In this document: one piece after another, positions 1 through 64,000 of the stretch | Layout of the letters: every line of letters begins with the position of its first letter | Position numbering within the stretch: position 1 is the stretch's first letter | NCBI RefSeq assembly: GCF_003046475.1 | Contig: NZ_PZZZ01000008.1 | Span: 186,001 to 250,000, forward strand | Length of the DNA stretch: 64,000 nt | Source of the DNA: Mycoplana dimorpha | GTDB taxonomy: Bacteria; Pseudomonadota; Alphaproteobacteria; Rhizobiales; Rhizobiaceae | Direction of reading: 5' to 3' | The notes under the pieces: model-generated | The model's database searches: none | What the model was told of the DNA's origin: nothing | The model's input: only the letters and a program-made list of their open reading frames with translations | Translations under genes and position numbers: made by a program

Positions 1-611
1 GCGACGTCGAAAAGCCGCTGCCGCTGAAGGAAAAGGGCACCGACATGGCCGGCGCCACCGAGCGCGTCTCCCACGTCGCCGAATGCCTGCCGGAAATCTG
101 CACGCTCGACTGCGGCACGATGAACTTCTCGCTCGGCGACTACGTGATGACCAACACGCCGTCGATGCTGCGCGCCATGGCCAAGCAGATGACCGACCTC
201 GGCGTCCGGCCCGAGATCGAGGCCTTCGACACCGGCCACCTGTGGTTCGCCAAGCAGCTCGTCGAGGAAGGCCTGATCGAGGACCCGGTGCTGATCCAGC
301 TCTGCATGGGCATTCCGTGGGGCGCCCCTGACGACCTCAACACCTACATGGCGATGGTCAACAACGTGCCGTCAAACTGGACGTTCTCGGCCTTCTCGAT
401 CGGCCGCAACGCGCTGGCCTATCCGGCCGCCGCCGTGCTCGCCGGCGGCAATGTCCGCGTCGGGCTGGAGGACAACCTCTACATCGGCAAGGGCCAGTTC
501 GCGACCAACGGCCAGCTGGTGGAGAAGGCCGTGAGCGTCATCGAGAACATGGGCGCCCGGGTCATCGGGCCGGCCGAGGTCCGCGAGAAGCTGAAGCTGA
601 CGAAGCGCTGA
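1..611 (+). CDS. BKACE family (DUF849) 3-keto acid cleavage enzyme, probably 3-dehydrocarnitine cleavage; 5' end missing
   Basis: The frame is open from the window edge, so about the first third of a roughly 310-residue protein lies outside; 203 codons are visible, with an internal Met at position 45. The BKACE family cleaves a beta-keto acid with acetyl-CoA on a zinc site in a TIM barrel. The C-terminal hallmark VGLEDN, with the zinc-binding Glu, is present near 466-483, as is the NxPSNWTFSAFSIGR segment. The next gene is a carnitine dehydrogenase fused to a thioesterase. The likely reaction is therefore 3-dehydrocarnitine plus acetyl-CoA to betainyl-CoA plus acetoacetate. Family is certain; the substrate is inferred from the neighbour. 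Confidence 0.9.
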   Translation, partial: DVEKPLPLKEKGTDMAGATERVSHVAECLPEICTLDCGTMNFSLGDYVMTNTPSMLRAMAKQMTDLGVRPEIEAFDTGHLWFAKQLVEEGLIEDPVLIQLCMGIPWGAPDDLNTYMAMVNNVPSNWTFSAFSIGRNALAYPAAAVLAGGNVRVGLEDNLYIGKGQFATNGQLVEKAVSVIENMGARVIGPAEVREKLKLTKR

Positions 612-633
612 GGGCAGGCAAGGGCGGCGAAGG

Positions 634-812
634 CCCCCCTCATCCGGCCCTGCGGGCCACCTTCTCCCCGGTGGGGAGAAGGTGGTGCCCGCAACGACCG
701 TCCTGCCGCATAGCATCCGCGCAAGCGGTCGGAAACGAAGGCAGCCGCTACGGCGAACTCCCTCGTCTCCCCCACGGGGAGAAGGTGGCCCGCAGGGCCG
801 GATGAGGGGGCG
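634..812. repeat. RIME1-like intergenic inverted repeat
   Basis: The left arm (about 634-683) and right arm (about 761-811) are reverse complements. Both carry CCCTCATCCGGCCCTGCGGG and the CTTCTCCCC/GGGGAGAAG palindrome, and they are separated by about 80 bases. Each arm also folds on itself. This is the architecture of the Rhizobium-specific intergenic mosaic elements known from many rhizobial genomes. It fills the gap between the BKACE and carnitine dehydrogenase genes and carries no credible gene of its own. Confidence 0.75.
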
Positions 813-846
813 CCCCAGGAACAACAGACACGACGGGAACGACCAC

Positions 847-2337
847 ATGAGCAAGATCAACAAGGCAGCCTGCATCGGCGGCGGCGTCATCGGCGGAGCC
901 TGGGCGGCGCGGTTCGCGCTGGCCGGCATCGACGTCAACATCTTTGACCCGCACCCCGAGGCGGAGCGCATCATCGGCGAGGTGATGGCGAACGCCGAGC
1001 GCGCCTACGGCATGCTGACCATGGCGCCGCTGCCGCCGAAGGGGAAACTGACCTTCGTGAAAGGCATCGAGGAAGCCGTGCAAGGCGCTGACTGGATTCA
1101 GGAAAGCGTGCCGGAGCGGCTCGAGCTGAAGCGCGGCGTCCTCACCCAGATCGACGCGGCCGCCGACCCCAAGGCGCTGATCGGTTCATCGACCTCCGGG
1201 CTGATGCCGACCGACCTGCAGCGCGACATGAAGCATCCCGAGCGCCTGTTCGTCGCCCACCCCTACAACCCCGTCTACCTCTTGCCGCTCGCCGAACTCG
1301 TCGGCGGCCAAAAGACCGACCGCGCCGTGCTCGAGGACGCCAAGGCGAAGCTCGCGCCGATCGGCATGAAGGGCGTGATCATCAACAAGGAGATCGAGGC
1401 CTTCGTCGGCGACCGCCTGCTCGAAGCGGTCTGGCGCGAGGGCCTTTGGCTGATCAAGGACGACATCTGCGACACCGAGACGCTCGACGACGTGATCCGC
1501 TACTCGTTCGGCATGCGCTGGGCGCAGATGGGCATGTTCGAGACCTACCGCATCGCCGGCGGCGAGGCCGGCATGCGCCACTTCATCGCCCAGTTCGGCC
1601 CCTGCCTGTCCTGGCCGTGGACGAAGCTGACGGACGTCGTCGATCTCACCGACGAACTGGTCGACAAGATCGCCAACCAGTCCGACGCCCAGTCCGGCGC
1701 CCGCGGCATCCGCGAGCTGGAGCGCATCCGCGACCAGAACCTCGTCGGCATCATGCACGCGCTGAAAGCCGGCGACGACGGCCGCGGCTGGGGTGCGGGC
1801 AAGCTGCTCGCCGAATTCGAAGAGCATCTCTGGGCCAATGCCAAAAAGCCGGAAGCCGACCTCGACGCGCTCAAGCCGCTGCGCGTTCTCGACACCAAGG
1901 TCAGCGCCGCCTGGGTCGACTATAACGGCCACATGACCGAGCACCGCTACCTGCAGGTCTTCGGCGACACCTCCGACGGCGTGTTGCGCCTGATCGGCGT
2001 CGACATGGATTACGTGCGCGACGGCCACAGCTACTATACCGTCGAGACCCATATCCGCCACCTCGGCGAGGCCAAGCTCGGCGACGCGCTCTACACCACC
2101 TGCCAGATCCTGTCTTCCGACGAAAAGCGCCTGCAGTTCTTCTCGACGATCTACAACGCCGAGACCAACGAGCCGGTCGCCACCGCCGAACAGATGATGC
2201 TTCACGTCGACTCGAAGGCCGGCAAGGCCGTGCCGGCGCCCGGCAAGGTGCTCGACAAGGTGGCCGCGCTGACCAAGGCCCATGCAGGGCTGCCGGTGCC
2301 CGAAGGCGCCGGGCGGCATGTGGGGCAGAAGCGCTGA
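847..2337 (+). CDS. L-carnitine dehydrogenase fused to betainyl-CoA thioesterase
   Basis: 496 residues from the ATG at 847; an in-frame extension upstream lies in the RIME repeat and is rejected. Residues 1 to about 320 are a 3-hydroxyacyl-CoA dehydrogenase-like unit with NAD motif GGGVIGG (G11, G13, G16) and the catalytic His138 in AHPYNP. Residues from about 345 form a hotdog thioesterase with the motif WVDYNGHM at 356-363. The dehydrogenase would oxidise carnitine to 3-dehydrocarnitine. The thioesterase would release glycine betaine from betainyl-CoA made by the preceding cleavage enzyme. This fusion is known from rhizobial carnitine loci. Cytoplasmic. Confidence 0.92.
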   Translation: MSKINKAACIGGGVIGGAWAARFALAGIDVNIFDPHPEAERIIGEVMANAERAYGMLTMAPLPPKGKLTFVKGIEEAVQGADWIQESVPERLELKRGVLTQIDAAADPKALIGSSTSGLMPTDLQRDMKHPERLFVAHPYNPVYLLPLAELVGGQKTDRAVLEDAKAKLAPIGMKGVIINKEIEAFVGDRLLEAVWREGLWLIKDDICDTETLDDVIRYSFGMRWAQMGMFETYRIAGGEAGMRHFIAQFGPCLSWPWTKLTDVVDLTDELVDKIANQSDAQSGARGIRELERIRDQNLVGIMHALKAGDDGRGWGAGKLLAEFEEHLWANAKKPEADLDALKPLRVLDTKVSAAWVDYNGHMTEHRYLQVFGDTSDGVLRLIGVDMDYVRDGHSYYTVETHIRHLGEAKLGDALYTTCQILSSDEKRLQFFSTIYNAETNEPVATAEQMMLHVDSKAGKAVPAPGKVLDKVAALTKAHAGLPVPEGAGRHVGQKR

Positions 2338-2344
2338 CGGTTGG

Positions 2345-2362
2345 CCTCCCCTTGCGGGGAGG
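2345..2362. terminator. stem-loop downstream of carnitine dehydrogenase fusion
   Basis: CCTCCCC and GGGGAGG pair around a 4-base loop, 8 bases after the stop codon, without a T-run. The gap to the next gene (2338-2576) also holds a 7-bp hairpin (GGACAGG/CCTGTCC, 2535-2552). These look like intercistronic hairpins or repeat remnants, not a full intrinsic terminator. Confidence 0.35.
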
Positions 2363-2576
2363 TTGACCGAAGGGCCGACCGGGGTCGAGGCGTAGCGGGC
2401 TTTCGTCCCGCCGCGCCCCTCTCGTCGTAAGCGGCGAGAGAAGAAAGACACTACCGCAAGCGCTTCATGGGAGAACGAGCGTTGCCGCAATGCCTTCGCC
2501 CTCTTCGAGGGCAGAGGCGCCGGCAGGCGGATGAGGACAGGGCATCCTGTCCGACAAAAACACGAGGGAGGACAGC

Positions 2577-3737
2577 ATGAATTTCGCACTGACCGACGAA
2601 CAGCAGATGATCGTCGACACGGTCCGCACGTTCGTCGAGACCGAGATCTATCCGCATGAGAACGAGGTGGAGCGCACCGGTTTCGTGCCGCCGGAACTGG
2701 GCCAGGAAATCGCCCGCAAATGCAAGGAAATCGGCTTCTTCGGCTGCAACTTCCCCGAAGAAGTCGGCGGCGCCGGGCTCGACCACACCTCCTTCACCCT
2801 GGTCGAGCGCGAGCTCGGCCGTGGCTCGATGGCGTTGACGGTGTTCTTCGGTCGCCCGTCCGGCATCCTGATGGGCTGCAACGCCGAACAGCGCGAAAAA
2901 TACCTGCTTCCCGCAGTGCGCGGCGACAAGTTCGACGCGCTCGCTATGACCGAGCCGGACGCCGGTTCCGACGTGCGCGGCATGAAATGTTTTGCCCGCC
3001 AGGACGGCGACGACTGGATCGTCAACGGCACGAAGCACTTCATCTCTCACGCCAACATCGCCGATTTCGTCATCGTCTTCATCGCCACCGGCGAGGAGGA
3101 GACGCCGCGGGGGCCGAAGAAGAAGATCACCTGCTTCCTCGTCGACCGCGGTACGCCGGGCTTCGAGATCCGCGACGGCTACAATTCCGTCTCGCACCGC
3201 GGCTACAAGAACTGCATTCTCACCTTCGACGACTGCCGCCTGCCGTCGTCGCAGATCCTCGGCGAAGTCCACCGCGGCTTCGATGTCGCCAACGACTGGC
3301 TCTATGCGACCCGCCTTACGGTTGCGGCCACCTCCGTCGGCCGGGCACGCCGCGCCTTCGACTACGCTCTGAACTATGCGGCCGAGCGAAAGCAGTTCGG
3401 CAAGCCGATCGGCGCCAACCAGGGGGTCTCCTTCAAGCTCGCCGACATGATCACCGAGATCGACGCTGCCGACCTGCTGACGCTGTCGGCCGCCTGGCGC
3501 CTCGACCAGGGCCTGCCGGCCAACCGCGAGATCGCCTCGGCGAAGGTCTACGCCACCGAGATGCTCGCCCGTGTCACCGACGAGGCGATCCAGATCTATG
3601 GCGGCATGGGCCTGATGGACGACCTGCCGCTCGCCCGGTTCTGGCGCGATGCGCGCGTCGAACGCATCTGGGACGGCACCTCGGAAATCCAGCGGCACAT
3701 CATCAGCCGCGAGTTGCTGCGGCCGCTGGGAGCGTAA
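2577..3737 (+). CDS. acyl-CoA dehydrogenase, candidate gamma-butyrobetainyl-CoA dehydrogenase
   Basis: 386 residues, full length for the family; the RBS GGGAGG precedes the ATG. N-terminal helical, middle beta and C-terminal helical domains are all present, with FAD-binding ALAMTEPDAGSD and the C-terminal IQIYGGMG and GTSEIQR motifs. It would introduce the alpha,beta double bond into an acyl-CoA. With the following synthetase and CaiD-like hydratase, gamma-butyrobetainyl-CoA is a sensible substrate. Odd point: the usual catalytic Glu in the EGTSEIQ motif is Asp366 here (WDGTSEIQR). Electron transfer flavoprotein genes are not in the window. Confidence 0.88.
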   Translation: MNFALTDEQQMIVDTVRTFVETEIYPHENEVERTGFVPPELGQEIARKCKEIGFFGCNFPEEVGGAGLDHTSFTLVERELGRGSMALTVFFGRPSGILMGCNAEQREKYLLPAVRGDKFDALAMTEPDAGSDVRGMKCFARQDGDDWIVNGTKHFISHANIADFVIVFIATGEEETPRGPKKKITCFLVDRGTPGFEIRDGYNSVSHRGYKNCILTFDDCRLPSSQILGEVHRGFDVANDWLYATRLTVAATSVGRARRAFDYALNYAAERKQFGKPIGANQGVSFKLADMITEIDAADLLTLSAAWRLDQGLPANREIASAKVYATEMLARVTDEAIQIYGGMGLMDDLPLARFWRDARVERIWDGTSEIQRHIISRELLRPLGA

Positions 3738-3745
3738 GTGCTGAC

Positions 3746-5800
3746 ATGACACGTTCCCTTGACCGCCTTATCCGCCCCCGCTCCATCGCCGTATTCGGCG
3801 GCAAGGAGGCGGGGCGCGTCGTCGAACAGTGCGACAAGATGGGGTTCACCGGCGAAATCTGGCCGGTGCACCCGACCAAGGACGAAATCCGCGGCCGGAA
3901 GTGCTACCGTTCCGTCGCAGACCTGCCCGGCGCGCCCGACGCATCCTTCGTCGGCGTCAACCGCCAGCTCACCATCGAGATCATCCGCGATCTTTCCGCC
4001 CGCGGCGCCGGCGGCGCCGTCTGCTATGCCTCCGGCTTCCGTGAGGCGGTGACCGAGCTGGCGGACGGTGACGACCTGCAAAAGGCGCTGGTCGCCGCTG
4101 CCGGCGACATGCCGATCCTCGGGCCGAACTGCTATGGCTTCATCAACATGCTGGACGGCGCCCTGCTGTGGCCCGATCAGCACGGCATGGTGCGCGTCGA
4201 AAGGGGCGTGGCCGTCCTCACCCAATCCTCGAACATCGCCTGCAACGTCTCCATGCAGATGCGCGGCCTGCCGCTCGCCTACATCATGACGGCCGGCAAC
4301 CAGGCCCAGACCGGGCTTTGCGACCTCGCCTGCGCCGTCCTCGAGGACCCGCGCGTCACCGCGGTCGGCCTGCACATCGAGGGATTCGACAGCATCGAAT
4401 CGCTCGAGCGGCTCGGCCGCCGCGCCCGCGAACTGAAGAAGCCGGTGGTGACCCTCAAGGTCGGCAAGTCCGAGCAGGCACAGCTCGCCACGGTCTCGCA
4501 CACCGCCTCGCTGGCAGGCAATGACGCCGTCTCCTCCGCCCTGCTCGCCCGCCTCGGCATCGGCCGCGTCGAAACGCTGCCGGAACTTCTGGAGACGCTG
4601 AAGCTGCTGCACCTGCACGGCCCGCTCGCAAGCTTCGAGATCTCCTCGATGAGCTGCTCCGGCGGCGAGGCCTCGCTGATGGCGGATGCCGGCGTCAAGC
4701 GGAAGACCGTCTACCGTGACCTGCGCGAAGAACAGCGCCAGCCGCTTCGCGAAGCGCTCGGGCAGATGGTGACGATCTCCAACCCGCTCGACTACCACAC
4801 CTTCGTCTGGGGCAACCGCGAGAAGCAGACCACCGCCTTCACCGCGATGATGCAGGGCGGCTACGCGTTGAACCTGGTGGTGCTCGACTTCCCCCGCCAG
4901 GATCGTTGCGACGCGGCCGACTGGGTGACGACCTGCCACGCCGTCATCGACGCCTCGAAGGCCACCGGCGCTGTGGCAGGCATCGTCGCGAGCATGGGCG
5001 AGAACATGCCGGAAGAAACCGCGCTGATGCTGATGAAGAACGGCGTCGTTCCATTCATGGGCATCGAGGAAGCGCTGGCCGCGGCAGAAACCGCGGCGGC
5101 GATCGGCGCGATCTGGGCAAAGCCCCTGCCCGCTCCGCTGCTCAAGGTCACCGCCGCCGACGGAGAGGCCATCACGCTCACCGAGCATGAGGCCAAGCTG
5201 GCGCTTGCCGCACATGGCCTGCCCGTTCCGCAAGGCCGCGCCGTCGAAACCGCGGAGCAAGCGCCAGATGCCGCTGAAGCGCTCGGCTTCCCGGTCGTGC
5301 TGAAGGGGCTCGGCGTCGCCCACAAGACGGAGGCCGGCGCGGTGAAGCTGAACCTGCCGTCCCGCGAGGCCGTGCTCGACGCGGCCAAGGCCATGGCAGG
5401 CGTCGCTTCCGGCTATCTCGTCGAGAAAATGGTTGGCAAGCCGGTCGCCGAACTCATCGTCGGCGCCATGCGCGACCCCGTCGCCGGCCCCGTGCTGACC
5501 ATCGGCGCCGGCGGCATCCTGGTGGAGCTCTTGGAGGATTCCGCCCTCCTCACCTTGCCGACCGACGAGGATGCGATCCGCCGGGCAATCTCCGGCCTCA
5601 AGGTCGCCAAGTTGCTTTCCGGCTACCGCGGCGGACCGGCCGGAGACGTCGATGCGCTGGTCGCCGCCGTCGCTTCGGCGGCATCCTATGTCGTTTCAAA
5701 CGCTGCAATCGTCGATGAACTCGATATCAATCCTATCATGGTGCTTCGGCGCGGCGACGGTGTCGTCGCAGCCGATGCCCTGATCCGTCTGAGGAAGTGA
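3746..5800 (+). CDS. acyl-CoA synthetase, ADP-forming (fused CoA-binding and ATP-grasp)
   Basis: 684 residues from the ATG at 3746, nine bases after the acyl-CoA dehydrogenase stop. It has an N-terminal Rossmann CoA-binding domain (about 1-130, RSIAVFGG), flavodoxin-like ligase domains (about 150-450), and a C-terminal ATP-grasp domain (about 460-684, HKTEAGAVKLNL). His252 in VSHTASLAG is the expected phosphohistidine. This class makes acyl-CoA from acid, ATP and CoA. In this operon it is the only candidate to activate gamma-butyrobetaine, crotonobetaine or carnitine. The substrate is inferred. Confidence 0.88.
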   Translation: MTRSLDRLIRPRSIAVFGGKEAGRVVEQCDKMGFTGEIWPVHPTKDEIRGRKCYRSVADLPGAPDASFVGVNRQLTIEIIRDLSARGAGGAVCYASGFREAVTELADGDDLQKALVAAAGDMPILGPNCYGFINMLDGALLWPDQHGMVRVERGVAVLTQSSNIACNVSMQMRGLPLAYIMTAGNQAQTGLCDLACAVLEDPRVTAVGLHIEGFDSIESLERLGRRARELKKPVVTLKVGKSEQAQLATVSHTASLAGNDAVSSALLARLGIGRVETLPELLETLKLLHLHGPLASFEISSMSCSGGEASLMADAGVKRKTVYRDLREEQRQPLREALGQMVTISNPLDYHTFVWGNREKQTTAFTAMMQGGYALNLVVLDFPRQDRCDAADWVTTCHAVIDASKATGAVAGIVASMGENMPEETALMLMKNGVVPFMGIEEALAAAETAAAIGAIWAKPLPAPLLKVTAADGEAITLTEHEAKLALAAHGLPVPQGRAVETAEQAPDAAEALGFPVVLKGLGVAHKTEAGAVKLNLPSREAVLDAAKAMAGVASGYLVEKMVGKPVAELIVGAMRDPVAGPVLTIGAGGILVELLEDSALLTLPTDEDAIRRAISGLKVAKLLSGYRGGPAGDVDALVAAVASAASYVVSNAAIVDELDINPIMVLRRGDGVVAADALIRLRK

Positions 5801-5804
5801 GCCC

Positions 5805-6587
5805 ATGACCGGACCGATCCGCAAGCGTCGCGAAGGCGGCATATTGGAAGTCACCATCGACCGCCCGAAGGCGAACGCCATCGACCTGGCGACCAGCCGG
5901 CTGATGGGCGAGATCTTCCGCGACTTTCGCGACGACGACACCCTGCGGGTGGCGATCGTCACGGGTGCGGGGGAGAAATTCTTCTGCCCCGGCTGGGACC
6001 TGAAGGCGGCCGCAGCCGGCGACGCGGTCGACGGTGACTACGGCGTCGGCGGCTTCGGCGGCATGCAGGAACTGCGCGACCTGAACAAGCCGATCATCGC
6101 CGCCGTGAACGGCATCTGTTGTGGCGGCGGTTTGGAAATTGCGCTTTCCACAGATTTGATTCTGGCCGCCGAGCACGCCACCTTCGCGCTGCCCGAGATC
6201 CGCTCCGGCACCGTCGCCGACGCCGCATCGATCAAGCTGCCGAAGCGCATTCCCTATCACATTGCGATGGACATGCTGCTCACCGGCCGCTGGCTCGATG
6301 TGCAGGAGGCGCACCGGTGGGGTTTCGTTAACGAGATCCTGCCGCCGAGCAAGCTGCTCGAGCGAGCCTGGGAACTCGCCCGCCTCCTGGAAAGCGGGCC
6401 TCCGCTCGTCTACGCCGCCATCAAGGAGGTGGTGCGCGCGGCCGAGGGAGAGACCTTCCAGACGACGATGAACAAGATCACCAGGCGCCAGTTCAAGACT
6501 GTGGATATCCTTTATTCGAGCGAGGACCAGTTGGAGGGTGCGCGCGCCTTCGCCGAGAAGCGCGATCCGGTGCGGAGGGGTCGCTAG
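5805..6587 (+). CDS. enoyl-CoA hydratase, CaiD-like (crotonobetainyl-CoA hydratase candidate)
   Basis: 260 residues, almost the length of E. coli CaiD. It has the crotonase fold with oxyanion-hole segments around GAGEKFFCPGWDLK and NGICCGGGLEIAL. The catalytic pair is Glu111 (GGGLE) and Glu131 (LPEIRSG), the positions used in CaiD. It starts four bases after the synthetase stop, so the two are likely co-translated. Expected reaction: crotonobetainyl-CoA plus water to carnitinyl-CoA. A dedicated CoA transferase (CaiB) is absent, so release of free carnitine would need a thioesterase or the ADP-forming synthetase in reverse. Confidence 0.87.
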   Translation: MTGPIRKRREGGILEVTIDRPKANAIDLATSRLMGEIFRDFRDDDTLRVAIVTGAGEKFFCPGWDLKAAAAGDAVDGDYGVGGFGGMQELRDLNKPIIAAVNGICCGGGLEIALSTDLILAAEHATFALPEIRSGTVADAASIKLPKRIPYHIAMDMLLTGRWLDVQEAHRWGFVNEILPPSKLLERAWELARLLESGPPLVYAAIKEVVRAAEGETFQTTMNKITRRQFKTVDILYSSEDQLEGARAFAEKRDPVRRGR

Positions 6588-6894
6588 GACAGCTTCTCAC
6601 GCCAGCGTTAATAGCCCCTGCACGGCATCATGCGGGTGGGCGTTATCGAGCAGGCCTTTGGATGGAAACGCAATTTAGGACGTTACATTCCGGGCATATG
6701 CAGTAATCTTAGTGTCAAAGGGGAGCGCGCCGACTGCGGCGCCAGAAGGGAAGGAGACCACGATTTAACTGACCGGGCGCTGGCCAAGGCGCCATCGCAT
6801 CCCCGAAGCGGTTTTCGTTCGGCGCGACAGCAGACGCTTTGCCAAAGCACAACAAGAAGGCCGCAAAGTCGGCCAAGCCAGAGGGAACAGGCAA
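6588..6894 (+). other. 307-base intergenic region upstream of dpp-type operon
   Basis: No credible gene. It is less GC-rich than the flanking genes around 6660-6720 and must hold the promoter for the transporter operon. No perfect inverted repeat longer than about 8 bases was seen. The binding protein RBS (GAGGGAACAG) ends it. Confidence 0.5.
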
Positions 6895-8484
6895 ATGACG
6901 GACTATAAGGATTATCTCGCACAACAGGTGATGCTCGGCAAAATGAACCGCCGCGAGTTCATGGGGCGCGCCGCCGCGTTCGGCATCACGCTCGCCGCCG
7001 CCGGCACGATGTTCGATACCGCAGCAAAGGCGCAGGAACCCAAGCGTGGCGGACACCTGAAGCTTGGCCTCGAGGGCGCAGCGGCTACCGATTCGAAGGA
7101 TCCGGGTAAGTCGCTCTCGCAATTCACCTTCGTCGCCGGCCGCAACTGGGGTGACATGCTGGTCGAATCCCATCCGACCACCGGCGCACCCGTTCCTGCA
7201 CTGGCCGAATCCTGGGAGCCGTCCGCCGACGCCGCCACCTGGACCTTCAAGATCCGCAAGGGGGTCACGTTCCACAACGGCAAGGAATTGACGGTGGACG
7301 ACGTCGTCAAGACGCTGCAGCGCCACACCGACGAAAAGTCGGAATCCGGCGCGCTCGGCGTGATGAAGTCGATCAAGGAGATCAAGGCGGACGGCGACAA
7401 GCTGGTGCTCGTGTTGACGGAAGGCAACGCCGACATGCCGTTGCTGCTCTCCGATTATCACCTGGTCATCCAGCCGAACGGCGGTCTCGACGACCCGAAC
7501 GCCATGATCGGCACCGGCCCCTACAAGGTGACGAGCTTCGAGCCGGGCGTTCGCGCCACCTTCGAACGCAACACCAACGACTGGCGCCAGGACCGCGGCT
7601 ACGTGGATTCGATCGAGCTGATCGCCATGAACGACGCCACCGCCCGCATTGCGGCGCTGTCGTCGGGCCAGGTGCACTATATCAACCGTGTGGACCCGAA
7701 GACCGTCGACCTTCTGAAGCGGGCGCCGAACGTCGAAATCCTGAACACGTCGGGCCGCGGCCATTACGTCTTCATCATGCACTGCAACACCGCGCCGTTC
7801 GACAACAACGACCTGCGCATGGCGCTGAAACTCGCCATGGATCGCGAGACGATGGTGCAGAAGATTCTCGGCGGCTATGGCAAGGTCGGCAACGACTTCC
7901 CGATCAACGAGACCTATGCGCTGTTTCCCGAAGGCATCGAGCAGCGCGTCTACGACCCCGACAAGGCCGCCTTCCACTACAAGAAGTCCGGCCACAGCGG
8001 TCCGGTGCTGCTGCGCACCTCCGACGTCGCCTTCCCGGGCGCGGTGGACGCAGCGGTGCTCTACCAGGAAAGCGCCAAGAAGGCGGGCATCCAGATCGAC
8101 GTCAAGCGCGAACCGGGCGACGGCTACTGGTCCAACGTCTGGAACGTCCAGCCGTTCTCGACCTCCTACTGGGGCGGCCGTCCGACCCAGGACCAGATGT
8201 ACTCCACCGCCTATCTGTCGACGGCCGACTGGAACGACACCCGCTTCCTCCGGCCCGACTTCGACAAGCTCCTGCTCGAGGCCCGCTCGGAACTCGACGA
8301 GGCCAAGCGCAGGGAAATGTATCGCACCATGGCAATGATGGTGCGTGACGAAGGTGGCCTGATCCTGCCGATGTTCAACGACTTCGTGAACGCCGCCACC
8401 AAGCAGGTGAAGGGCTACGTCCACGACATCGGCAACGACATGTCGAACGGCTATGTCGCAACCCGCGTCTGGCTCGAAGCGTGA
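6895..8484 (+). CDS. ABC transporter substrate-binding protein, DppA/OppA (SBP_bac_5) family, Tat-exported
   Basis: 529 residues. It has a twin-arginine signal, NRREFMGRAAAFG, around residues 16-28, then a hydrophobic stretch and an AKAQE cleavage region. The mature part is a family 5 solute-binding protein (PALAESWEPS, GTGPYKV, LDEAKRREMY). It would deliver a peptide, opine-like or other zwitterionic solute to the permeases encoded next. A second binding protein of exactly the same length and clearly high identity lies at 14072-15661. The position directly after the carnitine genes raises the possibility of a betaine or acylated amine ligand, but nothing in the sequence proves it. Confidence 0.92.
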   Translation: MTDYKDYLAQQVMLGKMNRREFMGRAAAFGITLAAAGTMFDTAAKAQEPKRGGHLKLGLEGAAATDSKDPGKSLSQFTFVAGRNWGDMLVESHPTTGAPVPALAESWEPSADAATWTFKIRKGVTFHNGKELTVDDVVKTLQRHTDEKSESGALGVMKSIKEIKADGDKLVLVLTEGNADMPLLLSDYHLVIQPNGGLDDPNAMIGTGPYKVTSFEPGVRATFERNTNDWRQDRGYVDSIELIAMNDATARIAALSSGQVHYINRVDPKTVDLLKRAPNVEILNTSGRGHYVFIMHCNTAPFDNNDLRMALKLAMDRETMVQKILGGYGKVGNDFPINETYALFPEGIEQRVYDPDKAAFHYKKSGHSGPVLLRTSDVAFPGAVDAAVLYQESAKKAGIQIDVKREPGDGYWSNVWNVQPFSTSYWGGRPTQDQMYSTAYLSTADWNDTRFLRPDFDKLLLEARSELDEAKRREMYRTMAMMVRDEGGLILPMFNDFVNAATKQVKGYVHDIGNDMSNGYVATRVWLEA

Positions 8485-8519
8485 CGGCGGGGGGCCAAAC
8501 AACGCCGGGTCCGGACCTG

Positions 8520-8566
8520 GCGACGGCGGCGGCTGCGGGTGAAAGCCCGCAGTCCGACGGCGTCGC
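8520..8566 (+). other. large intercistronic stem-loop after the binding protein gene
   Basis: A G+C-rich arm at 8520-8539 pairs with 8546-8566 (CTGCGGG/CCCGCAG at the apex, GCGACG/CGTCGC at the base, minor mismatches) around a tgaaag loop. There is no T-run. Hairpins at this position commonly protect binding-protein mRNA and lower permease expression. It also argues that 8485-8597 is non-coding. Confidence 0.5.
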
Positions 8567-8597
8567 CGGGCCGGACTCGCCCACAGGAAAGACGACT

Positions 8598-9614
8598 TTG
8601 CATACCAGCATACCCAATGACCGGGGCACCCTTTCACCCTGGGGACGTTTCAACAGGCGCAGCCCGCTGGCGGCGCTCATTCTGCAGCGGCTCGCTCTCA
8701 GCATTGCGCTTCTTTTCGCCGTATCGCTGCTCATCTTCGGCGGCGTCGAGGCACTGCCCGGCGACTTCGCCACCACCTATCTGGGCCAGTCCGCAACCCC
8801 GCAGGCGGTTGCCAACATCCGCAAGGACCTCGGCCTCGACCAGCCGGCGACAACGCGCTACGTCCACTGGCTGGGCGGCGCCCTGCAGGGCGATTTCGGC
8901 ACATCCTGGGCCTCGCGGCAGTCGGTCAGCGAACAGATCGGCAAGCGGCTCGGCAACTCGCTGTTCCTCGCCTTCTTCGCGGCCATCATTTCCATTCCGC
9001 TTGCGGTCATCCTAGGGATGCTGGCGGTGCAGTTCAGGGACCGCATGCCGGACAAGATCATCAACGTGATCTCGCTGGCCGCCATCTCCCTGCCGGAGTT
9101 CTTCGTCGGTTATCTCCTCATCCTGTTCTTCGCCGTGCAGATGGGCGTGGCCACCTTCCCGGCGACCGTCTACGACACGATGACGCTGGGCGAGCGGCTG
9201 TCGGCGATCGCGCTGCCCACGGCGACGCTGGTGCTGGTCGTCCTCGCCCACATGATGCGGATGACCCGCGCCGCGATCCTCAACGTCATGTCGTCGGCCT
9301 ATGTCGAGACGGCGGAACTGAAGGGGCTGAGCGGGCTGACGATCATCGCCCGACATGCCGCGCCGAATGCGGTGGCGCCGGTGATCAACGTCATCGCGCT
9401 GAACCTCGCCTACCTCGTCGTCGGGGTGGTCGTCGTCGAGGTGGTGTTCGTCTATCCGGGCATGGGCCAGTACATGGTTGATGCCGTGACGGTGCGCGAC
9501 ATGCCGGTGGTGCAGGCCTGCGGCCTGATCTTTGCCGCCTTCTACATCTTCCTGAACATGATGGCCGACATCCTCGCCATCATCGCCAATCCCAGACTGA
9601 GGCATCCGCGATGA
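8598..9614 (+). CDS. ABC transporter permease, DppB family
   Basis: 338 residues from the TTG at 8598, which has AGGAAAG eight bases upstream. An in-frame GTG at 8481 overlapping the binding protein stop would add 39 low-complexity residues that coincide with a hairpin, so I prefer TTG. The N-terminal membrane segment (LALSIALLFAVSLLIFGGVEALPGD) is followed by the DppB hallmark GLDQP, the WLGGALQGDFGTSW segment, and the inner-membrane EAA-type loop (TAELKGLSGLTIIARHAAPNA). It forms the channel with the next gene. Confidence 0.87.
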   Translation: MHTSIPNDRGTLSPWGRFNRRSPLAALILQRLALSIALLFAVSLLIFGGVEALPGDFATTYLGQSATPQAVANIRKDLGLDQPATTRYVHWLGGALQGDFGTSWASRQSVSEQIGKRLGNSLFLAFFAAIISIPLAVILGMLAVQFRDRMPDKIINVISLAAISLPEFFVGYLLILFFAVQMGVATFPATVYDTMTLGERLSAIALPTATLVLVVLAHMMRMTRAAILNVMSSAYVETAELKGLSGLTIIARHAAPNAVAPVINVIALNLAYLVVGVVVVEVVFVYPGMGQYMVDAVTVRDMPVVQACGLIFAAFYIFLNMMADILAIIANPRLRHPR

Positions 9615-10438
9615 GGCTCCGCTCCATTCCCGTCAGCGCATGGGTCGGCATGGCAGGCATCGCCCTCGCTCTGGTCTGTGCAATCTTCGCCCCCTGGCTT
9701 GCCCCGCACGGGGAAAGCGAGATCGTCGGCGACATCTGGCAGCCGATGGGCGGCCAATTTTTGCTCGGCACCGACAACCTCGGCCGCGACCTACTTTCGC
9801 GGCTGATCTTCGGTGCGCGCACGACGATCTTCGTGGCGCTTGCGGCAACGGTGCTGTCCTTCTCGCTCGGCATGCTGTTGAGCTTTACGGCCGCCGTCAC
9901 CGGCGGGCTGGTCGACCAGACCTTCTCGCGCTTCAACGACCTGATGATGGCGATCCCGACGCTGATCTTCGCGCTGGTGGTGCTTGCCGTGCTGCCGCAG
10001 CAGCTGTGGATCCTGATCCTGGTGATGGCGGTGCTCGATTCCACCCGTGTCTACCGCATCGGCCGCGCCGTGGCGCTCGACGTCGCTGTCATGGAATTCG
10101 TCGAGGCGGCACGGCTGCGCGGCGAGGGCACCGGCTGGATCATCTTCCGTGAGATCCTGCCAAACACGCTGTCGCCGCTCCTGGCCGAATTCGGCCTGCG
10201 CTTCGCCTTCTCGATCCTGTTCCTCTCCACCCTCTCCTTCCTCGGCCTCGGCATCCAGCCGCCGGCAGCCGACTGGGGCGGCATGGTCAAGGACAACAAG
10301 GACGGCATCATCTTCGGCATTTCCGCAGCGCTGGTCCCGGGTGCCGCGATCGCCATCCTCACCATCTGCGTCAACCTCGTCGTCGACTGGCTGATGAAGC
10401 GAACCTCCAGCCTCAAGGGAGGACGCGGCGATGCCTGA
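9611..10438 (+). CDS. ABC transporter permease, DppC family
   Basis: 275 residues, overlapping the DppB-like stop by four bases (ATGA). It has an N-terminal transmembrane segment, then the DppC motif FLLGTDNLGRDLLSRLIFGAR, five further membrane helices, and the EAA loop (EAARLRGEGTGWIIFREILPN). It is the second half of the peptide-type channel, at normal length. Confidence 0.93.
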   Translation: MRLRSIPVSAWVGMAGIALALVCAIFAPWLAPHGESEIVGDIWQPMGGQFLLGTDNLGRDLLSRLIFGARTTIFVALAATVLSFSLGMLLSFTAAVTGGLVDQTFSRFNDLMMAIPTLIFALVVLAVLPQQLWILILVMAVLDSTRVYRIGRAVALDVAVMEFVEAARLRGEGTGWIIFREILPNTLSPLLAEFGLRFAFSILFLSTLSFLGLGIQPPAADWGGMVKDNKDGIIFGISAALVPGAAIAILTICVNLVVDWLMKRTSSLKGGRGDA

Positions 10439-12059
10439 CCTTCTCTCCGTCCGCGATCTCAAGATCGAGGCCACCAGCTATCCGCCCGGCGAACCGCCGA
10501 AGACCGTGACACTCGTCGAAGGGGTCTCCTTCGACGTGCAGAAGGGCAAGGTGATCGGCCTGATCGGCGAGTCCGGCGCCGGCAAGTCGACGATCGGCCT
10601 GACGGCGCTCGCCTATGGCCGCGGCGGCGTGCGCATCACCGGCGGCGAGGTGAAGCTGAACGGCCAGGACCTCCTGAAGCTCAGCCCGTCCGGCATCCGC
10701 CAGGTGCGGGGCGCCAAGGTCTGCTACGTCGCCCAGTCCGCGGCGGCCGCCTTCAATCCTGCGCATCGCCTCGGCGACCAGGTGATCGAGGCGACCCTGA
10801 AGCACGGCATCATGAGCCGCGCTGAGGCGGAGAAGCGGGCGATTTATCTCTTCCGCGTGCTCGGCCTGCCCAATCCCGAGACCTTCGGTGAGCGTTATCC
10901 GCACCAGGTCTCCGGCGGCCAGCTGCAGCGCGCCATGACAGCGATGGCGCTCTGCCCCAATCCGGAACTGATCGTCTTCGACGAACCGACGACCGCGCTC
11001 GACGTGACGACGCAGATCGACGTGCTGGCCGCGATCAAGCACGCGATCGAGGAAACAAACACTGCGGCGATCTACATCACCCACGATCTTGCCGTCGTCG
11101 CCCAAATCACCGACGACATCCTCGTGCTCCGGCACGGCAAGATGGTCGAGTACGGCTCGGTCCGGCAGATCATCGAGGCGCCGACCCAGGACTACACGCG
11201 GGCCCTCGTCAACGTGCGCGGAAGCCGCCGCGACGAGGCCCCCGACCAGTCCGACACGCTCCTGAAGATCGACAACGTCACCGCCGGCTATGGCGGCTTC
11301 AAGGTGCTGCACGACATCTCGCTGCACCTGCCCAAGGGCCAGACGCTCGCGGTCGTCGGCGAAAGCGGCTCGGGCAAGTCGACGCTTGCCCGCGTCGTCA
11401 CCGGCCTGTTGCCACCGATGCAGGGCAGCGTCAGCTTCGGCGGGAAAACCCTGCCGCCGGCGCTGAAGGGGCGCTCGCGCGACGAGTTGCGCCGCATCCA
11501 GATGATCTATCAGATGGCAGATACGGCGATGAACCCGCGCCAGACGGTGCGCGACATCGTCGGCCGGCCGCTGTCCTTCTATTTCGGCACGCACGGCAGG
11601 GAGAAGACCGAGCGCGTCAAGGAACTGCTCGACCAGATCGAGATGGGCGAACGCTTCCTCGACCGCTACCCGGCCGAGCTTTCCGGCGGGCAGAAGCAGC
11701 GCGTGGCGATCGCCCGCGCGCTTGCGGCGAAACCCGAACTGATCCTCTGCGACGAGCCGACGTCGGCGCTCGACCCGCTGGTGGCCGAAGGTATCCTGAA
11801 GCTGCTCCTGAAGCTGCAGGAGGACACGCAGGTCTCCTACATGTTCATCACCCACGACATTGCGATCGGGCTGGCGATCGCCGATTCGGTCGCCGTGATG
11901 CACCGCGGCCGCCTCGTCCGCTTCGGGCCGAAGTCGAAGGTGCTGTCGCCGCCCTTCGACGACTATACCGACCTGCTGCTGAAGTCGGTTCCGGAAATGG
12001 AGATCGGCTGGCTGGAGAAAGTGCTGAAGACGCGGCGGATGGAGAGCGCGGGGAACTGA
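10431..12059 (+). CDS. ABC transporter ATP-binding protein, fused DppD-DppF type
   Basis: 542 residues with two complete nucleotide-binding domains in one chain. The first (about 1-265) has Walker A GESGAGKST, signature SGGQ and Walker B LIVFDEPTTALD. The second (about 275-542) has GESGSGKST, SGGQKQR and LILCDEPTSALD. It overlaps the DppC-like gene by 8 bases. It energises import and completes a four-gene transporter. The second Dpp system in this window (from 54464) uses two separate ATPases instead. Confidence 0.94.
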   Translation: MPDLLSVRDLKIEATSYPPGEPPKTVTLVEGVSFDVQKGKVIGLIGESGAGKSTIGLTALAYGRGGVRITGGEVKLNGQDLLKLSPSGIRQVRGAKVCYVAQSAAAAFNPAHRLGDQVIEATLKHGIMSRAEAEKRAIYLFRVLGLPNPETFGERYPHQVSGGQLQRAMTAMALCPNPELIVFDEPTTALDVTTQIDVLAAIKHAIEETNTAAIYITHDLAVVAQITDDILVLRHGKMVEYGSVRQIIEAPTQDYTRALVNVRGSRRDEAPDQSDTLLKIDNVTAGYGGFKVLHDISLHLPKGQTLAVVGESGSGKSTLARVVTGLLPPMQGSVSFGGKTLPPALKGRSRDELRRIQMIYQMADTAMNPRQTVRDIVGRPLSFYFGTHGREKTERVKELLDQIEMGERFLDRYPAELSGGQKQRVAIARALAAKPELILCDEPTSALDPLVAEGILKLLLKLQEDTQVSYMFITHDIAIGLAIADSVAVMHRGRLVRFGPKSKVLSPPFDDYTDLLLKSVPEMEIGWLEKVLKTRRMESAGN

Positions 12060-12151
12060 GTTTCCCGCGATCTGATCTCCCTTCCGATCATGACGTACCG
12101 GGACGTTTGCGCCCCGGTACGCGCCCGAACTGTGACGACGCGGAGGATCCG

Positions 12152-13144
12152 ATGAACGACGGCAGCAGCGGCCAGGGACGTTCCCTTCACATTCCGTCCT
12201 TCGACGACGTGCTCACTGCGCGGGCAAGGATCGAGGGCGTCGCACACCGCACCCCGGTCCTGACGTCGCGGACCGCCGATACCAGCGCCGGCGCGACGGT
12301 ATACTTCAAGGCGGAAACGCTGCAGCGCGTCGGCGCCTTCAAGTTTCGCGGCGCCTACAACGCCATAGCCGCCCTCCCCGCCGAGCAGCGCCGGAACGGG
12401 GTCGTGGCCTTTTCTTCCGGCAACCATGCCCAGGCGATCGCGCTCGCCGCGCAAATGCAGGGCGTTCCGGCGACGATCGTCATGCCGCAGGACGCACCGG
12501 CCATGAAGCTGGCGGCGACCAAAGGCTACGGCGCCGAGATCGTCCTCTACGACCGTTACACCGAGGATCGCCAGGCGATCAGCGACAGGATCGCCCGCGA
12601 ACGCGGCGCCGCCCTGATCCCCCCTTACGATCATCCGGACGTGATCGCCGGACAGGGCACGGCGGCGCTCGAACTGATCGAGGACGCCGGCCCGCTCGAC
12701 ATGCTGGTGGTGCCGCTCGGCGGGGGCGGACTTCTCGGTGGCTCGGCGCTTGCGGCCAAGGCGCTTTTGCCGGGTTGCGCCGTCTACGGCGTGGAACCGG
12801 AAGCCGGCAACGACGGCCAGCAATCACTCGAACGCGGCGAGGTGGTGCACATCCCCGTGCCGACATCGATTGCCGACGGCGCGCTTACCACCCACATTGG
12901 CCACCACAATTTCCCGATCCTGCGGGACAAGGTCGACGGCATCGTTACCGTTTCCGATGCGCAACTGGTCGAGACGATGCGCTTCTTCGCCGAGCGCATG
13001 AAGATCGTCGTCGAGCCGACCGGCTGTCTTGCCGCCGCGGCTGTCCTGAGCGGTAGCATCCCCTGCCGCGGCAAGCGTGTCGGCATCGTCCTTAGCGGCG
13101 GCAACGTCGACCTGAAAAGCCTCGGCACTTTTCTGGCGGGCTGA
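12152..13144 (+). CDS. threonine/serine dehydratase-like PLP enzyme (fold type II)
   Basis: 330 residues from the ATG at 12152, which has a GGAGG RBS. The PLP lysine is Lys64 in FKFRGAYNA. The substrate-binding segment SSGNHAQAIALAA and the phosphate-binding glycine loop GGGGLLGGSAL are present. There is no C-terminal regulatory ACT domain, so it is the short catabolic type. Relatives include catabolic threonine dehydratase, serine racemase and the ectoine-utilisation dehydratase EutB; a EutC partner is absent. In this locus it may deaminate an amino acid released from the imported substrate. It converges on the XRE regulator with a 5-base gap. Confidence 0.85.
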   Translation: MNDGSSGQGRSLHIPSFDDVLTARARIEGVAHRTPVLTSRTADTSAGATVYFKAETLQRVGAFKFRGAYNAIAALPAEQRRNGVVAFSSGNHAQAIALAAQMQGVPATIVMPQDAPAMKLAATKGYGAEIVLYDRYTEDRQAISDRIARERGAALIPPYDHPDVIAGQGTAALELIEDAGPLDMLVVPLGGGGLLGGSALAAKALLPGCAVYGVEPEAGNDGQQSLERGEVVHIPVPTSIADGALTTHIGHHNFPILRDKVDGIVTVSDAQLVETMRFFAERMKIVVEPTGCLAAAAVLSGSIPCRGKRVGIVLSGGNVDLKSLGTFLAG

Positions 13145-13149
13145 AGCCC

Positions 13150-13944
13150 TCAGTAATCCGCCGGCACCGTCAGCACCTCCGCGCCGGGCGTATCGAGGAA
13201 GGCCCGCACCGTCGAAGGCAATTGCCGGGAGGCGAACGAAACCACCCCGCAGCGCGCCAGCATCTGGCGCAGTTCCGGCTGCTGGCCGATGTGGCGCCAG
13301 ATCATGCGCGAGGCATAAGGCAGGTTTTCCTTGCGCCAGGAGACGCCCATGGTCGTGCCGCGCAGATAGACGCGCTGGTGAACCTCGAACGGCAGCAGGA
13401 TCGTCTGCGACAGCATCGGCTGGCGGCCGACGCTGCGCTCGGCGATGAAGATGCGGTTGCGCCAGAAGGTGGCGAGCCCGACATATTTCGAAAACTGCCA
13501 GATCTCCCTGTCGACGTCGCGGATCCGCTCGATCGACTTCACCCGGATGCTGCCGCTGTCCTCGTAGAGCCTGGCGCAGGAACAGACCACCAGCCCTGGC
13601 CACGAGGGCGAGATATGGTAGGTCTGGTAGTAGCCGACGTGCCGACGCAAAGCCGCCAGGTCGCCCGGAAATCCTTCCAGCAGCAAAGCCGCTTCGGATC
13701 GATCGCGGTCCGGCCGTTTCAGTCGTGCCTCGAACAGGCCGGGGGCGAGCTCGAAGTCCTGCGGCGAGAGCCCGAAGAAGGCGGCGATCCGGGCGGTATT
13801 GTGTGCCGACGGCCGCGCCTCGCCGCTGATGTAGCGATTGAACTGCTGGCGGTTGAGGCCGATTTCGCGGCAGACCTGCGAAATCGACCGCCGCGTCGCG
13901 CAGGCGACGCGCAAATTCAGCGTGAAAGCGTCGGCGTCGGCCAC
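13150..13944 (-). CDS. XRE-family HTH transcriptional regulator
   Basis: 264 residues starting at a GTG (13944), with GGAGATCAAGG upstream. Residues about 10-65 are a Cro/C1-type helix-turn-helix (SISQVCREIGLNRQQFNRYISGEARPS), with NTARIAAFFG following. The remaining 200 residues are an unassigned, probably ligand-sensing domain. It is transcribed away from the second binding-protein gene, and a tandem CTAGCGTAA repeat lies in the shared promoter. It is likely the local regulator of the transporter and catabolic genes on either side; the effector is unknown. Confidence 0.85.
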   Translation of the reverse strand: MADADAFTLNLRVACATRRSISQVCREIGLNRQQFNRYISGEARPSAHNTARIAAFFGLSPQDFELAPGLFEARLKRPDRDRSEAALLLEGFPGDLAALRRHVGYYQTYHISPSWPGLVVCSCARLYEDSGSIRVKSIERIRDVDREIWQFSKYVGLATFWRNRIFIAERSVGRQPMLSQTILLPFEVHQRVYLRGTTMGVSWRKENLPYASRMIWRHIGQQPELRQMLARCGVVSFASRQLPSTVRAFLDTPGAEVLTVPADY

Positions 13945-13970
13945 CCTTGATCTCCATGATTGTTCCAGCG

Positions 13971-13989
13971 CTAGCGTAAACTAGCGTAA
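13971..13989. promoter_or_regulatory. tandem CTAGCGTAA direct repeat, candidate XRE operator
   Basis: CTAGCGTAA occurs at 13971-13979 and again at 13981-13989. The spacing is exactly 10 bases, one helical turn, so both copies face the same side of the DNA. It sits 27 bases upstream of the regulator start and 83 bases upstream of the divergent binding-protein gene, a fitting place for autoregulation. Confidence 0.45.
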
Positions 13990-14071
13990 GGACGCGTCAA
14001 GTCGCGAAATTGTGCGTCCGTTCCGAAGCGATAGGCTCCGGCCGAAAACACCAAGCAAAGGGAACCTTCAA

Positions 14072-15661
14072 ATGACCGACTACACGAAACGCCCCGACGG
14101 GCTGATCGTACCCGCAAGCATCAACCGTCGCGGCTTTCTCGCCGGAACGGCCGCGCTCGGCTTGGCTGCCGGATTTGGCGCCACCATGACCGCTGGCGAA
14201 GCGCGCGCCGACGAGCCGAAGCGCGGCGGCCACCTGAAGCTCGGCTTGAAGGGCGGCGCGGCGACGGATGTGCTCGATCCCGCCACCTACACCGCCTCCG
14301 TGCTCTTCGTGATCGGCCGGCTTTGGGGCGACACCCTGGTCGAAACCGACCCGCAGACCGGTTCCGCGCTTCCGTCGATCGCCACGTCCTGGGAGCCCTC
14401 CGCCGACGCCTCCGTCTGGACCTTCAAGATCCGCGACGACGTCTCCTTCCACGACGGCAAGAAGATGACGGTTGGCGACATCATCGCCACCCTGAAGCGC
14501 CATTCGGACGAAGGCGCGAAATCCGGCGCGCTCGGCCTGATGAAGTCGATCAAGGGCATCGAGGACAAAGCCGGCGACCTCGTCATCACGCTGACGGAAG
14601 GCAATGCCGACCTGCCGCTGCTGTTCTCGGACTACCACCTCGTGATCCAGCCGAACGGCGGCCTCGACGACCCGGCCGCGGCGATCGGCACCGGACCGTA
14701 CAAGCTGACGAGCTTTGAGGCGGGCGTGCGGGCCACCTTCGAGAAGAACGCCGCCGACTGGCGGAGCGACCGCGGTTATGTCGACAGCGTCGAGATCATC
14801 GTGATGAACGACGCCACGGCCCGGATCGCAGCCCTCTCCTCCGGCCAGGTGCACTTCATCAACAACATCGACCCGAAAACCGTGCCGCTTCTCAAGCGCG
14901 CGCCGAAGGTCGAGATCCTGCGCAGCGCCGGCAAGGGCTTCTACAGCTTCCTGATGCACTGCGACACGGCTCCGTTCGACAACAACGACCTGCGGCTTGC
15001 GCTCAAATATGCGATCGACCGCGAGGCGATCCTCGACCGCGTGCTCGGCGGTTTCGGGACGATCGGCAACGACTATCCGGTCAACGGCAACTACGCGCTG
15101 GCGCCGACCGACATCGAGCAGCGCGCCTATGACCCGGACAAGGCCGCCTTCCATTTCAAGAAGTCCGGCCACGACCGGCCCGTCCTGCTGCGCACCTCCG
15201 ACGCGGCCTTCTCCGGCGCTGTCGATGCCGCCGTCATCTACCAGGAAAGCGCGAAGAAGGCCGGCATCGAGCTGGAAATCCGCCGGGAGCCGGAAGACGG
15301 CTACTGGACCAACGTCTGGAACGTGCAGCCGTTCTGCGCCTCCTACTGGGGCGGCCGCCCGACGCAGGATTCGCGCTACTCGACCTCCTACCTTTCGACC
15401 GCCGAGTGGAACGACACCCGCTTCAAGCGCGAGGACTTCGACAAGCTGCTGCTGCAGGCCCGCTCCGAACTCGACGAGACCAAGCGCCGGGAACTCTACC
15501 GGACCATGGCGCTAATCGTCCGCGACGAAGGCGGCCTGATCCTGCCGGTCTTCAACGACTACGTGATGGCGGCCTCCACCTCGCTCAAGGGCGTGATCAA
15601 CGACATCGGCAACGACATGTCGAACGGCTATATTGGCAGCCGTGCCTGGCTGGAAGCGTGA
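14072..15661 (+). CDS. second DppA/OppA-type substrate-binding protein, paralogue of the 6895 gene
   Basis: 529 residues from the ATG at 14072 (RBS AAAGGGAACC), the same length as the protein at 6895. Very high similarity runs through the whole mature chain, for example DPKTV, NDATARIAALSSGQVH and ARSELDE. It has a twin-arginine signal, INRRGFLAGTAALG, ending near AGEARADE. No permease follows, so it probably feeds the permeases at 8598-10438. The first residues and signal region differ most, as expected for an older duplication. The hydrolase gene starts 19 bases after its stop. Confidence 0.92.
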   Translation: MTDYTKRPDGLIVPASINRRGFLAGTAALGLAAGFGATMTAGEARADEPKRGGHLKLGLKGGAATDVLDPATYTASVLFVIGRLWGDTLVETDPQTGSALPSIATSWEPSADASVWTFKIRDDVSFHDGKKMTVGDIIATLKRHSDEGAKSGALGLMKSIKGIEDKAGDLVITLTEGNADLPLLFSDYHLVIQPNGGLDDPAAAIGTGPYKLTSFEAGVRATFEKNAADWRSDRGYVDSVEIIVMNDATARIAALSSGQVHFINNIDPKTVPLLKRAPKVEILRSAGKGFYSFLMHCDTAPFDNNDLRLALKYAIDREAILDRVLGGFGTIGNDYPVNGNYALAPTDIEQRAYDPDKAAFHFKKSGHDRPVLLRTSDAAFSGAVDAAVIYQESAKKAGIELEIRREPEDGYWTNVWNVQPFCASYWGGRPTQDSRYSTSYLSTAEWNDTRFKREDFDKLLLQARSELDETKRRELYRTMALIVRDEGGLILPVFNDYVMAASTSLKGVINDIGNDMSNGYIGSRAWLEA

Positions 15662-15680
15662 CACGGGGATGATGGAAGCA

Positions 15681-17681
15681 ATGTCAGAACGCGACTTCAC
15701 AGTCATCGAAAACGAATGGATCACGCTGGCAGACGGGACGCGGCTCGCCGCGCGCATCTGGATGCCAGAGGGCGCGGACCGGAACCCGGTCCCGGCCGTG
15801 TTCGAGTTCCTGCCTTATCGCAAGCGCGACGGAACCTGCGTGCGTGACGAATCCACCTATCCGGTCTTCGCGGCCGCCGGCATCGCCGGCGTCCGCGTCG
15901 ACATCCGCGGCTCGGGCGAGTCAGACGGCGTCATCGACGGCGAATACACGCCGCTCGAACTCGCCAACGCCTGCGAACTGATCGCCTGGATCGCAGCCCA
16001 GCCGTGGTCGAACGGCTCGGTCGGCATGATGGGGATTTCCTGGGGCGGCTTCAACTGCCTGCAGGTCGCCGCCCTGAAACCGCCGGCGTTGAAGGCGGTG
16101 ATCTCGATCGCCTCCACCGTCGACCGCTACAACGACGACATCCACTACAAGAACGGCACGCATCTATCCGCCCAGCTTTCGTGGGCGGCAACGATGCTCG
16201 CCTACCAGTCCCGCTCCCCCGATCCGGAAATCGTCGGCGACCGCTGGAAGGCGATGTGGCTGGAGCGGCTGGAGAACGAGCCCTTCTTCATGGAGGAGTG
16301 GCTGCAGCACCAGCGTCGCGACGCGTTCTGGAAGCACGGCTCGATCTGCGAGGATTTCGGGCGCGTCCAGGTGCCGGCGCTCGTCATCGCCGGCTGGGCG
16401 GACGGCTACCGCAACACGCCGCTGAAAGCCGTCGAGGGCCTCGGCAGCAAGGCCAAGGCGCTGATCGGTCCCTGGGTCCACAAGTATCCGCATTTCGCCT
16501 GGCCGAAGCCGCGCATGGACTTCCACGCCGAGGCGATCGCCTGGTGGAACCGCTGGCTGCGCGACGAGCAGAACGGCGCGGAAAACTGGCCGCAGGTGCG
16601 CGCCTATATCCAGGACGGCCCGAAGCCGGCGCTGCGGCGCGAGTTCGATCCCGGCTTCTGGGCAGCGAAGGCGGACTGGTCCGCCCCCGAGATGGACTGC
16701 TTCTACGCCGAGCAGTACGGCACGCTGGCGCCGGGCATGCCGATCGCTGGCGCCAAGAACCACGACCACTACCTGCGCTCGCCGCTCGACACCGGCACGA
16801 TGGCCGGCGAGTGGTTCACGCTGAAGCCGGACGCCGAGATGGCGCTCGACCAGCGCATGGACGATGCCGGCTCGCTGGTGCTGGAGACGCCACCACTTGC
16901 CGAGGCGCACGACTATCTCGGCCAGCCGGTGCTGGACCTGGAGGTCGCCTGCGACGCCGAGATCGCCAATCTCTGCGCCCGGATCGTCGACGTCCATCCC
17001 GACGGCACCGCGACGCGCGTCACCTTCGGCGTGCTCAACCTGGCACACCGGGACGGCAACGCCGAGCCGAAGCCGTTGCCCAAGGGCGAGAAGGTCAAGG
17101 TCCGCCTCGTCCTCGACGCGATGGGCTACCGCTTCCGGGCCGGGCACCGCATCCGCCTGTCGCTTTCGACGTCCTACTGGCCGATGGTGCTGCCGCCGCC
17201 GGTGGATCCCGGCCTGACCGTCGACCTCGCCTCGCTCGGCCTCGCCTTGCCGAAGCTCGGCGCGCACGAGGCCGTCTCGCTTCCGGAGCCTGCCAATCCG
17301 GACCCGTTGCCGAAATACCCCGAACTCGCCCCGTCCGAATCCGGCCGCGGCGTCGAGCGCGATCTGACGAACGGGATCACGGAGTATTCGATCTACGAGG
17401 ATACCGGCCTGCACGAGCACCCCGACACCGGGCTCGCCACCCGGCAGGTCCGCGACGAGCTCTGGTCGATTGCCGAAGGTGATCCGCTGTCGGCCACCGG
17501 TACGGCCACCTGGACCTGCGACATGCAGCGGGCTGGCTGGTCGGTGCGCACGCTCTCGACCGCCTCGATCGCCTGCACCGCGACCGATTGGCTGTTCTCG
17601 GCCAGTGTCCGCGCCTTCGAGGGCGAGACGCAGATCTTCGAGAAGACTTTCGAAAAGACGATCGCGCGCGACTTCATGTAA
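15681..17681 (+). CDS. CocE/NonD family hydrolase (S15 peptidase/esterase)
   Basis: 666 residues from the ATG at 15681; Met codons at 15669 and 15672 are alternatives. An alpha/beta hydrolase core carries Ser120 in GISWGGF, Asp241 in GWADGYRN and His267 in PWVHKYPH. It is followed by the X-Pro dipeptidyl-peptidase C-terminal jelly roll (about 340-580). The family hydrolyses esters, amides and N-acyl bonds. No signal peptide is visible, so it should act in the cytoplasm on the solute imported by the adjacent Dpp-type system. The substrate is unknown. Confidence 0.88.
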   Translation: MSERDFTVIENEWITLADGTRLAARIWMPEGADRNPVPAVFEFLPYRKRDGTCVRDESTYPVFAAAGIAGVRVDIRGSGESDGVIDGEYTPLELANACELIAWIAAQPWSNGSVGMMGISWGGFNCLQVAALKPPALKAVISIASTVDRYNDDIHYKNGTHLSAQLSWAATMLAYQSRSPDPEIVGDRWKAMWLERLENEPFFMEEWLQHQRRDAFWKHGSICEDFGRVQVPALVIAGWADGYRNTPLKAVEGLGSKAKALIGPWVHKYPHFAWPKPRMDFHAEAIAWWNRWLRDEQNGAENWPQVRAYIQDGPKPALRREFDPGFWAAKADWSAPEMDCFYAEQYGTLAPGMPIAGAKNHDHYLRSPLDTGTMAGEWFTLKPDAEMALDQRMDDAGSLVLETPPLAEAHDYLGQPVLDLEVACDAEIANLCARIVDVHPDGTATRVTFGVLNLAHRDGNAEPKPLPKGEKVKVRLVLDAMGYRFRAGHRIRLSLSTSYWPMVLPPPVDPGLTVDLASLGLALPKLGAHEAVSLPEPANPDPLPKYPELAPSESGRGVERDLTNGITEYSIYEDTGLHEHPDTGLATRQVRDELWSIAEGDPLSATGTATWTCDMQRAGWSVRTLSTASIACTATDWLFSASVRAFEGETQIFEKTFEKTIARDFM

Positions 17682-18057
17682 CGACAGGTGGGGCGGCCGC
17701 GGCGGCCGCCCCTCACCGCGTCGGCCGCCCTGCCGGTGAACGATCGCGCTCCAACCACATAATCGTGTTCGCGGTGCGAACACGATTTCCTTCTCCGCCC
17801 CCGGATCGCCACTTTTGGGATTCAACCTCGGCCGCAATCGGGTGTCGTAGCCAGAGGCGACGCGGCACGTCGGTCAAACCCGACCACGGACAATTGGAAC
17901 CTTTTATTCGGCGCGGTTGGCGTGGCTGACGCTTCGGTACGCGTATCGGCCAGCCCCCGAGCGTCGATAAGCCGGCCTCCTTCGGACGATGCAGTAACCG
18001 AAGGAGGACCTGCCGCGGGCCGCTGGTCCGCGGCGCGCCGGCATGAGGAGAATACCG
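17682..18057 (+). other. 376-base intergenic region with three inverted repeats
   Basis: No credible gene. It holds GGGGCGGCCGC paired with GCGGCCGCCCC (17690-17712), a 12-bp perfect hairpin at 17761-17787, and CCTCCTTCGG paired with CCGAAGGAGG (17976-17985 and 17998-18007) in the leader of the next gene. Confidence 0.5.
17761..17787 (+). terminator. 12-bp perfect hairpin, probable transcription terminator
   Basis: AATCGTGTTCGC pairs perfectly with GCGAACACGATT around a GGT loop and is followed by a pyrimidine-rich ttccttctcc. It lies 80 bases after the hydrolase stop, where the operon should end. A protein-binding site is the alternative reading. Confidence 0.5.
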
Positions 18058-18528
18058 ATGACGATCCCGCTACGGCAAATGCCGACCGCGCAGAACACCC
18101 TCTTCATTGAACGTCATTTCGACGCGCCGCCGGCGGTGGTATTCCGGCTCTGGACGTCGCCGGACCTGCTCGCACAGTGGTGGGGGCCGCGCGATTTCGT
18201 CTCGCACTCGATCAGGATGGATTTCCGCATCGACGGCCGCTGGAGCGCCGTCGTTCGTTCCCCGCGTGGCGAGGAGTCCGCCATGTCCGGCACCTATCGC
18301 GACATCGTCACGGACCGTCGAATCGCCTTCAGCTTCAGAAGCGATGCCGACAGCCGGGATACTCGTATCGTGGCCACATTCGAGGCCGTCAACAACACAA
18401 CACGACTGGGATTCCATCAATCGCCGTTTGACAGCGAAAACGAACGCGAAGCGTATGGGCAGACCTGGGGCGAATGCTTCGATCGCCTGGAATCATACCT
18501 GCTGCGCGAGCACTGGGACGGCAGCTGA
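18058..18528 (+). CDS. SRPBCC (AHSA1-like) domain protein
   Basis: 156 residues from the ATG at 18058, chosen over the ATG at 18043 because GAGGAG sits about 9 bases upstream. The whole chain is one START/Bet v1-like hydrophobic-pocket fold, with the AHSA1 opening IERHFDAPPAVVFRLWTSPDLLAQWWGP and the end TWGECFDRLESYL. These proteins bind small hydrophobic ligands or act in stress responses, and the role cannot be told from sequence. It converges with the ACT gene with 7 bases between stops. Confidence 0.8.
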   Translation: MTIPLRQMPTAQNTLFIERHFDAPPAVVFRLWTSPDLLAQWWGPRDFVSHSIRMDFRIDGRWSAVVRSPRGEESAMSGTYRDIVTDRRIAFSFRSDADSRDTRIVATFEAVNNTTRLGFHQSPFDSENEREAYGQTWGECFDRLESYLLREHWDGS

Positions 18529-18535
18529 ACCGGCG

Positions 18536-18949
18536 CTAGGCTCCGCAGCCGTTTCGCGAAACCGCCTTCAATGTTTGCAGCGCGCGGTCCGCATCCGCCG
18601 CAGGGACGAAGATGTGGTCGTGGTGGTACGCCGCAACGACGTTGGCGCTGATCCCTGCCCGCGTCAGTGCCCCGGCCACCGTTGCTGTCAGGCCGACCGC
18701 CTCGAGCGACGAATGCACGGCGAGCGTGATCATCCGCATCGGTGCGCTCCGCTCCATGCCGTTTTCGGCTGCAGCCTCCTCCGGCAGGATCAATGTCAGT
18801 CCTTCCGCCTCGCGGAAGGTGCCGACGGGCTTGAGGTGAAGCAAAGGCTCGGCCTGCTCCGGCGGCACGGTGCAGAACACGAAGGTGCCCTCCCGCAATT
18901 GCGGCTCCATCTCCGCCAACAGGCGGTCCAGGTCGGTGATCCCGCTCAT
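18536..18949 (-). CDS. ACT-domain protein (ACT_3/ACT_7 type)
   Basis: 137 residues, apparently two ACT modules. The first has GTFVFCTVPP; the second has MITLAVHSSLEAVGLTATVAGALTRAGISANVVAAYHHDHIFV. ACT modules bind amino acids; this stand-alone pair has no catalytic partner. Its ATG overlaps the stop of a 45-codon upstream reading frame (ATGA). The function is probably amino acid sensing. Confidence 0.78.
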   Translation of the reverse strand: MSGITDLDRLLAEMEPQLREGTFVFCTVPPEQAEPLLHLKPVGTFREAEGLTLILPEEAAAENGMERSAPMRMITLAVHSSLEAVGLTATVAGALTRAGISANVVAAYHHDHIFVPAADADRALQTLKAVSRNGCGA

Positions 18950-19083
18950 CGCGACAGCCTGCTAGAAAAATGCGTCATCGGCTTGCACGGCACGGCAAAT
19001 GCGATTCCCGCGCCTGAACATCGGACGTGGAAGGCGAGCATCCCCGGCTCGGTCGGCGATGCTTTCGGTTGTATGGCGGTCAT
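18946..19083 (-). CDS. candidate 45-residue ORF coupled to the ACT gene
   Basis: ATG at 19083 is preceded by CAGGAGAAC, a good RBS, and its TGA overlaps the ACT gene start (ATGA). The product (MTAIQPKASP... SSRLSR) resembles nothing I recognise. Chance ORFs of this length are common in GC-rich DNA, so this is a weak call resting on RBS and overlap only. Confidence 0.22.
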   Translation of the reverse strand: MTAIQPKASPTEPGMLAFHVRCSGAGIAFAVPCKPMTHFSSRLSR

Positions 19084-19346
19084 GCGTTCTCCTGGCCGCG
19101 GGCGCCTCCCATCAGGTCGCGTGCAGCCTGCGTGCTGCAATCTATGTCCTAAGATGCGGCAGAATCCCATCGCAATTTGCGGGGCAACCACCATAGCGCT
19201 CCGCCCCATACGGTCCGGTTAGCAAGACCCCGCGCTGCCGGAAACGCCACCGGCGGCAAAACGACACCGCGGCGTGATGGCGGCTTCCGGCGCCCAAACG
19301 AGGCGCCGCTTGCCTCCTGGCGCGCCCGCGTATTAACTGCCGCTCC
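18950..19346. other. 397-base divergent intergenic region
   Basis: It separates the minus-strand ACT gene from the plus-strand LysR gene and must contain both promoters. Apart from the weak 45-codon frame next to the ACT gene, I see no gene and no long perfect repeat. Confidence 0.45.
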
Positions 19347-20255
19347 ATGGCTTTCACCCTTCGACAGTTGCAGTATTTCGTCGCCGTCGCCGAACAGGGC
19401 TCCGTCACCCGCGCGGCGCAGATCCTGTCGATCTCGCAATCCTCGATCACCGAAGCCGTGAAGGAGCTTGAGAGCGATCTCGGCGTGGAACTGTTCGAGC
19501 GCCATCCGCGCGGCCTGACGACGACCCACAACGGCCACCAGTTCCTGCGCCACGCGACGAAGATACTCGCCGGCGTTTCCGATGCCCGCCGCTCGTTTTC
19601 GGACAACCGTGCATCCGAGAAGGGACAGCTCAATCTCGGCGTCACCTCGCTCGTGGCGGGATACGTTCTCTCCGACCTGCTCGCCCGCTACCGCCGCGCC
19701 TTTCCCGGCATCGAGGTCAGCGCCATCGAAGACAATGGCTCCTATCTCGAGCATCTCCTGATCGGTGGCGAACTCGACGTCGCCGTCATGGTCATCTCCA
19801 ACCTGCGCGACCGGATGGCACTGCAGGCCGAGATCATCGAGACCTCGCCCTACAGGCTCTGGTTGCCCCTCGGCCATCCGCTCGTCTCCGCCGAGATCAT
19901 CTCCATCGGCGACATCGCCAGGGAACCGCTGATCATGCTGACGGTCGACGAGATCGAGGAGAACACCGGGAAACTGCTTTCCGCCCTCGGCGCCCGCCCG
20001 CACGTCGCCTTCCGGACCCGCTCGGTCGAGGCGGTGCGCAGCCTGGTCGCCACCGGTGCCGGCATCGCACTGTTGCCCGACCTCGTCTACCGGCCCTGGT
20101 CGCTGGAAGGGGACCGCATCGAAAGCCGCGACGTCTCCGGCTCCCTTCCGGTCGTGCAGGTCGGGATGGTCTGGCGCAAGGGATCGGGCCTGCCGCAGTC
20201 CGCCCGCGACTTCGTCGGCATTGCCGAGGCGCTGCGGAGCGGCCGCGGCCGGTAG
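19347..20255 (+). CDS. LysR-family transcriptional regulator
   Basis: 302 residues. The N-terminal winged HTH reads LRQLQYFVAVAEQGSVTRAAQILSIS...ITEAVKELESDLGVELFERH (about residues 4-62). A periplasmic-binding-protein-like effector domain follows (about 92-295). It lies directly upstream of, and in the same direction as, the ydcSTUVW-like transport operon. It is probably that operon's regulator, responding to its substrate. A T-N11-A palindrome lies in the gap. Confidence 0.9.
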   Translation: MAFTLRQLQYFVAVAEQGSVTRAAQILSISQSSITEAVKELESDLGVELFERHPRGLTTTHNGHQFLRHATKILAGVSDARRSFSDNRASEKGQLNLGVTSLVAGYVLSDLLARYRRAFPGIEVSAIEDNGSYLEHLLIGGELDVAVMVISNLRDRMALQAEIIETSPYRLWLPLGHPLVSAEIISIGDIAREPLIMLTVDEIEENTGKLLSALGARPHVAFRTRSVEAVRSLVATGAGIALLPDLVYRPWSLEGDRIESRDVSGSLPVVQVGMVWRKGSGLPQSARDFVGIAEALRSGRGR

Positions 20256-20351
20256 CAGAAATCCGCGAACGGGATCAGCGCCACGGACAAGGTCCGGCGT
20301 TGACGGCCCGGCCAACGGCCATTCAGAAAACCCTGATACATTACCGACGTT

Positions 20352-20364
20352 TCGGAATTTCCGA
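20352..20364. promoter_or_regulatory. T-N11-A palindrome, candidate LysR binding site
   Basis: TCGGAATTTCCGA is a perfect 13-base palindrome with the T-N11-A form typical of LysR boxes. It lies 103 bases before the binding-protein start and 97 bases after the LysR gene end, inside an AT-rich pocket (20335-20395). Confidence 0.5.
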
Positions 20365-20466
20365 TATCGATTTTCTGATTAATGGATTTGCGAAAGCGGC
20401 AAAAAGGGGGCACGCTTCGTTCCGGGAACAATACCGCACAACCAGCGGACAAACCGGGAGACAACC

Positions 20467-21627
20467 ATGAAGCGATTCCTGCATTCCTGCACTGCGCTTA
20501 CGCTTTCCGTCGCATTCGCCACCGCTGCCGTCGCGCAGGAGCCGCTGACGGAACTCGGCAAGGGTGAAGGCGAGGTGTCGATCGTGGCCTGGGCGGGCTA
20601 CATCGAGCGCGGCGAGACCGACAAGAACTACGACTGGGTCACCGACTTCGAGAAGCAGACCGGCTGCAAGGTTTCCGTCAAGACCGCCGCCACCTCAGAT
20701 GAAATGGTGGCGCTGATGAACGAGGGCGGCTTCGATCTGGTCACCGCTTCCGGCGACGCCTCCAATCGCCTGATCGCCGGCAAGCGCGTCCAGCCGATCA
20801 ACACCGACCTGATCCCGAGCTGGAAGACCATCGACGAGCGCCTGCAGAACGCGCCGTGGAACACCGTCAAGGGCGTCCACTACGGCACCCCCTATCTCTG
20901 GGGTCCGAACGTCCTGATGTACAACACCGAGGTTTTCAAGGGCGAGGCCCCGAAGAGCTGGAACGTCGTGTTCGAGGAAATGACGCTGCCCGACGGCAAG
21001 TCGAACAAGGGCCGCATCCAGGCCTATGACGGCCCGATCCACATCGCCGACGCCGCCAACTACCTGATGGCGCACAAGCCGGAACTCGGCATCAAGGACC
21101 CCTACGAGCTCAACGAAGACCAGTACAAGGCGGCGCTCGACCTGCTGCGCGTGCAGCGCACTCTCGTCGGCCGCTACTGGCACGATGCGATGATCCAGAT
21201 CGACGACTTCAAGAACGAGGGCGTCGTCGCCTCCGGCTCGTGGCCCTTCCAGGTCAACCTGATGCAGGCGGAAAAGCAGCCGATCGCCTCGACCTTCCCG
21301 GAGGAAGGGGTGACGGGCTGGTCGGACACGACCATGCTGCACGCCGACAGCCAGCACCCGAACTGCGCCTACATGTGGATGGAGCATTCGCTGTCGCCGA
21401 AGGTGCAGGGTGACGCCGCCGCCTGGTTCGGCGCCGTGCCGTCCGTGCCAGCCGCCTGCAAGGGCAATGCCTTGCTGGGCGACGAGGGCTGCAAGACCAA
21501 CGGTTTCGAGAACTTCGACAAGATCCGGTTCTGGAAGACGCCGACGTCGAAGTGCGAGACCCAGGGCGAATGCGTGCCCTATCACCGCTGGGTGTCCGAC
21601 TATATCGGCGTGATCGGCGGCCGCTGA
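20467..21627 (+). CDS. ABC transporter substrate-binding protein, PotD/YdcS-like
   Basis: 386 residues with a Sec signal peptide (MKRFLHSC...AVAQE, cleavage near 24). It is a polyamine-type (SBP_bac family 1/PotD) periplasmic protein, with GEGEVSIVAWAGYIE, FDLVTASGDASNRLI and a C-terminal half rich in conserved Trp and Cys. Length and gene order (binding protein, ATPase, two permeases, aldehyde dehydrogenase) match E. coli ydcSTUVW. The ligand is likely a polyamine, aminoaldehyde or betaine-like cation; sequence cannot choose. Confidence 0.9.
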   Translation: MKRFLHSCTALTLSVAFATAAVAQEPLTELGKGEGEVSIVAWAGYIERGETDKNYDWVTDFEKQTGCKVSVKTAATSDEMVALMNEGGFDLVTASGDASNRLIAGKRVQPINTDLIPSWKTIDERLQNAPWNTVKGVHYGTPYLWGPNVLMYNTEVFKGEAPKSWNVVFEEMTLPDGKSNKGRIQAYDGPIHIADAANYLMAHKPELGIKDPYELNEDQYKAALDLLRVQRTLVGRYWHDAMIQIDDFKNEGVVASGSWPFQVNLMQAEKQPIASTFPEEGVTGWSDTTMLHADSQHPNCAYMWMEHSLSPKVQGDAAAWFGAVPSVPAACKGNALLGDEGCKTNGFENFDKIRFWKTPTSKCETQGECVPYHRWVSDYIGVIGGR

Positions 21628-21641
21628 TCGCTGCTCTGCCA

Positions 21642-21658
21642 CCTCCCCAACAGGGAGG
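21642..21658 (+). other. hairpin after the binding-protein gene
   Basis: CCTCCC and GGGAGG pair around 5 bases, 14 bases after the stop. The 209-base gap to the ATPase gene is further filled by G/C-rich degenerate inverted repeats reminiscent of rhizobial intergenic elements. No gene. Confidence 0.35.
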
Positions 21659-21836
21659 ATTGGTCCGGGCCGGGAGGGGCATTCCCTCGCTCGAACGAGA
21701 ATTGTTCCCTCCCAGCCCTCACCCCCAAGCGGGGCGAGGGCAAGCAAGGGTGCGGCCTGCCCGTGCCCCCTCGCCGCCCCGCCTGCGCAAGGAAACTGGC
21801 CGGCATGCCGGGGCAAAACATAACATCGGAGTTCCC

Positions 21837-22835
21837 ATGACCGCCGTCCTGTTCGAGAATGTTTCCCGCCACTTCGGGGCCGTGCGCGCCGTCGACAGCG
21901 TGAACCTCGCCATCGCCGAGGGCGAATTCTTCGCCATGCTCGGCCCGTCCGGCTCGGGCAAGACCACGTGCCTGCGGCTGATGGCCGGCTTCGAGCAGCC
22001 GACCGGCGGGCACATCGAGATCTTCGGCGAGACCGCCGAGGGCGTGCCGCCCTACCGGCGCAACGTCAACACCGTGTTCCAGGACTATGCGCTCTTCCCG
22101 CATCTCTCCATCCTGGAGAACGTCGCCTACGGGCTGATGGTCAGGGGCATTGCCAAGGCCGAGCGGCTGAAGGCGGCCGAGAACGCTCTCGCCATGGTCA
22201 AGCTTCCCGGCTACGGCAGCCGCCGCCCTGGCCAGCTTTCGGGCGGCCAGCGCCAGCGCGTGGCGCTCGCCCGGGCGCTCGTCAACCGCCCGCGCGTGCT
22301 CTTGCTCGACGAGCCGCTCGGGGCGCTCGACCTGAAGCTGCGCGAGCAGATGCAGGAGGAGTTGAAGGCGCTGCAGAAGTCGCTCGGCATCACCTTCGTG
22401 TTCGTCACCCATGACCAGGGCGAGGCCCTTTCGATGGCCGACCGCATCGCCGTCTTCAACGAGGGCCGGGTGCAGCAACTGGGGACGCCGGAGGACGTCT
22501 ACAAGCGGCCGCAGACCCGCTTCGTCGCCGACTTCGTCGGTTCGTCGAACGTGTTGGCCCCGTCCTTCGTCCACAGCCTCGGCTATCCCGCCCGCTACGC
22601 AAGCCTGCGTCCCGAGGCGCTGGCACTCGGCGAAGGCGGATCGAACGCCAGGCGCTTTTCCGGCACCGTGGTCGCGACCAGCTTCCTCGGCGCCACCAAC
22701 CGCCTGACTGTTGAGGCAGCGGGCACCCGAATTGCCGCCATGCTTCCGGCCTCGGCCGCCGTTCCGCCGCAGGGCACGGGCGTCACCCTTTCGTTTGCAG
22801 CAGAAGACCTGCACCTGATGGACGAAGCCGCATGA
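21837..22835 (+). CDS. ABC transporter ATP-binding protein, PotA/YdcT-like
   Basis: 332 residues from the ATG at 21837; the in-frame upstream extension is repeat sequence. It has Walker A GPSGSGKTT, Q-loop FQDYALFPH, signature LSGGQRQR, Walker B VLLLDEPLGALD and H-loop VTHDQ. A shortened C-terminal TOBE domain follows (about 255-332). It powers the permeases encoded next, with a 4-base overlap. Confidence 0.93.
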   Translation: MTAVLFENVSRHFGAVRAVDSVNLAIAEGEFFAMLGPSGSGKTTCLRLMAGFEQPTGGHIEIFGETAEGVPPYRRNVNTVFQDYALFPHLSILENVAYGLMVRGIAKAERLKAAENALAMVKLPGYGSRRPGQLSGGQRQRVALARALVNRPRVLLLDEPLGALDLKLREQMQEELKALQKSLGITFVFVTHDQGEALSMADRIAVFNEGRVQQLGTPEDVYKRPQTRFVADFVGSSNVLAPSFVHSLGYPARYASLRPEALALGEGGSNARRFSGTVVATSFLGATNRLTVEAAGTRIAAMLPASAAVPPQGTGVTLSFAAEDLHLMDEAA

Positions 22836-23782
22836 GCGTGGTCGCCGAAAACCCCATCCTCGCGCGCCGGACAAGCACGTTCGGACGCCTGTCGGATTAT
22901 TTCTGGCTCAATCCGAAGCTTTTTCTCCTGATGCTGCTCGCCCCGCCGCTACCCTGGCTCGGCATCATTTATCTCGGTTCGCTCTTCGCCCTGCTCCTGC
23001 AGAGCTTCTTTTCGATCGACGAGTTCTCCGGCCTCATCAACTACGAGTTCACGCTGGACACTTATCGTCAGCTGTTGATCCCGGCCAATTTCGACATCAT
23101 CCTGCGCACCGTGATCATGGCGGCGCTGGTGACGCTCGCGTCTGCCCTGATCGCCTTTCCGATCGCCTATTACGCAGCCCGGTACGCCCGCGGCAAATGG
23201 AAGGCGCTGTTCTATCTCGCCGTCATGCTGCCGCTCTGGTCGAGCTATCTCGTCAAGGTCTACGCTTGGAAGCTGATCCTTGCGAAGGAGGGCATCCTCA
23301 ACTGGGGGTTTGCCAAGCTGCACCTGACCTGGCTGCTCGACGCCTGGCTGGCGCTGCCGGTGGTCGGCGGCAACTCGCTGTCGATCAGCTACACCGGCAC
23401 CTTCATCGTCTTCGTCTATGTCTGGATGCCGTTCATGATCCTGCCGATCCAGGCGGCGCTCGAACGCGTGCCGGTGAACCTGATAGAGGCCTCCGCCGAC
23501 CTCGGCGGCAATCCCGGGCAGACCTTCCGCCACGTGCTGTTCCCGCTGGCGCTGCCGGGCATCATCGCCGGCTCGATCTTCACCTTCTCGCTGACCCTCG
23601 GCGACTACATCATCCCGCAAATCATCGGCTCGTCGCGCCTGTTCATCGGCCAGGCCGTCTACGCCCAGCAGGGCACGGCCGGCAACATCCCGCTTGCCGC
23701 CGCCTTCACCGTCGTGCCGATCGTCATCATGGGCTTCTACCTGTGGATGGCCAAGAAACGGGGGGCCTTCGATGCGCTCTGA
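22832..23782 (+). CDS. ABC transporter permease, PotB/YdcU-like
   Basis: 316 residues, with about six transmembrane helices, a long N-terminal cytoplasmic part and the EAA loop [25 protein letters not shown]. It starts ATGA-overlapped with the ATPase gene and overlaps the next permease by 11 bases. It is one half of the channel. Confidence 0.92.
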
Positions 23783-24584
23783 CCGTTCCTCCGCTCCCAT
23801 GAGCCTGAAGATCACCGCGGCCGCAGGCCTGCTGTTCATGCACCTGCCGATCCTGCTGATCTTCGTCTATGCCTTTACCACCGAGGAAAAGAGCTACCAG
23901 TTCCCGCCGCCAGGCTTCACGCTCAACTGGTTGGCAGTGGCCTGGAACCGGCCGGACGTGTGGGCGGCGCTCAGTCTCTCCGTCCGCGTGGCGTCAATCG
24001 CCACCGCCGTGGCGCTGGTGCTCGGCACGCTGTGTGCGGCGGCTGTCAGCCAGACCCGCTTCTTCGGCCGGGAGGCGATTTCGCTGCTCGTCATCCTGCC
24101 GATCGCCCTGCCCGGCATTATCACCGGCATCGCGCTGCGCTCGGCATTCTCGTTTGCCGACATTCCCTTCTCGTTCTGGACGATCGTGCTCGGCCACGCG
24201 ACCTTTTGCGTCGTCGTCGTCTACAACAACGCCGTCGCCCGCTTCCGGCGCATCTCCGGCTCGATGATCGAGGCCTCGATGGACCTCGGCGCCGACGGCT
24301 TCCAGACGTTCCGCTACGTGATCCTGCCGAACATCGGCACGGCGCTTCTCGCCGGCGGCATGCTCGCCTTCGCGCTGTCGTTCGACGAGGTGATCGTCAC
24401 GACCTTTACCGCCGGCCAGCAGCAGACGCTGCCGATCTGGATGCTGGAGGAACTGGTGCGGCCGCGCCAGCGTCCGGTCACCAACGTGGTCGCCATGGTG
24501 GTGGTGCTCGTCACCTTCCTGCCGATCCTCGCCGCCTACTACCTCACCCGCGAAGGCGACCAGATCGCTGGCGCCGGCAAGTAA
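23772..24584 (+). CDS. ABC transporter permease, PotC/YdcV-like
   Basis: 270 residues from the ATG at 23772; MSLKI at 23799 is an alternative start. There are six predicted helices and the EAA loop [23 protein letters not shown]. The polyamine-permease motif [16 protein letters not shown] is present. It is the second half of the channel. Confidence 0.92.
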
Positions 24585-24615
24585 CAACAGCCTTGGGACA
24601 ATGGGAGACCTTGTG

Positions 24616-26043
24616 ATGGATACGCAGATGCTGATCGGCTCGCGCTTCGAGGCCGGCACCGAAACGGAGGAGCACATCCTCAACCCGAAGACCGGCGAGA
24701 CCGTGGTCAACCTGCCGGAAGCCTCGCATGCGCAGATCGACGCCGCCGTCGACGCGGCGGAGAAGGCCTTCACCTCCTGGTCGATGACAACGCCCGGCGA
24801 GCGCTCCAGCTATCTGCTGAGGATCGCCGATGCGATCGAGCGGGATGCCGACGGCTTTGCGGCGCTCGAATCGCTCAATTGCGGCAAGCCGATCAACGCC
24901 GTCCGTAACGACGAAATCCCCGCGATCGTCGATTGCTGGCGCTTCTTCGCGGGCGCGGTGCGCTCCATGCATGCAACCGTCGCCGGCGAATATCTGCCCG
25001 GTCACACCTCGATGATCCGCCGCGACCCGGTCGGCATCATCGGCTCGATCGCGCCCTGGAACTATCCGCTGATGATGATGGCCTGGAAGCTGGCGCCGGC
25101 GATCGCCGGCGGCAACACGGTCGTCTTCAAGCCGTCCGAACAGACGCCGCTGACCGCCCTGAAAATGGCGAAGCTGCTCGCCGACATCCTGCCCGAAGGC
25201 GTCGTGAACATCGTGCTCGGTCGCGGCGAGACCGTCGGCAACGCGCTGATCAACCATCCGAAGATCAACATGGTCTCGATCACCGGCGACGTCGCCACCG
25301 GCAAGAAGGTGCTCGCCGCCGCCTCCAAGACCGTGAAGCGCACCCATCTCGAGCTCGGCGGCAAGGCGCCGGTCATCGTCTATGACGATGCGGACCTCGA
25401 CGCGGTCGTAAACGGCATCCGCGCCTTCGGCTACTACAATGCCGGCCAGGACTGCACCGCCGCCTGCCGCATCTATGCCGAAGACGGCATCTACGAAAGG
25501 TTCGTCGCCGACCTGTCGTCGGCCGTGTCGAGCATCCGCTTCAACCAGGCCGACGACACCGAGAACGAAATCGGCCCGCTGATTTCGAAGCGCCAGCGCG
25601 ACCGTGTCGCGAGCTTCGTCGAGCGTGCTGCCGAAGTGAAGCACATCGAAGTGACCACCGGCGGGCGGCCCGGCAGCGAGCAGGGCTTTTTCTACCAGCC
25701 GACGGTCGTCGCCGGTGCGACGCAGGAGGACGAGATCGTCCGCCGCGAGGTGTTCGGCCCGGTGGTCTCCGTGACGCGTTTCTCCGGCGAGGACCAGGTG
25801 CTTGCCTGGGCCAATGACAGCGACTACGGCCTCGCCTCGTCGGTCTGGACGAAGGACATCTCCAAGGCGATGCGGGCCGCCGCGCGGCTGCAATACGGCT
25901 GCACCTGGATCAACACCCACTTCATGCTGTGCAACGAGATGCCGCATGGCGGCGTCAAGCAGTCGGGCTATGGCAAGGACATGTCGATCTATGCGCTGGA
26001 GGACTATACCGCCGTCCGGCACGTGATGATCAATCACGGCTGA
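24616..26043 (+). CDS. aldehyde dehydrogenase, gamma-aminobutyraldehyde/betaine-aldehyde type (PatD/YdcW-like)
   Basis: 475 residues from the ATG at 24616 (GGGAGA seven bases before); an ATG at 24601 would add five residues. The NAD-binding Rossmann fold has PWNYPLMM. General base Glu246 is in ELGGKAP and nucleophile Cys280 in [11 protein letters not shown]. Length and residue numbers coincide with E. coli PatD/YdcW, which oxidises 4-aminobutyraldehyde. With a carnitine module elsewhere in the window, 4-trimethylaminobutyraldehyde, giving gamma-butyrobetaine, is an alternative substrate. It is the last gene of the operon. Confidence 0.9.
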
Positions 26044-26158
26044 CCTGCGTTGCGACCGGCCCGGCAGACGCACTGCCGGGCCGCTCCTGCCACACTAGCA
26101 ATCGAGGAACAATTCCCGTCCTCCGTGCGTCTATCCCGCATCAACGGAGAACGACGCA

Positions 26159-26332
26159 ATGCTTAAATGGGCCCTGATCTTCCTCGTCATTTCGCTGGTC
26201 GCCGGCTTCCTCGGCTTCCGCGGCGTCTCGTCCGCCGCGGCCACGGTGGCAAAGATTCTCTTCGCCATTGCGATCATTCTCTTCGTGATTTTCCTGATTC
26301 TCGCCTACATGGCCGGAGGTGGCGTCATTTAG
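26159..26332 (+). CDS. DUF1328 small membrane protein (YtjA-like)
   Basis: 57 residues from ATG 26159 with GGAGA eight bases upstream. Two hydrophobic helices flank [17 protein letters not shown], and the chain starts [20 protein letters not shown], both typical of DUF1328. The family sits in the inner membrane, often near stress genes; its function is unknown. Confidence 0.85.
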
Positions 26333-26454
26333 GCCAGGCGCCGGGTTCGACGCGAGCGCCGCCCGGCACCGCCCTGTGGAACAGGCACGGCGGGCCGCTG
26401 GCAGGGCTTTTGGCTTTCCGCGCATCACGCTATATGGACATCAGGAGGACCTTG

Positions 26455-26961
26455 ATGTTCTGGGCATTCGCTGTCGTCGCCGTCGCAATACTCTACCTTG
26501 CCGTGCGCTATAAGAAGTTCCAGAGCTGGGTCGAGCCCGTCCTCACAATCGCGGTCGCCTTAGGGCTGGCCGTCGCCCTGCTCCTGTGGTTCACGGAAAA
26601 CCGCAGCGTCGCCCCGGTACCGGCCCCTCCCGCCGATACGATCGCGCCAGAGGAAATCGAGCTGTCGGACCTGCAGTTCGCCCCCGGCCAGCCGGCGACC
26701 AGCTACCGCGTCACCGGTACGATCACCAACAAGAGCGCCGTCGCGCTCCAGTCCTTTCGCCTCGACATCACCCTTGCCGACTGTCCGGGCGAACCCTGCC
26801 GATCGCTCGGCACCGACAGCGCGCTGATCATCGCGCGCGTGCCGCCCGGCCAGACGCAACCCTTCACCACCTTCGCCGTTTTCACCGGCGGCGATCTCGT
26901 GCCGGTGAAGGCGCCTCGCTGGTCCTGGTCGATCAGCGACGTGCGGCCGCTCGCGCGGTGA
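26455..26961 (+). CDS. hypothetical membrane-anchored protein
   Basis: 168 residues. The ATG at 26455 is preferred because AGGAGGA lies six bases upstream. Two N-terminal transmembrane segments (about 1-18 and 28-45) precede a Pro-rich linker (VAPVPAPPADT). A soluble immunoglobulin-like region of about 100 residues follows (YRVTGTITNKSAVALQSFRLDITLADC). That region looks like the FxLYD/DUF3426-type domains of exported proteins. The function is unknown. Two Cys residues close together (DCPGEPC) could form a disulfide outside the cytoplasm. Confidence 0.7.
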   Translation: MFWAFAVVAVAILYLAVRYKKFQSWVEPVLTIAVALGLAVALLLWFTENRSVAPVPAPPADTIAPEEIELSDLQFAPGQPATSYRVTGTITNKSAVALQSFRLDITLADCPGEPCRSLGTDSALIIARVPPGQTQPFTTFAVFTGGDLVPVKAPRWSWSISDVRPLAR

Positions 26962-26995
26962 GTTCCGGCAAGCTCCGCAGCTTTGGAAAGATGTG

Positions 26996-27568
26996 CTAGG
27001 CGGGAACGCCCAGGGTTTCGAGCACATCGGCCGTCCGCACGACTGTCGCGAACTCCTCGCGCAAGGTCGCAACATGGGCGCGGTGGATCTCCCGGGCCGG
27101 GATCATGCCGCCATCGCCGTCGGGCAGGTCAAAGCAGTCGCAGGCATCCTCGACGAGGATGACGCGCAGGCCGAGATTTGCGCCGACCCGCACGCTCGTC
27201 GACACGCACATGTCGGTCGAGATGCCGAACAGCACCACCGTATCGACGCCGAGACGCCGCAGCCGCAGGTCGAGATCCGTGCCGATGAAGGCGGCGTTCA
27301 CGCTCTTTGTGACCAGCGGCTCGCCCGGCAGCGGTCCGAAGCCGGGCCGAAAGGCGTTCCCCGGGGCCCCGGGCCGAAGCGTCGAGTTCGGCTCGACGCT
27401 GTCGTGGCGGACGTGGATCAACGGTCGGCCGGCAGCGCGCCAAGCCGCAAGCAGCGCGAGGCCGTTCTCGTCGACCTTGTCGTTCCAACGGCTGGGCCAG
27501 GGGGCTGTGTCGAAGGCCTGCTGCATGTCGATCGGAATGAGGGCGGCGTTCTGGGGGATTGTCGGCAT
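26996..27568 (-). CDS. isochorismatase-family cysteine hydrolase
   Basis: 190 residues from ATG 27568 with GGAGAA upstream. The catalytic triad is in place: Asp14 (IPIDMQQAF), Lys88 (VTKSVNAAF) and Cys121 (GISTDMCVSTSVR). The family hydrolyses isochorismate, nicotinamide, N-carbamoyl amines and similar bonds. The specificity is not readable from sequence. It is divergent from an Lrp gene with repeated CGGACG boxes between them, so it is probably Lrp-controlled. Confidence 0.86.
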   Translation of the reverse strand: MPTIPQNAALIPIDMQQAFDTAPWPSRWNDKVDENGLALLAAWRAAGRPLIHVRHDSVEPNSTLRPGAPGNAFRPGFGPLPGEPLVTKSVNAAFIGTDLDLRLRRLGVDTVVLFGISTDMCVSTSVRVGANLGLRVILVEDACDCFDLPDGDGGMIPAREIHRAHVATLREEFATVVRTADVLETLGVPA

Positions 27569-27620
27569 TCGGGTTCTCCGTGGGTGGATGATCGGGTGAA
27601 TGACCGGACCGTAGTTGCTT

Positions 27621-27670
27621 GTTCGTCCGATTTCGTGCAGCAAGGTGACGGACGACCGGACGAACGTCCG
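27621..27670. promoter_or_regulatory. cluster of CGGACG boxes, candidate Lrp operator
   Basis: GTTCGTCCG (27621-27629), CGGACGAC (27649-27656), CGGACGAAC (27657-27665) and CGTCCG (27665-27670) lie in the 123-base gap between the divergent isochorismatase and Lrp genes. The first and third are perfect inverted copies. Several half-sites in phase suit an octameric Lrp-type regulator. Confidence 0.45.
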
Positions 27671-27691
27671 CTAGCAGTTGGAAATTTCCGG

Positions 27692-28138
27692 ATGAACGTA
27701 CTTGACGAGAAAGACCGGCTCCTCATCGCCGCACTTCGAGCGGACGCCCGCAAGAGCCTCGTCGAACTGGCGCGCGACTGCGGGCTGTCACGCAGCGCCG
27801 TGCATGAACGGATCCGGCGACTGGAGGACAAGGGCGTGATCGCCGGCTATACCGTCCGCCTCGGCGCCGATCGGGACAGGCCGGGCGTTGAGGCATTGAT
27901 CGCCATCTGCTTTCAATCGGGGCGGAACTGCGACCACGTCGTGCCGCACCTGACCGGCATCCCCAGCGTCGTCACCTGCTGGTCGCTGGCCGGCCCGACC
28001 GACCTGATGCTTCTTGTCGAGTGCGCCTCGAATGCGGAACTCGACACCGTGCGCCGCCAGATCGCGACGACGCCCGGTATCGCCACCGTGCAGACGCATG
28101 TTTCGCTGCGCACCCACTTCGATCGCCGCGGCGGTTGA
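27692..28138 (+). CDS. Lrp/AsnC-family transcriptional regulator
   Basis: 148 residues. The N-terminal HTH (about 5-55) has LVELARDCGLSRSAVHERIRRLEDKGVIAGYTV. The C-terminal RAM effector domain (about 68-145) ends TPGIATVQTHVSLR. The family binds amino acids and usually controls its divergent neighbour; here that is the cysteine hydrolase. Confidence 0.9.
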   Translation: MNVLDEKDRLLIAALRADARKSLVELARDCGLSRSAVHERIRRLEDKGVIAGYTVRLGADRDRPGVEALIAICFQSGRNCDHVVPHLTGIPSVVTCWSLAGPTDLMLLVECASNAELDTVRRQIATTPGIATVQTHVSLRTHFDRRGG

Positions 28139-28200
28139 CGCTGAAGCGCATGGCGAAAGTCAATCGCGTATCCGCTTCAGCCCAAGTTATTGTGGCTGCT

Positions 28201-28231
28201 TCTCCCGGAACCGGGTCCCGGTTCCGGGAGA
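28201..28231. terminator. 15-bp perfect inverted repeat between convergent genes
   Basis: TCTCCCGGAACCGGG pairs with CCCGGTTCCGGGAGA around one base. It lies between the Lrp stop and the MttB-family stop. A second inverted repeat, GCTGAAGCG/CGCTTCAGC, lies at 28140-28181. There is no T-run, but the site suits a bidirectional terminator. Confidence 0.5.
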
Positions 28232-28237
28232 CAGACT

Positions 28238-29782
28238 TCAGAAATAGATCTTGAACTTCTCGCGCACCGCCAGGTCGACATCGCGGTCGAACAGCGGCCG
28301 GCCGGCCTCCGAAAGAATCCGGTTCTTCCGTTCGATCGCCTTGGCGACCAGGTCGGGCTTGCCGATCTCGGCCCACTCCTTCGGGCTCGTGCGGTCGGCG
28401 ACGGCCGGATAGACATACTCCGTCTGCATCAGCGACAGCGTCTGCGGATCGCCGAGGTAATGGCCGGGGCCGCCCATGCAGACCGAACGCATGGTCTCGA
28501 GCGAAACCGAATCCTCGGTCACGTCGATGCCGCGGACGCAACGCTGCACCTGGCCGAGCAGGTCGTCGCCGAGCACGAGGCTTTCCATGCAGAAGCCGAG
28601 CAGCGAGCCATGCATGCCGACGGCTTCGTAGACCATGTTTAGGCCCGACAGACCGGCCATGACGTTGGAGATCGCCTGTTCCCAGCCCGCCTGCATGTCG
28701 GGCAGCTTGGAATCGGCGATGCCCGCCGCCGCGCCTCCCGGCAGCCCGTAGAACTGGTGCATCTGCGCGCAGCCGGCCGTCAGCAGCGCCTGTTCGCCCG
28801 AACCGCCGGACATCGCGCCCGTCCTGAGGTCGGAAACGAAGGGCCAGGTGCCGAAGATCGCCGGATGCCCCGGCGCCATGGCGTTGACATAGACGACACC
28901 CGCCAGGCACTCGGCGACCGCCTGCACGATCGCGGTCGCGAGCGGCGCGGGTGCGGTGGCGCCCGCCTGCCCTGCCGAAAGCAGCAGGATCGGCATGCCG
29001 GCCCGGATGCAGGCCTCCATGGTGATGCAGCTCTCCTCGGCGAACTTCATCGGCGGCACGACGAAGCAGTTCGAGTTCGACACGAAGGGCCGTTCGCGCC
29101 ACTTGTCCTCGCCGCCCGCCATCATGTGGATGAGGTCGAAGCAGCCCGCCACGTGCGAGGGGTCGGAGAAGCTGGTGCCGACATGCTTGGACGTGCCGGC
29201 GCAGCAGGCATAGAGCGTGTTGATGTCCATCAGGAAGTTGTCGGCCACGTCGCGGCAGACCATCGCCCGCTGGAAGAAGTGAATGTTGTCGAGATGATGG
29301 ACGAGCTGGGCGGCGTTATAGAGGTCCTTCGCCGTCGATTCCCGATATTCGCGCTTTTCCACGTCGACGATGTGGACCGCAGCGCCCGCCGTGCCGTAGT
29401 AGACGCGCGTGCCGGACAGTTCCAGGTCGTACTTCGGATCACGGCCATAGAGCGTGATGTCGCGTGCGGCGACTGCCAGCATGTCCTCCACCAATGCGCG
29501 GGGGAACCGGATGCGGCCGTCTTCGCCCAGGATCGCGCCAGCGCCGGTCATGATCTCGATGCCGGATTTCGGCGCGTTGGACAGGCCGATGTTCTCCAGC
29601 GCATCGAGCGCCGCCTCGTGGATGCGGCGCACGCCTGCCTCGGTCAGCGGCTTGTACTGGCCACCCGGCAGGCCGGGCCGGACCGGCCGGATGTTTTCGG
29701 CCAGAGGCGCGGCCCGCATGGCGACGCGCGCCGCGCGTCCGCCGGCTCGCCGCGAGTTCTGTGATGCTTCGACAATGCTCAT
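28238..29782 (-). CDS. MttB-superfamily (trimethylamine methyltransferase family) protein, non-pyrrolysine type
   Basis: 514 residues from ATG 29782. The frame is unbroken with no in-frame amber codon, so it is the non-pyrrolysine branch, like the glycine betaine methyltransferase MtgB. Family signatures across the TIM barrel include LSNAPKSGIEIMTGAGA, HMMAGGEDKW, GTWPFVSDLRTGAMSGGSGEQALL and MGGPGHYLGDPQTL. Members move a methyl group from a quaternary amine to a corrinoid protein. Here it is the third gene after two FAD-GcvT dehydrogenases, which points to glycine betaine or a related betaine. No corrinoid protein gene is in the window, so the methyl acceptor is unknown. Confidence 0.88.
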   Translation of the reverse strand: MSIVEASQNSRRAGGRAARVAMRAAPLAENIRPVRPGLPGGQYKPLTEAGVRRIHEAALDALENIGLSNAPKSGIEIMTGAGAILGEDGRIRFPRALVEDMLAVAARDITLYGRDPKYDLELSGTRVYYGTAGAAVHIVDVEKREYRESTAKDLYNAAQLVHHLDNIHFFQRAMVCRDVADNFLMDINTLYACCAGTSKHVGTSFSDPSHVAGCFDLIHMMAGGEDKWRERPFVSNSNCFVVPPMKFAEESCITMEACIRAGMPILLLSAGQAGATAPAPLATAIVQAVAECLAGVVYVNAMAPGHPAIFGTWPFVSDLRTGAMSGGSGEQALLTAGCAQMHQFYGLPGGAAAGIADSKLPDMQAGWEQAISNVMAGLSGLNMVYEAVGMHGSLLGFCMESLVLGDDLLGQVQRCVRGIDVTEDSVSLETMRSVCMGGPGHYLGDPQTLSLMQTEYVYPAVADRTSPKEWAEIGKPDLVAKAIERKNRILSEAGRPLFDRDVDLAVREKFKIYF

Positions 29783-29906
29783 TTCTTTCCCTCCCGCCCT
29801 CAGGCGCCCAGTTTTGACGCACCGCCTGCCCCTCCTCCAAGGTTCGGCGGTTGCGTGCCGGGGCGAGATTTTTCCCTCCCCGGCGGTCGATTTTGGCACT
29901 TCCTGC

Positions 29907-29933
29907 CAATCCCTCACGAACCGTGAGGGATTG
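29907..29933. promoter_or_regulatory. 12-bp perfect hairpin between FAD-GcvT and MttB genes
   Basis: CAATCCCTCACG pairs with CGTGAGGGATTG around AAC. It lies in the 219-base gap within the minus-strand operon, about 70 bases after the FAD-GcvT stop. It could attenuate or process the transcript ahead of mttB, or be an operator for a separate mttB promoter. No T-run follows on either strand. Confidence 0.45.
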
Positions 29934-30001
29934 TGCTATCTCGCGCCGCCTCCTCTGTTCTGGCTACGGACGGGCGGCGGCAGGCGGGTGGGCGATACAG
30001 G

Positions 30002-32449
30002 TTACATCCGTACCCGCGCCGCCTTCGGATCGTACATCGGCACCAGCGACGCTTCCGCCTTGACCCGCACGCCGGCGATCTCGACCTCGTAGCTGGACGC
30101 CAGCACCTGCTCCTCGCTCTCGCCCTCGCAGGGCACATAGCCCATGCCGATGGCGCCGCCGAGATGATGCCCGTAGTTGCCCGAGGTGATGATCGAAACG
30201 ATCTTGCCGTCGCGCACCAGCGCCTCGTTGTGGAAGAGCAACGGTTCGGGATCGGCGAGCTTGAACTGCAGCATCCGCCGCTTCAGGCCTTCCTCCTCCT
30301 TGCGCAACACCGCGTCGCGGCCGATGAACTCGCCCTTCTTTGTGCGCACCGCAAAGCCGAGGCCGGCCTCGAGAACGTGGTCCTCGTCGGTGATGTCATG
30401 ACCGAAATGGCGGAAGGCCTTCTCGATCCGGCAGCTGTCGAGCGTATGCAGGCCGCACAGCTTCAGGCCGACGTCAGCACCTGCCGCCTCCAGCGTCTCG
30501 AACACGTGCGCCGTCTGGTCGGTGGAGACGTAGAGCTCCCAGCCGAGTTCGCCGACATAGGTGACCCGGTGGGCGCGGGCCAGCCCCATGCCGATCTCGA
30601 TCTGCCGCGCCGAGGCGAAGGGATGGCCTTCGTTCGAAAAGTCGTTGGGGCTGACCTTCTGCATCAGCTCGCGCGCCTTCGGCCCCATCACGCAGAGCAC
30701 GCTTTCGGCTGCCGTCACATCGGTGATGACGACGAACTCATCGCGGACGTGCTTGCGCAGCCATGCAAGGTCGCGCTGCAGCGTCGCGCCGGGCACGACG
30801 AGGAAGAAGGCGGTCTCGGACAGGCGCGTTACCGTCAGGTCGCTCTCGATGCCGCCGCGATCATTCAGCATCTGCGTGTAGACGATGCGGCCGGGGGTCA
30901 CGTCCATCTGGTTAGCGCAGAGCCTTTGCAGGAAGGCGAGCGCATCGCGGCCTTCGACGCGGATCTTGCCGAAGGAGGTCATGTCGAACAGGCCGACGCC
31001 GTTGCGCACCGCCAGGTGCTCCTCCTTCTGGTTCTCGAACCAGTTCTGCCGCTTCCAGCTGTAGCGGTATTCCCGCTCCTGCCCTTCCTTGGCGAACCAG
31101 TTGGCGCGCTCCCAGCCGGCGACCTCGCCGAAGACGGCGCCGCGAGCCTTCAGGTGCTCGTGGATCGGCGAGCGGCGCACGCCGCGGGCCGTCGCCATCT
31201 GCCGATAGGGGAAGTGGTCGGCATAGAGCAGGCCAAGCGTCTCGGAGACACGGTCCTTCAGATAGGCGCGGTTCTTCTGGAACGGCTGGGCACGGCGGAT
31301 GTCGACCTCCCAAAGATCAAAGGGCGGCTCGCCGTCGTTCATCCACTGCGCCAGCGCCATGCCGGCGCCGCCGGAGGAGACGATGCCGATCGAGTTGTAG
31401 CCGGCGGCGACCCAGTAGCCCTTCAGTTCCGGCGCCTCGCCAAGATAGTAGCGGTCGTCCGGCGTGAAGCTCTCGGGACCATTGAAGAAGGTATGAATGC
31501 CGGCGGTCTCCAGCATCGGCAGACGGTTGATGGCGTTTTCCAGGATCGGCTGGAAATGGTCGAAATCCTCCGGCAGCTGGTCGAAACAGAAGTCCTCGCG
31601 GATTCCCTCCATGCCCCAGGGCTTGGCCTTCAGCTCGAAGGCGCCGATCAGCATCTTGCCGGCGTCTTCCTTGTAGTAGGTGCATTCGTCCGGCACGCGC
31701 AGGACGGGGAGCTGCTTCAGGCCGTTGATCGGCTCGGTGACGATGTAGAAATGCTCGCAGGCGTGCAGCGGCAGCGTCACGCCCGACATGTCGGCGAGGG
31801 TGCGCCCCCACATGCCGGCGGCGTTGACAACGTTTTCCGTCTCGATCGTGAAGGTCTCGCCGTTCTGCTCGCAGGTGACGCCGGTGACGCGACCGTCCTT
31901 CGTCAGCACCGAGGTGACCTTGACGCCCTCGATAACGGTCGCGCCGTTCTGCCGTGCACCCTTCGCCAGCGCCATCGCGATGTTGGCCGGGTCGCACTGG
32001 CCGTCAAGCGGCAGGTGCACGGCCGCCTTGACGTCCGCCGTGTTGAGGTGCGGGTACATCGCCTTCACCTCGTCGACCGATATCTCGCGCACGTCCACGT
32101 CGAAGGCGCGGGCCAGCGAGGCCTGGCGATAGATCTCCTCCTTGCGCTCCTCGGTAAGCGCCACCGTCATCGAGCCGCACTGCTTCATGCCGGTGCCGAT
32201 ACCGGTCTCCGCCTCCAGCTTGACGTAGAGGTCGGCCGAATACTTCGCGAGCCGCGTCATGTTCTGCGAGGCGCGCAACTGGCCGATCAGACCGGCCGCG
32301 TGCCAGGTCGTGCCGCAAGTCAGCTGCTTGCGTTCGAGCAGCACCACGTCGGTCCAGCCGAGCTTGGCGAGGTGATAGGCGACCGAACAGCCGGATACGC
32401 CGCCGCCGATGATCACGGCTCTCGCCTTGGAGGGAATGGTCTTGCTCAT
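30002..32449 (-). CDS. FAD-dependent oxidoreductase with GcvT domain (dimethylglycine/sarcosine dehydrogenase family), second of pair
   Basis: 815 residues. N-terminal DAO-type FAD domain (about 10-370) with GGGVSGCS and His50 in TCGTTWHAAGL, the residue that carries the flavin covalently in this family. A FAO-type middle section is followed by GcvT folate-binding domains (about 430-810: RNGVGLFDMTSFGKIRVEG, YVGELGWELYV). The expected reaction is oxidative N-demethylation with the methyl passed to tetrahydrofolate. It overlaps the upstream paralogue by four bases (ATGA). Whether it acts on dimethylglycine, sarcosine or another N-methyl amine is not decidable. Confidence 0.9.
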   Translation of the reverse strand: MSKTIPSKARAVIIGGGVSGCSVAYHLAKLGWTDVVLLERKQLTCGTTWHAAGLIGQLRASQNMTRLAKYSADLYVKLEAETGIGTGMKQCGSMTVALTEERKEEIYRQASLARAFDVDVREISVDEVKAMYPHLNTADVKAAVHLPLDGQCDPANIAMALAKGARQNGATVIEGVKVTSVLTKDGRVTGVTCEQNGETFTIETENVVNAAGMWGRTLADMSGVTLPLHACEHFYIVTEPINGLKQLPVLRVPDECTYYKEDAGKMLIGAFELKAKPWGMEGIREDFCFDQLPEDFDHFQPILENAINRLPMLETAGIHTFFNGPESFTPDDRYYLGEAPELKGYWVAAGYNSIGIVSSGGAGMALAQWMNDGEPPFDLWEVDIRRAQPFQKNRAYLKDRVSETLGLLYADHFPYRQMATARGVRRSPIHEHLKARGAVFGEVAGWERANWFAKEGQEREYRYSWKRQNWFENQKEEHLAVRNGVGLFDMTSFGKIRVEGRDALAFLQRLCANQMDVTPGRIVYTQMLNDRGGIESDLTVTRLSETAFFLVVPGATLQRDLAWLRKHVRDEFVVITDVTAAESVLCVMGPKARELMQKVSPNDFSNEGHPFASARQIEIGMGLARAHRVTYVGELGWELYVSTDQTAHVFETLEAAGADVGLKLCGLHTLDSCRIEKAFRHFGHDITDEDHVLEAGLGFAVRTKKGEFIGRDAVLRKEEEGLKRRMLQFKLADPEPLLFHNEALVRDGKIVSIITSGNYGHHLGGAIGMGYVPCEGESEEQVLASSYEVEIAGVRVKAEASLVPMYDPKAARVRM

Positions 32450-34896
32450 GCACGCAGTCTTTCATTGTTGGGATCATAGAGTGGTCCGTCCGGCTGGACG
32501 GTAGCCTTGAAGCGGTCGCCGTAGATCTCGACCTCGATTTCCGTGCCCGGCTCGGCGAGGTCGGCACGCAGCATCCCGAGCGCGATCGACTTGCCGGTGC
32601 GGTAGCCCCAGTTGCCGGAGGTGGTCTCGCCGACCACCTTGCCGCCGTGCCAGAGCGTCGACATGTAGGGGGCGTCGCATTCGCCGGCCTCCACCGTCAG
32701 AAGCACGAAGCGCTTGGAAATGCCCTGCTGCTTTTCGCGCTCCAGCGCCGCCTTGCCCTTGAAGGCAGGCTTGGACCAGTCGACGAAGCGCTCGAGCCCG
32801 CCCTGCAGGATCGTGTAGTCGGTCGAAAGATCGCCCTTCCAGGCACGGTAGCCCTTCTCGATGCGAAGCGAGTCCAGCGCCTCCATGCCGAACGGCTTCA
32901 GCCCGTGCTTCTGGCCGGCGGTCCAGACGGCATCGAAGATCGTCGCGGTGTCCTCGACCTTGCTGTGGATCTCCCAGCCGAGCTCGCCTGCGAAGGACAC
33001 CCGCACCAGCTGGCACCAGCGGCCGGCGATCTGACAGCTCTGGTGCGTCAGCCAGCCCCTGGAAAGGTCGGCGTCGGAGACCTCGGCCAGAATCGCCCGA
33101 GAGTTCGGGCCGGAGAGAATCTGGCAGGAGAAGTTGTCGGTGACGTCCTCGATCGTGAAGGCGGCATCGTTCGGCAGGTGCTTTTTCAGCCACTCGAAAT
33201 CGTGCCACTGTGCCGTCGCCGCGGTGATCAGGAAGAAGAAGTCCTCGTCCAGCATCATCACCGACATCTCGGTGACGATGCGGCCCTTGTCGTCGGCGAA
33301 ATAGGCAAGGCCGATGCGGCCGGGCTTCGGCAGCTTGCCGGTGGTGAGCGTCGACAGCCAGGCCGTCGCCCCCGCACCCTGGACGCGGAAGCGCGAGAAG
33401 CCGGGAAGATCGAGGATGCCGGCGGCCTCGTGCACCGCGCGGCATTCCTCCTCGATGCGCGGCCGCCAAGGGCCTTCGCGGTTCCAGGTCTGCGTTGCCT
33501 GCTCGGAGGTATCGTCACCGGGCTTGGCATACCAGTTGGCGCGCTCCCAGCCGTTGAAGGGCTTGAACTGCGCGCCCAGCGCCTTGACCTGGTCGTGGAT
33601 CGGCGAGAGCTTCCGGTCGCGCCCGGCCGGCCAGGCGTGCTTCGGGAAATGCATCGCATATTCGTGGCCGTAGATCTCCATGCCCTTGGCGATGCAGTAG
33701 TCCTGGTCCGCGGCGAAGCTGGTGTAGCGGCGCGGATCGCAGGACCACATGTCCCACTCCGTCTCGCCTTCGGTGATCCATTCGGCCAGCACCTTGCCGG
33801 CGCCGCCCGCCTGGCAGATGCCGAAGGTGAAGACGCAGGCCTCGAACGCGTTCGGCACGCCCGGCATCGGGCCGATCAGCGGATTGCCGTCCGGCGCATA
33901 GGGGATCGGCCCGTTGATCACCCGCGACAGTCCGGCGGTGCCGAGGATCGGCACGCGTTCGCAGGCGTCGTTCAGGTACCATTCCAGCCGCTCCAGGTCG
34001 TCCGGGTAGAGCTGGAAGGAGAAATCGTCCGGCATCGGATCGTCCGGCGTCGTCCAGTGCGCCTTGCAGTTCCTCTCGTACGGCCCGAGGTTCATGCCGT
34101 TCTTTTCCTGGCGCAGATAGTAGGAACTGTCGACGTCACGCAGCAGCGGCAGCTTGTGGCCGACCTCCTTCGACCAGGCGGCGAGTTCCGGGATTTCCTC
34201 GAACAGGACGTACTGGTGGCTCATCACCATCATCGGCACGTCGCGGCCGAACCACTTGCCGACCTCGCGGGCGTAGTAGCCTGCGGCGTTGACGACGTAT
34301 TCGCAGCGGATCTCGCCTTGCGGCGTCGAGATCACCCACTCCTCGTTCTCCCGGCGGGCGCCGGTCGCCGGGCAGAAACGGAAGATCTTCGCACCCATGT
34401 CGCGCGCGCCCTTTGCCAGGGCTTGCGTCAGCTGCGCCGGGTCGATGTCGCCGTCATTGGGATCGTAGAGCGCGCCGGTCAGGTCGTGCGTCTCGACGAA
34501 AGGATAGCGGGACTTGATCTGGTCCGGCGTCAGGATATCGAGGTCCATGCCCTGGTACCGGCCCATGCCGACGACGCGCTTGAACTCCTGCAGGCGCTCC
34601 TTGGAGTGGCCGAGGCGGATCGAGCCGGTGACGTGGTAGTTCATCGGATAGTCGACCAGCGCGCCCAGATCGCGATAGAGCGAGGCCGAATAGCGCTGCA
34701 TGTTCATGATCGACCAGGAGGCGGAGAAGGTCGGCACGTTGCCGGCCGCATGCCAGGTCGAGCCTGCCGTCAGCTCGTTCTTCTCCAGAAGCACGCAGTC
34801 GGTCCATCCGGCCTTGGCCAGATGATAGAGCGCCGAGGCGCCGACAGCCCCGCCTCCGATGATGACGACGCGCGCATGTGATGGCAAGTTCGACAT
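32446..34896 (-). CDS. FAD-dependent oxidoreductase with GcvT domain (dimethylglycine/sarcosine dehydrogenase family), first of pair
   Basis: 816 residues, the promoter-proximal gene of the minus-strand operon. FAD motif GGGAVGAS, His49 in TAGSTWHAAG, then the GcvT region (about 430-815: AAGILDLPGFSRFRVQG, FAGELGWEIHSK, TSGNWGYRTGKS). The same architecture as the next gene but well diverged, so the pair probably handles successive or different N-methyl substrates, for example dimethylglycine then sarcosine. A LysR gene diverges from it across a 286-base gap with an AT-rich palindrome. Confidence 0.9.
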   Translation of the reverse strand: MSNLPSHARVVIIGGGAVGASALYHLAKAGWTDCVLLEKNELTAGSTWHAAGNVPTFSASWSIMNMQRYSASLYRDLGALVDYPMNYHVTGSIRLGHSKERLQEFKRVVGMGRYQGMDLDILTPDQIKSRYPFVETHDLTGALYDPNDGDIDPAQLTQALAKGARDMGAKIFRFCPATGARRENEEWVISTPQGEIRCEYVVNAAGYYAREVGKWFGRDVPMMVMSHQYVLFEEIPELAAWSKEVGHKLPLLRDVDSSYYLRQEKNGMNLGPYERNCKAHWTTPDDPMPDDFSFQLYPDDLERLEWYLNDACERVPILGTAGLSRVINGPIPYAPDGNPLIGPMPGVPNAFEACVFTFGICQAGGAGKVLAEWITEGETEWDMWSCDPRRYTSFAADQDYCIAKGMEIYGHEYAMHFPKHAWPAGRDRKLSPIHDQVKALGAQFKPFNGWERANWYAKPGDDTSEQATQTWNREGPWRPRIEEECRAVHEAAGILDLPGFSRFRVQGAGATAWLSTLTTGKLPKPGRIGLAYFADDKGRIVTEMSVMMLDEDFFFLITAATAQWHDFEWLKKHLPNDAAFTIEDVTDNFSCQILSGPNSRAILAEVSDADLSRGWLTHQSCQIAGRWCQLVRVSFAGELGWEIHSKVEDTATIFDAVWTAGQKHGLKPFGMEALDSLRIEKGYRAWKGDLSTDYTILQGGLERFVDWSKPAFKGKAALEREKQQGISKRFVLLTVEAGECDAPYMSTLWHGGKVVGETTSGNWGYRTGKSIALGMLRADLAEPGTEIEVEIYGDRFKATVQPDGPLYDPNNERLRA

Positions 34897-34967
34897 GGTA
34901 TTCCCCCCTGATGCAGGCGAGTTGTGGCAATCAAATCGATCGGCGGCAAGCAGGCAGAATCCGCTTT

Positions 34968-34990
34968 ATTAATCGAATAATTCGATTAAT
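34968..34990. promoter_or_regulatory. AT-rich 23-base palindrome, candidate LysR operator for the demethylation operon
   Basis: ATTAATCGAAT and ATTCGATTAAT flank a single A, a perfect 11-bp dyad. The inner TCGAAT-A-ATTCGA has the T-N11-A LysR form. It lies 72 bases upstream of the FAD-GcvT operon and about 190 bases from the LysR start, and is strikingly AT-rich against its background. A further AATCGAT lies at about 34933. Confidence 0.6.
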
Positions 34991-35182
34991 GTGAAACCGG
35001 ATACGCTTGGAAGCTTCACCCTGATGCGCTCGTCGGCAGCTTCTTCCAACCAGGTGGGAGAATGTCCCTGAACGCCTCTTCGCTCTCGCGATGTCCGAGG
35101 CGCTACAGGGCCGCTGAAGCTGCGCCGAGGCCGGAGGGTACCGACGGCCGATGAAGGGTAAGTTCCGCAGCCGGGCACGCAC

Positions 35183-36031
35183 ATGCAGATCGAACTGATC
35201 GAAACCTATCTGGACCTGATGGAGACCCGCAGTTTCAACCGTACGGCGGAGCAACTGAACGTCACCCAGTCGACCGTGTCGCATCGGATCAAAGCGCTGG
35301 AAGGCGTGCTCGGCCGGCCGCTTTTCACCCGCAGCAAGGGCGGCACCCAGCCGACCGCGGCCGGATTGCGCTTCCACGACCACGCCAAGGCCCTGCAGCA
35401 CCAGTGGCACGAGGCCGCGCGCGCCGTCGAGTCGGCCGGCGCCTATGAACGCTCGATGCGCATCGGGCTCCAGCACGACCTCGCGGCCCATTATGCCGGC
35501 GACTGGCTTGCGACCATGCGCAAGGAACTGCCGGGCACGTCGATCTATGTGGAGGTGGACTATTCCATCCAGATGAACCGCGATCTCGCCGCCGGCGAAC
35601 TCGACCTGGCGATCCTCTACACGCCGCACTACCTGCCCGACCTGCACTACGAGCGCATCGGCGACGTCCTGTACGAACTGGTCAGCAACAAGGTGACGAC
35701 CATCGCCGACATCCGCCCGGAGGATTACATCCAGGCTGTCTATTCGCCAGCCTTCGACCGCCTGCATCGCCAGGCCCACCCGCACCTCTCCGCCGCGCCG
35801 ATCGCCAGCGGCGAGACCACGGCGATCATCGCCCTACTGACGAAGCTCGGCGGCTCGGCCTACGTGATCGAGGCCGACGCGCGGCGACTGTTGCGAACCG
35901 GCGCCGTCAACCGCGTCCAGGGCGCGGAGCCGATCCCGCAAACCGTCTATGCCGCTGTCAACGTGCGCACCCGTCACGCCCATCAGCACCGGCGGCTGAT
36001 CAATACCATGCAAGCGCTGCTGAACGGCTGA
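35183..36031 (+). CDS. LysR-family transcriptional regulator
   Basis: 282 residues. The HTH (about 3-60) reads IETYLDLMETRSFNRTAEQLNVTQSTVSHRIKALEGVLGRPLF, followed by a LysR substrate domain. It diverges from the FAD-GcvT/MttB operon, the classic layout for a LysR activator of that operon. The ligand is probably a betaine or N-methyl amine; this is inferred from context only. Confidence 0.9.
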   Translation: MQIELIETYLDLMETRSFNRTAEQLNVTQSTVSHRIKALEGVLGRPLFTRSKGGTQPTAAGLRFHDHAKALQHQWHEAARAVESAGAYERSMRIGLQHDLAAHYAGDWLATMRKELPGTSIYVEVDYSIQMNRDLAAGELDLAILYTPHYLPDLHYERIGDVLYELVSNKVTTIADIRPEDYIQAVYSPAFDRLHRQAHPHLSAAPIASGETTAIIALLTKLGGSAYVIEADARRLLRTGAVNRVQGAEPIPQTVYAAVNVRTRHAHQHRRLINTMQALLNG

Positions 36032-36465
36032 TCGCGCTTGACGGCCGGTAAACGCGGGTGACGGCGATTGCCTGATCCGGCTCCGGACGCGTGATCTGCC
36101 CCATTCGGGAAGAGCTCCGCCCATTCGCAAGGGCGCCTGTCGGATACCGAAGGCAGAGGATCTTATGTCGGCCGCCTCGCAGCTTGCGGCTTGAGGCATT
36201 GCGCGCTCCGCCCAAAGCGCTCGCAGCAGCATCATATGCCAACCGCCTCACCGAGAGTTGAAGAGCTGTTTGGTTCGGCACCGCCGAGCGCCTGTGCTAA
36301 AGTCAGGTCTGCGACAGGCGCAAGCGACGGCGGGATATTCCCGCGAGCCTCGCGCCACCCGCCGTTCGGCCGGATCGGGCGGTCGGGACCAGAATGATGT
36401 TAACCGCCTGACGCCGCATCGCGCATTTCGGGAACAGCACGCTGTTCTACGAAAGGAGACGCAGG
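36032..36465 (+). other. 434-base intergenic region
   Basis: No gene with codon bias or RBS was found. A short direct repeat, CGCCCATTCG, with a partial copy occurs around 36101-36128. The end of the region carries the strong RBS AAGGAG for the next gene. Confidence 0.4.
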
Positions 36466-37260
36466 ATGTTGCTCGCCGCCATCGCCACCCTCCTCAGTCT
36501 GGCCGCCGTCGGGGAAACCAAAATCGCCGCCAACGAGCCAGGCGTCGCCGTCGACCTCGAACTCGTTCTGGCCGTGGACGTTTCCGGCTCGATGGATCTC
36601 GAGGAAGCGCAGGTCCAGCGAGCGGGATATGTCGAGGCGTTGATGCATCCCGACTTTCTCGCCGCCATCCGCGAAGGCTATCACGGCCGCATTGCCATCA
36701 GCTACTACGAGTGGGGCGGCACGATCGCCACGAACTCGCAATTGCCATGGTCGGTCATCGAAACCGACGACGATGCCGTCGGCTTTGCGCAGTTGATCCA
36801 GAAGCGCCCATTCACGTCGTTGCGGGGCACCTCTCTTTCGACGGCGATCGCCTATGGCTCGGGGCTGTTCGACGACAACGGCTATGCCGGCACGCGGCGG
36901 GTGATCGACATCTCCGGGGACGGGCCGAACAATTACGGGGCGCCGGTCACGCCGGCGCGCGATGCGGCGACCGCGCTCGGCATCGTCATCAACGGGCTCG
37001 CGATCATGATACGGCCATCCGCATCCCATGGGCCGCTCGATCAGTACTATGGGGATTGCGTGATCGGTGGCCCTGGCGCCTTCGTCATATCCGTGCAGAA
37101 GCCGGAAGATTTCGCGACGGCGATCCGCCGCAAGCTGGTGCTGGAGGTCAGCGGCAACCAGCCTCCGGCCCGCTTGCTTCCCGCTGCGAGCCACGCCGAC
37201 TGCATGATCGGGGAGAAACTGCGGCCCGGTTGGGAACCCTATCCGGAACTGAACCGATGA
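36466..37260 (+). CDS. DUF1194 (von Willebrand A-like) protein
   Basis: 264 residues with a hydrophobic N-terminus resembling a signal peptide (LLAAIATLLSLAAVGET). It has a VWA fold with MIDAS motif DVSGSMD near residue 37 and the conserved SLRGTSLSTAIAYG and ISGDGPNN. The DUF1194 family is frequent in alphaproteobacteria and has no assigned function. It is likely exported and metal-binding. RBS GAAAGGAGACG. Confidence 0.82.
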   Translation: MLLAAIATLLSLAAVGETKIAANEPGVAVDLELVLAVDVSGSMDLEEAQVQRAGYVEALMHPDFLAAIREGYHGRIAISYYEWGGTIATNSQLPWSVIETDDDAVGFAQLIQKRPFTSLRGTSLSTAIAYGSGLFDDNGYAGTRRVIDISGDGPNNYGAPVTPARDAATALGIVINGLAIMIRPSASHGPLDQYYGDCVIGGPGAFVISVQKPEDFATAIRRKLVLEVSGNQPPARLLPAASHADCMIGEKLRPGWEPYPELNR

Positions 37261-37431
37261 GGACGGCGGGCCGGTAAGCGCTGGTCAGAAAGTGCGCATT
37301 CCTTCGTCAGGCGCTGTCCTGTTGCGATTCCATCAGTTCGGCCCCAAAGGAAAATGCCCACTGCTCAACTTGATTCTCAAGTCCAGCAATCGGCGCCAAA
37401 TGTATGGCAAGACTCTAGAAAATACCCGCAC

Positions 37432-38061
37432 TCAACGCGCTCGAGTGGCATCCGCGCCCCGCAGGCTCTCGATCAGGCGGCGCAGGTTCTCACGACCCTC
37501 TCCGGCAAGATCGAAACGGCGACCATGAAGCAGCCATTCGCTGCAGAGCCCCTTCATCATCCACCGCAGCGCCGATGCGGCGGATCTCGGCGTCCAGCAG
37601 GCGCTGAGCTGTCCCTTCGAGGCCACGCGCGCGAGCGCACTTTCAAGCTTGCACTTGTGGTCGTCGTCGACATGCTGCTGTTTTTCCAGGACAGGCGCGA
37701 ACTCGCCGGAATAATCGCAGCGCAGGAGGATGGTCAGGATGCGCTGGCGCTGCTCGTCGCTGGCGAGCGCGTCGAGCCACTTCGCCGCCGCCCGTTCCAC
37801 GACGGCAAACACGTCCGCATCGTCGGATTCGAGCTCGCGGGCGACCATGTCTTCCTGCGGCAACGGCACGGACTTGTAGAGTTCCATGAAGAGCGCGGTC
37901 TTATTGGCGAAATGCCAGTAGATGGCACCGCGGGTGACGCCGGCGGCCTTCGCCACATCTTCCATCGTCGCGTTGGAGACGCCCTTCTTGAAGAAGACCC
38001 GTTCCGCCGCGCAGATGATCTGCCGGCGCGTAGCCTCGGCTTCGGCCTTGGTCCTGCGCAT
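37432..38061 (-). CDS. TetR-family regulator (AcrR-like)
   Basis: 209 residues. The N-terminal HTH is of the efflux-regulator subtype (MRRTKAEAEATRRQIICAAERVFFKKGVSNATMEDVAKAAGVTRGAIYWHF). A C-terminal ligand domain carries the WMMKGLCSEWLL segment usual in AcrR-like proteins. It is the last gene after the RND pump in the same direction, 49 bases downstream. It probably represses the pump operon at the operator near 42597. Confidence 0.88.
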   Translation of the reverse strand: MRRTKAEAEATRRQIICAAERVFFKKGVSNATMEDVAKAAGVTRGAIYWHFANKTALFMELYKSVPLPQEDMVARELESDDADVFAVVERAAAKWLDALASDEQRQRILTILLRCDYSGEFAPVLEKQQHVDDDHKCKLESALARVASKGQLSACWTPRSAASALRWMMKGLCSEWLLHGRRFDLAGEGRENLRRLIESLRGADATRAR

Positions 38062-38110
38062 TTCAACTCCTTATAGCAAAGTGCCCGCCTTGCGGCGGGC
38101 ACCCAGGTTC

Positions 38111-41100
38111 TCACTCGCCGGGGGCAGGTGCGACTGCCGGCGCTGGTTCGGTTTTGGTCTTGCCGCCGAACATCTTCATGATGAACACGAAGAACACCGG
38201 CACGAAGACGACCGCAAGCACGGTGGCCGAGATCATCCCGCCCATGACGCCAGTACCGATGGCGTTCTGGCTGGCAGCGCTCGGGCCCGTGGCGATGGCC
38301 AGCGGCAGAACGCCGAGCGTGAAGGCGAGCGAGGTCATCAGGATCGGACGGAAGCGGAGCCGTGCCGCCTCGATCGCCGCTTCCTTCAGCGGCTTGCCCT
38401 CGGCCCGCAGGTCCTTGGCGAACTCGATGATGAGGATCGCGTTCTTCGCCGACAGGCCGATGATGGCGATCAGTCCGACGAGGAAGTACACGTCGTTGGA
38501 CATGCCGCGCAGCATGACCGCCAGCACCGAGCCGATGACGCCGAGCGGCACGACGAGCATGACCGACAGCGGGATCGACCAGCTCTCATAGAGCGCCGCC
38601 AGTAGCAGGAAGACGAACAGGATCGACAGTGCGATCAGCGCTGGCGCCTGCGAGCCCGACTGGATCTCCTGCAACGACTGGCCGGTCCACTCGTAGCCGA
38701 AGCCGTTCGGCAGGTCGGCGGCCAACCGCTCCATCTCGGCAATGGCATCGCCCGAGGAGTAACCGGGGGCGGCCTGGCCGCTGATGCGGACGGACGGATA
38801 GCCGTTATAGCCGACGATCTGGGCCGGGCCGCGGATCCACTCCACCGAAGCGAAGGAGGACAGCGGCACCATGCCTCCGCTGGCGTTGCGGACGTTAAGC
38901 TTCAGCAGGTCCGAAGTCTGCATGCGCTTTTCCGCATCCGCCTGCACCGTCACGCGCTGCATGCGGCCGGCGTTCGGGAAGTCGTTGACGTAGGACGAGC
39001 CGAGGTTCGCCGAGATCGTCGAGTTGATATCCGCGAAGGTGACGCCGAAAGCGTTCGCCTTCTCGCGGTCGATGATCAGGTTGACCTGAGCGGCATCGGG
39101 CATGCCTTCGACGCGCAGGCCGGCGACGATCTTGCTCTGCTGGGCGGCGGCCAGCAGCTGGTCGCGCGCCGCCGATAGCGCGGCCTGGCCCATGCCGCCG
39201 CGGTCCTGCAGGCGGAAGGTGAAGCCGCTCGAATTGCCGAGGCCCTGGATCGGCGGCGGCGAGAGCGAAAATGCCATCGCGTCCTTGACCCTGCCGAAGA
39301 TCTGCCCGTTGGCCCGTCCGGCGATCGCATCCGCCGAGTTTTCCGGCCCGCGCTCGGACCAGTCCTTCAGGCTGACGAAGGCAAGGCCGGCGTTCTGGCC
39401 GGAACCGGCGAAGCTGAAGCCGGAAACCGCCACCACGCGATCGACCGCCTCTTCCTTGCCGAAGATCTGCTCGACCTGTTCGATCACCTGCTGGGTGCGG
39501 CTGCCGCTTGCCTCGGACGGGGCCTGCATGTCGACGATCAGGAAGCCCTGGTCCTCGTTCGGCAGGAACGACGTCGGCAGCTGGATATAGGCGTAGCCGA
39601 GGCCGACGAGCAGCGCCAGATAGACGACCATCAGTCGGCCGGAGCGCTTGACGACGCCGCCGACCATGCCGGTATAGCCATTCGTGGTCTTGTCGAAGCT
39701 GCGGTTGAACCAGCCGAAGAAGCCGCGTTTCTGATGATGCCCGGGGGCGATCGGCTTCAGGAACGTGGCACAGAGCGCCGGCGTCAGCGAGAGTGCCAGG
39801 AGGCCCGAGAACAGGATCGACACCACCATCGTCAGACTGAACTGCTGGTAGATGATGCCGACTGCACCGGGGAAGAAAGCCATGGGAACGAACACGGCCG
39901 TCAGCACCAGCGTGATGCCGATGAGCGCGCCGGTGATCTGGCCCATCGCCTTTCGGGTCGCCTCCTTCGGAGGCAGCCCCTCCTCGGCCATGATGCGCTC
40001 GACATTCTCCACAACGACGATGGCGTCGTCCACGAGAATGCCGATCGCCAGCACCATGGCGAACATGGTCAGCACGTTGATCGAGAAGCCGGCGACAAAC
40101 ATGACCGCACAGGTGCCGAGGAGCGCCACCGGCACGACGAGCGTCGGAATGACCGTGTAGCGGATGTTCTGCAGGAACAGGAACATCACCAGGAACACGA
40201 GGCCGATGGCTTCGATGAGCGTATGGACCACCTTCTCGATCGACGCCTCGACGAAGGGCGTCGTGTCATAGGGGATCTCGTATCTGATGCCCGGCGGGAA
40301 GAACTGCGCCAGTTCGTCCATCTTTTCCCGGATGCCCTCAGCCGTCGACATAGCGTTGGCAGTCGGTGACAGCTGGACGCCGATGGCCGCGGTCGGCTTG
40401 CCGTTCAGCCGGGCGGAGAAGTTATAGGTTTCGCCGCCGACTTCGATGCGCGCGACGTCGCGCAGCCGGACGGAGGATCCGTCAGGGTTGGCCCGCAGGA
40501 CGATCGAACCGAACTGCTCGGGCGTGGCGAGCTGGCCGCGAACGAGAACGGTCGCGGAGATCTGCTGGTTGACGGGGTTCGGCTGCGCGCCGATGCGGCC
40601 TGCCGAGACTTGCGCGTTCTGCGCGGCGATTGCCCGGGTCACGTCGTCGACGGTCAGGCTGAGGCCGACCATCTTGTCGGGATCCACCCAGATGCGCATC
40701 GAGCGCTGGGTGGAGAAGAGCGTGGCGCTGCCGACGCCCGGCACGCGCCGGATTTCGCCGATGACGTTGCGGCTCATGTAGTCGCCAAGGCCGATCGCAT
40801 CGGTGTTGCCGTCCTCGGAGGTCAGCGCCACCACCATCAGGAAGCTGGTGCCGGCCTGCTCGACGCGCATGCCCTGCTGGGTCACCGACCGCGGAAGACG
40901 CGGCTCGACGCGTGCGATACGGTTCTGCACCTCCACCTGCGCCTGGTCGATGTCGGTGCCGGGCGCGAAGGTCACGTTGATGGAGATGCGGCCGGAGGAT
41001 TCCGAGGTCGACTCGAAGTAGATCAGACCAGGAACGCCGTTCAGCTCTTCCTCGATCGGACGGGTGACGCTGAGGTACATGTCCTCGGGCGAGGCACCCG

Positions 41101-41248
41101 GATAGCTCGTGCCGATCGAGATCTGCGGGGGCGCCACGTTCGGATACTGCGCGACCGGCAGCATCGGAATCGTGATCAGACCCGCGATCATGATGAATAT
41201 GGCGACAACCCAGGCGAAGATCGGCCTGTCAATAAAGAAACGTGGCAT
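38111..41248 (-). CDS. RND efflux transporter permease, AcrB/BepE-like (HAE1)
   Basis: 1045 residues, full length, with 12 expected transmembrane helices and two periplasmic loops. The proton relay Asp pair is in GILVDDAIVVVENVER and the relay Lys in GLSAKNAILIIEF. The opening PRFFIDRPIFAWVVAIFIMIAGLITI is typical of HAE1 pumps. It exports hydrophobic drugs, dyes or detergents using the proton gradient. The adaptor gene is 11 bases upstream. No outer-membrane TolC-type gene is adjacent, so it must use one encoded elsewhere. Confidence 0.95.
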   Translation of the reverse strand: MPRFFIDRPIFAWVVAIFIMIAGLITIPMLPVAQYPNVAPPQISIGTSYPGASPEDMYLSVTRPIEEELNGVPGLIYFESTSESSGRISINVTFAPGTDIDQAQVEVQNRIARVEPRLPRSVTQQGMRVEQAGTSFLMVVALTSEDGNTDAIGLGDYMSRNVIGEIRRVPGVGSATLFSTQRSMRIWVDPDKMVGLSLTVDDVTRAIAAQNAQVSAGRIGAQPNPVNQQISATVLVRGQLATPEQFGSIVLRANPDGSSVRLRDVARIEVGGETYNFSARLNGKPTAAIGVQLSPTANAMSTAEGIREKMDELAQFFPPGIRYEIPYDTTPFVEASIEKVVHTLIEAIGLVFLVMFLFLQNIRYTVIPTLVVPVALLGTCAVMFVAGFSINVLTMFAMVLAIGILVDDAIVVVENVERIMAEEGLPPKEATRKAMGQITGALIGITLVLTAVFVPMAFFPGAVGIIYQQFSLTMVVSILFSGLLALSLTPALCATFLKPIAPGHHQKRGFFGWFNRSFDKTTNGYTGMVGGVVKRSGRLMVVYLALLVGLGYAYIQLPTSFLPNEDQGFLIVDMQAPSEASGSRTQQVIEQVEQIFGKEEAVDRVVAVSGFSFAGSGQNAGLAFVSLKDWSERGPENSADAIAGRANGQIFGRVKDAMAFSLSPPPIQGLGNSSGFTFRLQDRGGMGQAALSAARDQLLAAAQQSKIVAGLRVEGMPDAAQVNLIIDREKANAFGVTFADINSTISANLGSSYVNDFPNAGRMQRVTVQADAEKRMQTSDLLKLNVRNASGGMVPLSSFASVEWIRGPAQIVGYNGYPSVRISGQAAPGYSSGDAIAEMERLAADLPNGFGYEWTGQSLQEIQSGSQAPALIALSILFVFLLLAALYESWSIPLSVMLVVPLGVIGSVLAVMLRGMSNDVYFLVGLIAIIGLSAKNAILIIEFAKDLRAEGKPLKEAAIEAARLRFRPILMTSLAFTLGVLPLAIATGPSAASQNAIGTGVMGGMISATVLAVVFVPVFFVFIMKMFGGKTKTEPAPAVAPAPGE

Positions 41249-41259
41249 TGGTCAGGACC

Positions 41260-42483
41260 TCAATTCGCTGCGGCGGCCGGTTCGGCCTTCGCGTCGTCCG
41301 CGGGCGCGGCTTCGGCGGTCTCGCCGCCGGCCTGCTCCGCTGCGCCTGCCGGATTCCATTCCGACGGAGCGACCACGCTGCCGGGACGCGCCTTCTGGAA
41401 GCCTTCGGCGACGATCTTTTCGCCCGGCTGCAGCCCGCTGGTGACGACCGCGCGCTGTCCGACGACGCGGCCAACGGTGATGCGGCGCACCTCGACGGTG
41501 TTTTCGGCATTGACGACATAGACCTGCGCCTGGCCGCCGGTGTCACGCAGCACCGCCTGTTGCGGCACCAGGATCGCATCCTTCTCGATACCCTGCTGGA
41601 TCTGGACGCGGACATACATGCCCGGCAGCAGGTCGTTCGACGGGTTGGGGAACTCTCCGCGCAGCGTCACCTGGCCGGTGGTCGTGTCCACCGCGGCCTC
41701 GGAGAACAGCAGCTTGCCCTGATGCCCGTAGGTGGTGCCATCATCGAACAACAGCTTCACGTCGGCCGAGTTCTCGTCGCTCATCAGGTCGCCCTCCTCG
41801 AGCGCCTTGCGCAGGCGGATGAGGTCGGTCGCCGACTGGGTGAAGTCCGCATAGACCGGGTCGAGCTGCTGGATGGTGGCCAGTGCCTCGGCGCCGTTGG
41901 CGTTGACGAGGGCGCCTTCGGTGATCAGCGCACGGCCGATCCGGCCGCTGATCGGCGCGGTCACCTCGGAGTATTGAAGGTTGAGCTTGGCCGTGGCCAG
42001 GCCGGCTTCGGCGATCGCGACGTCCGCGTCGGCAGCCGCCAGGTTTGCGACGGCATCGTCGAATTGCTGTGCGGAAGCAACGTTGGACTTCTTCAGCTGC
42101 TCCTGACGGTCGGCGGCCTGCTTGGCCTGCAGCTGCACCGCCTTGGCGCGCCGCAGCGTGCCCTCGGCGCTGGCGACCTGGACGCGGAACGGCTCGGGGT
42201 CGATGCGATAGAGCACATCGCCTTCCTTCACGATTGAGCCCTGCTGGAACACGCGCTCGACGACGATGCCGGAGACGCGCGGGCGCACCTCGGCCGTGCG
42301 CGTCGCAGCGATGCGGCCCGGCAGTTCGTTGGTGATGGGCGCTTCCTCGGCTTTCGTGGTGATGACCGCCACCTGCGCAGGAGGCATGGCTGGGGCGCCG
42401 GCGTTCTGCTCCTCCTTCTGGCAGCCGGCCAGAACGAGAAGGCTTCCCATCGTCGCAATTGCAATCGGTCTCATGATCCGCAT
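41260..42483 (-). CDS. RND periplasmic adaptor (membrane fusion protein), AcrA/BepD-like lipoprotein
   Basis: 407 residues. The lipoprotein signal has lipobox LAGC with Cys21. It has a lipoyl barrel (about 60-95), an alpha hairpin (about 95-165, rich in AKAVQLQAKQAADRQEQLKKS), a beta barrel and a membrane-proximal domain. The C-terminus is Ala/Glu-rich and low-complexity. It bridges the pump to an outer membrane channel. It is the first gene of the adaptor-pump-TetR operon. Confidence 0.93.
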   Translation of the reverse strand: MRIMRPIAIATMGSLLVLAGCQKEEQNAGAPAMPPAQVAVITTKAEEAPITNELPGRIAATRTAEVRPRVSGIVVERVFQQGSIVKEGDVLYRIDPEPFRVQVASAEGTLRRAKAVQLQAKQAADRQEQLKKSNVASAQQFDDAVANLAAADADVAIAEAGLATAKLNLQYSEVTAPISGRIGRALITEGALVNANGAEALATIQQLDPVYADFTQSATDLIRLRKALEEGDLMSDENSADVKLLFDDGTTYGHQGKLLFSEAAVDTTTGQVTLRGEFPNPSNDLLPGMYVRVQIQQGIEKDAILVPQQAVLRDTGGQAQVYVVNAENTVEVRRITVGRVVGQRAVVTSGLQPGEKIVAEGFQKARPGSVVAPSEWNPAGAAEQAGGETAEAAPADDAKAEPAAAAN

Positions 42484-42560
42484 CGGTTTTTTTCCACGAG
42501 CAAGGAGGGGCAGCGGCCCCCAAAAGGTGCAGGTTCGGGCCTGAGGCCCTCAAAATGATA

Positions 42561-42590
42561 GATGCGGAAAAGCTGTCAGCTCTCCGCATC
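42561..42590. other. hairpin upstream of adaptor gene
   Basis: GATGCGGA and TCCGCATC form the outer stem and AGCT/AGCT an inner stem, in the 203-base gap before the adaptor gene. It could be the end of an untranslated leader or part of the TetR control region. Confidence 0.3.
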
Positions 42591-42596
42591 GTCGTT

Positions 42597-42617
42597 TACA
42601 GACGTTCATGTATGTTA
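42597..42617. promoter_or_regulatory. AcrR/TetR-type operator candidate
   Basis: TACAGACGTT is followed directly by CATGTATGTTA. The two halves form an imperfect dyad of the TACATACAT/ATGTATGTA type bound by AcrR-like repressors. It lies 114 bases upstream of the adaptor start. Confidence 0.5.
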
Positions 42618-42686
42618 GGCGGAGGCGAAGCGCAACGCCTCATTGCACCGCAGCAACGCACATTCACGGGATTGTGATGAGGGGCC

Positions 42687-43688
42687 TCATCGTATCGCTA
42701 GTCCACCGTCATCGAAGCGGTGCAACTGCCCGGCGTTTGGAGACGCATAGACGATGTCGTCAGGCGCATAGTGGTGCTCGCCGAACAGTCGGGCGGTGAG
42801 AAGCCCGGTCTGCTCGCTGTCGAGATAGACGATCGTGTCGGCGCCAAGATGCTCGACATGGATGATCCGCCCCATCCAGTCGCCGCCTTCGCGCGATAGC
42901 GTCAGGTGCTCCGGGCGGATACCGATCGTCTTGGCGCCGGCCTCGCCAAGTCGCTTCGCATCGATGAAGTTCATCGCGGGCGAGCCGATGAAGCCGGCGA
43001 CGAAGAGGTTGGCGGGCCGGTTGTAGAGTTCCATCGGCGAGCCGACCTGCTGGATCACGCCGGCGTCGAGCACGACGATCTTGTCGGCCAGCGTCATCGC
43101 CTCGACCTGGTCGTGGGTGACGTAGATCATCGTCGCCTTCAGTTCGCGGTGCAGCCGCGCGATCTCGAGACGGGTGTTGACGCGCAATGCCGCGTCGAGG
43201 TTCGACAGCGGCTCGTCGAACAGGAACAGTTTTGGCTCGCGGACGATGGCGCGGCCGATCGCCACGCGCTGGCGCTGGCCGCCGGAAAGTTCGGCCGGAC
43301 GGCGGTCCAGGTACGGCCCCAGCGACAGCATGGCGGAGGCCTTCTTGGTGCGCTCCTCGATCTGCGCCTTGGGGGCCCCGGCCTGCTTCAGGCCGAGCCC
43401 CATGTTGTCCTTGACCGTCAGGTGCGGATAGAGCGCGTAGGACTGGAACACCATGGCGATGCCGCGCTTGGCCGGCGGCACGGCGCTGACCTCGGCGCCG
43501 TCGATCAGGATGTTGCCGGAGGTCGCATCCTCAAGCCCGGCGATGATGCGCAGCAGCGTCGATTTTCCGCAGCCCGACGGCCCGACGAAGATGACGAACT
43601 CACCATCCTTGACCTCGAGATCGATGCCCTTGAGCACGTCGACCGGGCCGAAGGACTTGCGCACGGATTTCAGTTGCAGAGAGCCCAT
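42687..43688 (-). CDS. ABC transporter ATP-binding protein, UgpC/MalK type (CUT1)
   Basis: 333 residues from ATG 43688 (AAGGAAA upstream). Walker [20 protein letters not shown]-loop, LSGGQRQR signature, [12 protein letters not shown] Walker B and [11 protein letters not shown]-loop are present. A C-terminal TOBE/MalK regulatory domain has [10 protein letters not shown]. It is the last gene of the sugar transport operon and energises the two permeases upstream. MalK-type ATPases are often shared between sugar systems. Confidence 0.94.
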
Positions 43689-43701
43689 CGCCGTTTCCTT
43701 C

Positions 43702-44766
43702 TTACAGCTTGACCGGTTTGCCGGTGCGCACGCTTTCGTCGGCGGCAAGGCAGATGCGCAGCGACTGAACCGCATCCTCCATGTGGCGCGACAGGTCGAT
43801 GTCCTCGCGGATCGCCTTCAGCACATAGGCCTGTTCGCGGTCGCACAGCTCCTGGTGCCCCGGCTCGCCGGCCATCTTCAGGTCCTCGTCGACCTTGAGG
43901 AAGCGGCCATTCGGCCCGGTCTCGGCGTTATGGATGCGGATCACCGCCGTCTTCGTGTGCGTGTCGATGTCGTCGGACTTGGCGTTCGGGTCCATGACGA
44001 TCGACACCGAGCCCTTCGGCGACATCACGTCCTTCACGAAGAAAGCGGTCTCTGAGATCATCGGTCCCCAGCCCGCCTCGTACCATCCGAGCGAGCCGTC
44101 GTCGAACAGCACCTGCAGGTGGCCGTAGTTGTACATGTCCGGCGCGATCTCGTCGGAGAGGCGCAGCCCCATGCCGCGCACCTCGACCGGCCTGGCGTCG
44201 GTGATCTGGCACATGACGTCTACATAGTGCACGCCGCAGTCGACGATCGGCGGCGTCGTCTGCATGAGCTGCTTGTGCGTCGCCCACGTCGGGCCGCTCG
44301 ACTGCTGGTTCAGGTTCATGCGGAACACGTAAGGGCCGCCGAGCTTGCGGGCCTCGGCGATCAGCCGCATCCAGGAGGGATGGTGGCGCAGGATGTAGCC
44401 GACCACGAGCTTGCGGCCGTTGGCCCTGGCGCAGGCGACCACCCGCTCGGCATCGGCCACGGTCGTCGCCAGCGGCTTCTCGACGAACACATGCGCACCC
44501 GCCTCCATGGCCATCACCGCATAGTCGGCATGGCTGTCGGAATAGGTGTTGATCGAGCAGAGCTCCGGCTTCAGCTCCCTCAGTGCCTCGGGGAAAGAGG
44601 GTAGGATCTCGTAGCCGTTCAACGCTTCCGGCAGCTCCACCTTCGAGCGGTTGACGAGGCCGACGATCTCGAAACCGGGGTTCTCGTGGTAGGCGAGCGC
44701 GTGGCTGCGGCCCATGTTGCCGAGCCCGGCCGAAAGCACGCGGATCGGGGCGGAGGAAGGGGTCAT
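43702..44766 (-). CDS. Gfo/Idh/MocA-family oxidoreductase
   Basis: 354 residues from ATG 44766, overlapping the permease stop (ATGA). NAD(P)-binding Rossmann motif is [10 protein letters not shown] and the conserved EKP is in VFVEKPLAT. The C-terminal Gfo alpha/beta domain has CGVHYVDV, with the catalytic His. The family oxidises or epimerises sugars and sugar acids. Insertion between permease and ATPase genes suggests it acts on the sugar imported by this system. Confidence 0.9.
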
Positions 44767-45602
44767 TTCACTGCTCCTGAAGTGATGCCGCGGATGAGCT
44801 GCCGCGAGAAGGCGAGATAGAGGACGAGCACCGGCAGGATCGCCAGCGACAGGGCGGCGAGCACCGCGTTCCAGTTGGTGACGAACTGGCCGATGAAGAT
44901 CTGCGAGCCGAGCGTGACGGTCTTGGTCGCCTCGCTGGGCGCCAGGATCAGCGGGAACCACAGATCGTTCCAGATCGGGATCATGGTGAAGACGGCGACC
45001 GTCGCCATGGCGGGGCGCACCAATGGCAGCACCAGCCGGAAGAAGATGGAATACTCCGAGAGCCCGTCGATGCGCCCGGCATTCTTCAGGTCGTCGGAGA
45101 CGGTGCGCATGAACTCCGACAGGATGAAGACAGCGAGCGGCAGCCCTTGCGCGGTATAGACAAGGATCAGCGCCGTCAGCGTGTTGACGAGCCCGGTCGC
45201 CACCATCCCCTGCAGGATCGCCACCGTGCCCAGCCGGATCGGGATCATGATGCCGAGCGCCAGGTACAGTCCCATCAGCGTGTTGCCGCGAAAGCGGTAT
45301 TCAGACAGCGCAAACGCTGACATCGCACCGAACACCAGCACGAGGACGATCGAGACGACGGTGACGATCAGACTGTTCTGGAAGTAGGTCGCAAAGTCCC
45401 CCTGCCCCAGCACCGTGGCATAGCCCACGAGGTCGAACGTCTCGGGCGTCGGAAGCTGCATCGGGTTGCGGAAGATCGCATTGCGGTTCTTGAACGAGTT
45501 GATGAGCGTCAGGAACACCGGGAACACGGCGACCAGCGTGTAGGCGATCAGCGCAATGTGGACCAGCGCCATGCGGCCGTAGGAGGTGCGTGCCTTGGAC
45601 AT
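44763..45602 (-). CDS. sugar ABC transporter permease, MalG type
   Basis: 279 residues with six transmembrane helices; the EAA loop is KNAGRIDGLSEYSIFFRLVLPLVRP and the MalG-typical start is MALVHIALIAYTLVAVFPVFLTLINSFK. It starts 12 bases after the MalF-type gene. Confidence 0.93.
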   Translation of the reverse strand: MSKARTSYGRMALVHIALIAYTLVAVFPVFLTLINSFKNRNAIFRNPMQLPTPETFDLVGYATVLGQGDFATYFQNSLIVTVVSIVLVLVFGAMSAFALSEYRFRGNTLMGLYLALGIMIPIRLGTVAILQGMVATGLVNTLTALILVYTAQGLPLAVFILSEFMRTVSDDLKNAGRIDGLSEYSIFFRLVLPLVRPAMATVAVFTMIPIWNDLWFPLILAPSEATKTVTLGSQIFIGQFVTNWNAVLAALSLAILPVLVLYLAFSRQLIRGITSGAVK

Positions 45603-45614
45603 GATCGCCTCCCC

Positions 45615-46565
45615 TCAGAACTGGTAGCGGCGGATGCGCCGCTGGATGACGAAAAGATAGAGCGAGACGCCGGCGAGGATGATCAGGAACATCACGGTGG
45701 CGATCGTCGCCCCCATCGAGCGGTCGCCGAGCTGCAGTTGGAAGCCGAAGAAGGTCCGGTAGAGCAGCGTTCCAAGGATGTCCGTCGAACCGTCCGGCCC
45801 GGCAAGCGCCCCCTGAACGGTGTAGACCAGGTCGAAGGCGTTGAAGTTGCCGACAAAGGTCAGGATCGAGATGATGCCGATCGCCGGCAACACCAGCGGC
45901 AGCTTGATCTTGAAGAACTGCGCCCAGCCGGTGATGCCGTCGCATTCGGCCGCCTCGATCACCTCCTCGGGAATGTTGAGGAGTGCCGCATAGATCAGCA
46001 TCATCGGGATGCCGACATATTGCCAGACCGAGATCAGCGACACGGCGATCAGCGCCGACCCCGGCTTGCCGAGCCAGGGCGCGAACATCCATTTCAGGCC
46101 GACCAGATCCATGAGGTAGGGCGAGACGCCCCAGATCGGCGACAGGATCAGCTTCCAGATGAAGCCGACGATCACGAAGGACAGCAGCGTCGGCAGGAAG
46201 ATGGCGGTGCGATAGAAGGCGGCGAAGCGCAGCCTTGGCAGCGAAAGCAAGGCTGCCAGCGCGATCCCGATCGGGTTCTGCACCAGCATGTGGATGGCGA
46301 AAAAGATGAAATTGTTCTTCAGCGCGTTCCAAAAGTCGGCCGACCAGCGCGCATCACCGAAGAGAACGCGGAAGTTGCCGAGCCCGACGAAGGTGTATTG
46401 GCCGTCGACCGTATTGTAGAACGACAGGCGAAGGGTCTCGATCAGCGGCAGGATCATCACGGCCGAATAGACGACCAATGCCGGCAGCAGGAACACGCCG
46501 ATGTGCCAGCGCCGCGGGCGCCGTACGGCTTCCAGTTCGTCCCGAGATAAAGTGGCGTCCGTCAT
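45615..46565 (-). CDS. sugar ABC transporter permease, MalF type
   Basis: 316 residues with six helices; the first is FLLPALVVYSAVMILPLIETL. The EAA loop is EAAECDGITGWAQFFKIKLPLVLP. It pairs with the next gene to form a CUT1 sugar channel. A 357-base gap with a hairpin separates it from the binding-protein gene. Confidence 0.93.
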   Translation of the reverse strand: MTDATLSRDELEAVRRPRRWHIGVFLLPALVVYSAVMILPLIETLRLSFYNTVDGQYTFVGLGNFRVLFGDARWSADFWNALKNNFIFFAIHMLVQNPIGIALAALLSLPRLRFAAFYRTAIFLPTLLSFVIVGFIWKLILSPIWGVSPYLMDLVGLKWMFAPWLGKPGSALIAVSLISVWQYVGIPMMLIYAALLNIPEEVIEAAECDGITGWAQFFKIKLPLVLPAIGIISILTFVGNFNAFDLVYTVQGALAGPDGSTDILGTLLYRTFFGFQLQLGDRSMGATIATVMFLIILAGVSLYLFVIQRRIRRYQF

Positions 46566-46922
46566 GGCCCCTACCCGTTCGTTCCGACCGATGGTTCGAC
46601 TGCTTTCCGAGGTGACGGCCAGGCGTCACACGGTCAGTGCCACCGCATGATTGTCGTCCGGGGCATCCCGGCGGATGACATTCAGTTTACACGTTTTTCC
46701 GACTATTGCGCGGGGCTTGGCCACGCGGAGCAGCCCCGCCCCTCACAAGCCTGGCGCCACTTCCCCCCGCAAGCGGCGAGAAGACCACGCCACGACCATT
46801 CTCCCGCCTTCCCGGTGTCGCGGGGGGGCGATCACGGAAAGTCCAGCCGGCGACCGCGACCTGACCCTCTCCCGCCTGCGCGGAGAGGGCCAGGTCGCGA
46901 AGTTGCAGACCGCTCCCGCGGC
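46566..46922 (-). other. 357-base gap with rhizobial-type palindromic repeat
   Basis: No gene was seen. 46855-46899 is an inverted repeat (CGCGACCTG with CAGGTCGCG; CCCTCTCC with GGAGAGGG) beginning about 24 bases after the binding-protein stop. Further degenerate C-rich repeat sequence lies at about 46728-46800. Such hairpins typically lower expression of the permeases relative to the binding protein. Confidence 0.5.
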
Positions 46923-48182
46923 TCACTTCGCCGGCTTGTACCAGCTATCGAGGCCGTCCTGCAGCTTCTTGGCGGCATCTTCCGGCGTCTGGGTGCCGTT
47001 GATGACGTTGGCGGATGCCGTCCAGGTCTCGTTTTCGAGGTTCGGGGTGCCGCGCGACAGGATCTGGTAGGTCGAGCGGATCGTCGGCTTGCACTTCTCG
47101 CGCCAGGAGACGAATTCCTGCGCCAGCGGATCGGCCATCTTCACCGCCGTCGAGTTCAGGCTGAAGAAGCCCGGCAGCGAGTTGGCGTAGATGTCGGCAA
47201 ACTCCGGCGAGGCGACGAAGGTCAGGAACGTCTTCGCGGCATCTGCATTGGCGCCCTTGGCGTTCAGGCCGATGCCGATGTCGTTGCGATCGGAGATGTA
47301 GCAGGTGTCGCCGGCGTTCTTCACCGGCGGCGGGAAGGCGCCCATCTTGAACTGCGCCTGGGTGTTGAACAGGCCGATTTCCCACGAGCCGGCCGGATAG
47401 ATGGCGGCGCGGCCGAGCGTGAAGAGGTTCTGGCTGTCCGGATAGGTCTGGGCCTCGAAGCCGTCGCCGAGATAGTCCTTCCACTTGGCGAGCACGCGGA
47501 ACGGCTCGACCCACGGCTCGTCGGTCAGCTTCTGCTCGCCCTTGATCAGCGCCAGCCGGCCTTCCTCGCCCTTCCAGTAGGTCGGGCCGATGTTCTGGTA
47601 ACCCATCGTCGCGGCTTCCCAGAGATCCTTCGTGCCCATCGCCATCGGGATGTAGGTGCCATCGGTCTTGATCTTGTCGAGGGCGGCGAAGAACTCGGCT
47701 TCGGTCGTCGGAACGGAGACGCCGAGCTGGTCGAAGGCGTCCTTGTTGTAGATGAAGCCATGGATGACCGACGCCATCGGCACGCAGAACGTGGTCTTGC
47801 CGTCGTCGGTGGTCCAGGCGGACTTCGCGACATCGGAGAAGTTCTCCATGCCGGAAAGGTCGTTCAAGGCTGCCAGGTGGCCCTTGTTGAAGAGCTCGAG
47901 CGAGGCGTCAAACGGGCGGCAGGTGATCAGGTCGCCCGCGGAGCCGGCATCGAGCTTGGCGTTCAGCGCGGCGTTGTACTCGGTCGGCGCCGTCGGCGAG
48001 AACACGACCTTGATGCCCGGGTTCTTCGCCTCAAAGGCCGGGATGATCTTGTCCTTCCAGATCGGCAGGTCGTCGTTGCGCCAGCTTTCGATGGTCAGCG
48101 TCACGTCTTGCGCATGGGCGATCCCGGCGGTGCCGAGAATGCTCGTGGCAAGCAGCAAGCCCTTGATAGCTTTACCAGTCAT
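46923..48182 (-). CDS. sugar ABC transporter substrate-binding protein (CUT1, SBP family 1)
   Basis: 419 residues from ATG 48182 with GGGGAGAAAG upstream; the GTG at 48185 is an alternative. The Sec signal is TGKAIKGLLLATSILGTAGIAHAQD. The mature protein is a family 1 sugar-binding protein (AFEAKNPGIKV, AALNAKLDAGSAGDLITCRPFD, GRAAIYPAGSWEIG). It lies between murQ and the permeases on the same strand, so the ligand may be an amino sugar such as GlcNAc, MurNAc or a disaccharide of them. This is inferred from context. Confidence 0.92.
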   Translation of the reverse strand: MTGKAIKGLLLATSILGTAGIAHAQDVTLTIESWRNDDLPIWKDKIIPAFEAKNPGIKVVFSPTAPTEYNAALNAKLDAGSAGDLITCRPFDASLELFNKGHLAALNDLSGMENFSDVAKSAWTTDDGKTTFCVPMASVIHGFIYNKDAFDQLGVSVPTTEAEFFAALDKIKTDGTYIPMAMGTKDLWEAATMGYQNIGPTYWKGEEGRLALIKGEQKLTDEPWVEPFRVLAKWKDYLGDGFEAQTYPDSQNLFTLGRAAIYPAGSWEIGLFNTQAQFKMGAFPPPVKNAGDTCYISDRNDIGIGLNAKGANADAAKTFLTFVASPEFADIYANSLPGFFSLNSTAVKMADPLAQEFVSWREKCKPTIRSTYQILSRGTPNLENETWTASANVINGTQTPEDAAKKLQDGLDSWYKPAK

Positions 48183-48230
48183 CACTTTCTCCCCTTATCA
48201 AAGCGCACACTGGCGCCGTTCTGAATATCG

Positions 48231-49124
48231 TTACTTGAAAGTCGTCAGGGCACGTCGCAGGCTCTGACCTGATTTGTCGAGCGCCGCCTGCGCCGCTGCA
48301 AGGTTTGCGGCGCCCGCGGCGAGCAGCACCGCCGCCTTGACCGACCCATCGGCTTGCTGCAGCAGCCGCACCGCCTCGTCCGTCTCGACGCCGGAAATGC
48401 CGGCGACGATGCGGCTCGCACGATCCTTGAGCTTGATGTTGTCCGCCTTGAGGTTGACCATGTAGCCGTCATGCACGTGGCCGAGCTGGACGCCGACAAG
48501 CGTCGACAGCATGTTCAAGGCGATCTTCTGCGCCGTCCCCGCGCCCATCCGCGTCGATCCGGAGATCACCTCCGGCGGCGTTTGCAGCAGGATGGAGGTG
48601 TCGGCATAGGCGAAGATCGGCGCGCCGGGATTGTTGGCGATCGCAATCACCCGTGCGTCGTGCGACTGCGCATGATCGGCGATCGCGATGGCATAGGGGG
48701 TCGACCCGCTGGCGGTGACGCAGATCACGCAGTCGCCCTTGCCGATCCTGGCCGCTTCCGCATCGGAAACAGCCAGCGCAGTGTCGTCCTCATAGCCGCC
48801 TGCGAGGTTCTCGAGGCTCGCCGCCCCGCCGGCCAGCAGGATCACGATGCGGTCGCGGGGAATGCCGTAGGTGCCGGGAAGTTCGAGCGCGTCCGCCATT
48901 GCCATCAGGCCGGAACTGCCGGCGCCAACATAGACAAGACGCCCGCCGGAGCGCAACGCACCGGCGGCAAGCGTGGCCGCTTCCGCAATGTCGTCGATGG
49001 CCGAGTCTACCGCGCCTGCCGCCGCCGCCTGGCCGGCAGCCAGGATCTTGAGCACCTCGGCGGGGCTGCGCTCGTCCAGCCCCTGCGCCTGCGGGTGCTT
49101 GGCTTCGGTTCTGCCTGATGCCAT
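48231..49124 (-). CDS. murQ: N-acetylmuramic acid 6-phosphate etherase
   Basis: 297 residues from ATG 49124 (GGGAGA RBS), essentially the length of E. coli MurQ. SIS fold with YVGAGSSGLMAMADALELPGTYG, whose Glu aligns with the proton-shuttling Glu, and CVTASGSTPYAIA, SGSTRMGAGTAQK, MLSTLVGVQLGHVHDG. It cleaves the lactyl ether of MurNAc 6-phosphate to GlcNAc 6-phosphate and lactate. Divergent from the amino-sugar kinase and upstream of the sugar transporter on its strand. NagA in the other arm takes the product. Confidence 0.92.
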   Translation of the reverse strand: MASGRTEAKHPQAQGLDERSPAEVLKILAAGQAAAAGAVDSAIDDIAEAATLAAGALRSGGRLVYVGAGSSGLMAMADALELPGTYGIPRDRIVILLAGGAASLENLAGGYEDDTALAVSDAEAARIGKGDCVICVTASGSTPYAIAIADHAQSHDARVIAIANNPGAPIFAYADTSILLQTPPEVISGSTRMGAGTAQKIALNMLSTLVGVQLGHVHDGYMVNLKADNIKLKDRASRIVAGISGVETDEAVRLLQQADGSVKAAVLLAAGAANLAAAQAALDKSGQSLRRALTTFK

Positions 49125-49160
49125 CCAAAATCTCCCTTGCCACAATTTAAGGCCAAAAAA

Positions 49161-49300
49161 ATACCAATTGTCCATAGGAAATTAACGCCCGCGGGCAGAA
49201 AAGTGATACCATTCAAATTCACCCCATCTTGCCAATCACTTAGGAAACGGCACTGGCGGGAGACCGGTTTTCCGCTTGGTTAATGGTATTTTTTTGGTAT
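49161..49300. promoter_or_regulatory. four ATACCA/TGGTAT boxes, candidate GntR operators
   Basis: ATACCA occurs at 49161-49166 and 49206-49211. The reverse complement TGGTAT occurs at 49284-49289 and 49295-49300. The two pairs face each other in the 196-base divergent gap between murQ and the kinase gene. The two outermost copies are extended (AATACCAATT, TTGGTATTG). The GntR gene three genes away is the obvious candidate binder. Confidence 0.55.
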
Positions 49301-49320
49301 TGTTCTTGTCGGAGATCAAA

Positions 49321-50211
49321 ATGGCAGACCTGATCATTGGCATCGATGGAGGCGGCACCAGCTGCCGGGCGGCAGTCGCCGACCCGGACGGTACCGTGCT
49401 CGGTCGCGGCAGAAGCGGCGCCGCCAATATCCTGACGGACCCGAACAACGCCATCGTCAGCATCACCGAGGCGGCCGAGGCAGCTTGCCGCGACGCCGGC
49501 ATTCCGGTGGAGACGATAGCGAAGGCGTCAGCCTTCCTCGGCCTGGCCGGAACCAATGTCGGCAATCTTACCCAGTATGTCCGCGAGCGGCTGCCGTTCC
49601 GCCACACCGACATCGACTCCGACGGGCTGATCGCGCTGCAGGGGGCCATCGGCGACGCCGAGGGGTCCGTGGCAATCCTCGGCACGGGCACCATCTTCAT
49701 GGCCCGCCGGGCCGGCACGGTTCATTATATCGGCGGTTGGGGGTTCATCATCGGAGATCTCGGCGGGGGCGCCCGACTCGGTCATGCGCTCTTGCAGGAG
49801 GCGTTGCTTGCCCATGACGGCATCCACCCGCGCTCCGCCGTCACCGATGCGATCCTGGCCGAATTCAAGCACGACCCGACCGCCATGGTGGAGTTCGCGC
49901 GGCTCTCCAAGCCCGGCGATTTCGGCCGCTATGCACCGCTGGTCTTCCAGCATGCGCAACAAAACGACCCGGGCGCGCTGGCGCTGGTAGAGGCGGCCGC
50001 CAGGTCCGTCAACGAGTCCCTCGACGCCATCACCAGGATCGGCGGGCATGAGCGGCTGTGCCTGCTCGGCGGCCTGGCGCCACTCTATCCGGCGTGGCTC
50101 GAACCGCGCCACCGGGCCATCCTCGTCGATCCGCAGGCCGACGCGCTGGCAGGGGCCGTCGCCCTTGCCGCCAAGCGTTTTCGCGAACGATCCGGAGGCG
50201 CCACCGCATGA
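49321..50211 (+). CDS. BadF/BadG/BcrA-type ATPase, N-acetylglucosamine/N-acetylmuramate kinase
   Basis: 296 residues from the ATG at 49321 (GGAGATCAAA just upstream). ASKHA fold with phosphate loop IGIDGGGTSCRAAVAD, second phosphate motif AILGTGTIF, and GGWGFIIGDLGGGARLGH. Family members phosphorylate GlcNAc or, like the clostridial MurK, MurNAc and GlcNAc at C6. With a non-phosphorylating ABC importer and murQ next door, a cytoplasmic kinase of this kind is needed, so MurK-like activity is plausible. Confidence 0.87.
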   Translation: MADLIIGIDGGGTSCRAAVADPDGTVLGRGRSGAANILTDPNNAIVSITEAAEAACRDAGIPVETIAKASAFLGLAGTNVGNLTQYVRERLPFRHTDIDSDGLIALQGAIGDAEGSVAILGTGTIFMARRAGTVHYIGGWGFIIGDLGGGARLGHALLQEALLAHDGIHPRSAVTDAILAEFKHDPTAMVEFARLSKPGDFGRYAPLVFQHAQQNDPGALALVEAAARSVNESLDAITRIGGHERLCLLGGLAPLYPAWLEPRHRAILVDPQADALAGAVALAAKRFRERSGGATA

Positions 50212-50972
50212 CCGACCGTCTTGCCTCCATCCTCTCTCCGCAGCGCCTCCAGGCCGGCGGGTCGGGCCCGCTTTACCTGAAGCTGCGCCAGACCCTAGAG
50301 GAGGCGATACGGTCCGGCAAGCTCAACCACGGCGATGCCCTGCCGCCCGAGCGCGACCTGGCGGACTATGCCAACATCAGCCGCGTCACCGTCCGCAAGG
50401 CCGTGGACGACCTCGTCAGGGACGGCCTGCTCGTGCGCCGCCACGGCTCGGGCACCTTCGTCGTCAAGCCAGTCTCCAAGGTGCAGCAATCGCTGTCGCG
50501 GCTGACCTCTTTCACGGAGGACATGGCCCGGCGCGGGCTGCGCGCCCGCGCGGAATGGATCGATCGCGGCCTGTTCCACCCCTCGCCCGACGAGATGATG
50601 ATCCTCGGACTTCCCGCCGACGCGCTGGTCGCTCGCCTTGGGCGCCTGCGCATCGCCGACGACATGCCGCTTGCGATCGAGCGCGCCTGCATCTCTTCCG
50701 AGTTTCTTCCCGACCCCGTCCAGGTGACCGGTTCGCTCTATGCCGCTCTCGAAGAGCGTGGTTTTCGTCCGGTGCGCGCGGTACAGCGCATTTCGGCGTA
50801 TAATATCAAAGATCCGGACGCGGCCATGCTGGGGGCTGCTCCCGGCTCGGCCGGCCTGTCGATCGAGCGCGTTTCGTACCTCGCATCGGGCAAGGTCGTG
50901 GAATTCACCCGCTCGCTCTATCGGGGCGACGCCTACGACTTCGTGGCGGAACTGACGCTGTCCGACGCCTGA
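50208..50972 (+). CDS. GntR-family regulator with UTRA domain
   Basis: 254 residues from the ATG at 50208, overlapping the kinase stop (ATGA). Winged HTH (about 20-85) has GPLYLKLRQTLEEAIRSGKL...LPPERDLADYANISRVTVRKAVDDLVRDGLLVRRHGSGTFV. The C-terminal UTRA ligand domain (about 105-250) is of the NagR/DasR type, which senses amino sugar phosphates. It probably represses both arms through the ATACCA boxes. Confidence 0.92.
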   Translation: MTDRLASILSPQRLQAGGSGPLYLKLRQTLEEAIRSGKLNHGDALPPERDLADYANISRVTVRKAVDDLVRDGLLVRRHGSGTFVVKPVSKVQQSLSRLTSFTEDMARRGLRARAEWIDRGLFHPSPDEMMILGLPADALVARLGRLRIADDMPLAIERACISSEFLPDPVQVTGSLYAALEERGFRPVRAVQRISAYNIKDPDAAMLGAAPGSAGLSIERVSYLASGKVVEFTRSLYRGDAYDFVAELTLSDA

Positions 50973-50997
50973 GCCGTTTCAAAGGAAAGACAAGACT

Positions 50998-52020
50998 ATG
51001 CAGACCAACATGCGACGTGAAATCGACGAGATCCCGGAGGCGGCCGCGCGCGTGCTCGCGCAGCAGTCCGATGCGATCGCCGCTGCCGGCAGGGCGTTGA
51101 AGTCGACCGATCCGAGCTTCGTCGTCACCATTGCCCGCGGCTCCTCGGACCATGCCGCGCTGTTTCTGAAATATGCGATCGAACTGACGGCCGGACGCGC
51201 CGTTGCCTCGCTTGGCCCTTCGCTCGCCTCTATCTACGGGGCGCGACTGAAGCTCGACGGGGCGGCGGCGATCGCCATATCCCAGTCCGGCAAGAGCCCC
51301 GACATCGTCGCAATGGCCAAGGCGGCAACCGATGCCGGTGCGACCTCACTGGCGCTCACCAATACGGTCCCCTCGCCGCTCGCCGACGCCTGCAGCCATG
51401 CGTTGAACATCTGCGCCGGGCCGGAGATCAGCGTCGCGGCGACCAAGTCCTATGTGAATTCGATCGTCGCCGGGCTGGCGATCCTGGCCGAATGGACCGG
51501 TGACGCCGCGCTCGGCAAAGCTGTCGCAGCGCTGCCGGAGCAACTCGGCAAAGCCGTCCGGCTCGACTGGACCGGCCTGATCGACGACCTCGCCGAAGCC
51601 CGTTCGCTCTACATGCTCGGCCGCGGGCCCGGTCTTGCGATCGCCAACGAGGCGGCGCTGAAGTTCAAGGAGACCTCCGGTCTGCATGCGGAAGCCTATT
51701 CCGCCGCTGAAGTGCTGCACGGGCCCGTCGCTCTTGTCGGCCCCGCCTTCCCGGTCATCGCGCTCGCCGCCCGCGACGCGGCCGAGCAGTCGGTGACGGG
51801 CATGTCCGATGGCCTGGCCGATAAGGGAGCCTACGTCTGCGTGACCTCGGCCGGCGCGAAATCGGCCAAGTCGCTGCCCTTCATCGCCACCGGCCATCCG
51901 ATCACCGACGCGCTGGCGCTGATCGTCCCCTTCTACGGCTTTGTGGAGGCCTGGTCGCGCGCCCGCGGCCTCGATCCCGACAGGCCCGTCAACCTCAAGA
52001 AAGTGACTGAGACGAGATGA
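50998..52020 (+). CDS. SIS-domain glucosamine 6-phosphate deaminase/isomerase, NagB-II type
   Basis: 340 residues with two SIS domains and no glutaminase domain. The first has TIARGSSDHAALFLKYAIE and ISQSGKSPDIVAMAK; the second has LGRGPGLAIANEAALKFKETSGLHAEAYSAAEVLHGP, a GlmS isomerase signature. Stand-alone GlmS-like enzymes of this length next to nagA act as glucosamine 6-phosphate deaminases. It starts 25 bases after the GntR stop and overlaps nagA by four bases. Confidence 0.88.
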   Translation: MQTNMRREIDEIPEAAARVLAQQSDAIAAAGRALKSTDPSFVVTIARGSSDHAALFLKYAIELTAGRAVASLGPSLASIYGARLKLDGAAAIAISQSGKSPDIVAMAKAATDAGATSLALTNTVPSPLADACSHALNICAGPEISVAATKSYVNSIVAGLAILAEWTGDAALGKAVAALPEQLGKAVRLDWTGLIDDLAEARSLYMLGRGPGLAIANEAALKFKETSGLHAEAYSAAEVLHGPVALVGPAFPVIALAARDAAEQSVTGMSDGLADKGAYVCVTSAGAKSAKSLPFIATGHPITDALALIVPFYGFVEAWSRARGLDPDRPVNLKKVTETR

Positions 52021-53192
52021 GCGCGCAGACCGCCTTCACGGCCGCCCGGATCTTCGACGGCGATCTCTGGCACGACGAAAGCGCCCTCCTGATAGAGGAC
52101 GGCCGGGTTGTCGGCATTGTCGACCGGAACGAAATTTCTGCCGGCGCATCGATCCGGGACATGGGCGATGCCCGCATCGTTCCCGGCTTCGTCGACCTGC
52201 AGGTCAATGGCGGCGGCGGCGTGCTCCTCAACGAGCAGCCCGACGTGGATGGCATTCGCACGATCTGCGCCGCCCACACGCGTTTCGGCACTACGGCACT
52301 CCTGCCGACACTGATCACCGACACGCGCGAGATCACCGCCCGGGCGATCGCCGCCGGCATTGCGGCGCGGGAGGCGAAGGTGCCGGGCTTTCTCGGCCTG
52401 CACCTCGAAGGCCCGCACCTCTCCATTGCCCGCAAGGGCGCGCACGACCCGAAGCTGATCCGCCCGATGGAGGCCAACGATCTCGCTCGCATCACCGAGG
52501 CGCGCCCCCGACTTGACGTGCTCCTGACGACCGTCGCCCCCGAAAACGTCACGAACGACCAGATCGCCGCCCTCGCCGCGGCCGGCGTGACCGTCAGCCT
52601 CGGGCACTCCGACAGCAGCTACGCAACGGTCGGCGCCGCCGCCGCGGCCGGGGCGCGCATGATGACCCACCTCTTCAACGCCATGAGCCCGCTCGGCCAT
52701 CGCGAGCCCGGCATGGTCGGCGGCGCACTCGACCTGGGCCAACTCAATGCCGGTCTGATCGCCGACGGCTTCCATGTCGATCCGGTCTCGATCGGCGTGG
52801 CGCTGCGCTCCAAGAAAGGGCCGGGGCGCATCTTCCTGGTCACGGACGCGATGTCGCCGATCGGCACCGACATGACGGGCTTCACGTTGAACGGCCGGGA
52901 GATCTATCGCAGGGACGGCCGCTTGACCCTTGCCGACGGCACACTCGCCGGCGCCGACATCGACATGATGGCCTGCGTCCGCTTCATGCACGAACGCGTC
53001 GGGCTGTACCTGGAGGAGGCACTGCGCATGGCGTCGCTCTATCCGGCCGAAGCGATCGGCATGGCCGGCCGCAAGGGTCGACTGACGCACGGGCACGACG
53101 CCGACTTCGTGGCCCTCGACGACGACCTGCACGTCCGCGCCACCTGCATCGGCGGCAGGCCAGCATTCCTTGCCGGCCGAACCGCGCATTAG
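52017..53192 (+). CDS. nagA: N-acetylglucosamine 6-phosphate deacetylase
   Basis: 391 residues. Amidohydrolase fold with PGFVDLQVNGGGG, HLEGPHLS (metal-binding Glu), SLGHSDSSY, HLFNAMSPLGHREPG and VTDAMSPIGTD, all NagA hallmarks. It removes acetate from GlcNAc 6-phosphate made by the kinase or MurQ and hands glucosamine 6-phosphate to the preceding SIS protein. Confidence 0.95.
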   Translation: MSAQTAFTAARIFDGDLWHDESALLIEDGRVVGIVDRNEISAGASIRDMGDARIVPGFVDLQVNGGGGVLLNEQPDVDGIRTICAAHTRFGTTALLPTLITDTREITARAIAAGIAAREAKVPGFLGLHLEGPHLSIARKGAHDPKLIRPMEANDLARITEARPRLDVLLTTVAPENVTNDQIAALAAAGVTVSLGHSDSSYATVGAAAAAGARMMTHLFNAMSPLGHREPGMVGGALDLGQLNAGLIADGFHVDPVSIGVALRSKKGPGRIFLVTDAMSPIGTDMTGFTLNGREIYRRDGRLTLADGTLAGADIDMMACVRFMHERVGLYLEEALRMASLYPAEAIGMAGRKGRLTHGHDADFVALDDDLHVRATCIGGRPAFLAGRTAH

Positions 53193-53368
53193 TTTCATGG
53201 ATTTAAGCACTTGCGGCGCGCCGGATTTCAGTTCTAGGATCGGCGCCTCGCATATCCCGGCAGGACCTTCCCCGGATTGCTTCGCGACGGCGCGGCTGTG
53301 AACAGACCGCCACCACCCCTGCGTCGCTTTCCGGGCAAGTGGTCCCGCCCACACACACAGGGACAGGC

Positions 53369-54421
53369 ATGGAACTGATCTTCGACGGCCACAACGACGT
53401 GCTGCTGCGGCTGCTCAACAATATGCAAGACGGGGCCGATCCGGTCGCCGAATTCAGGGACGGCACCGATCAGGGCCATATCGACGGCCCGCGTGCCCGC
53501 GCCGGCGGCCTCGCCGGCGGGCTCTGCGCCATCTACATCTCCTCGGGCCATTTCGAACTGCGCAAGCCGGACGACAACGGCCACTACGCCACGCCGCTGG
53601 AAGCGCCGCTGCAGCGCCAGCCGTCGCTCGACATCGCGCTGGCCATGGCCGCGATCGCCTACAGGCTGGAGCGCGCCGGCGCCTGGACGATCTGCCGGAC
53701 GGTCGCGGACATCCGCGCCGCCTTCGAGGCAAACAGCTTCGCCGCCGTGCTGCACATGGAAGGCTGCGAGGCGATCGACCGGGAGTTGATCGCGCTCGAG
53801 ACCTTCCATGCCGCCGGTCTGCGCTCGCTCGGGCCGGTCTGGAGCCGCAACAACATCTTCGGCCACGGCGTGCCGTTCGCCTACCCGATGTCGCCCGACA
53901 CCGGCCCCGGCCTGACCGAGGCCGGCTTTGACCTGGTCCGCGCCTGCAATCGCCTCGGCATCATGATCGACCTTTCGCACATCACCGAGAAGGGTTTTTG
54001 GGACGTGGCCCGGACCACCGACAAGCCGCTGGTGGCGACCCACTCGAACGCGCACTCGCTGACACCGGTCGCCCGCAACCTCACCGACCGGCAGTTGGAC
54101 GCCATCCGCGAAAGCCGCGGACTCGTCGGCCTCAACTATGCGACGACGATGCTGCGTGCCGACGGGCAGGATCTGGTCGACACCCCGCTTTCCGACATGG
54201 TGCGCCACGTCGATCATATGGTGGAGCGCATGGGCATCGATTGCGTGGCGCTCGGCTCGGACTTCGACGGCGCGACGATTCCGGCCGAGATCGGCGACGC
54301 GTCCGGGAACCAGAAGCTCGTTGCCGCCCTGACGGCGGCTGGTTATGGTGCCGACGACCTTGCGAAGATATGCCGGGAAAACTGGCTGAGAGTGCTCGGG
54401 CAGGCATGGCACGAAGCCTGA
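53369..54421 (+). CDS. dipeptidase, peptidase M19 (renal dipeptidase) family
   Basis: 350 residues from the ATG at 53369 (CAGGGACAGG upstream). Metal site residues: DGHNDVLLRL at the N-terminus, Glu in HMEGCEAID, and His in IDLSHITEKGF and ATHSNAHSL. The end ENWLRVLGQAW is conserved. M19 enzymes cleave dipeptides, including D-containing ones. No signal peptide, so it probably acts after import by the Dpp system encoded directly downstream. Possible target: D-amino-acid dipeptides from peptidoglycan. Confidence 0.92.
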   Translation: MELIFDGHNDVLLRLLNNMQDGADPVAEFRDGTDQGHIDGPRARAGGLAGGLCAIYISSGHFELRKPDDNGHYATPLEAPLQRQPSLDIALAMAAIAYRLERAGAWTICRTVADIRAAFEANSFAAVLHMEGCEAIDRELIALETFHAAGLRSLGPVWSRNNIFGHGVPFAYPMSPDTGPGLTEAGFDLVRACNRLGIMIDLSHITEKGFWDVARTTDKPLVATHSNAHSLTPVARNLTDRQLDAIRESRGLVGLNYATTMLRADGQDLVDTPLSDMVRHVDHMVERMGIDCVALGSDFDGATIPAEIGDASGNQKLVAALTAAGYGADDLAKICRENWLRVLGQAWHEA

Positions 54422-54463
54422 CGGCCCGGTATTGAAGGTAAACGAAAACAGAGGGAACGGATC

Positions 54464-56107
54464 ATGACGATAAGAATGTTGGGTGGACGCGCACGCATGC
54501 TCGCATCGGGCGCAGCCCTATCGCTTCTGATGATGACTGCGCCGGCAGCATTTGCCGACACCCCCAAGGACACGCTGGTCGAGGCCCTGTCCATCGACGA
54601 CATCATCACCCTTGATCCGGGCGAGGCCTTCGAGTTCTCGGCCGCCGAGATGACCGGCAACACCTACGACTTCCTTATCCGTCTCGACCCGACCGACACC
54701 TCCAAGGTGAAGGGCGATCTCGCCGAAAGCTGGACGGTCTCGGATGACAGCCTGACCTACACCTTCAAGCTCAAGCCCGGCCTGAAGTTCGCTTCCGGCA
54801 ACCCGATCACCGCCGAGGACGTGGCCTTCTCGTTCGAGCGCGCCGTCAAGCTCGACAAGAGCCCGGCGTTCATCCTTACCCAGTTCGGCCTCAACGGCGA
54901 CAACGTCACGGAAAAGGCAAAGGCCACCGACGAACTGACCTTCGTCTTCACCGTCGACCAGCCCTACGCACCGAGCTTCGTGCTGAACTGCCTGACGGCA
55001 ACGGTCGCCGCCGTCCTCGACAAGAAGGTCGTGATGGAGCACGCCAAGTCGGTCACGCCTACGGACGAGTACAAGTACGACACGGATTTCGGCAACGAGT
55101 GGCTGAAGACCGGCTTTGCCGGCTCGGGCCCGTTCAAGCTGCGCGAGTGGCGCGCCAACGAGCTCGTCGTGCTCGAGCGCAACGACAACTACCACGGCGA
55201 GCCGGCGAAACTCGCCCGCGTCATCTACCGCCACATGAAGGAAAGCTCCGGCCAGCGGCTTGCGCTCGAAGCCGGTGACATCGATATCGCCCGCAACCTC
55301 GATCCCGGCGATCTCGACGCGATCGCCAAGAACGCCGATCTCGCCGCCACCAGCGCGCCGAAGACGACCCTCTACTACATCAGCCTCAACCAGAAGAACG
55401 AGACGCTCGCCAAGCCCGAAGTGCGCCAGGCGTTCAAGTACCTGGTCGACTACGACGCGATCGGCTCTACCCTGATCAAGGGCATCGGCGAGATCCACCA
55501 GACCTTCCTTCCCAAGGGCGTACTCGGCGCACTCGACGAGAACCCCTTCACCAAGGACGTCGCCAAGGCGAAGGAACTGCTTGCCCAGGCCGGCGTCCCG
55601 GATGGCTTCACCGTCACCATGGACGTACGCAACTCGCAGCCGGTTTCGGGCATCGCCGAATCCTTCCAGCAGACGCTCGGCGAAGCCGGCGTGAAGCTCG
55701 AGATCATCCCGGGCGACGGCAAGCAGACGCTGACGAAGTACCGCGCCCGCAACCATGACATGTATATCGGCCAGTGGGGCATGGACTACTTCGACCCGAA
55801 CTCCAACGCCGAGACCTTCACGTCCAACACCGACAACTCGGACGAAGGCAAGAACAAGACGCTTGCCTGGCGCAACGCCTGGGACGTTCCGGAACTGACG
55901 GAAAAGACGAAGGCCGCCCTTCTTGAAAAGGACAGCGCCAAGCGCGCCCAGATGTATGAGGAACTGCAGAAGGCCGTTCTCGAGACCAGCCCCTTCGTCG
56001 TCATCTTCCAGCAGACCGAAGTGGCCGGTTACCGCGCCAACCTGAAGGACTTCAAACTCGGGCCGACGTTCGACACGAACTTCGTCTGGTCCGTCGCCAA
56101 GGACTGA
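54464..56107 (+). CDS. ABC transporter substrate-binding protein, DppA/OppA family
   Basis: 547 residues with a Sec signal (ML...LSLLMMTAPAAFADT, cleavage near 32). Family 5 binding protein with GDLAESWTVSDD, GSGPFKLREW and GQWGMDYFDPNSNAET. The RBS AGAGGGAACGG precedes it. Clearly different from the Tat-exported pair at 6895 and 14072. Next to an M19 dipeptidase, the likely ligand is a di- or oligopeptide, possibly a muropeptide fragment. Confidence 0.93.
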   Translation: MTIRMLGGRARMLASGAALSLLMMTAPAAFADTPKDTLVEALSIDDIITLDPGEAFEFSAAEMTGNTYDFLIRLDPTDTSKVKGDLAESWTVSDDSLTYTFKLKPGLKFASGNPITAEDVAFSFERAVKLDKSPAFILTQFGLNGDNVTEKAKATDELTFVFTVDQPYAPSFVLNCLTATVAAVLDKKVVMEHAKSVTPTDEYKYDTDFGNEWLKTGFAGSGPFKLREWRANELVVLERNDNYHGEPAKLARVIYRHMKESSGQRLALEAGDIDIARNLDPGDLDAIAKNADLAATSAPKTTLYYISLNQKNETLAKPEVRQAFKYLVDYDAIGSTLIKGIGEIHQTFLPKGVLGALDENPFTKDVAKAKELLAQAGVPDGFTVTMDVRNSQPVSGIAESFQQTLGEAGVKLEIIPGDGKQTLTKYRARNHDMYIGQWGMDYFDPNSNAETFTSNTDNSDEGKNKTLAWRNAWDVPELTEKTKAALLEKDSAKRAQMYEELQKAVLETSPFVVIFQQTEVAGYRANLKDFKLGPTFDTNFVWSVAKD

Positions 56108-56121
56108 TCGGAAAGAGAACG

Positions 56122-57189
56122 TTGTCTCCTATTCCAACTCAAGCAGGGTCCGGGCGCACGAGCGCCCGCACCCGTTCGCTGTTCCTCGCCGCGCTGCGTT
56201 TTCTCGTCATCGTGGCGACGACCTATCTCGGCCTTCTCGCCGTCACCTTCTTCATCGGCCGCGTCATCCCGATCGATCCGGTTCTGGCCGTACTCGGTGA
56301 TCGGGCGCCGCAGCGCGTGGTCGACCGCGTGCGCGAGGAGATGGGCCTCAACCTGCCGCTGTACCAGCAGTTCTTCATCTACGTGAAGGGCGCGCTGCAG
56401 GGCAATTTCGGCACGTCGGTGCTCACCACCAACCAGGTGATGGACGACATCCGCCGCGTCTTCCCCGCGACGATCGAGCTTGCGACGCTCGGCACGATCA
56501 TCGGCGCCCTCTTCGGCATACCGCTCGGCGTGCTTGCCGCCGTCAAGCGCGGCAGCCTTGCCGACCAGATCGTGCGCATCATCGGGCTGATCGGCTATTC
56601 CGTGCCGATTTTCTGGCTGGCCTTGCTTTCGCTCGTGCTCTTCTACGCAAAGCTTCAATGGGCCGCGTTCCCGGGGCGCGTGGATGTCGTCTACGAATAC
56701 TCCTTCACGCCCGTCACCGGCTTCTACCTGATCGATGCGACCATGCAGGGCAAATGGGACGTGTTGTGGGACCTGATCCGCCACATCGCGCTACCGGCCG
56801 CCCTGCTTGGTTACTTCTCGCTCGCCTATATCAGCCGCATGACGCGCAGCTTCATGCTCAACGAGCTTAGCCAGGAATACATCGTCGCCGCCCGCGCCAA
56901 GGGGCTTTCCGAGACTCGCATCATCTGGGGGCACGCTTTGCGCAATGCCGCCGTCCCGCTCGTCACCGTGATCGCCCTCTCCTATGCCGGCCTTCTCGAG
57001 GGCTCGGTGTTGACCGAGACGGTCTTCGCCTGGCCGGGCCTTGGCCTCTACATCACCAACTCGCTCCAGAACGCCGACATGAACGCGGTGCTGGGCGGAA
57101 CGATCATCATCGGCTCCGTCTTCATCGCCATCAACCTTCTGTCGGACCTGCTGTACCGGACACTCGACCCGAGGACGCGCACGCGATGA
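56122..57189 (+). CDS. ABC transporter permease, DppB family
   Basis: 355 residues from a TTG at 56122, with GGAAAGAGAAC directly upstream and 14 bases after the binding-protein stop. Membrane helices begin at LRFLVIVATTYLGLLAVTFFIG. DppB features are MGLNLPLYQQFFIYVKGALQGNFGTS and the EAA loop AARAKGLSETRIIWGHALRNAAVP. An extra insertion near 180-215 makes it longer than the 8598 gene product. Confidence 0.93.
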   Translation: MSPIPTQAGSGRTSARTRSLFLAALRFLVIVATTYLGLLAVTFFIGRVIPIDPVLAVLGDRAPQRVVDRVREEMGLNLPLYQQFFIYVKGALQGNFGTSVLTTNQVMDDIRRVFPATIELATLGTIIGALFGIPLGVLAAVKRGSLADQIVRIIGLIGYSVPIFWLALLSLVLFYAKLQWAAFPGRVDVVYEYSFTPVTGFYLIDATMQGKWDVLWDLIRHIALPAALLGYFSLAYISRMTRSFMLNELSQEYIVAARAKGLSETRIIWGHALRNAAVPLVTVIALSYAGLLEGSVLTETVFAWPGLGLYITNSLQNADMNAVLGGTIIIGSVFIAINLLSDLLYRTLDPRTRTR

Positions 57190-58115
57190 GCGACATTTCT
57201 TCCCAGGCCCCGCTCTCGTGGCGGGAATGGCTGATGACCGAGCGGCCCGGCTCGCGCACGCAGGCCCGTCTCGGCCGCACCTATACGACCTGGCTGCGCT
57301 TCTGCGAAAACAAGCTTGCTCTGATCGGCCTTGCAATCCTGATCCTGCTGCTGCTCACGGCGGCTTTCGCCGATGTCCTGGCCCCCTATTCGCCTTACAT
57401 CGGCAACCTCAAGGACGATCGGCTGCTGGCACCGAGCGCGCTGCACTGGTTCGGCACCGACGACCAAGGCCGCGACATCCTCTCGCGCGTGATCTACGGC
57501 TCGCGGCTGACGCTGTTCGTCGTCATTCTCGTCGCCATCATCGCCGCCCCGGTCGGGCTCCTGATCGGCACCGTCTCCGGCTACGCTGGCGGCTGGATCG
57601 ACGCGGTGCTGATGCGCATCACCGACATCTTCCTTGCCTTTCCCAAACTCGTGCTGGCGCTCGCCTTTGTCGCAGCGCTCGGACCGGGCATCGAGAACGC
57701 GGTGCTGGCGATCGCCATCACCTCGTGGCCGCCCTATGCCCGCATTGCGCGGGCGGAAACCCTGACCTTCCGCAATGCCGACTACATTGCGGCCGTGCAA
57801 CTGATGGGCGCCTCCCCGATGCGGATCGTGCTGCGCCACATCATGCCGCTCTGCATGCCCTCGCTGATCGTGCGCGTCACGCTCGACATGGCCGGCATCA
57901 TCCTGACGGCCGCTGGCCTCGGCTTCCTCGGCCTCGGCGCGCAGCCGCCACTGCCCGAATGGGGCGCGATGATCGCCTCCGGCCGCCGCTTCATCCTCGA
58001 CCAGTGGTGGGTCGCCGCCGCGCCGGGCGCCGCCATCCTGGTCGTCAGCCTCGGCTTCAACCTGCTCGGCGACGGCCTGCGCGACGCGCTCGACCCGAAG
58101 GAGGAAGGCCGGTGA
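57186..58115 (+). CDS. ABC transporter permease, DppC family
   Basis: 309 residues. Long cytoplasmic N-terminus, helix LIGLAILILLLLTAAFADVLAPYSP, then FGTDDQGRDILSRVIYGSR and the EAA loop AVQLMGASPMRIVLRHIMP. Four-base overlaps on both sides tie it to its neighbours. Confidence 0.94.
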   Translation: MSDISSQAPLSWREWLMTERPGSRTQARLGRTYTTWLRFCENKLALIGLAILILLLLTAAFADVLAPYSPYIGNLKDDRLLAPSALHWFGTDDQGRDILSRVIYGSRLTLFVVILVAIIAAPVGLLIGTVSGYAGGWIDAVLMRITDIFLAFPKLVLALAFVAALGPGIENAVLAIAITSWPPYARIARAETLTFRNADYIAAVQLMGASPMRIVLRHIMPLCMPSLIVRVTLDMAGIILTAAGLGFLGLGAQPPLPEWGAMIASGRRFILDQWWVAAAPGAAILVVSLGFNLLGDGLRDALDPKEEGR

Positions 58116-58945
58116 AGCCGCTTCTCGACATCGAGGACCTGCGCGTCACTTTCCCCGGGCGATCGGGATCGATCCAGGCGGTGCGCGGCGTTTCGCTGAA
58201 GCTCGGCCGCGAGCGTCTGGGCATCGTCGGCGAATCCGGCTCGGGCAAGTCGCAGACCGGCCGCGCCATCATGGGCCTGACGCCTCCCCAGGCGACGGTG
58301 ACGGCCAAGAAAATGATGTTCAACGACATCGACCTGCTCACAGCCAGCGCCAGGCAGCGCCGTTCGCTGCGCGGCCGGCAGATGGCAATGATCCTGCAGG
58401 ACCCGAAGTACTCGCTGAATCCGGTTATGACGATCGGCCGCCAGATCATCGAGACGCTGCAGACCCACGAGAGCGTCTCGCGCGCCGAGGCCCGCGACCG
58501 GGCGCTCGCCATGCTCGAGGCGGTTCAGATCCGCGAGCCGAAGCGCGTCTTCGACCTGCATCCGCACGAGGTCTCGGGCGGCATGGGCCAGCGCGCCATG
58601 ATCGCGATGATGCTGGTCGCCGGCCCCGAGCTTCTGATCGCCGACGAACCGACTTCGGCGCTCGACGTCACCGTGCAGCTGGAGGTGCTCGGCATCCTCG
58701 ACCGGCTGGTGGCCGACCGCGGCATGGGCCTGCTGTTCATCTCGCACGACCTGCGCCTCGTCTCCACCTTCTGTGACCGGGTGATCGTCATGTATGCCGG
58801 CAGGATCGTGGAAGAGCTCGCCAGTGCGGACCTGGCGAATGCACAACATCCCTATACGCAGGGGCTGCTGAATTCGTTGCCGCGCATCGGACACGACCGC
58901 CATCCCCTGCCCGTCCTCGATCGCAAGCCGGAGTGGGCCCTATGA
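58112..58945 (+). CDS. ABC transporter ATP-binding protein, DppD type
   Basis: 277 residues from GTG 58112, overlapping the DppC stop. Walker A GESGSGKSQ, signature in VSGGMGQRAMIA (Met instead of the usual Gln after SGG, a common DppD variant), Walker B LLIADEPTSALD and H-loop ISHDL. The C-terminal oligopeptide ATPase extension (HPYTQGLLNSLPRI) is present but short. Confidence 0.92.
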   Translation: MKPLLDIEDLRVTFPGRSGSIQAVRGVSLKLGRERLGIVGESGSGKSQTGRAIMGLTPPQATVTAKKMMFNDIDLLTASARQRRSLRGRQMAMILQDPKYSLNPVMTIGRQIIETLQTHESVSRAEARDRALAMLEAVQIREPKRVFDLHPHEVSGGMGQRAMIAMMLVAGPELLIADEPTSALDVTVQLEVLGILDRLVADRGMGLLFISHDLRLVSTFCDRVIVMYAGRIVEELASADLANAQHPYTQGLLNSLPRIGHDRHPLPVLDRKPEWAL

Positions 58946-59712
58946 CGGCGGCGCTTGAAGTCAGAAAGCTCGGCGTCGAGTTCAACGGCCACAAGGCGCT
59001 CGACGATGTCAGCGTCAGCGTCGCGCGGGGCGAGTCCTTCGGCCTCGTCGGCGAGTCCGGCTCCGGCAAGTCGACGCTGCTGCGTGCCGTGGCCGGCCTG
59101 GCGCCGGTCAGCGCCGGCACGATCTCGATCGACGGCAGGGAACTGCGGCGGGGCAAGCGGAACCGCGCCTTCTACCGCGAGGTGCAGATGGTCTTCCAGG
59201 ACCCTTACGGCTCGCTGCACCCCCGCCAGACGATCGACCGGGCGCTCCTGGAGCCGCTGGCAATCCACGGCTTCGACAACACGGAAAATCGGATCGTCCG
59301 GGCGCTGGAAGAAGTCGGGCTCGGCAAGGGCTTCCGCTTCCGCTATCCGCACCAGCTGTCCGGCGGCCAGCGCCAGCGCGTCGCCATCGCCCGCGCCCTG
59401 GTGGTCGAACCATCGATCGTGCTGCTTGACGAGCCGACCTCGGCGCTCGACGCCTCGGTGCAGGCCGAAATCCTGAACCTGCTCGAGCAGACCCGCAAGG
59501 ATCGCAAGCTCACCTTCGTCATGGTCAGCCACGACCTCGCCGTGGTCAGCCACATGTGCGAGCGCCTGGCGATCATGCAAGGCGGCCACGTCGTCGAAAC
59601 CCTGCCCGCTTCAGCGCTGGCCGATCACAAGTTCGAGGCCGCCTACACGAAGAAACTTTTCGAGGCGAGCGAAGGCTTCCAGCGGAAGGTGCACACTGAA
59701 GCGCCGGCCTGA
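58942..59712 (+). CDS. ABC transporter ATP-binding protein, DppF type
   Basis: 256 residues from ATG 58942 (ATGA overlap); a GTG at 58933 is possible. Walker A GESGSGKST, Q-loop [33 protein letters not shown] and VSHDL. It is the final gene of the dipeptidase-dpp operon. Confidence 0.93.
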   Translation: MTAALEVRKLGVEFNGHKALDDVSVSVARGESFGLVGESGSGKSTLLRAVAGLAPVSAGTISIDGRELRRGKRNRAFYREVQMVFQDPYGSLHPRQTIDRALLEPLAIHGFDNTENRIVRALEEVGLGKGFRFRYPHQLSGGQRQRVAIARALVVEPSIVLLDEPTSALDASVQAEILNLLEQTRKDRKLTFVMVSHDLAVVSHMCERLAIMQGGHVVETLPASALADHKFEAAYTKKLFEASEGFQRKVHTEAPA

Positions 59713-59751
59713 CAGCCGGCCCTAGAGGTTTCACCGTATCACGGCGCTATC

Positions 59752-59767
59752 GCCGGCCTAGGCCGGC
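59752..59767. terminator. perfect 16-base palindrome between convergent genes
   Basis: GCCGGCCT followed by AGGCCGGC. It contains the TAG stop of the minus-strand gene and lies 40 bases after the DppF stop. It is a short stem without loop or T-run, so termination is only a possibility. Confidence 0.3.
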
Positions 59768-60258
59768 AGACGGGCGTCGCCGAGATCGACTCCAAGCAGG
59801 CGGGCGATGCCGTCCGCGACGATCGCGTGGTCCATGCGTTGCGGCACCCCCGAGACGGTGACGGCGCCGACGCAGCCGAGCCCGTCGACCAGGATCGGGA
59901 ACCCGCCCCCATGCGTGGCGAAGTCGGAAAGCGGCAGATTGTGCGCCTCCTCCTGGCCGCGATGGGCGAGCGCCAGCCGGCGGCCGACGAGATAGGAGGA
60001 ATGCCACAGCCGCAGCACGGTATTGCGCTTGCGGCGGATCCATTCGGCATTGTCGGTGCTCGTGCCGTCGAGCACGCTGTGGAACAGGGTGCGATCACGC
60101 AGCGAGATGTCGATGGCTATGCCCGCCCCGCGCTCGATCGCGATGTCGCGCAGGATGCCGCCGAGCTTCCAGGCTGTTTCGGCATCGCAGCGGGTGAAGC
60201 GCAGCAGTTCCTCCTGCTTCTCCAGCCGAGCGATGTCGCCCTTGATATCCTCCGTCAT
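59758..60258 (-). CDS. UPF0303 / heme-degrading domain protein
   Basis: 166 residues from ATG 60258 (GGGAGGTG upstream). The heme-degrading (GlcG/HbpS-like) fold with RTLFHSVLDGTSTDNAEWIRRKRNTVLRLWHSSYLVG is characteristic of UPF0303. Core residues GGGFPILV and VGAVTVSG follow. The family resembles yeast YBR137W; the biochemical role is not established. Confidence 0.85.
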   Translation of the reverse strand: MTEDIKGDIARLEKQEELLRFTRCDAETAWKLGGILRDIAIERGAGIAIDISLRDRTLFHSVLDGTSTDNAEWIRRKRNTVLRLWHSSYLVGRRLALAHRGQEEAHNLPLSDFATHGGGFPILVDGLGCVGAVTVSGVPQRMDHAIVADGIARLLGVDLGDARLPA

Positions 60259-60356
60259 CCGCACCTCCCGCTTCTGGCCGACGATGCGTCTTGCGTAGCC
60301 CGCTCCGAAGCATCGCACAAGAGCCGTTTGGGAGGACGGGAATGGCTGCCGTGCAA

Positions 60357-60911
60357 TCAGGCGAAGGCGCTGGTGATCGCTGCGACCGAGAAGCCGCCGA
60401 GGATGAAGGCCGCGCCCTTGTAGGAGTGCCGCCTGATGCTGCCGGGAAGTGCGGCACCGAGGGCCACCCAACCAAATCCGGCCAGGGTGGACAGCACCAC
60501 GAAGCCTGCGACGCGCAGCGCCACCTCGTCCGCGCTCGCCTCGGGGATCAGCATCGTCCCGACGATCATCGCCTTGGGATTGAGGATGGTGGTGAAGAAA
60601 ACCCGCCCGAAGGCCCCGGGACCGGCCGTCATGGGGGCTTGCGGCGAGGTGGACCAGAGCCGCACCGCGCAGAAGGCAAGCCACATCGAGGCGGCAATCT
60701 TCATGGCAGGCATCACCCACCACAAGTCCCTCACCAGCGTAGCCGCGCAGACGAAGACGGAGATCGCAAGCGCATAGCCGCCCGCCTCAGCAAACGGCAG
60801 CAGCCGCGACCGCCGCATCCCCCGTGCCGCGCCCGAAGCCGCTAGCACCGTGTTCGTCGGCCCGGGCGTCAATAGAATGATCGCGGAGGTGAGCAGGAAG
60901 GTCGAAATCAT
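60357..60911 (-). CDS. LysE-family translocator
   Basis: 184 residues, slightly short for LysE/RhtB exporters (about 200). The opening ILLTPGPTNTVLAASGAARG carries the family PGP motif. Six hydrophobic segments are predicted, and NPKAMIVGTMLIP is the conserved NPK loop. It exports amino acids or small metabolites from the inner membrane. A strong intrinsic terminator lies about 115 bases upstream on its own strand. Confidence 0.88.
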   Translation of the reverse strand: MISTFLLTSAIILLTPGPTNTVLAASGAARGMRRSRLLPFAEAGGYALAISVFVCAATLVRDLWWVMPAMKIAASMWLAFCAVRLWSTSPQAPMTAGPGAFGRVFFTTILNPKAMIVGTMLIPEASADEVALRVAGFVVLSTLAGFGWVALGAALPGSIRRHSYKGAAFILGGFSVAAITSAFA

Positions 60912-61024
60912 GAAGGTAGTAGAACAAGGGTTGAATTGCCGCGCAGTTTCCTCAATCCCTGCAGTCGAGGCAAGCCGTCCACGGCCCGTGTGCGCATCGG
61001 CCGCACGACAATGGCGTCCGACAC

Positions 61025-61060
61025 AAAAAAGGGCGCTCGACCCTTGCGGGGAGCGCCCTT
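61025..61060 (-). terminator. intrinsic terminator pointing at lysE-family gene, with no gene in front of it
   Basis: On the minus strand AAGGGCGCTC (61060-61051) pairs with GAGCGCCCTT (61038-61029) around 12 bases, and six T residues follow (61030-61025). This is the best intrinsic terminator in the window. It lies in the 269-base divergent gap between the LysE and hydrolase genes. It could end a small RNA or attenuate the lysE leader. Confidence 0.7.
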
Positions 61061-61180
61061 ACCCTGTCACGCCGGTCGGCTCGGCCAACGCCGATGCCAC
61101 ACGGGTCCGTTTCCAGGCAGGCCGGTGATATGAGTGTCCGAACCATCGAATTCAAGAGCTGCGCACCGGAGATTGAGTGA

Positions 61181-61822
61181 ATGAACGGCAAGTTTCTGAT
61201 GGACGGGCCCGCCGACGCCAGAATGACGATCCTTCTGGCGCACGGCGCCGGCGCACCGATGGATTCGGCCTCGATGTCGGCCGCGGCCGGCGCCTTGGCG
61301 GCGAGCGGCTTCCGGGTCGCGCGGTTCGAGTTCGGCTACATGGCGGCCCGCCGTACGTCCGGCGACCGCCGGCCGCCGCCACGCGCCGAGACGTTGCAGC
61401 AGGAATACCGCGATGCGGTTTCGGCGCTCGGCGCAACGGGTCCACTTGTCATCGGCGGCAAGTCGATGGGCGGCCGCGTGGGGAGCATGGTCGCCGACGA
61501 TCTTTTTGCGGCTGGCCGGATCGCTGGCCTGCTCTGCCTCGGCTATCCGTTCCATCCGCCCGGCAAGCCGCAGCAGCTGCGTACCGCTCATCTCGCCGAT
61601 CTCGTCACGCCAACGCTGATCTGCCAGGGGACCCGCGACGAGTTCGGCACGTGCGAAGAGGTGAAAGGCTATTCCCTATCGGAGAAGATCGAACTGCTCT
61701 GGCTGGAAGACGGCGATCATGACCTGAAGCCCCGCAAGACGGTTTCCGGCTTTTCTGCGGCCGACCATCTGCGCACCATGGCGGCGGCGGTGGTCAACTG
61801 GACGGATCGTCTCGGCGGCTGA
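61181..61822 (+). CDS. alpha/beta hydrolase (KANL3/Tex30, dienelactone hydrolase-like)
   Basis: 213 residues. Single-domain alpha/beta hydrolase: opening LLAHGAGAPMDS, nucleophile in GGKSMGGRVGSM, acid in QGTRDEFG, His in EDGDHDL. The arrangement fits the bacterial Tex30-like family of predicted hydrolases with unknown substrate. Cytoplasmic. Confidence 0.86.
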   Translation: MNGKFLMDGPADARMTILLAHGAGAPMDSASMSAAAGALAASGFRVARFEFGYMAARRTSGDRRPPPRAETLQQEYRDAVSALGATGPLVIGGKSMGGRVGSMVADDLFAAGRIAGLLCLGYPFHPPGKPQQLRTAHLADLVTPTLICQGTRDEFGTCEEVKGYSLSEKIELLWLEDGDHDLKPRKTVSGFSAADHLRTMAAAVVNWTDRLGG

Positions 61823-61836
61823 CCGTGCTGCGGCGG

Positions 61837-62454
61837 TCACCCGGATGCCGAAGGATGCAGCACCGGACGGTAGCCCGCCGCAAGGGCGGCAAGGCTCGCG
61901 GGCGGCGTCAACAGCCCGTCGACCCTGTCCGGGTCCCCTGCCCTGCAATACCCCTCGGCGTCCCATAAAAGAGCAACGCCGCCCTTCACCAGATAGGCCG
62001 ACGATCCGGCCGCCACCATGGCGCCGTCGGGCAGTCGGTCAAGCGGCACGGGAAGAGGATGCAGGCGCTTGCTGCCGCCCTCGAGGCGCTGCTCGTGCAG
62101 GATGCCATCCATCTCTGCCGCCGAGGAAGGAGGCACGCCGTTTCCTTTGGCCCAGGCATGGCGGAACACCTGCGCCTCGTCGCGGCGGCACAGGAAGCAT
62201 GGCCGGCGCCCGGCGGCGAGCGCCGTCGCCTCGTCGAGGAAGAACAGTTCGGTCCAGCTCCGTCGCTGCATGACCGGCCGCCGGATCCCCTTGTAGTCGC
62301 AAGCGCAGGTGATCCACGCCTTCGTCGTCCAACGCCGCCGCGTCAGCGTTCGCGTCTCCGGGTCGTGGATTATGCCGCGATTGCCGGTGAAGAGCCCACG
62401 CGCACTGGTGGCGACGATTTCGCCAAAAGGAGTGAGGCGGTTCTGCAGCGGCAT
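61837..62454 (-). CDS. conserved hypothetical protein with CxxC motif
   Basis: 205 residues from ATG 62454, with AGGAAGAG upstream. I do not recognise a family. Visible features: a conserved-looking start MPLQNRLTPFGEIVA, RGLFTGNRGIIHD, a CFLCRRDEA motif near residue 88 that could bind a metal, and DAEGYCRAGD towards the C-terminus. Even composition and good codon use suggest a real gene. It converges with the hydrolase gene, 14 bases apart. Confidence 0.7.
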   Translation of the reverse strand: MPLQNRLTPFGEIVATSARGLFTGNRGIIHDPETRTLTRRRWTTKAWITCACDYKGIRRPVMQRRSWTELFFLDEATALAAGRRPCFLCRRDEAQVFRHAWAKGNGVPPSSAAEMDGILHEQRLEGGSKRLHPLPVPLDRLPDGAMVAAGSSAYLVKGGVALLWDAEGYCRAGDPDRVDGLLTPPASLAALAAGYRPVLHPSASG

Positions 62455-62578
62455 GGGGCTCTTCCTGAATCGGCAGCAGGCTTTCCAATAACAGAAACGC
62501 AGTCCTGCCTGTCCCGGGCAAGTTGAAATCGCTGTCCGGGCCGGCGTCAAGACGGGGCAGTCCTGTGCAGCGATCCGC

Positions 62579-63445
62579 TCAGCCGCCGCCCGGCGGCCGG
62601 CGCCTGAACATGGCCGGCTTCAGCCGGCGCAGCAGGTTGTCTGCAGTCCGGATGATGTTTGTCAGCGAGATCAGCTTGTCGACCTCGGCGTCGGTGTTGG
62701 AAAGTCGCTCCGACAGCACCTCGGCAGCGGCCAGCGCGATGTCCGCTGCCGGGATTTCGGGAAACCGGGCCGAAAGCCCCGCATAGGCATTTGCACCAAT
62801 CCCCCCGTGCACGGCGATCTTGCCGAACCGAGCTAGCAGGCGCAGAAACACCTGCTCGAAGCTCCAGTCATGGGCCGACACGATCCGCCACTTCTCGCTG
62901 CGTCGTGCCGAGAAGCCCGCAAGGACGATGGTCGCGGCGAGCCTGAACTCGCTGAGCCAAAGGGCCAAAGCAAACCCGCTCGTCGGCGTCTTGCCTGCGG
63001 TATAGAGGTCGTCGAAGTAGCCGGGCAGATCCAGGTGCCCAGTCGGCGCGTTCCGGAAGTCCGCCGCCGGATTGAGCCTTTCTTCGGCATTGAACCGGAT
63101 GTTCATGATCCCGAGGAAATGCGCCCTGGCGAAGAAGGACAGGACCTCGTCGACCTCGCCGCGATAGACGATGTTTGCCCCGCGCGGCTGTCCCCTCGAA
63201 ACGAGCAGGGCATGCCCTTCGAACGGCCGGTTCAGGACCTTGTAGACCTTGTTGAAGAACACGAACAGGGTCGTGGGCGGATACTGCGCGGGCAGTGCGG
63301 GAACATCCACCGCCGCGCTGTTGGCGACGAGCACGATATGGGAGTACGGCGAAAACAGCACACGCCAGTCCTCGGGAGCGGTGAGTCCGGAGGCGGAACC
63401 GCGCGCCGGCAGGTGTTCCGGTTCGTGCTCACCGGGTGCTTTCAC
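62579..63445 (-). CDS. glycosyltransferase-like protein, possibly GT29 (sialyltransferase-like)
   Basis: 288 residues from GTG 63445 (GTG 63448 is equally possible); 11 bases after the upstream glycosyltransferase stop. The order of segments recalls GT29: an early nucleotide-binding stretch (YSHIVLVANSAAVD), a central TPTSGFALALWL resembling the sialylmotif PTTG core, and a late HDWSFEQ resembling the His/Glu motif. In bacteria such proteins are suspected Kdo or sialic acid transferases in envelope glycan synthesis. A weak assignment. Confidence 0.5.
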   Translation of the reverse strand: MKAPGEHEPEHLPARGSASGLTAPEDWRVLFSPYSHIVLVANSAAVDVPALPAQYPPTTLFVFFNKVYKVLNRPFEGHALLVSRGQPRGANIVYRGEVDEVLSFFARAHFLGIMNIRFNAEERLNPAADFRNAPTGHLDLPGYFDDLYTAGKTPTSGFALALWLSEFRLAATIVLAGFSARRSEKWRIVSAHDWSFEQVFLRLLARFGKIAVHGGIGANAYAGLSARFPEIPAADIALAAAEVLSERLSNTDAEVDKLISLTNIIRTADNLLRRLKPAMFRRRPPGGG

Positions 63446-63456
63446 CACGCGCCCGC

Positions 63457-64000
63457 TTATCTCTGCTGCACCGACATGACGCGGTCTCGCATCGCAAACC
63501 ATTCCTCGGCGTAGTCGTCGTTGCGATACTCCTCGAAATAGGGGCCGCCGTCGGTAAAGTGGACGATCTTCGCGTCTTCCCGGTACTCGTACTCGTTGAC
63601 CAGGTAGTTCCACACCACCGGAACTACGCCGATCTGCTCGTCGCTGTCGAGCCACTTGAACTGATGCAATTGAAGGCCGGTGGCGGTGTTGACGAACCCC
63701 TTTGACAACGCCCGGCATCTGGCGTTGTTGAACAGGATCATGCTCGACCAGTTCTTCTTTTCGTATTTCGTCTGCGTCTGGCCGAGGAACTTCGTCTCGA
63801 TTTTCGGAACGTAATCGTGCTTCACGCACATGGCGGCGTAGCTGTCGTCCCGCAGCGCCCAGAGCTCGGCGATATCGGCGCGGGCGAGCATGTCGCAATC
63901 GATGAACATGCTCCAGCCCTGATAGTCGCTCAGATAGGGGACCAGGAAGCGTGAGAAGGAGAACTCCGTCGACTGCAACGGGTTGCGCTCGCGCTCGAAT
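63457..64000 (-). CDS. glycosyltransferase, 5' end outside window
   Basis: At least 180 codons, open to the window edge; the TTG at 63978 is internal (ERNPLQSTEF... continues upstream). The metal-binding DxD motif is in SMFIDCDMLARADIAEL. WSSMILFNNARCRALSKGFVNTATGLQLHQFKWL and VHFTDGGPYFEEY are typical of GT8-like bacterial enzymes. It probably transfers a sugar to surface polysaccharide. It is likely in one operon with the next gene. Confidence 0.8.
   Translation of the reverse strand, partial: FERERNPLQSTEFSFSRFLVPYLSDYQGWSMFIDCDMLARADIAELWALRDDSYAAMCVKHDYVPKIETKFLGQTQTKYEKKNWSSMILFNNARCRALSKGFVNTATGLQLHQFKWLDSDEQIGVVPVVWNYLVNEYEYREDAKIVHFTDGGPYFEEYRNDDYAEEWFAMRDRVMSVQQR

Follow-up and report, generated by a model that had tools for sequence, protein, structure and literature searches.

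How would a methyltransferase of the MttB family work in an operon that holds two folate-linked oxidative demethylases and no corrinoid protein? The question is raised by the window analysed here, a 64,000-nucleotide stretch of the Mycoplana dimorpha genome (contig NZ_PZZZ01000008.1), in which the original prediction placed an MttB homologue without pyrrolysine (which we refer to as X) together with two FAD-GcvT genes (FG3 and FG2). Open-reading frames and domain matches confirm this arrangement, the features of which are as follows.

35183-36031, plus strand, divergently oriented LysR-type regulator beside the operon (sub-threshold matches to LysR models)
34896-32446, minus strand, FG3, an 816 aa FAD and GcvT (folate) amine dehydrogenase with DAO, FAO_M, GCV_T and GCV_T_C domains
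32449-30002, minus strand, FG2, an 815 aa FAD and GcvT (folate) amine dehydrogenase with the same four domains (DAO, FAO_M, GCV_T and GCV_T_C)
29908-29932, no strand, perfect inverted repeat of 11 bases in the FG2-X gap
29782-28238, minus strand, X, a 514 aa methyltransferase of the MttB superfamily, without pyrrolysine and from a separate clade (PF06253, 364 bits)

The start at 29917 first proposed for X is too early, the gene begins at an ATG at 29782, behind GGAGGGAAAGAA, and 21 of 27 close homologues (loci L013-L039) match the longer frame from no earlier than residue 42. As the dehydrogenase genes share 4 bases while 219 bases separate FG2 from X, the term operon is tight for the former and looser for X here; in nine named relatives FG2 runs 4 bases into the X frame, if this is opened at the first possible start. 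The FG2-X gap folds more stably than its own shuffles (z -4.7) and contains the inverted repeat, the sole match in the window (0 in 100 shuffles), a putative attenuator- or terminator-like element. Proteins of a family that resembles the LysR regulator in sequence were found in 48 of 80 relative loci, where open-reading frames were called by a crude codon-composition method; this missed the X of L135, recovered by tblastn.

The PF06253 match of X (cut-off 25 bits) covers positions 1-489 of the 500 in the profile and places it in the MttB superfamily, and its AlphaFold model aligns with pyrrolysine MttB (7XCL) at Z 47.6 over 439 residues and with Desulfitobacterium MtgB (9YCE) at Z 46.3. Against TIGR02369, the pyrrolysine trimethylamine methyltransferase model, X reached 341 of 525 bits and thus falls outside that family. 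The lack of pyrrolysine holds true: Ile355 occupies the position of Pyl334 in Methanosarcina MttB, where the alignment has Ile or Met in all 21 members of the X subfamily. The D-x-K, D-x-Q and E positions flanking the pyrrolysine site are retained, as is the equivalent of Tyr364. Arg350 is present in 23 of 23 and His386 in 22 of 23 canonical homologues, and Desulfitobacterium MtgB has both in the alignment, but they are absent from X, which has Gly/Ala and Glu; these positions, beside the methyl-activating site, may bind substrate. X scores 192 bits against MtgB 2QNE and 186 bits against pyrrolysine MttB, about the same distance from each, and is 26% identical to the MtgB on host contig C4, whereas the host paralogues on contigs C4 and C1 match 2QNE at 412 and 430 bits. 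In a tree that does not include 2QNE, the X clade is separate from these two paralogues with a support of 0.98. Given the separate clade, the lower score and the presence of Gly350 and Glu386, we rejected X as an MtgB orthologue, and judged by its sequence it is a member of a deep, separate MttB clade. A literature search found nothing on this subfamily.

Among solved structures, the nearest relatives of both dehydrogenases are dimethylglycine dehydrogenases (583 bits for FG3, 458 bits for FG2; 4PAB and 4P9S), and both carry all four domains of this family in one chain; none of the best 25 NCBIfam matches of either reached its cut-off. R. pomeroyi has a predicted dimethylglycine/sarcosine dehydrogenase pair with folate domains, SPO3400 and SPO3396 (PMC4744692). 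The host encodes another DMGDH-like gene on contig C7 and sarcosine-oxidase-size frames on C5 and C6. Host FAD-GcvT genes also occur on C7 and C2 (stretches L160 and L161).

The absence of a corrinoid protein from the locus was read correctly, as a B12-binding domain is missing from the operon and from the scanned neighbouring genes. The genome search proposed for an MtbC/MttC-like protein and RamA returned one of each, both on contig C4. PF02607 has two matches in the host genome, a MetH-sized frame (1270 aa) and one MtgC-type protein on C4, and the one RACo/RamA protein lies in the same cluster, composed of MtgB, MtgC, DUF1638, a MetF paralogue, MtgD and RamA; a gene for homocysteine methyltransferase is found a few kb away. 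The host thus has an MtgBCD-type corrinoid system (a PF02607/PF02310 protein, a PF00809 protein and RamA, all on C4), which rejects an organism devoid of corrinoid proteins and explains the missing partner, MtgC being encoded in a separate cluster. Of the options first offered for X, a distant corrinoid protein therefore fits the genome, the MtbC/MttC-type protein and RamA being accompanied by MtgD and the MetF paralogue, and nothing calls for a new transfer from MttB to folate, nor is one needed. Similar clusters are known from S. meliloti and R. pomeroyi, and aerobic MtgBCD was described in 2025 as a glycine betaine demethylase and split methionine synthase of Ruegeria pomeroyi, in a study which suggests that extra MttB homologues in aerobes may share one MtgC, and that further PF06253 genes may serve other methylated compounds via the MtgBCD route (PMC12478193).

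The missing local corrinoid gene is also less remarkable than it had seemed, as 19 of 23 canonical alphaproteobacterial MttB loci (hand-picked, 20 from other genomes plus three host loci) likewise lack one within about 8 kb on each side. A FAD-GcvT gene lies near 10 of the 23, in eight cases with no MtgC nearby, and we therefore rejected the idea that an MttB homologue with FAD-GcvT genes but no corrinoid gene is unique to this operon. FG genes were found near 16 of 20 strict X loci, taken from 29 genomes, and near 8 of 20 divergent X loci; all three sets were hand-picked, and some of their stretches are short because of contig ends.

Of 33 genomes that carry X or a close homologue, 31 have RamA, compared with 65 of 289 in the sample of the class to which they belong, although this co-occurrence is confounded by the 32 of 33 that carry another PF06253 gene. 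In 28 of the 33 a frame of 231-403 aa encodes a small PF02607 protein. From this co-occurrence we infer that X would use the C4 MtgC as its partner. It is extremely unlikely that X instead dispenses with a corrinoid protein, using free cobalamin or passing the methyl directly to folate on FG2/FG3. Such a reading could appeal to the absence of MtgC, MtgD and RamA beside X or divergent clade members in all 40 loci, and to the five genomes in which the small PF02607 protein was not found (G064, G193 and G071, 64-82% complete; G176, 93%; G247, 99%), of which G176 has X and RamA, and G247 has a 41% homologue of X with FG but gave neither RamA nor the small protein. However, RamA accompanies X at 49% identity or more in 28 of 29 genomes, the one miss being 68% complete, and the MttB-MttC structure shows the corrinoid positioned above this same barrel (PMC9842639). 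The X contig of G247 is cut and, because ~4 kb separates MtgC from RamA in the related G148, both could be lost in a single assembly gap; we therefore did not accept G247 as a case of corrinoid-free X. Its family (17 genomes) holds two further strong X homologues, in G302 and G148, both with RamA. Very improbable too, if slightly less so, is an X that is regulatory or a relic and no methyltransferase in vivo, leaving FG3 and FG2 alone functional: 11 of 15 plasmid loci, hand-chosen from longer match lists, carry FG2 or FG3-FG2 without X, but X is conserved across rhizobia, Rhodobacteraceae and others, its pocket residues are invariant and its frame in the window is intact.

Gene order in relatives ties the three genes together. 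Among 63 loci that extend 8.5 kb or more upstream of X, 45 have both FG3 and FG2 there on the strand of X, two have FG3 alone and 16 have neither gene. In two rhizobia (L167, L168), a GbcA-like Rieske gene replaces X after LysR-FG3-FG2, adjoining a full carnitine cluster, and in four loci (L164, L169, L170 and L171) FG3-FG2 adjoins ETF, FolD and PurU. The carnitine genes of the original prediction are present in our window at 3-6587, 22 kb from the operon.

3-611, plus strand, BKACE, dehydrocarnitine cleavage enzyme, cut by the window edge (PF05853; 88% to a Rhizobium gene)
847-2337, plus strand, carnitine 3-dehydrogenase-thioesterase fusion (NF005716, 890 bits, cut-off 592)
2577-3737, plus strand, acyl-CoA dehydrogenase of the carnitine cluster (88% match)
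3746-5800 (ends approximate), plus strand, acyl-CoA synthetase of the carnitine cluster (75% to a Neorhizobium gene)
5805-6587, plus strand, CaiD-like enoyl-CoA hydratase (91% to Neorhizobium caiD)

The proposed route from gamma-butyrobetaine and carnitine to glycine gains support from gene neighbours in relatives, as 3 of 80 relative loci, some on short contigs, have carnitine-to-glycine-betaine genes no more than 10 kb from X: in L072 (Geminicoccaceae) they are contiguous with FG3-X, L070 has two and L104 CaiD only, and at the thresholds used none were found in the other 77. A YdcS-like transporter and an aminobutyraldehyde dehydrogenase also lie near the operon (20467-26043), but the latter is near X in 9 of 80 loci, all Rhizobiaceae (L042-L050) and none Rhodobacteraceae, and so does not define the operon. 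Putrescine or GABA, considered as substrates from these neighbours, were rejected on the same ground.

Our preferred reading, which we consider probable, is that the operon removes the N-methyl groups of a trimethylammonium compound one after another, glycine betaine being the likeliest substrate, with X performing a corrinoid-dependent first step and FG3/FG2 those that follow. X would transfer the first methyl from the quaternary amine to Co(I) of the C4 MtgC-type corrinoid protein, from which MtgD would pass it to tetrahydrofolate for oxidation by the MetF paralogue, whilst RamA and the DUF1638 protein would keep the cobalt reduced. FG3, presumably before FG2, would oxidise the remaining tertiary and secondary N-methyls (dimethylglycine to sarcosine to glycine), load methylene onto tetrahydrofolate held in their own GcvT domains and pass electrons to ETF as the probable acceptor.

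The substrate may well be glycine betaine derived from gamma-butyrobetaine and carnitine, and another betaine or onium compound is a plausible candidate. The host has better glycine betaine candidates than X because its C4 and C1 paralogues score so highly against MtgB, and X lacks the Arg and His common to MtgB and the canonical relatives, which speaks against this substrate. The further DMGDH-like gene and sarcosine-oxidase-size frames of the host, the 22 kb to the carnitine genes, the 77 loci in which these were not found and the 16 loci with neither FG gene also count against the preferred reading. Possibly, although this seems doubtful, X is a corrinoid-dependent methyltransferase for some other onium compound, e.g. 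gamma-butyrobetaine, carnitine, proline betaine or a sulfonate betaine, with FG3/FG2 demethylating the products. The pocket residues that differ from MtgB favour this, as do the several contexts of the X clade, with a D-cysteate sulfo-lyase gene in L127 (516 bits against a cut-off of 450), sub-threshold matches to sulfoacetaldehyde acetyltransferase in L166 and L123, and a DMSP demethylase in L130, and as do Eubacterium MttB members, which use different betaines through one corrinoid protein (PMC8604678, PMC12478193). However, the pathway genes found next to X proper, in those 3 of 80 loci, end in glycine betaine, and FG3 and FG2 are closest to dimethylglycine dehydrogenase among solved structures. 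A literature search on taurine betaine demethylation found no paper.

Stepwise demethylation begun by X would give a testable role to the widespread "trimethylamine methyltransferase family protein" genes of rhizobia and Rhodobacteraceae, linking X genes to the turnover of carnitine and betaines, and MtgB would not be the sole step of aerobic betaine catabolism that demands cobalamin. The Rieske replacement suggests that one operon slot can be filled by either cobalamin-dependent or oxygen-dependent demethylation. More speculatively, X might represent a second major branch among the MttB enzymes of aerobes, specialised in the first demethylation of onium compounds through a shared cobalamin hub, paired with FAD-GcvT proteins in many genomes, acting on several substrates including sulfonate betaines and exchanged with Rieske enzymes at the same place in the operon.

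Compared with known systems, X resembles Desulfitobacterium MtgB (2QNE, 9YCE) in fold (Z 46) and absence of pyrrolysine, but shares 26% identity over the aligned region and has Gly and Glu for its Arg and His. It resembles pyrrolysine MttB in the MttB-MttC structures (7XCL, 7XCN; PMC9842639) in fold and in the equivalents of Gly110 and Tyr364, but has Ile/Met for pyrrolysine and Ala for both Thr111 and Met249. FG3 and FG2 share the domain order of dimethylglycine/sarcosine dehydrogenases, but form two tandem copies beside an MttB homologue. GbcA, the Rieske glycine betaine monooxygenase, has a GbcA-like counterpart in the X slot after FG3-FG2 in the two rhizobia, but uses oxygenase chemistry, and this Rieske protein reaches 257 of the 670 bits that the GbcA model requires. 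As with aerobic MtgBCD, where MtgC, MtgD, RamA and DUF1638 may be encoded apart from the MttB-family proteins they serve (PMC12478193), the presumed partners of X lie elsewhere in the genome; the mutants of that study are in mtgC and mtgD rather than in an X-type gene, and X differs from MtgBCD in its separate clade, its other pocket residues and its tie to FG3-FG2.

The original prediction described the operon correctly: a PF06253 MttB homologue without pyrrolysine (X) stands with two FAD and GcvT (folate) amine dehydrogenase genes (FG3 and FG2). The operon and its surroundings read as follows.

Window start: carnitine set of BKACE, carnitine 3-dehydrogenase (CdhA), acyl-CoA dehydrogenase (ACAD), acyl-CoA synthetase (ACS) and CaiD-like hydratase
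20467-26043: YdcS-like substrate-binding protein (below cut-off), polyamine-type ABC transporter, aminobutyraldehyde dehydrogenase
26993-28138: open-reading frame convergent with X, its final 150 residues an Lrp/AsnC regulator
29782-28238, minus strand: X, PF06253, start codon ATG at 29782
32449-30002, minus strand: FG2, domains DAO, FAO_M, GCV_T and GCV_T_C
34896-32446, minus strand: FG3, domains DAO, FAO_M, GCV_T and GCV_T_C

FG3 and FG2 overlap by 4 bases, whilst the 219-base gap between FG2 and X contains a perfect inverted repeat at 29908-29932 and folds more stably than shuffles (z -4.7); a divergent LysR-type gene lies upstream. The slot of the repeat holds a Rieske gene in the relative L043, and a PEP-mutase-relative-like gene in L042 and six other relatives. 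The carnitine set lies 22 kb from X, its carnitine 3-dehydrogenase scoring 890 bits against a cut-off of 592. The aminobutyraldehyde dehydrogenase (814 bits, cut-off 615) is retained near X in nine Rhizobiaceae loci, and six Sinorhizobium/Ensifer relatives have a gene downstream of X that is Lrp-like by sequence. The nearest named homologues of X are in Shinella sp. WSJ-2 (95%) and Mycoplana azooxidifex (94%).

Of the named loci, 63 extend 8.5 kb or more beyond X on its upstream side; in these, both FG3 and FG2 precede X on its strand in 45, FG3 alone in two and neither in 16, one of which (L110) has the pair on the opposite strand. Carnitine genes occur at X in 3/80 loci: L072 carries BKACE, CdhA, ACAD, ACS, CaiD, FG3 and X in this order on one strand; in L070 ACAD and CaiD precede X, and in L104 CaiD adjoins X. 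In Shinella (L175), ACS and CaiD lie ~10 kb ahead of FG3. A Rieske gene resembling the glycine betaine monooxygenase GbcA adjoins X in 4/80 loci (L043, L044, L050, L051), and in Neorhizobium (L167) and Rhizobium (L168) FG3-FG2 is followed by such a Rieske gene, without X, adjoining a full carnitine cluster; a search at E 1e-50 that covered the replicons bearing these two loci found no X on them.

Plasmid records matched FG2 in 507 cases and X in 21. Among 15 plasmid loci picked from these match lists for neighbour reading, X is missing in 11, one of which (L163) retains a 95-residue MttB fragment. FG3 and FG2 occur together in six of the 11: in two with Rieske and carnitine genes, and in four (L164, L169, L170, L171; Rhizobium, Agrobacterium and Sinorhizobium fredii plasmids) as orthologues adjoining ETF, near FolD and PurU, which agrees with dehydrogenases feeding ETF and tetrahydrofolate. 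FG3 at L168:9534-12000 (Rhizobium sp. CC-CFT758) and FG2 at L165:9394-11900 (S. meliloti Ak57) may be broken, as each matches in two pieces with no listed gene there.

X is distinct from canonical, MtgB-like homologues. It aligns along its length with its subfamily (23 members, mean column identity 64%; 80% for 40 closer members), and a tree of 63 sequences places X with its divergent relatives in a single clade (support 0.98), the 23 canonical sequences standing apart. The AlphaFold model (mean pLDDT 77.9) matches MttB 7XCL at Z 47.6 over 439 residues and MtgB 9YCE at Z 46.3; 4YYC and 2QNE come near these. By sequence X lies as far from MtgB (192 bits) as from pyrrolysine MttB (186 bits).

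Pocket positions were taken from the X alignment and the residues named in PMC9842639, and counted in 21 strict X sequences. MttB Gly110 corresponds to Gly133, Thr111 to Ala134 and Met249 to Ala270 in 21/21, the last being Phe in 21/23 canonical sequences; the Pyl334 position is Ile or Met in 21/21, and Tyr364 corresponds to Tyr385 in 21/21 strict and only 5/19 divergent sequences. Arg350 and His386 are common to canonical homologues (23/23 and 22/23), and Desulfitobacterium MtgB has both at the aligned positions, unlike X: strict sequences have Gly (20) or Ala (one) for Arg350 and Glu (21/21) for His386, and divergent ones have equivalents in 0/19 and 4/19. From these replacements the substrate pocket of X would be built differently from canonical ones. 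Arg172, kept in 21/21 strict and 18/19 divergent sequences, could bind a carboxylate instead.

Other members of the clade occur beside different genes. At L127:5134-10237 (G176) one (41%) faces CuyA, a gene for D-cysteate sulfo-lyase (516 bits, cut-off 450), and CuyA is adjoined by an FAD-GcvT gene, which may amount to a trimethyl-cysteate pathway. L166:9929-19249 (R. pomeroyi DSS-3 megaplasmid) has a homologue (46%), a class III aminotransferase, two FAD-GcvT genes and a TPP enzyme closest to sulfoacetaldehyde acetyltransferase, below cut-off (401 of 620), possibly for taurine betaine breakdown. At L130:8743-15933 (G213) a homologue (38%) lies ~4.5 kb from the DMSP demethylase DmdA (634 bits, cut-off 410).

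X at ≥49% identity was present in 29/289 genomes of the class sample, host counted; lower matches fall at 37–46%, the next group at 24–29%. Adding four genomes with best matches of 41–43% gave a 33-genome set, in which the reactivase RamA occurs in 31, a small PF02607 protein in 28 (not found in G064, G193, G071, G176 and G247) and at least two PF06253 genes in 32. RamA occurs in 65/289 genomes, those 31 included, and this co-occurrence is no proof that X needs RamA, because nearly all of the genomes also have canonical MttB genes. At the thresholds used, the corrinoid protein MtgC, the folate transferase MtgD and RamA were found at none of 40 X loci (20 strict, 20 divergent); near X in 80 named relatives, MtgC and RamA were found in none and an MtgD homologue in one (L101). 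FG genes occur at 16/20 strict and 8/20 divergent loci; 23 canonical loci, as control, had MtgC in the stretch in four and an FG gene in ten. G247 (99% complete) yielded no RamA and, as sole PF02607 match, a 989-aa frame; its X homologue (41%; L139), cut by the contig end, lies with an FAD-GcvT gene. Three genomes (L222, L223, L224) have, within 8 kb of X and beside an FG3-FG2-X array, a canonical MttB resembling the host C7 one (46–55%).

The original prediction allowed for a distant corrinoid protein, and a genome search for such a protein and RamA returned both. The host genome (4.59 Mb, 22 contigs, computed completeness 100%) has four PF06253 genes, one RACo/RamA and two PF02607 proteins: a 1270-aa frame on contig C3, whose size led to its being taken as MetH, and, on C4, a protein of 271 aa, the candidate partner. 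In the C4 stretch MtgB (768 bits) is followed by a B12-binding protein, DUF1638, a formyl-transferase-like protein, PF13769, an MTHFR C-terminal domain, MTHFR, a pterin-binding protein and, last, RamA; a homocysteine methyltransferase precedes this series by a few kb.

The genes of the operon, their conservation and context and the predicted fold are established; reaction, partner and substrate we infer. In the best-supported reading, demethylation is stepwise: X would start by moving a methyl group off the quaternary nitrogen onto MtgC, MtgD would transfer it to folate, and FG3 and FG2 would convert the other two to methylene-folate. The novel route to folate that had also been proposed is unnecessary, as no new methyl-transfer chemistry is required. 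The carnitine genes, the exchange with a Rieske gene and the DMGDH-like enzymes speak for glycine betaine as substrate; the pocket residues and the closer MtgB paralogues in the host (scores to MtgB: C4 412 bits, C1 430, C7 329) count against it, as do two further features of the host, a C7 gene resembling DMGDH (544 bits to a solved DMGDH) and sarcosine-oxidase-sized frames on C5 and C6. What gives the finding its value is that this MttB clade is distinct and widespread and has a predicted role in breaking down carnitine and betaine.

The host C4 stretch matches an MtgBCDE set for which PMC12478193 gives a description in S. meliloti and a genetic examination, by way of mtgC and mtgD, in R. 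pomeroyi. According to that paper, the presence of several PF06253 genes per genome suggests that more methylated substrates enter the MtgBCDE route.
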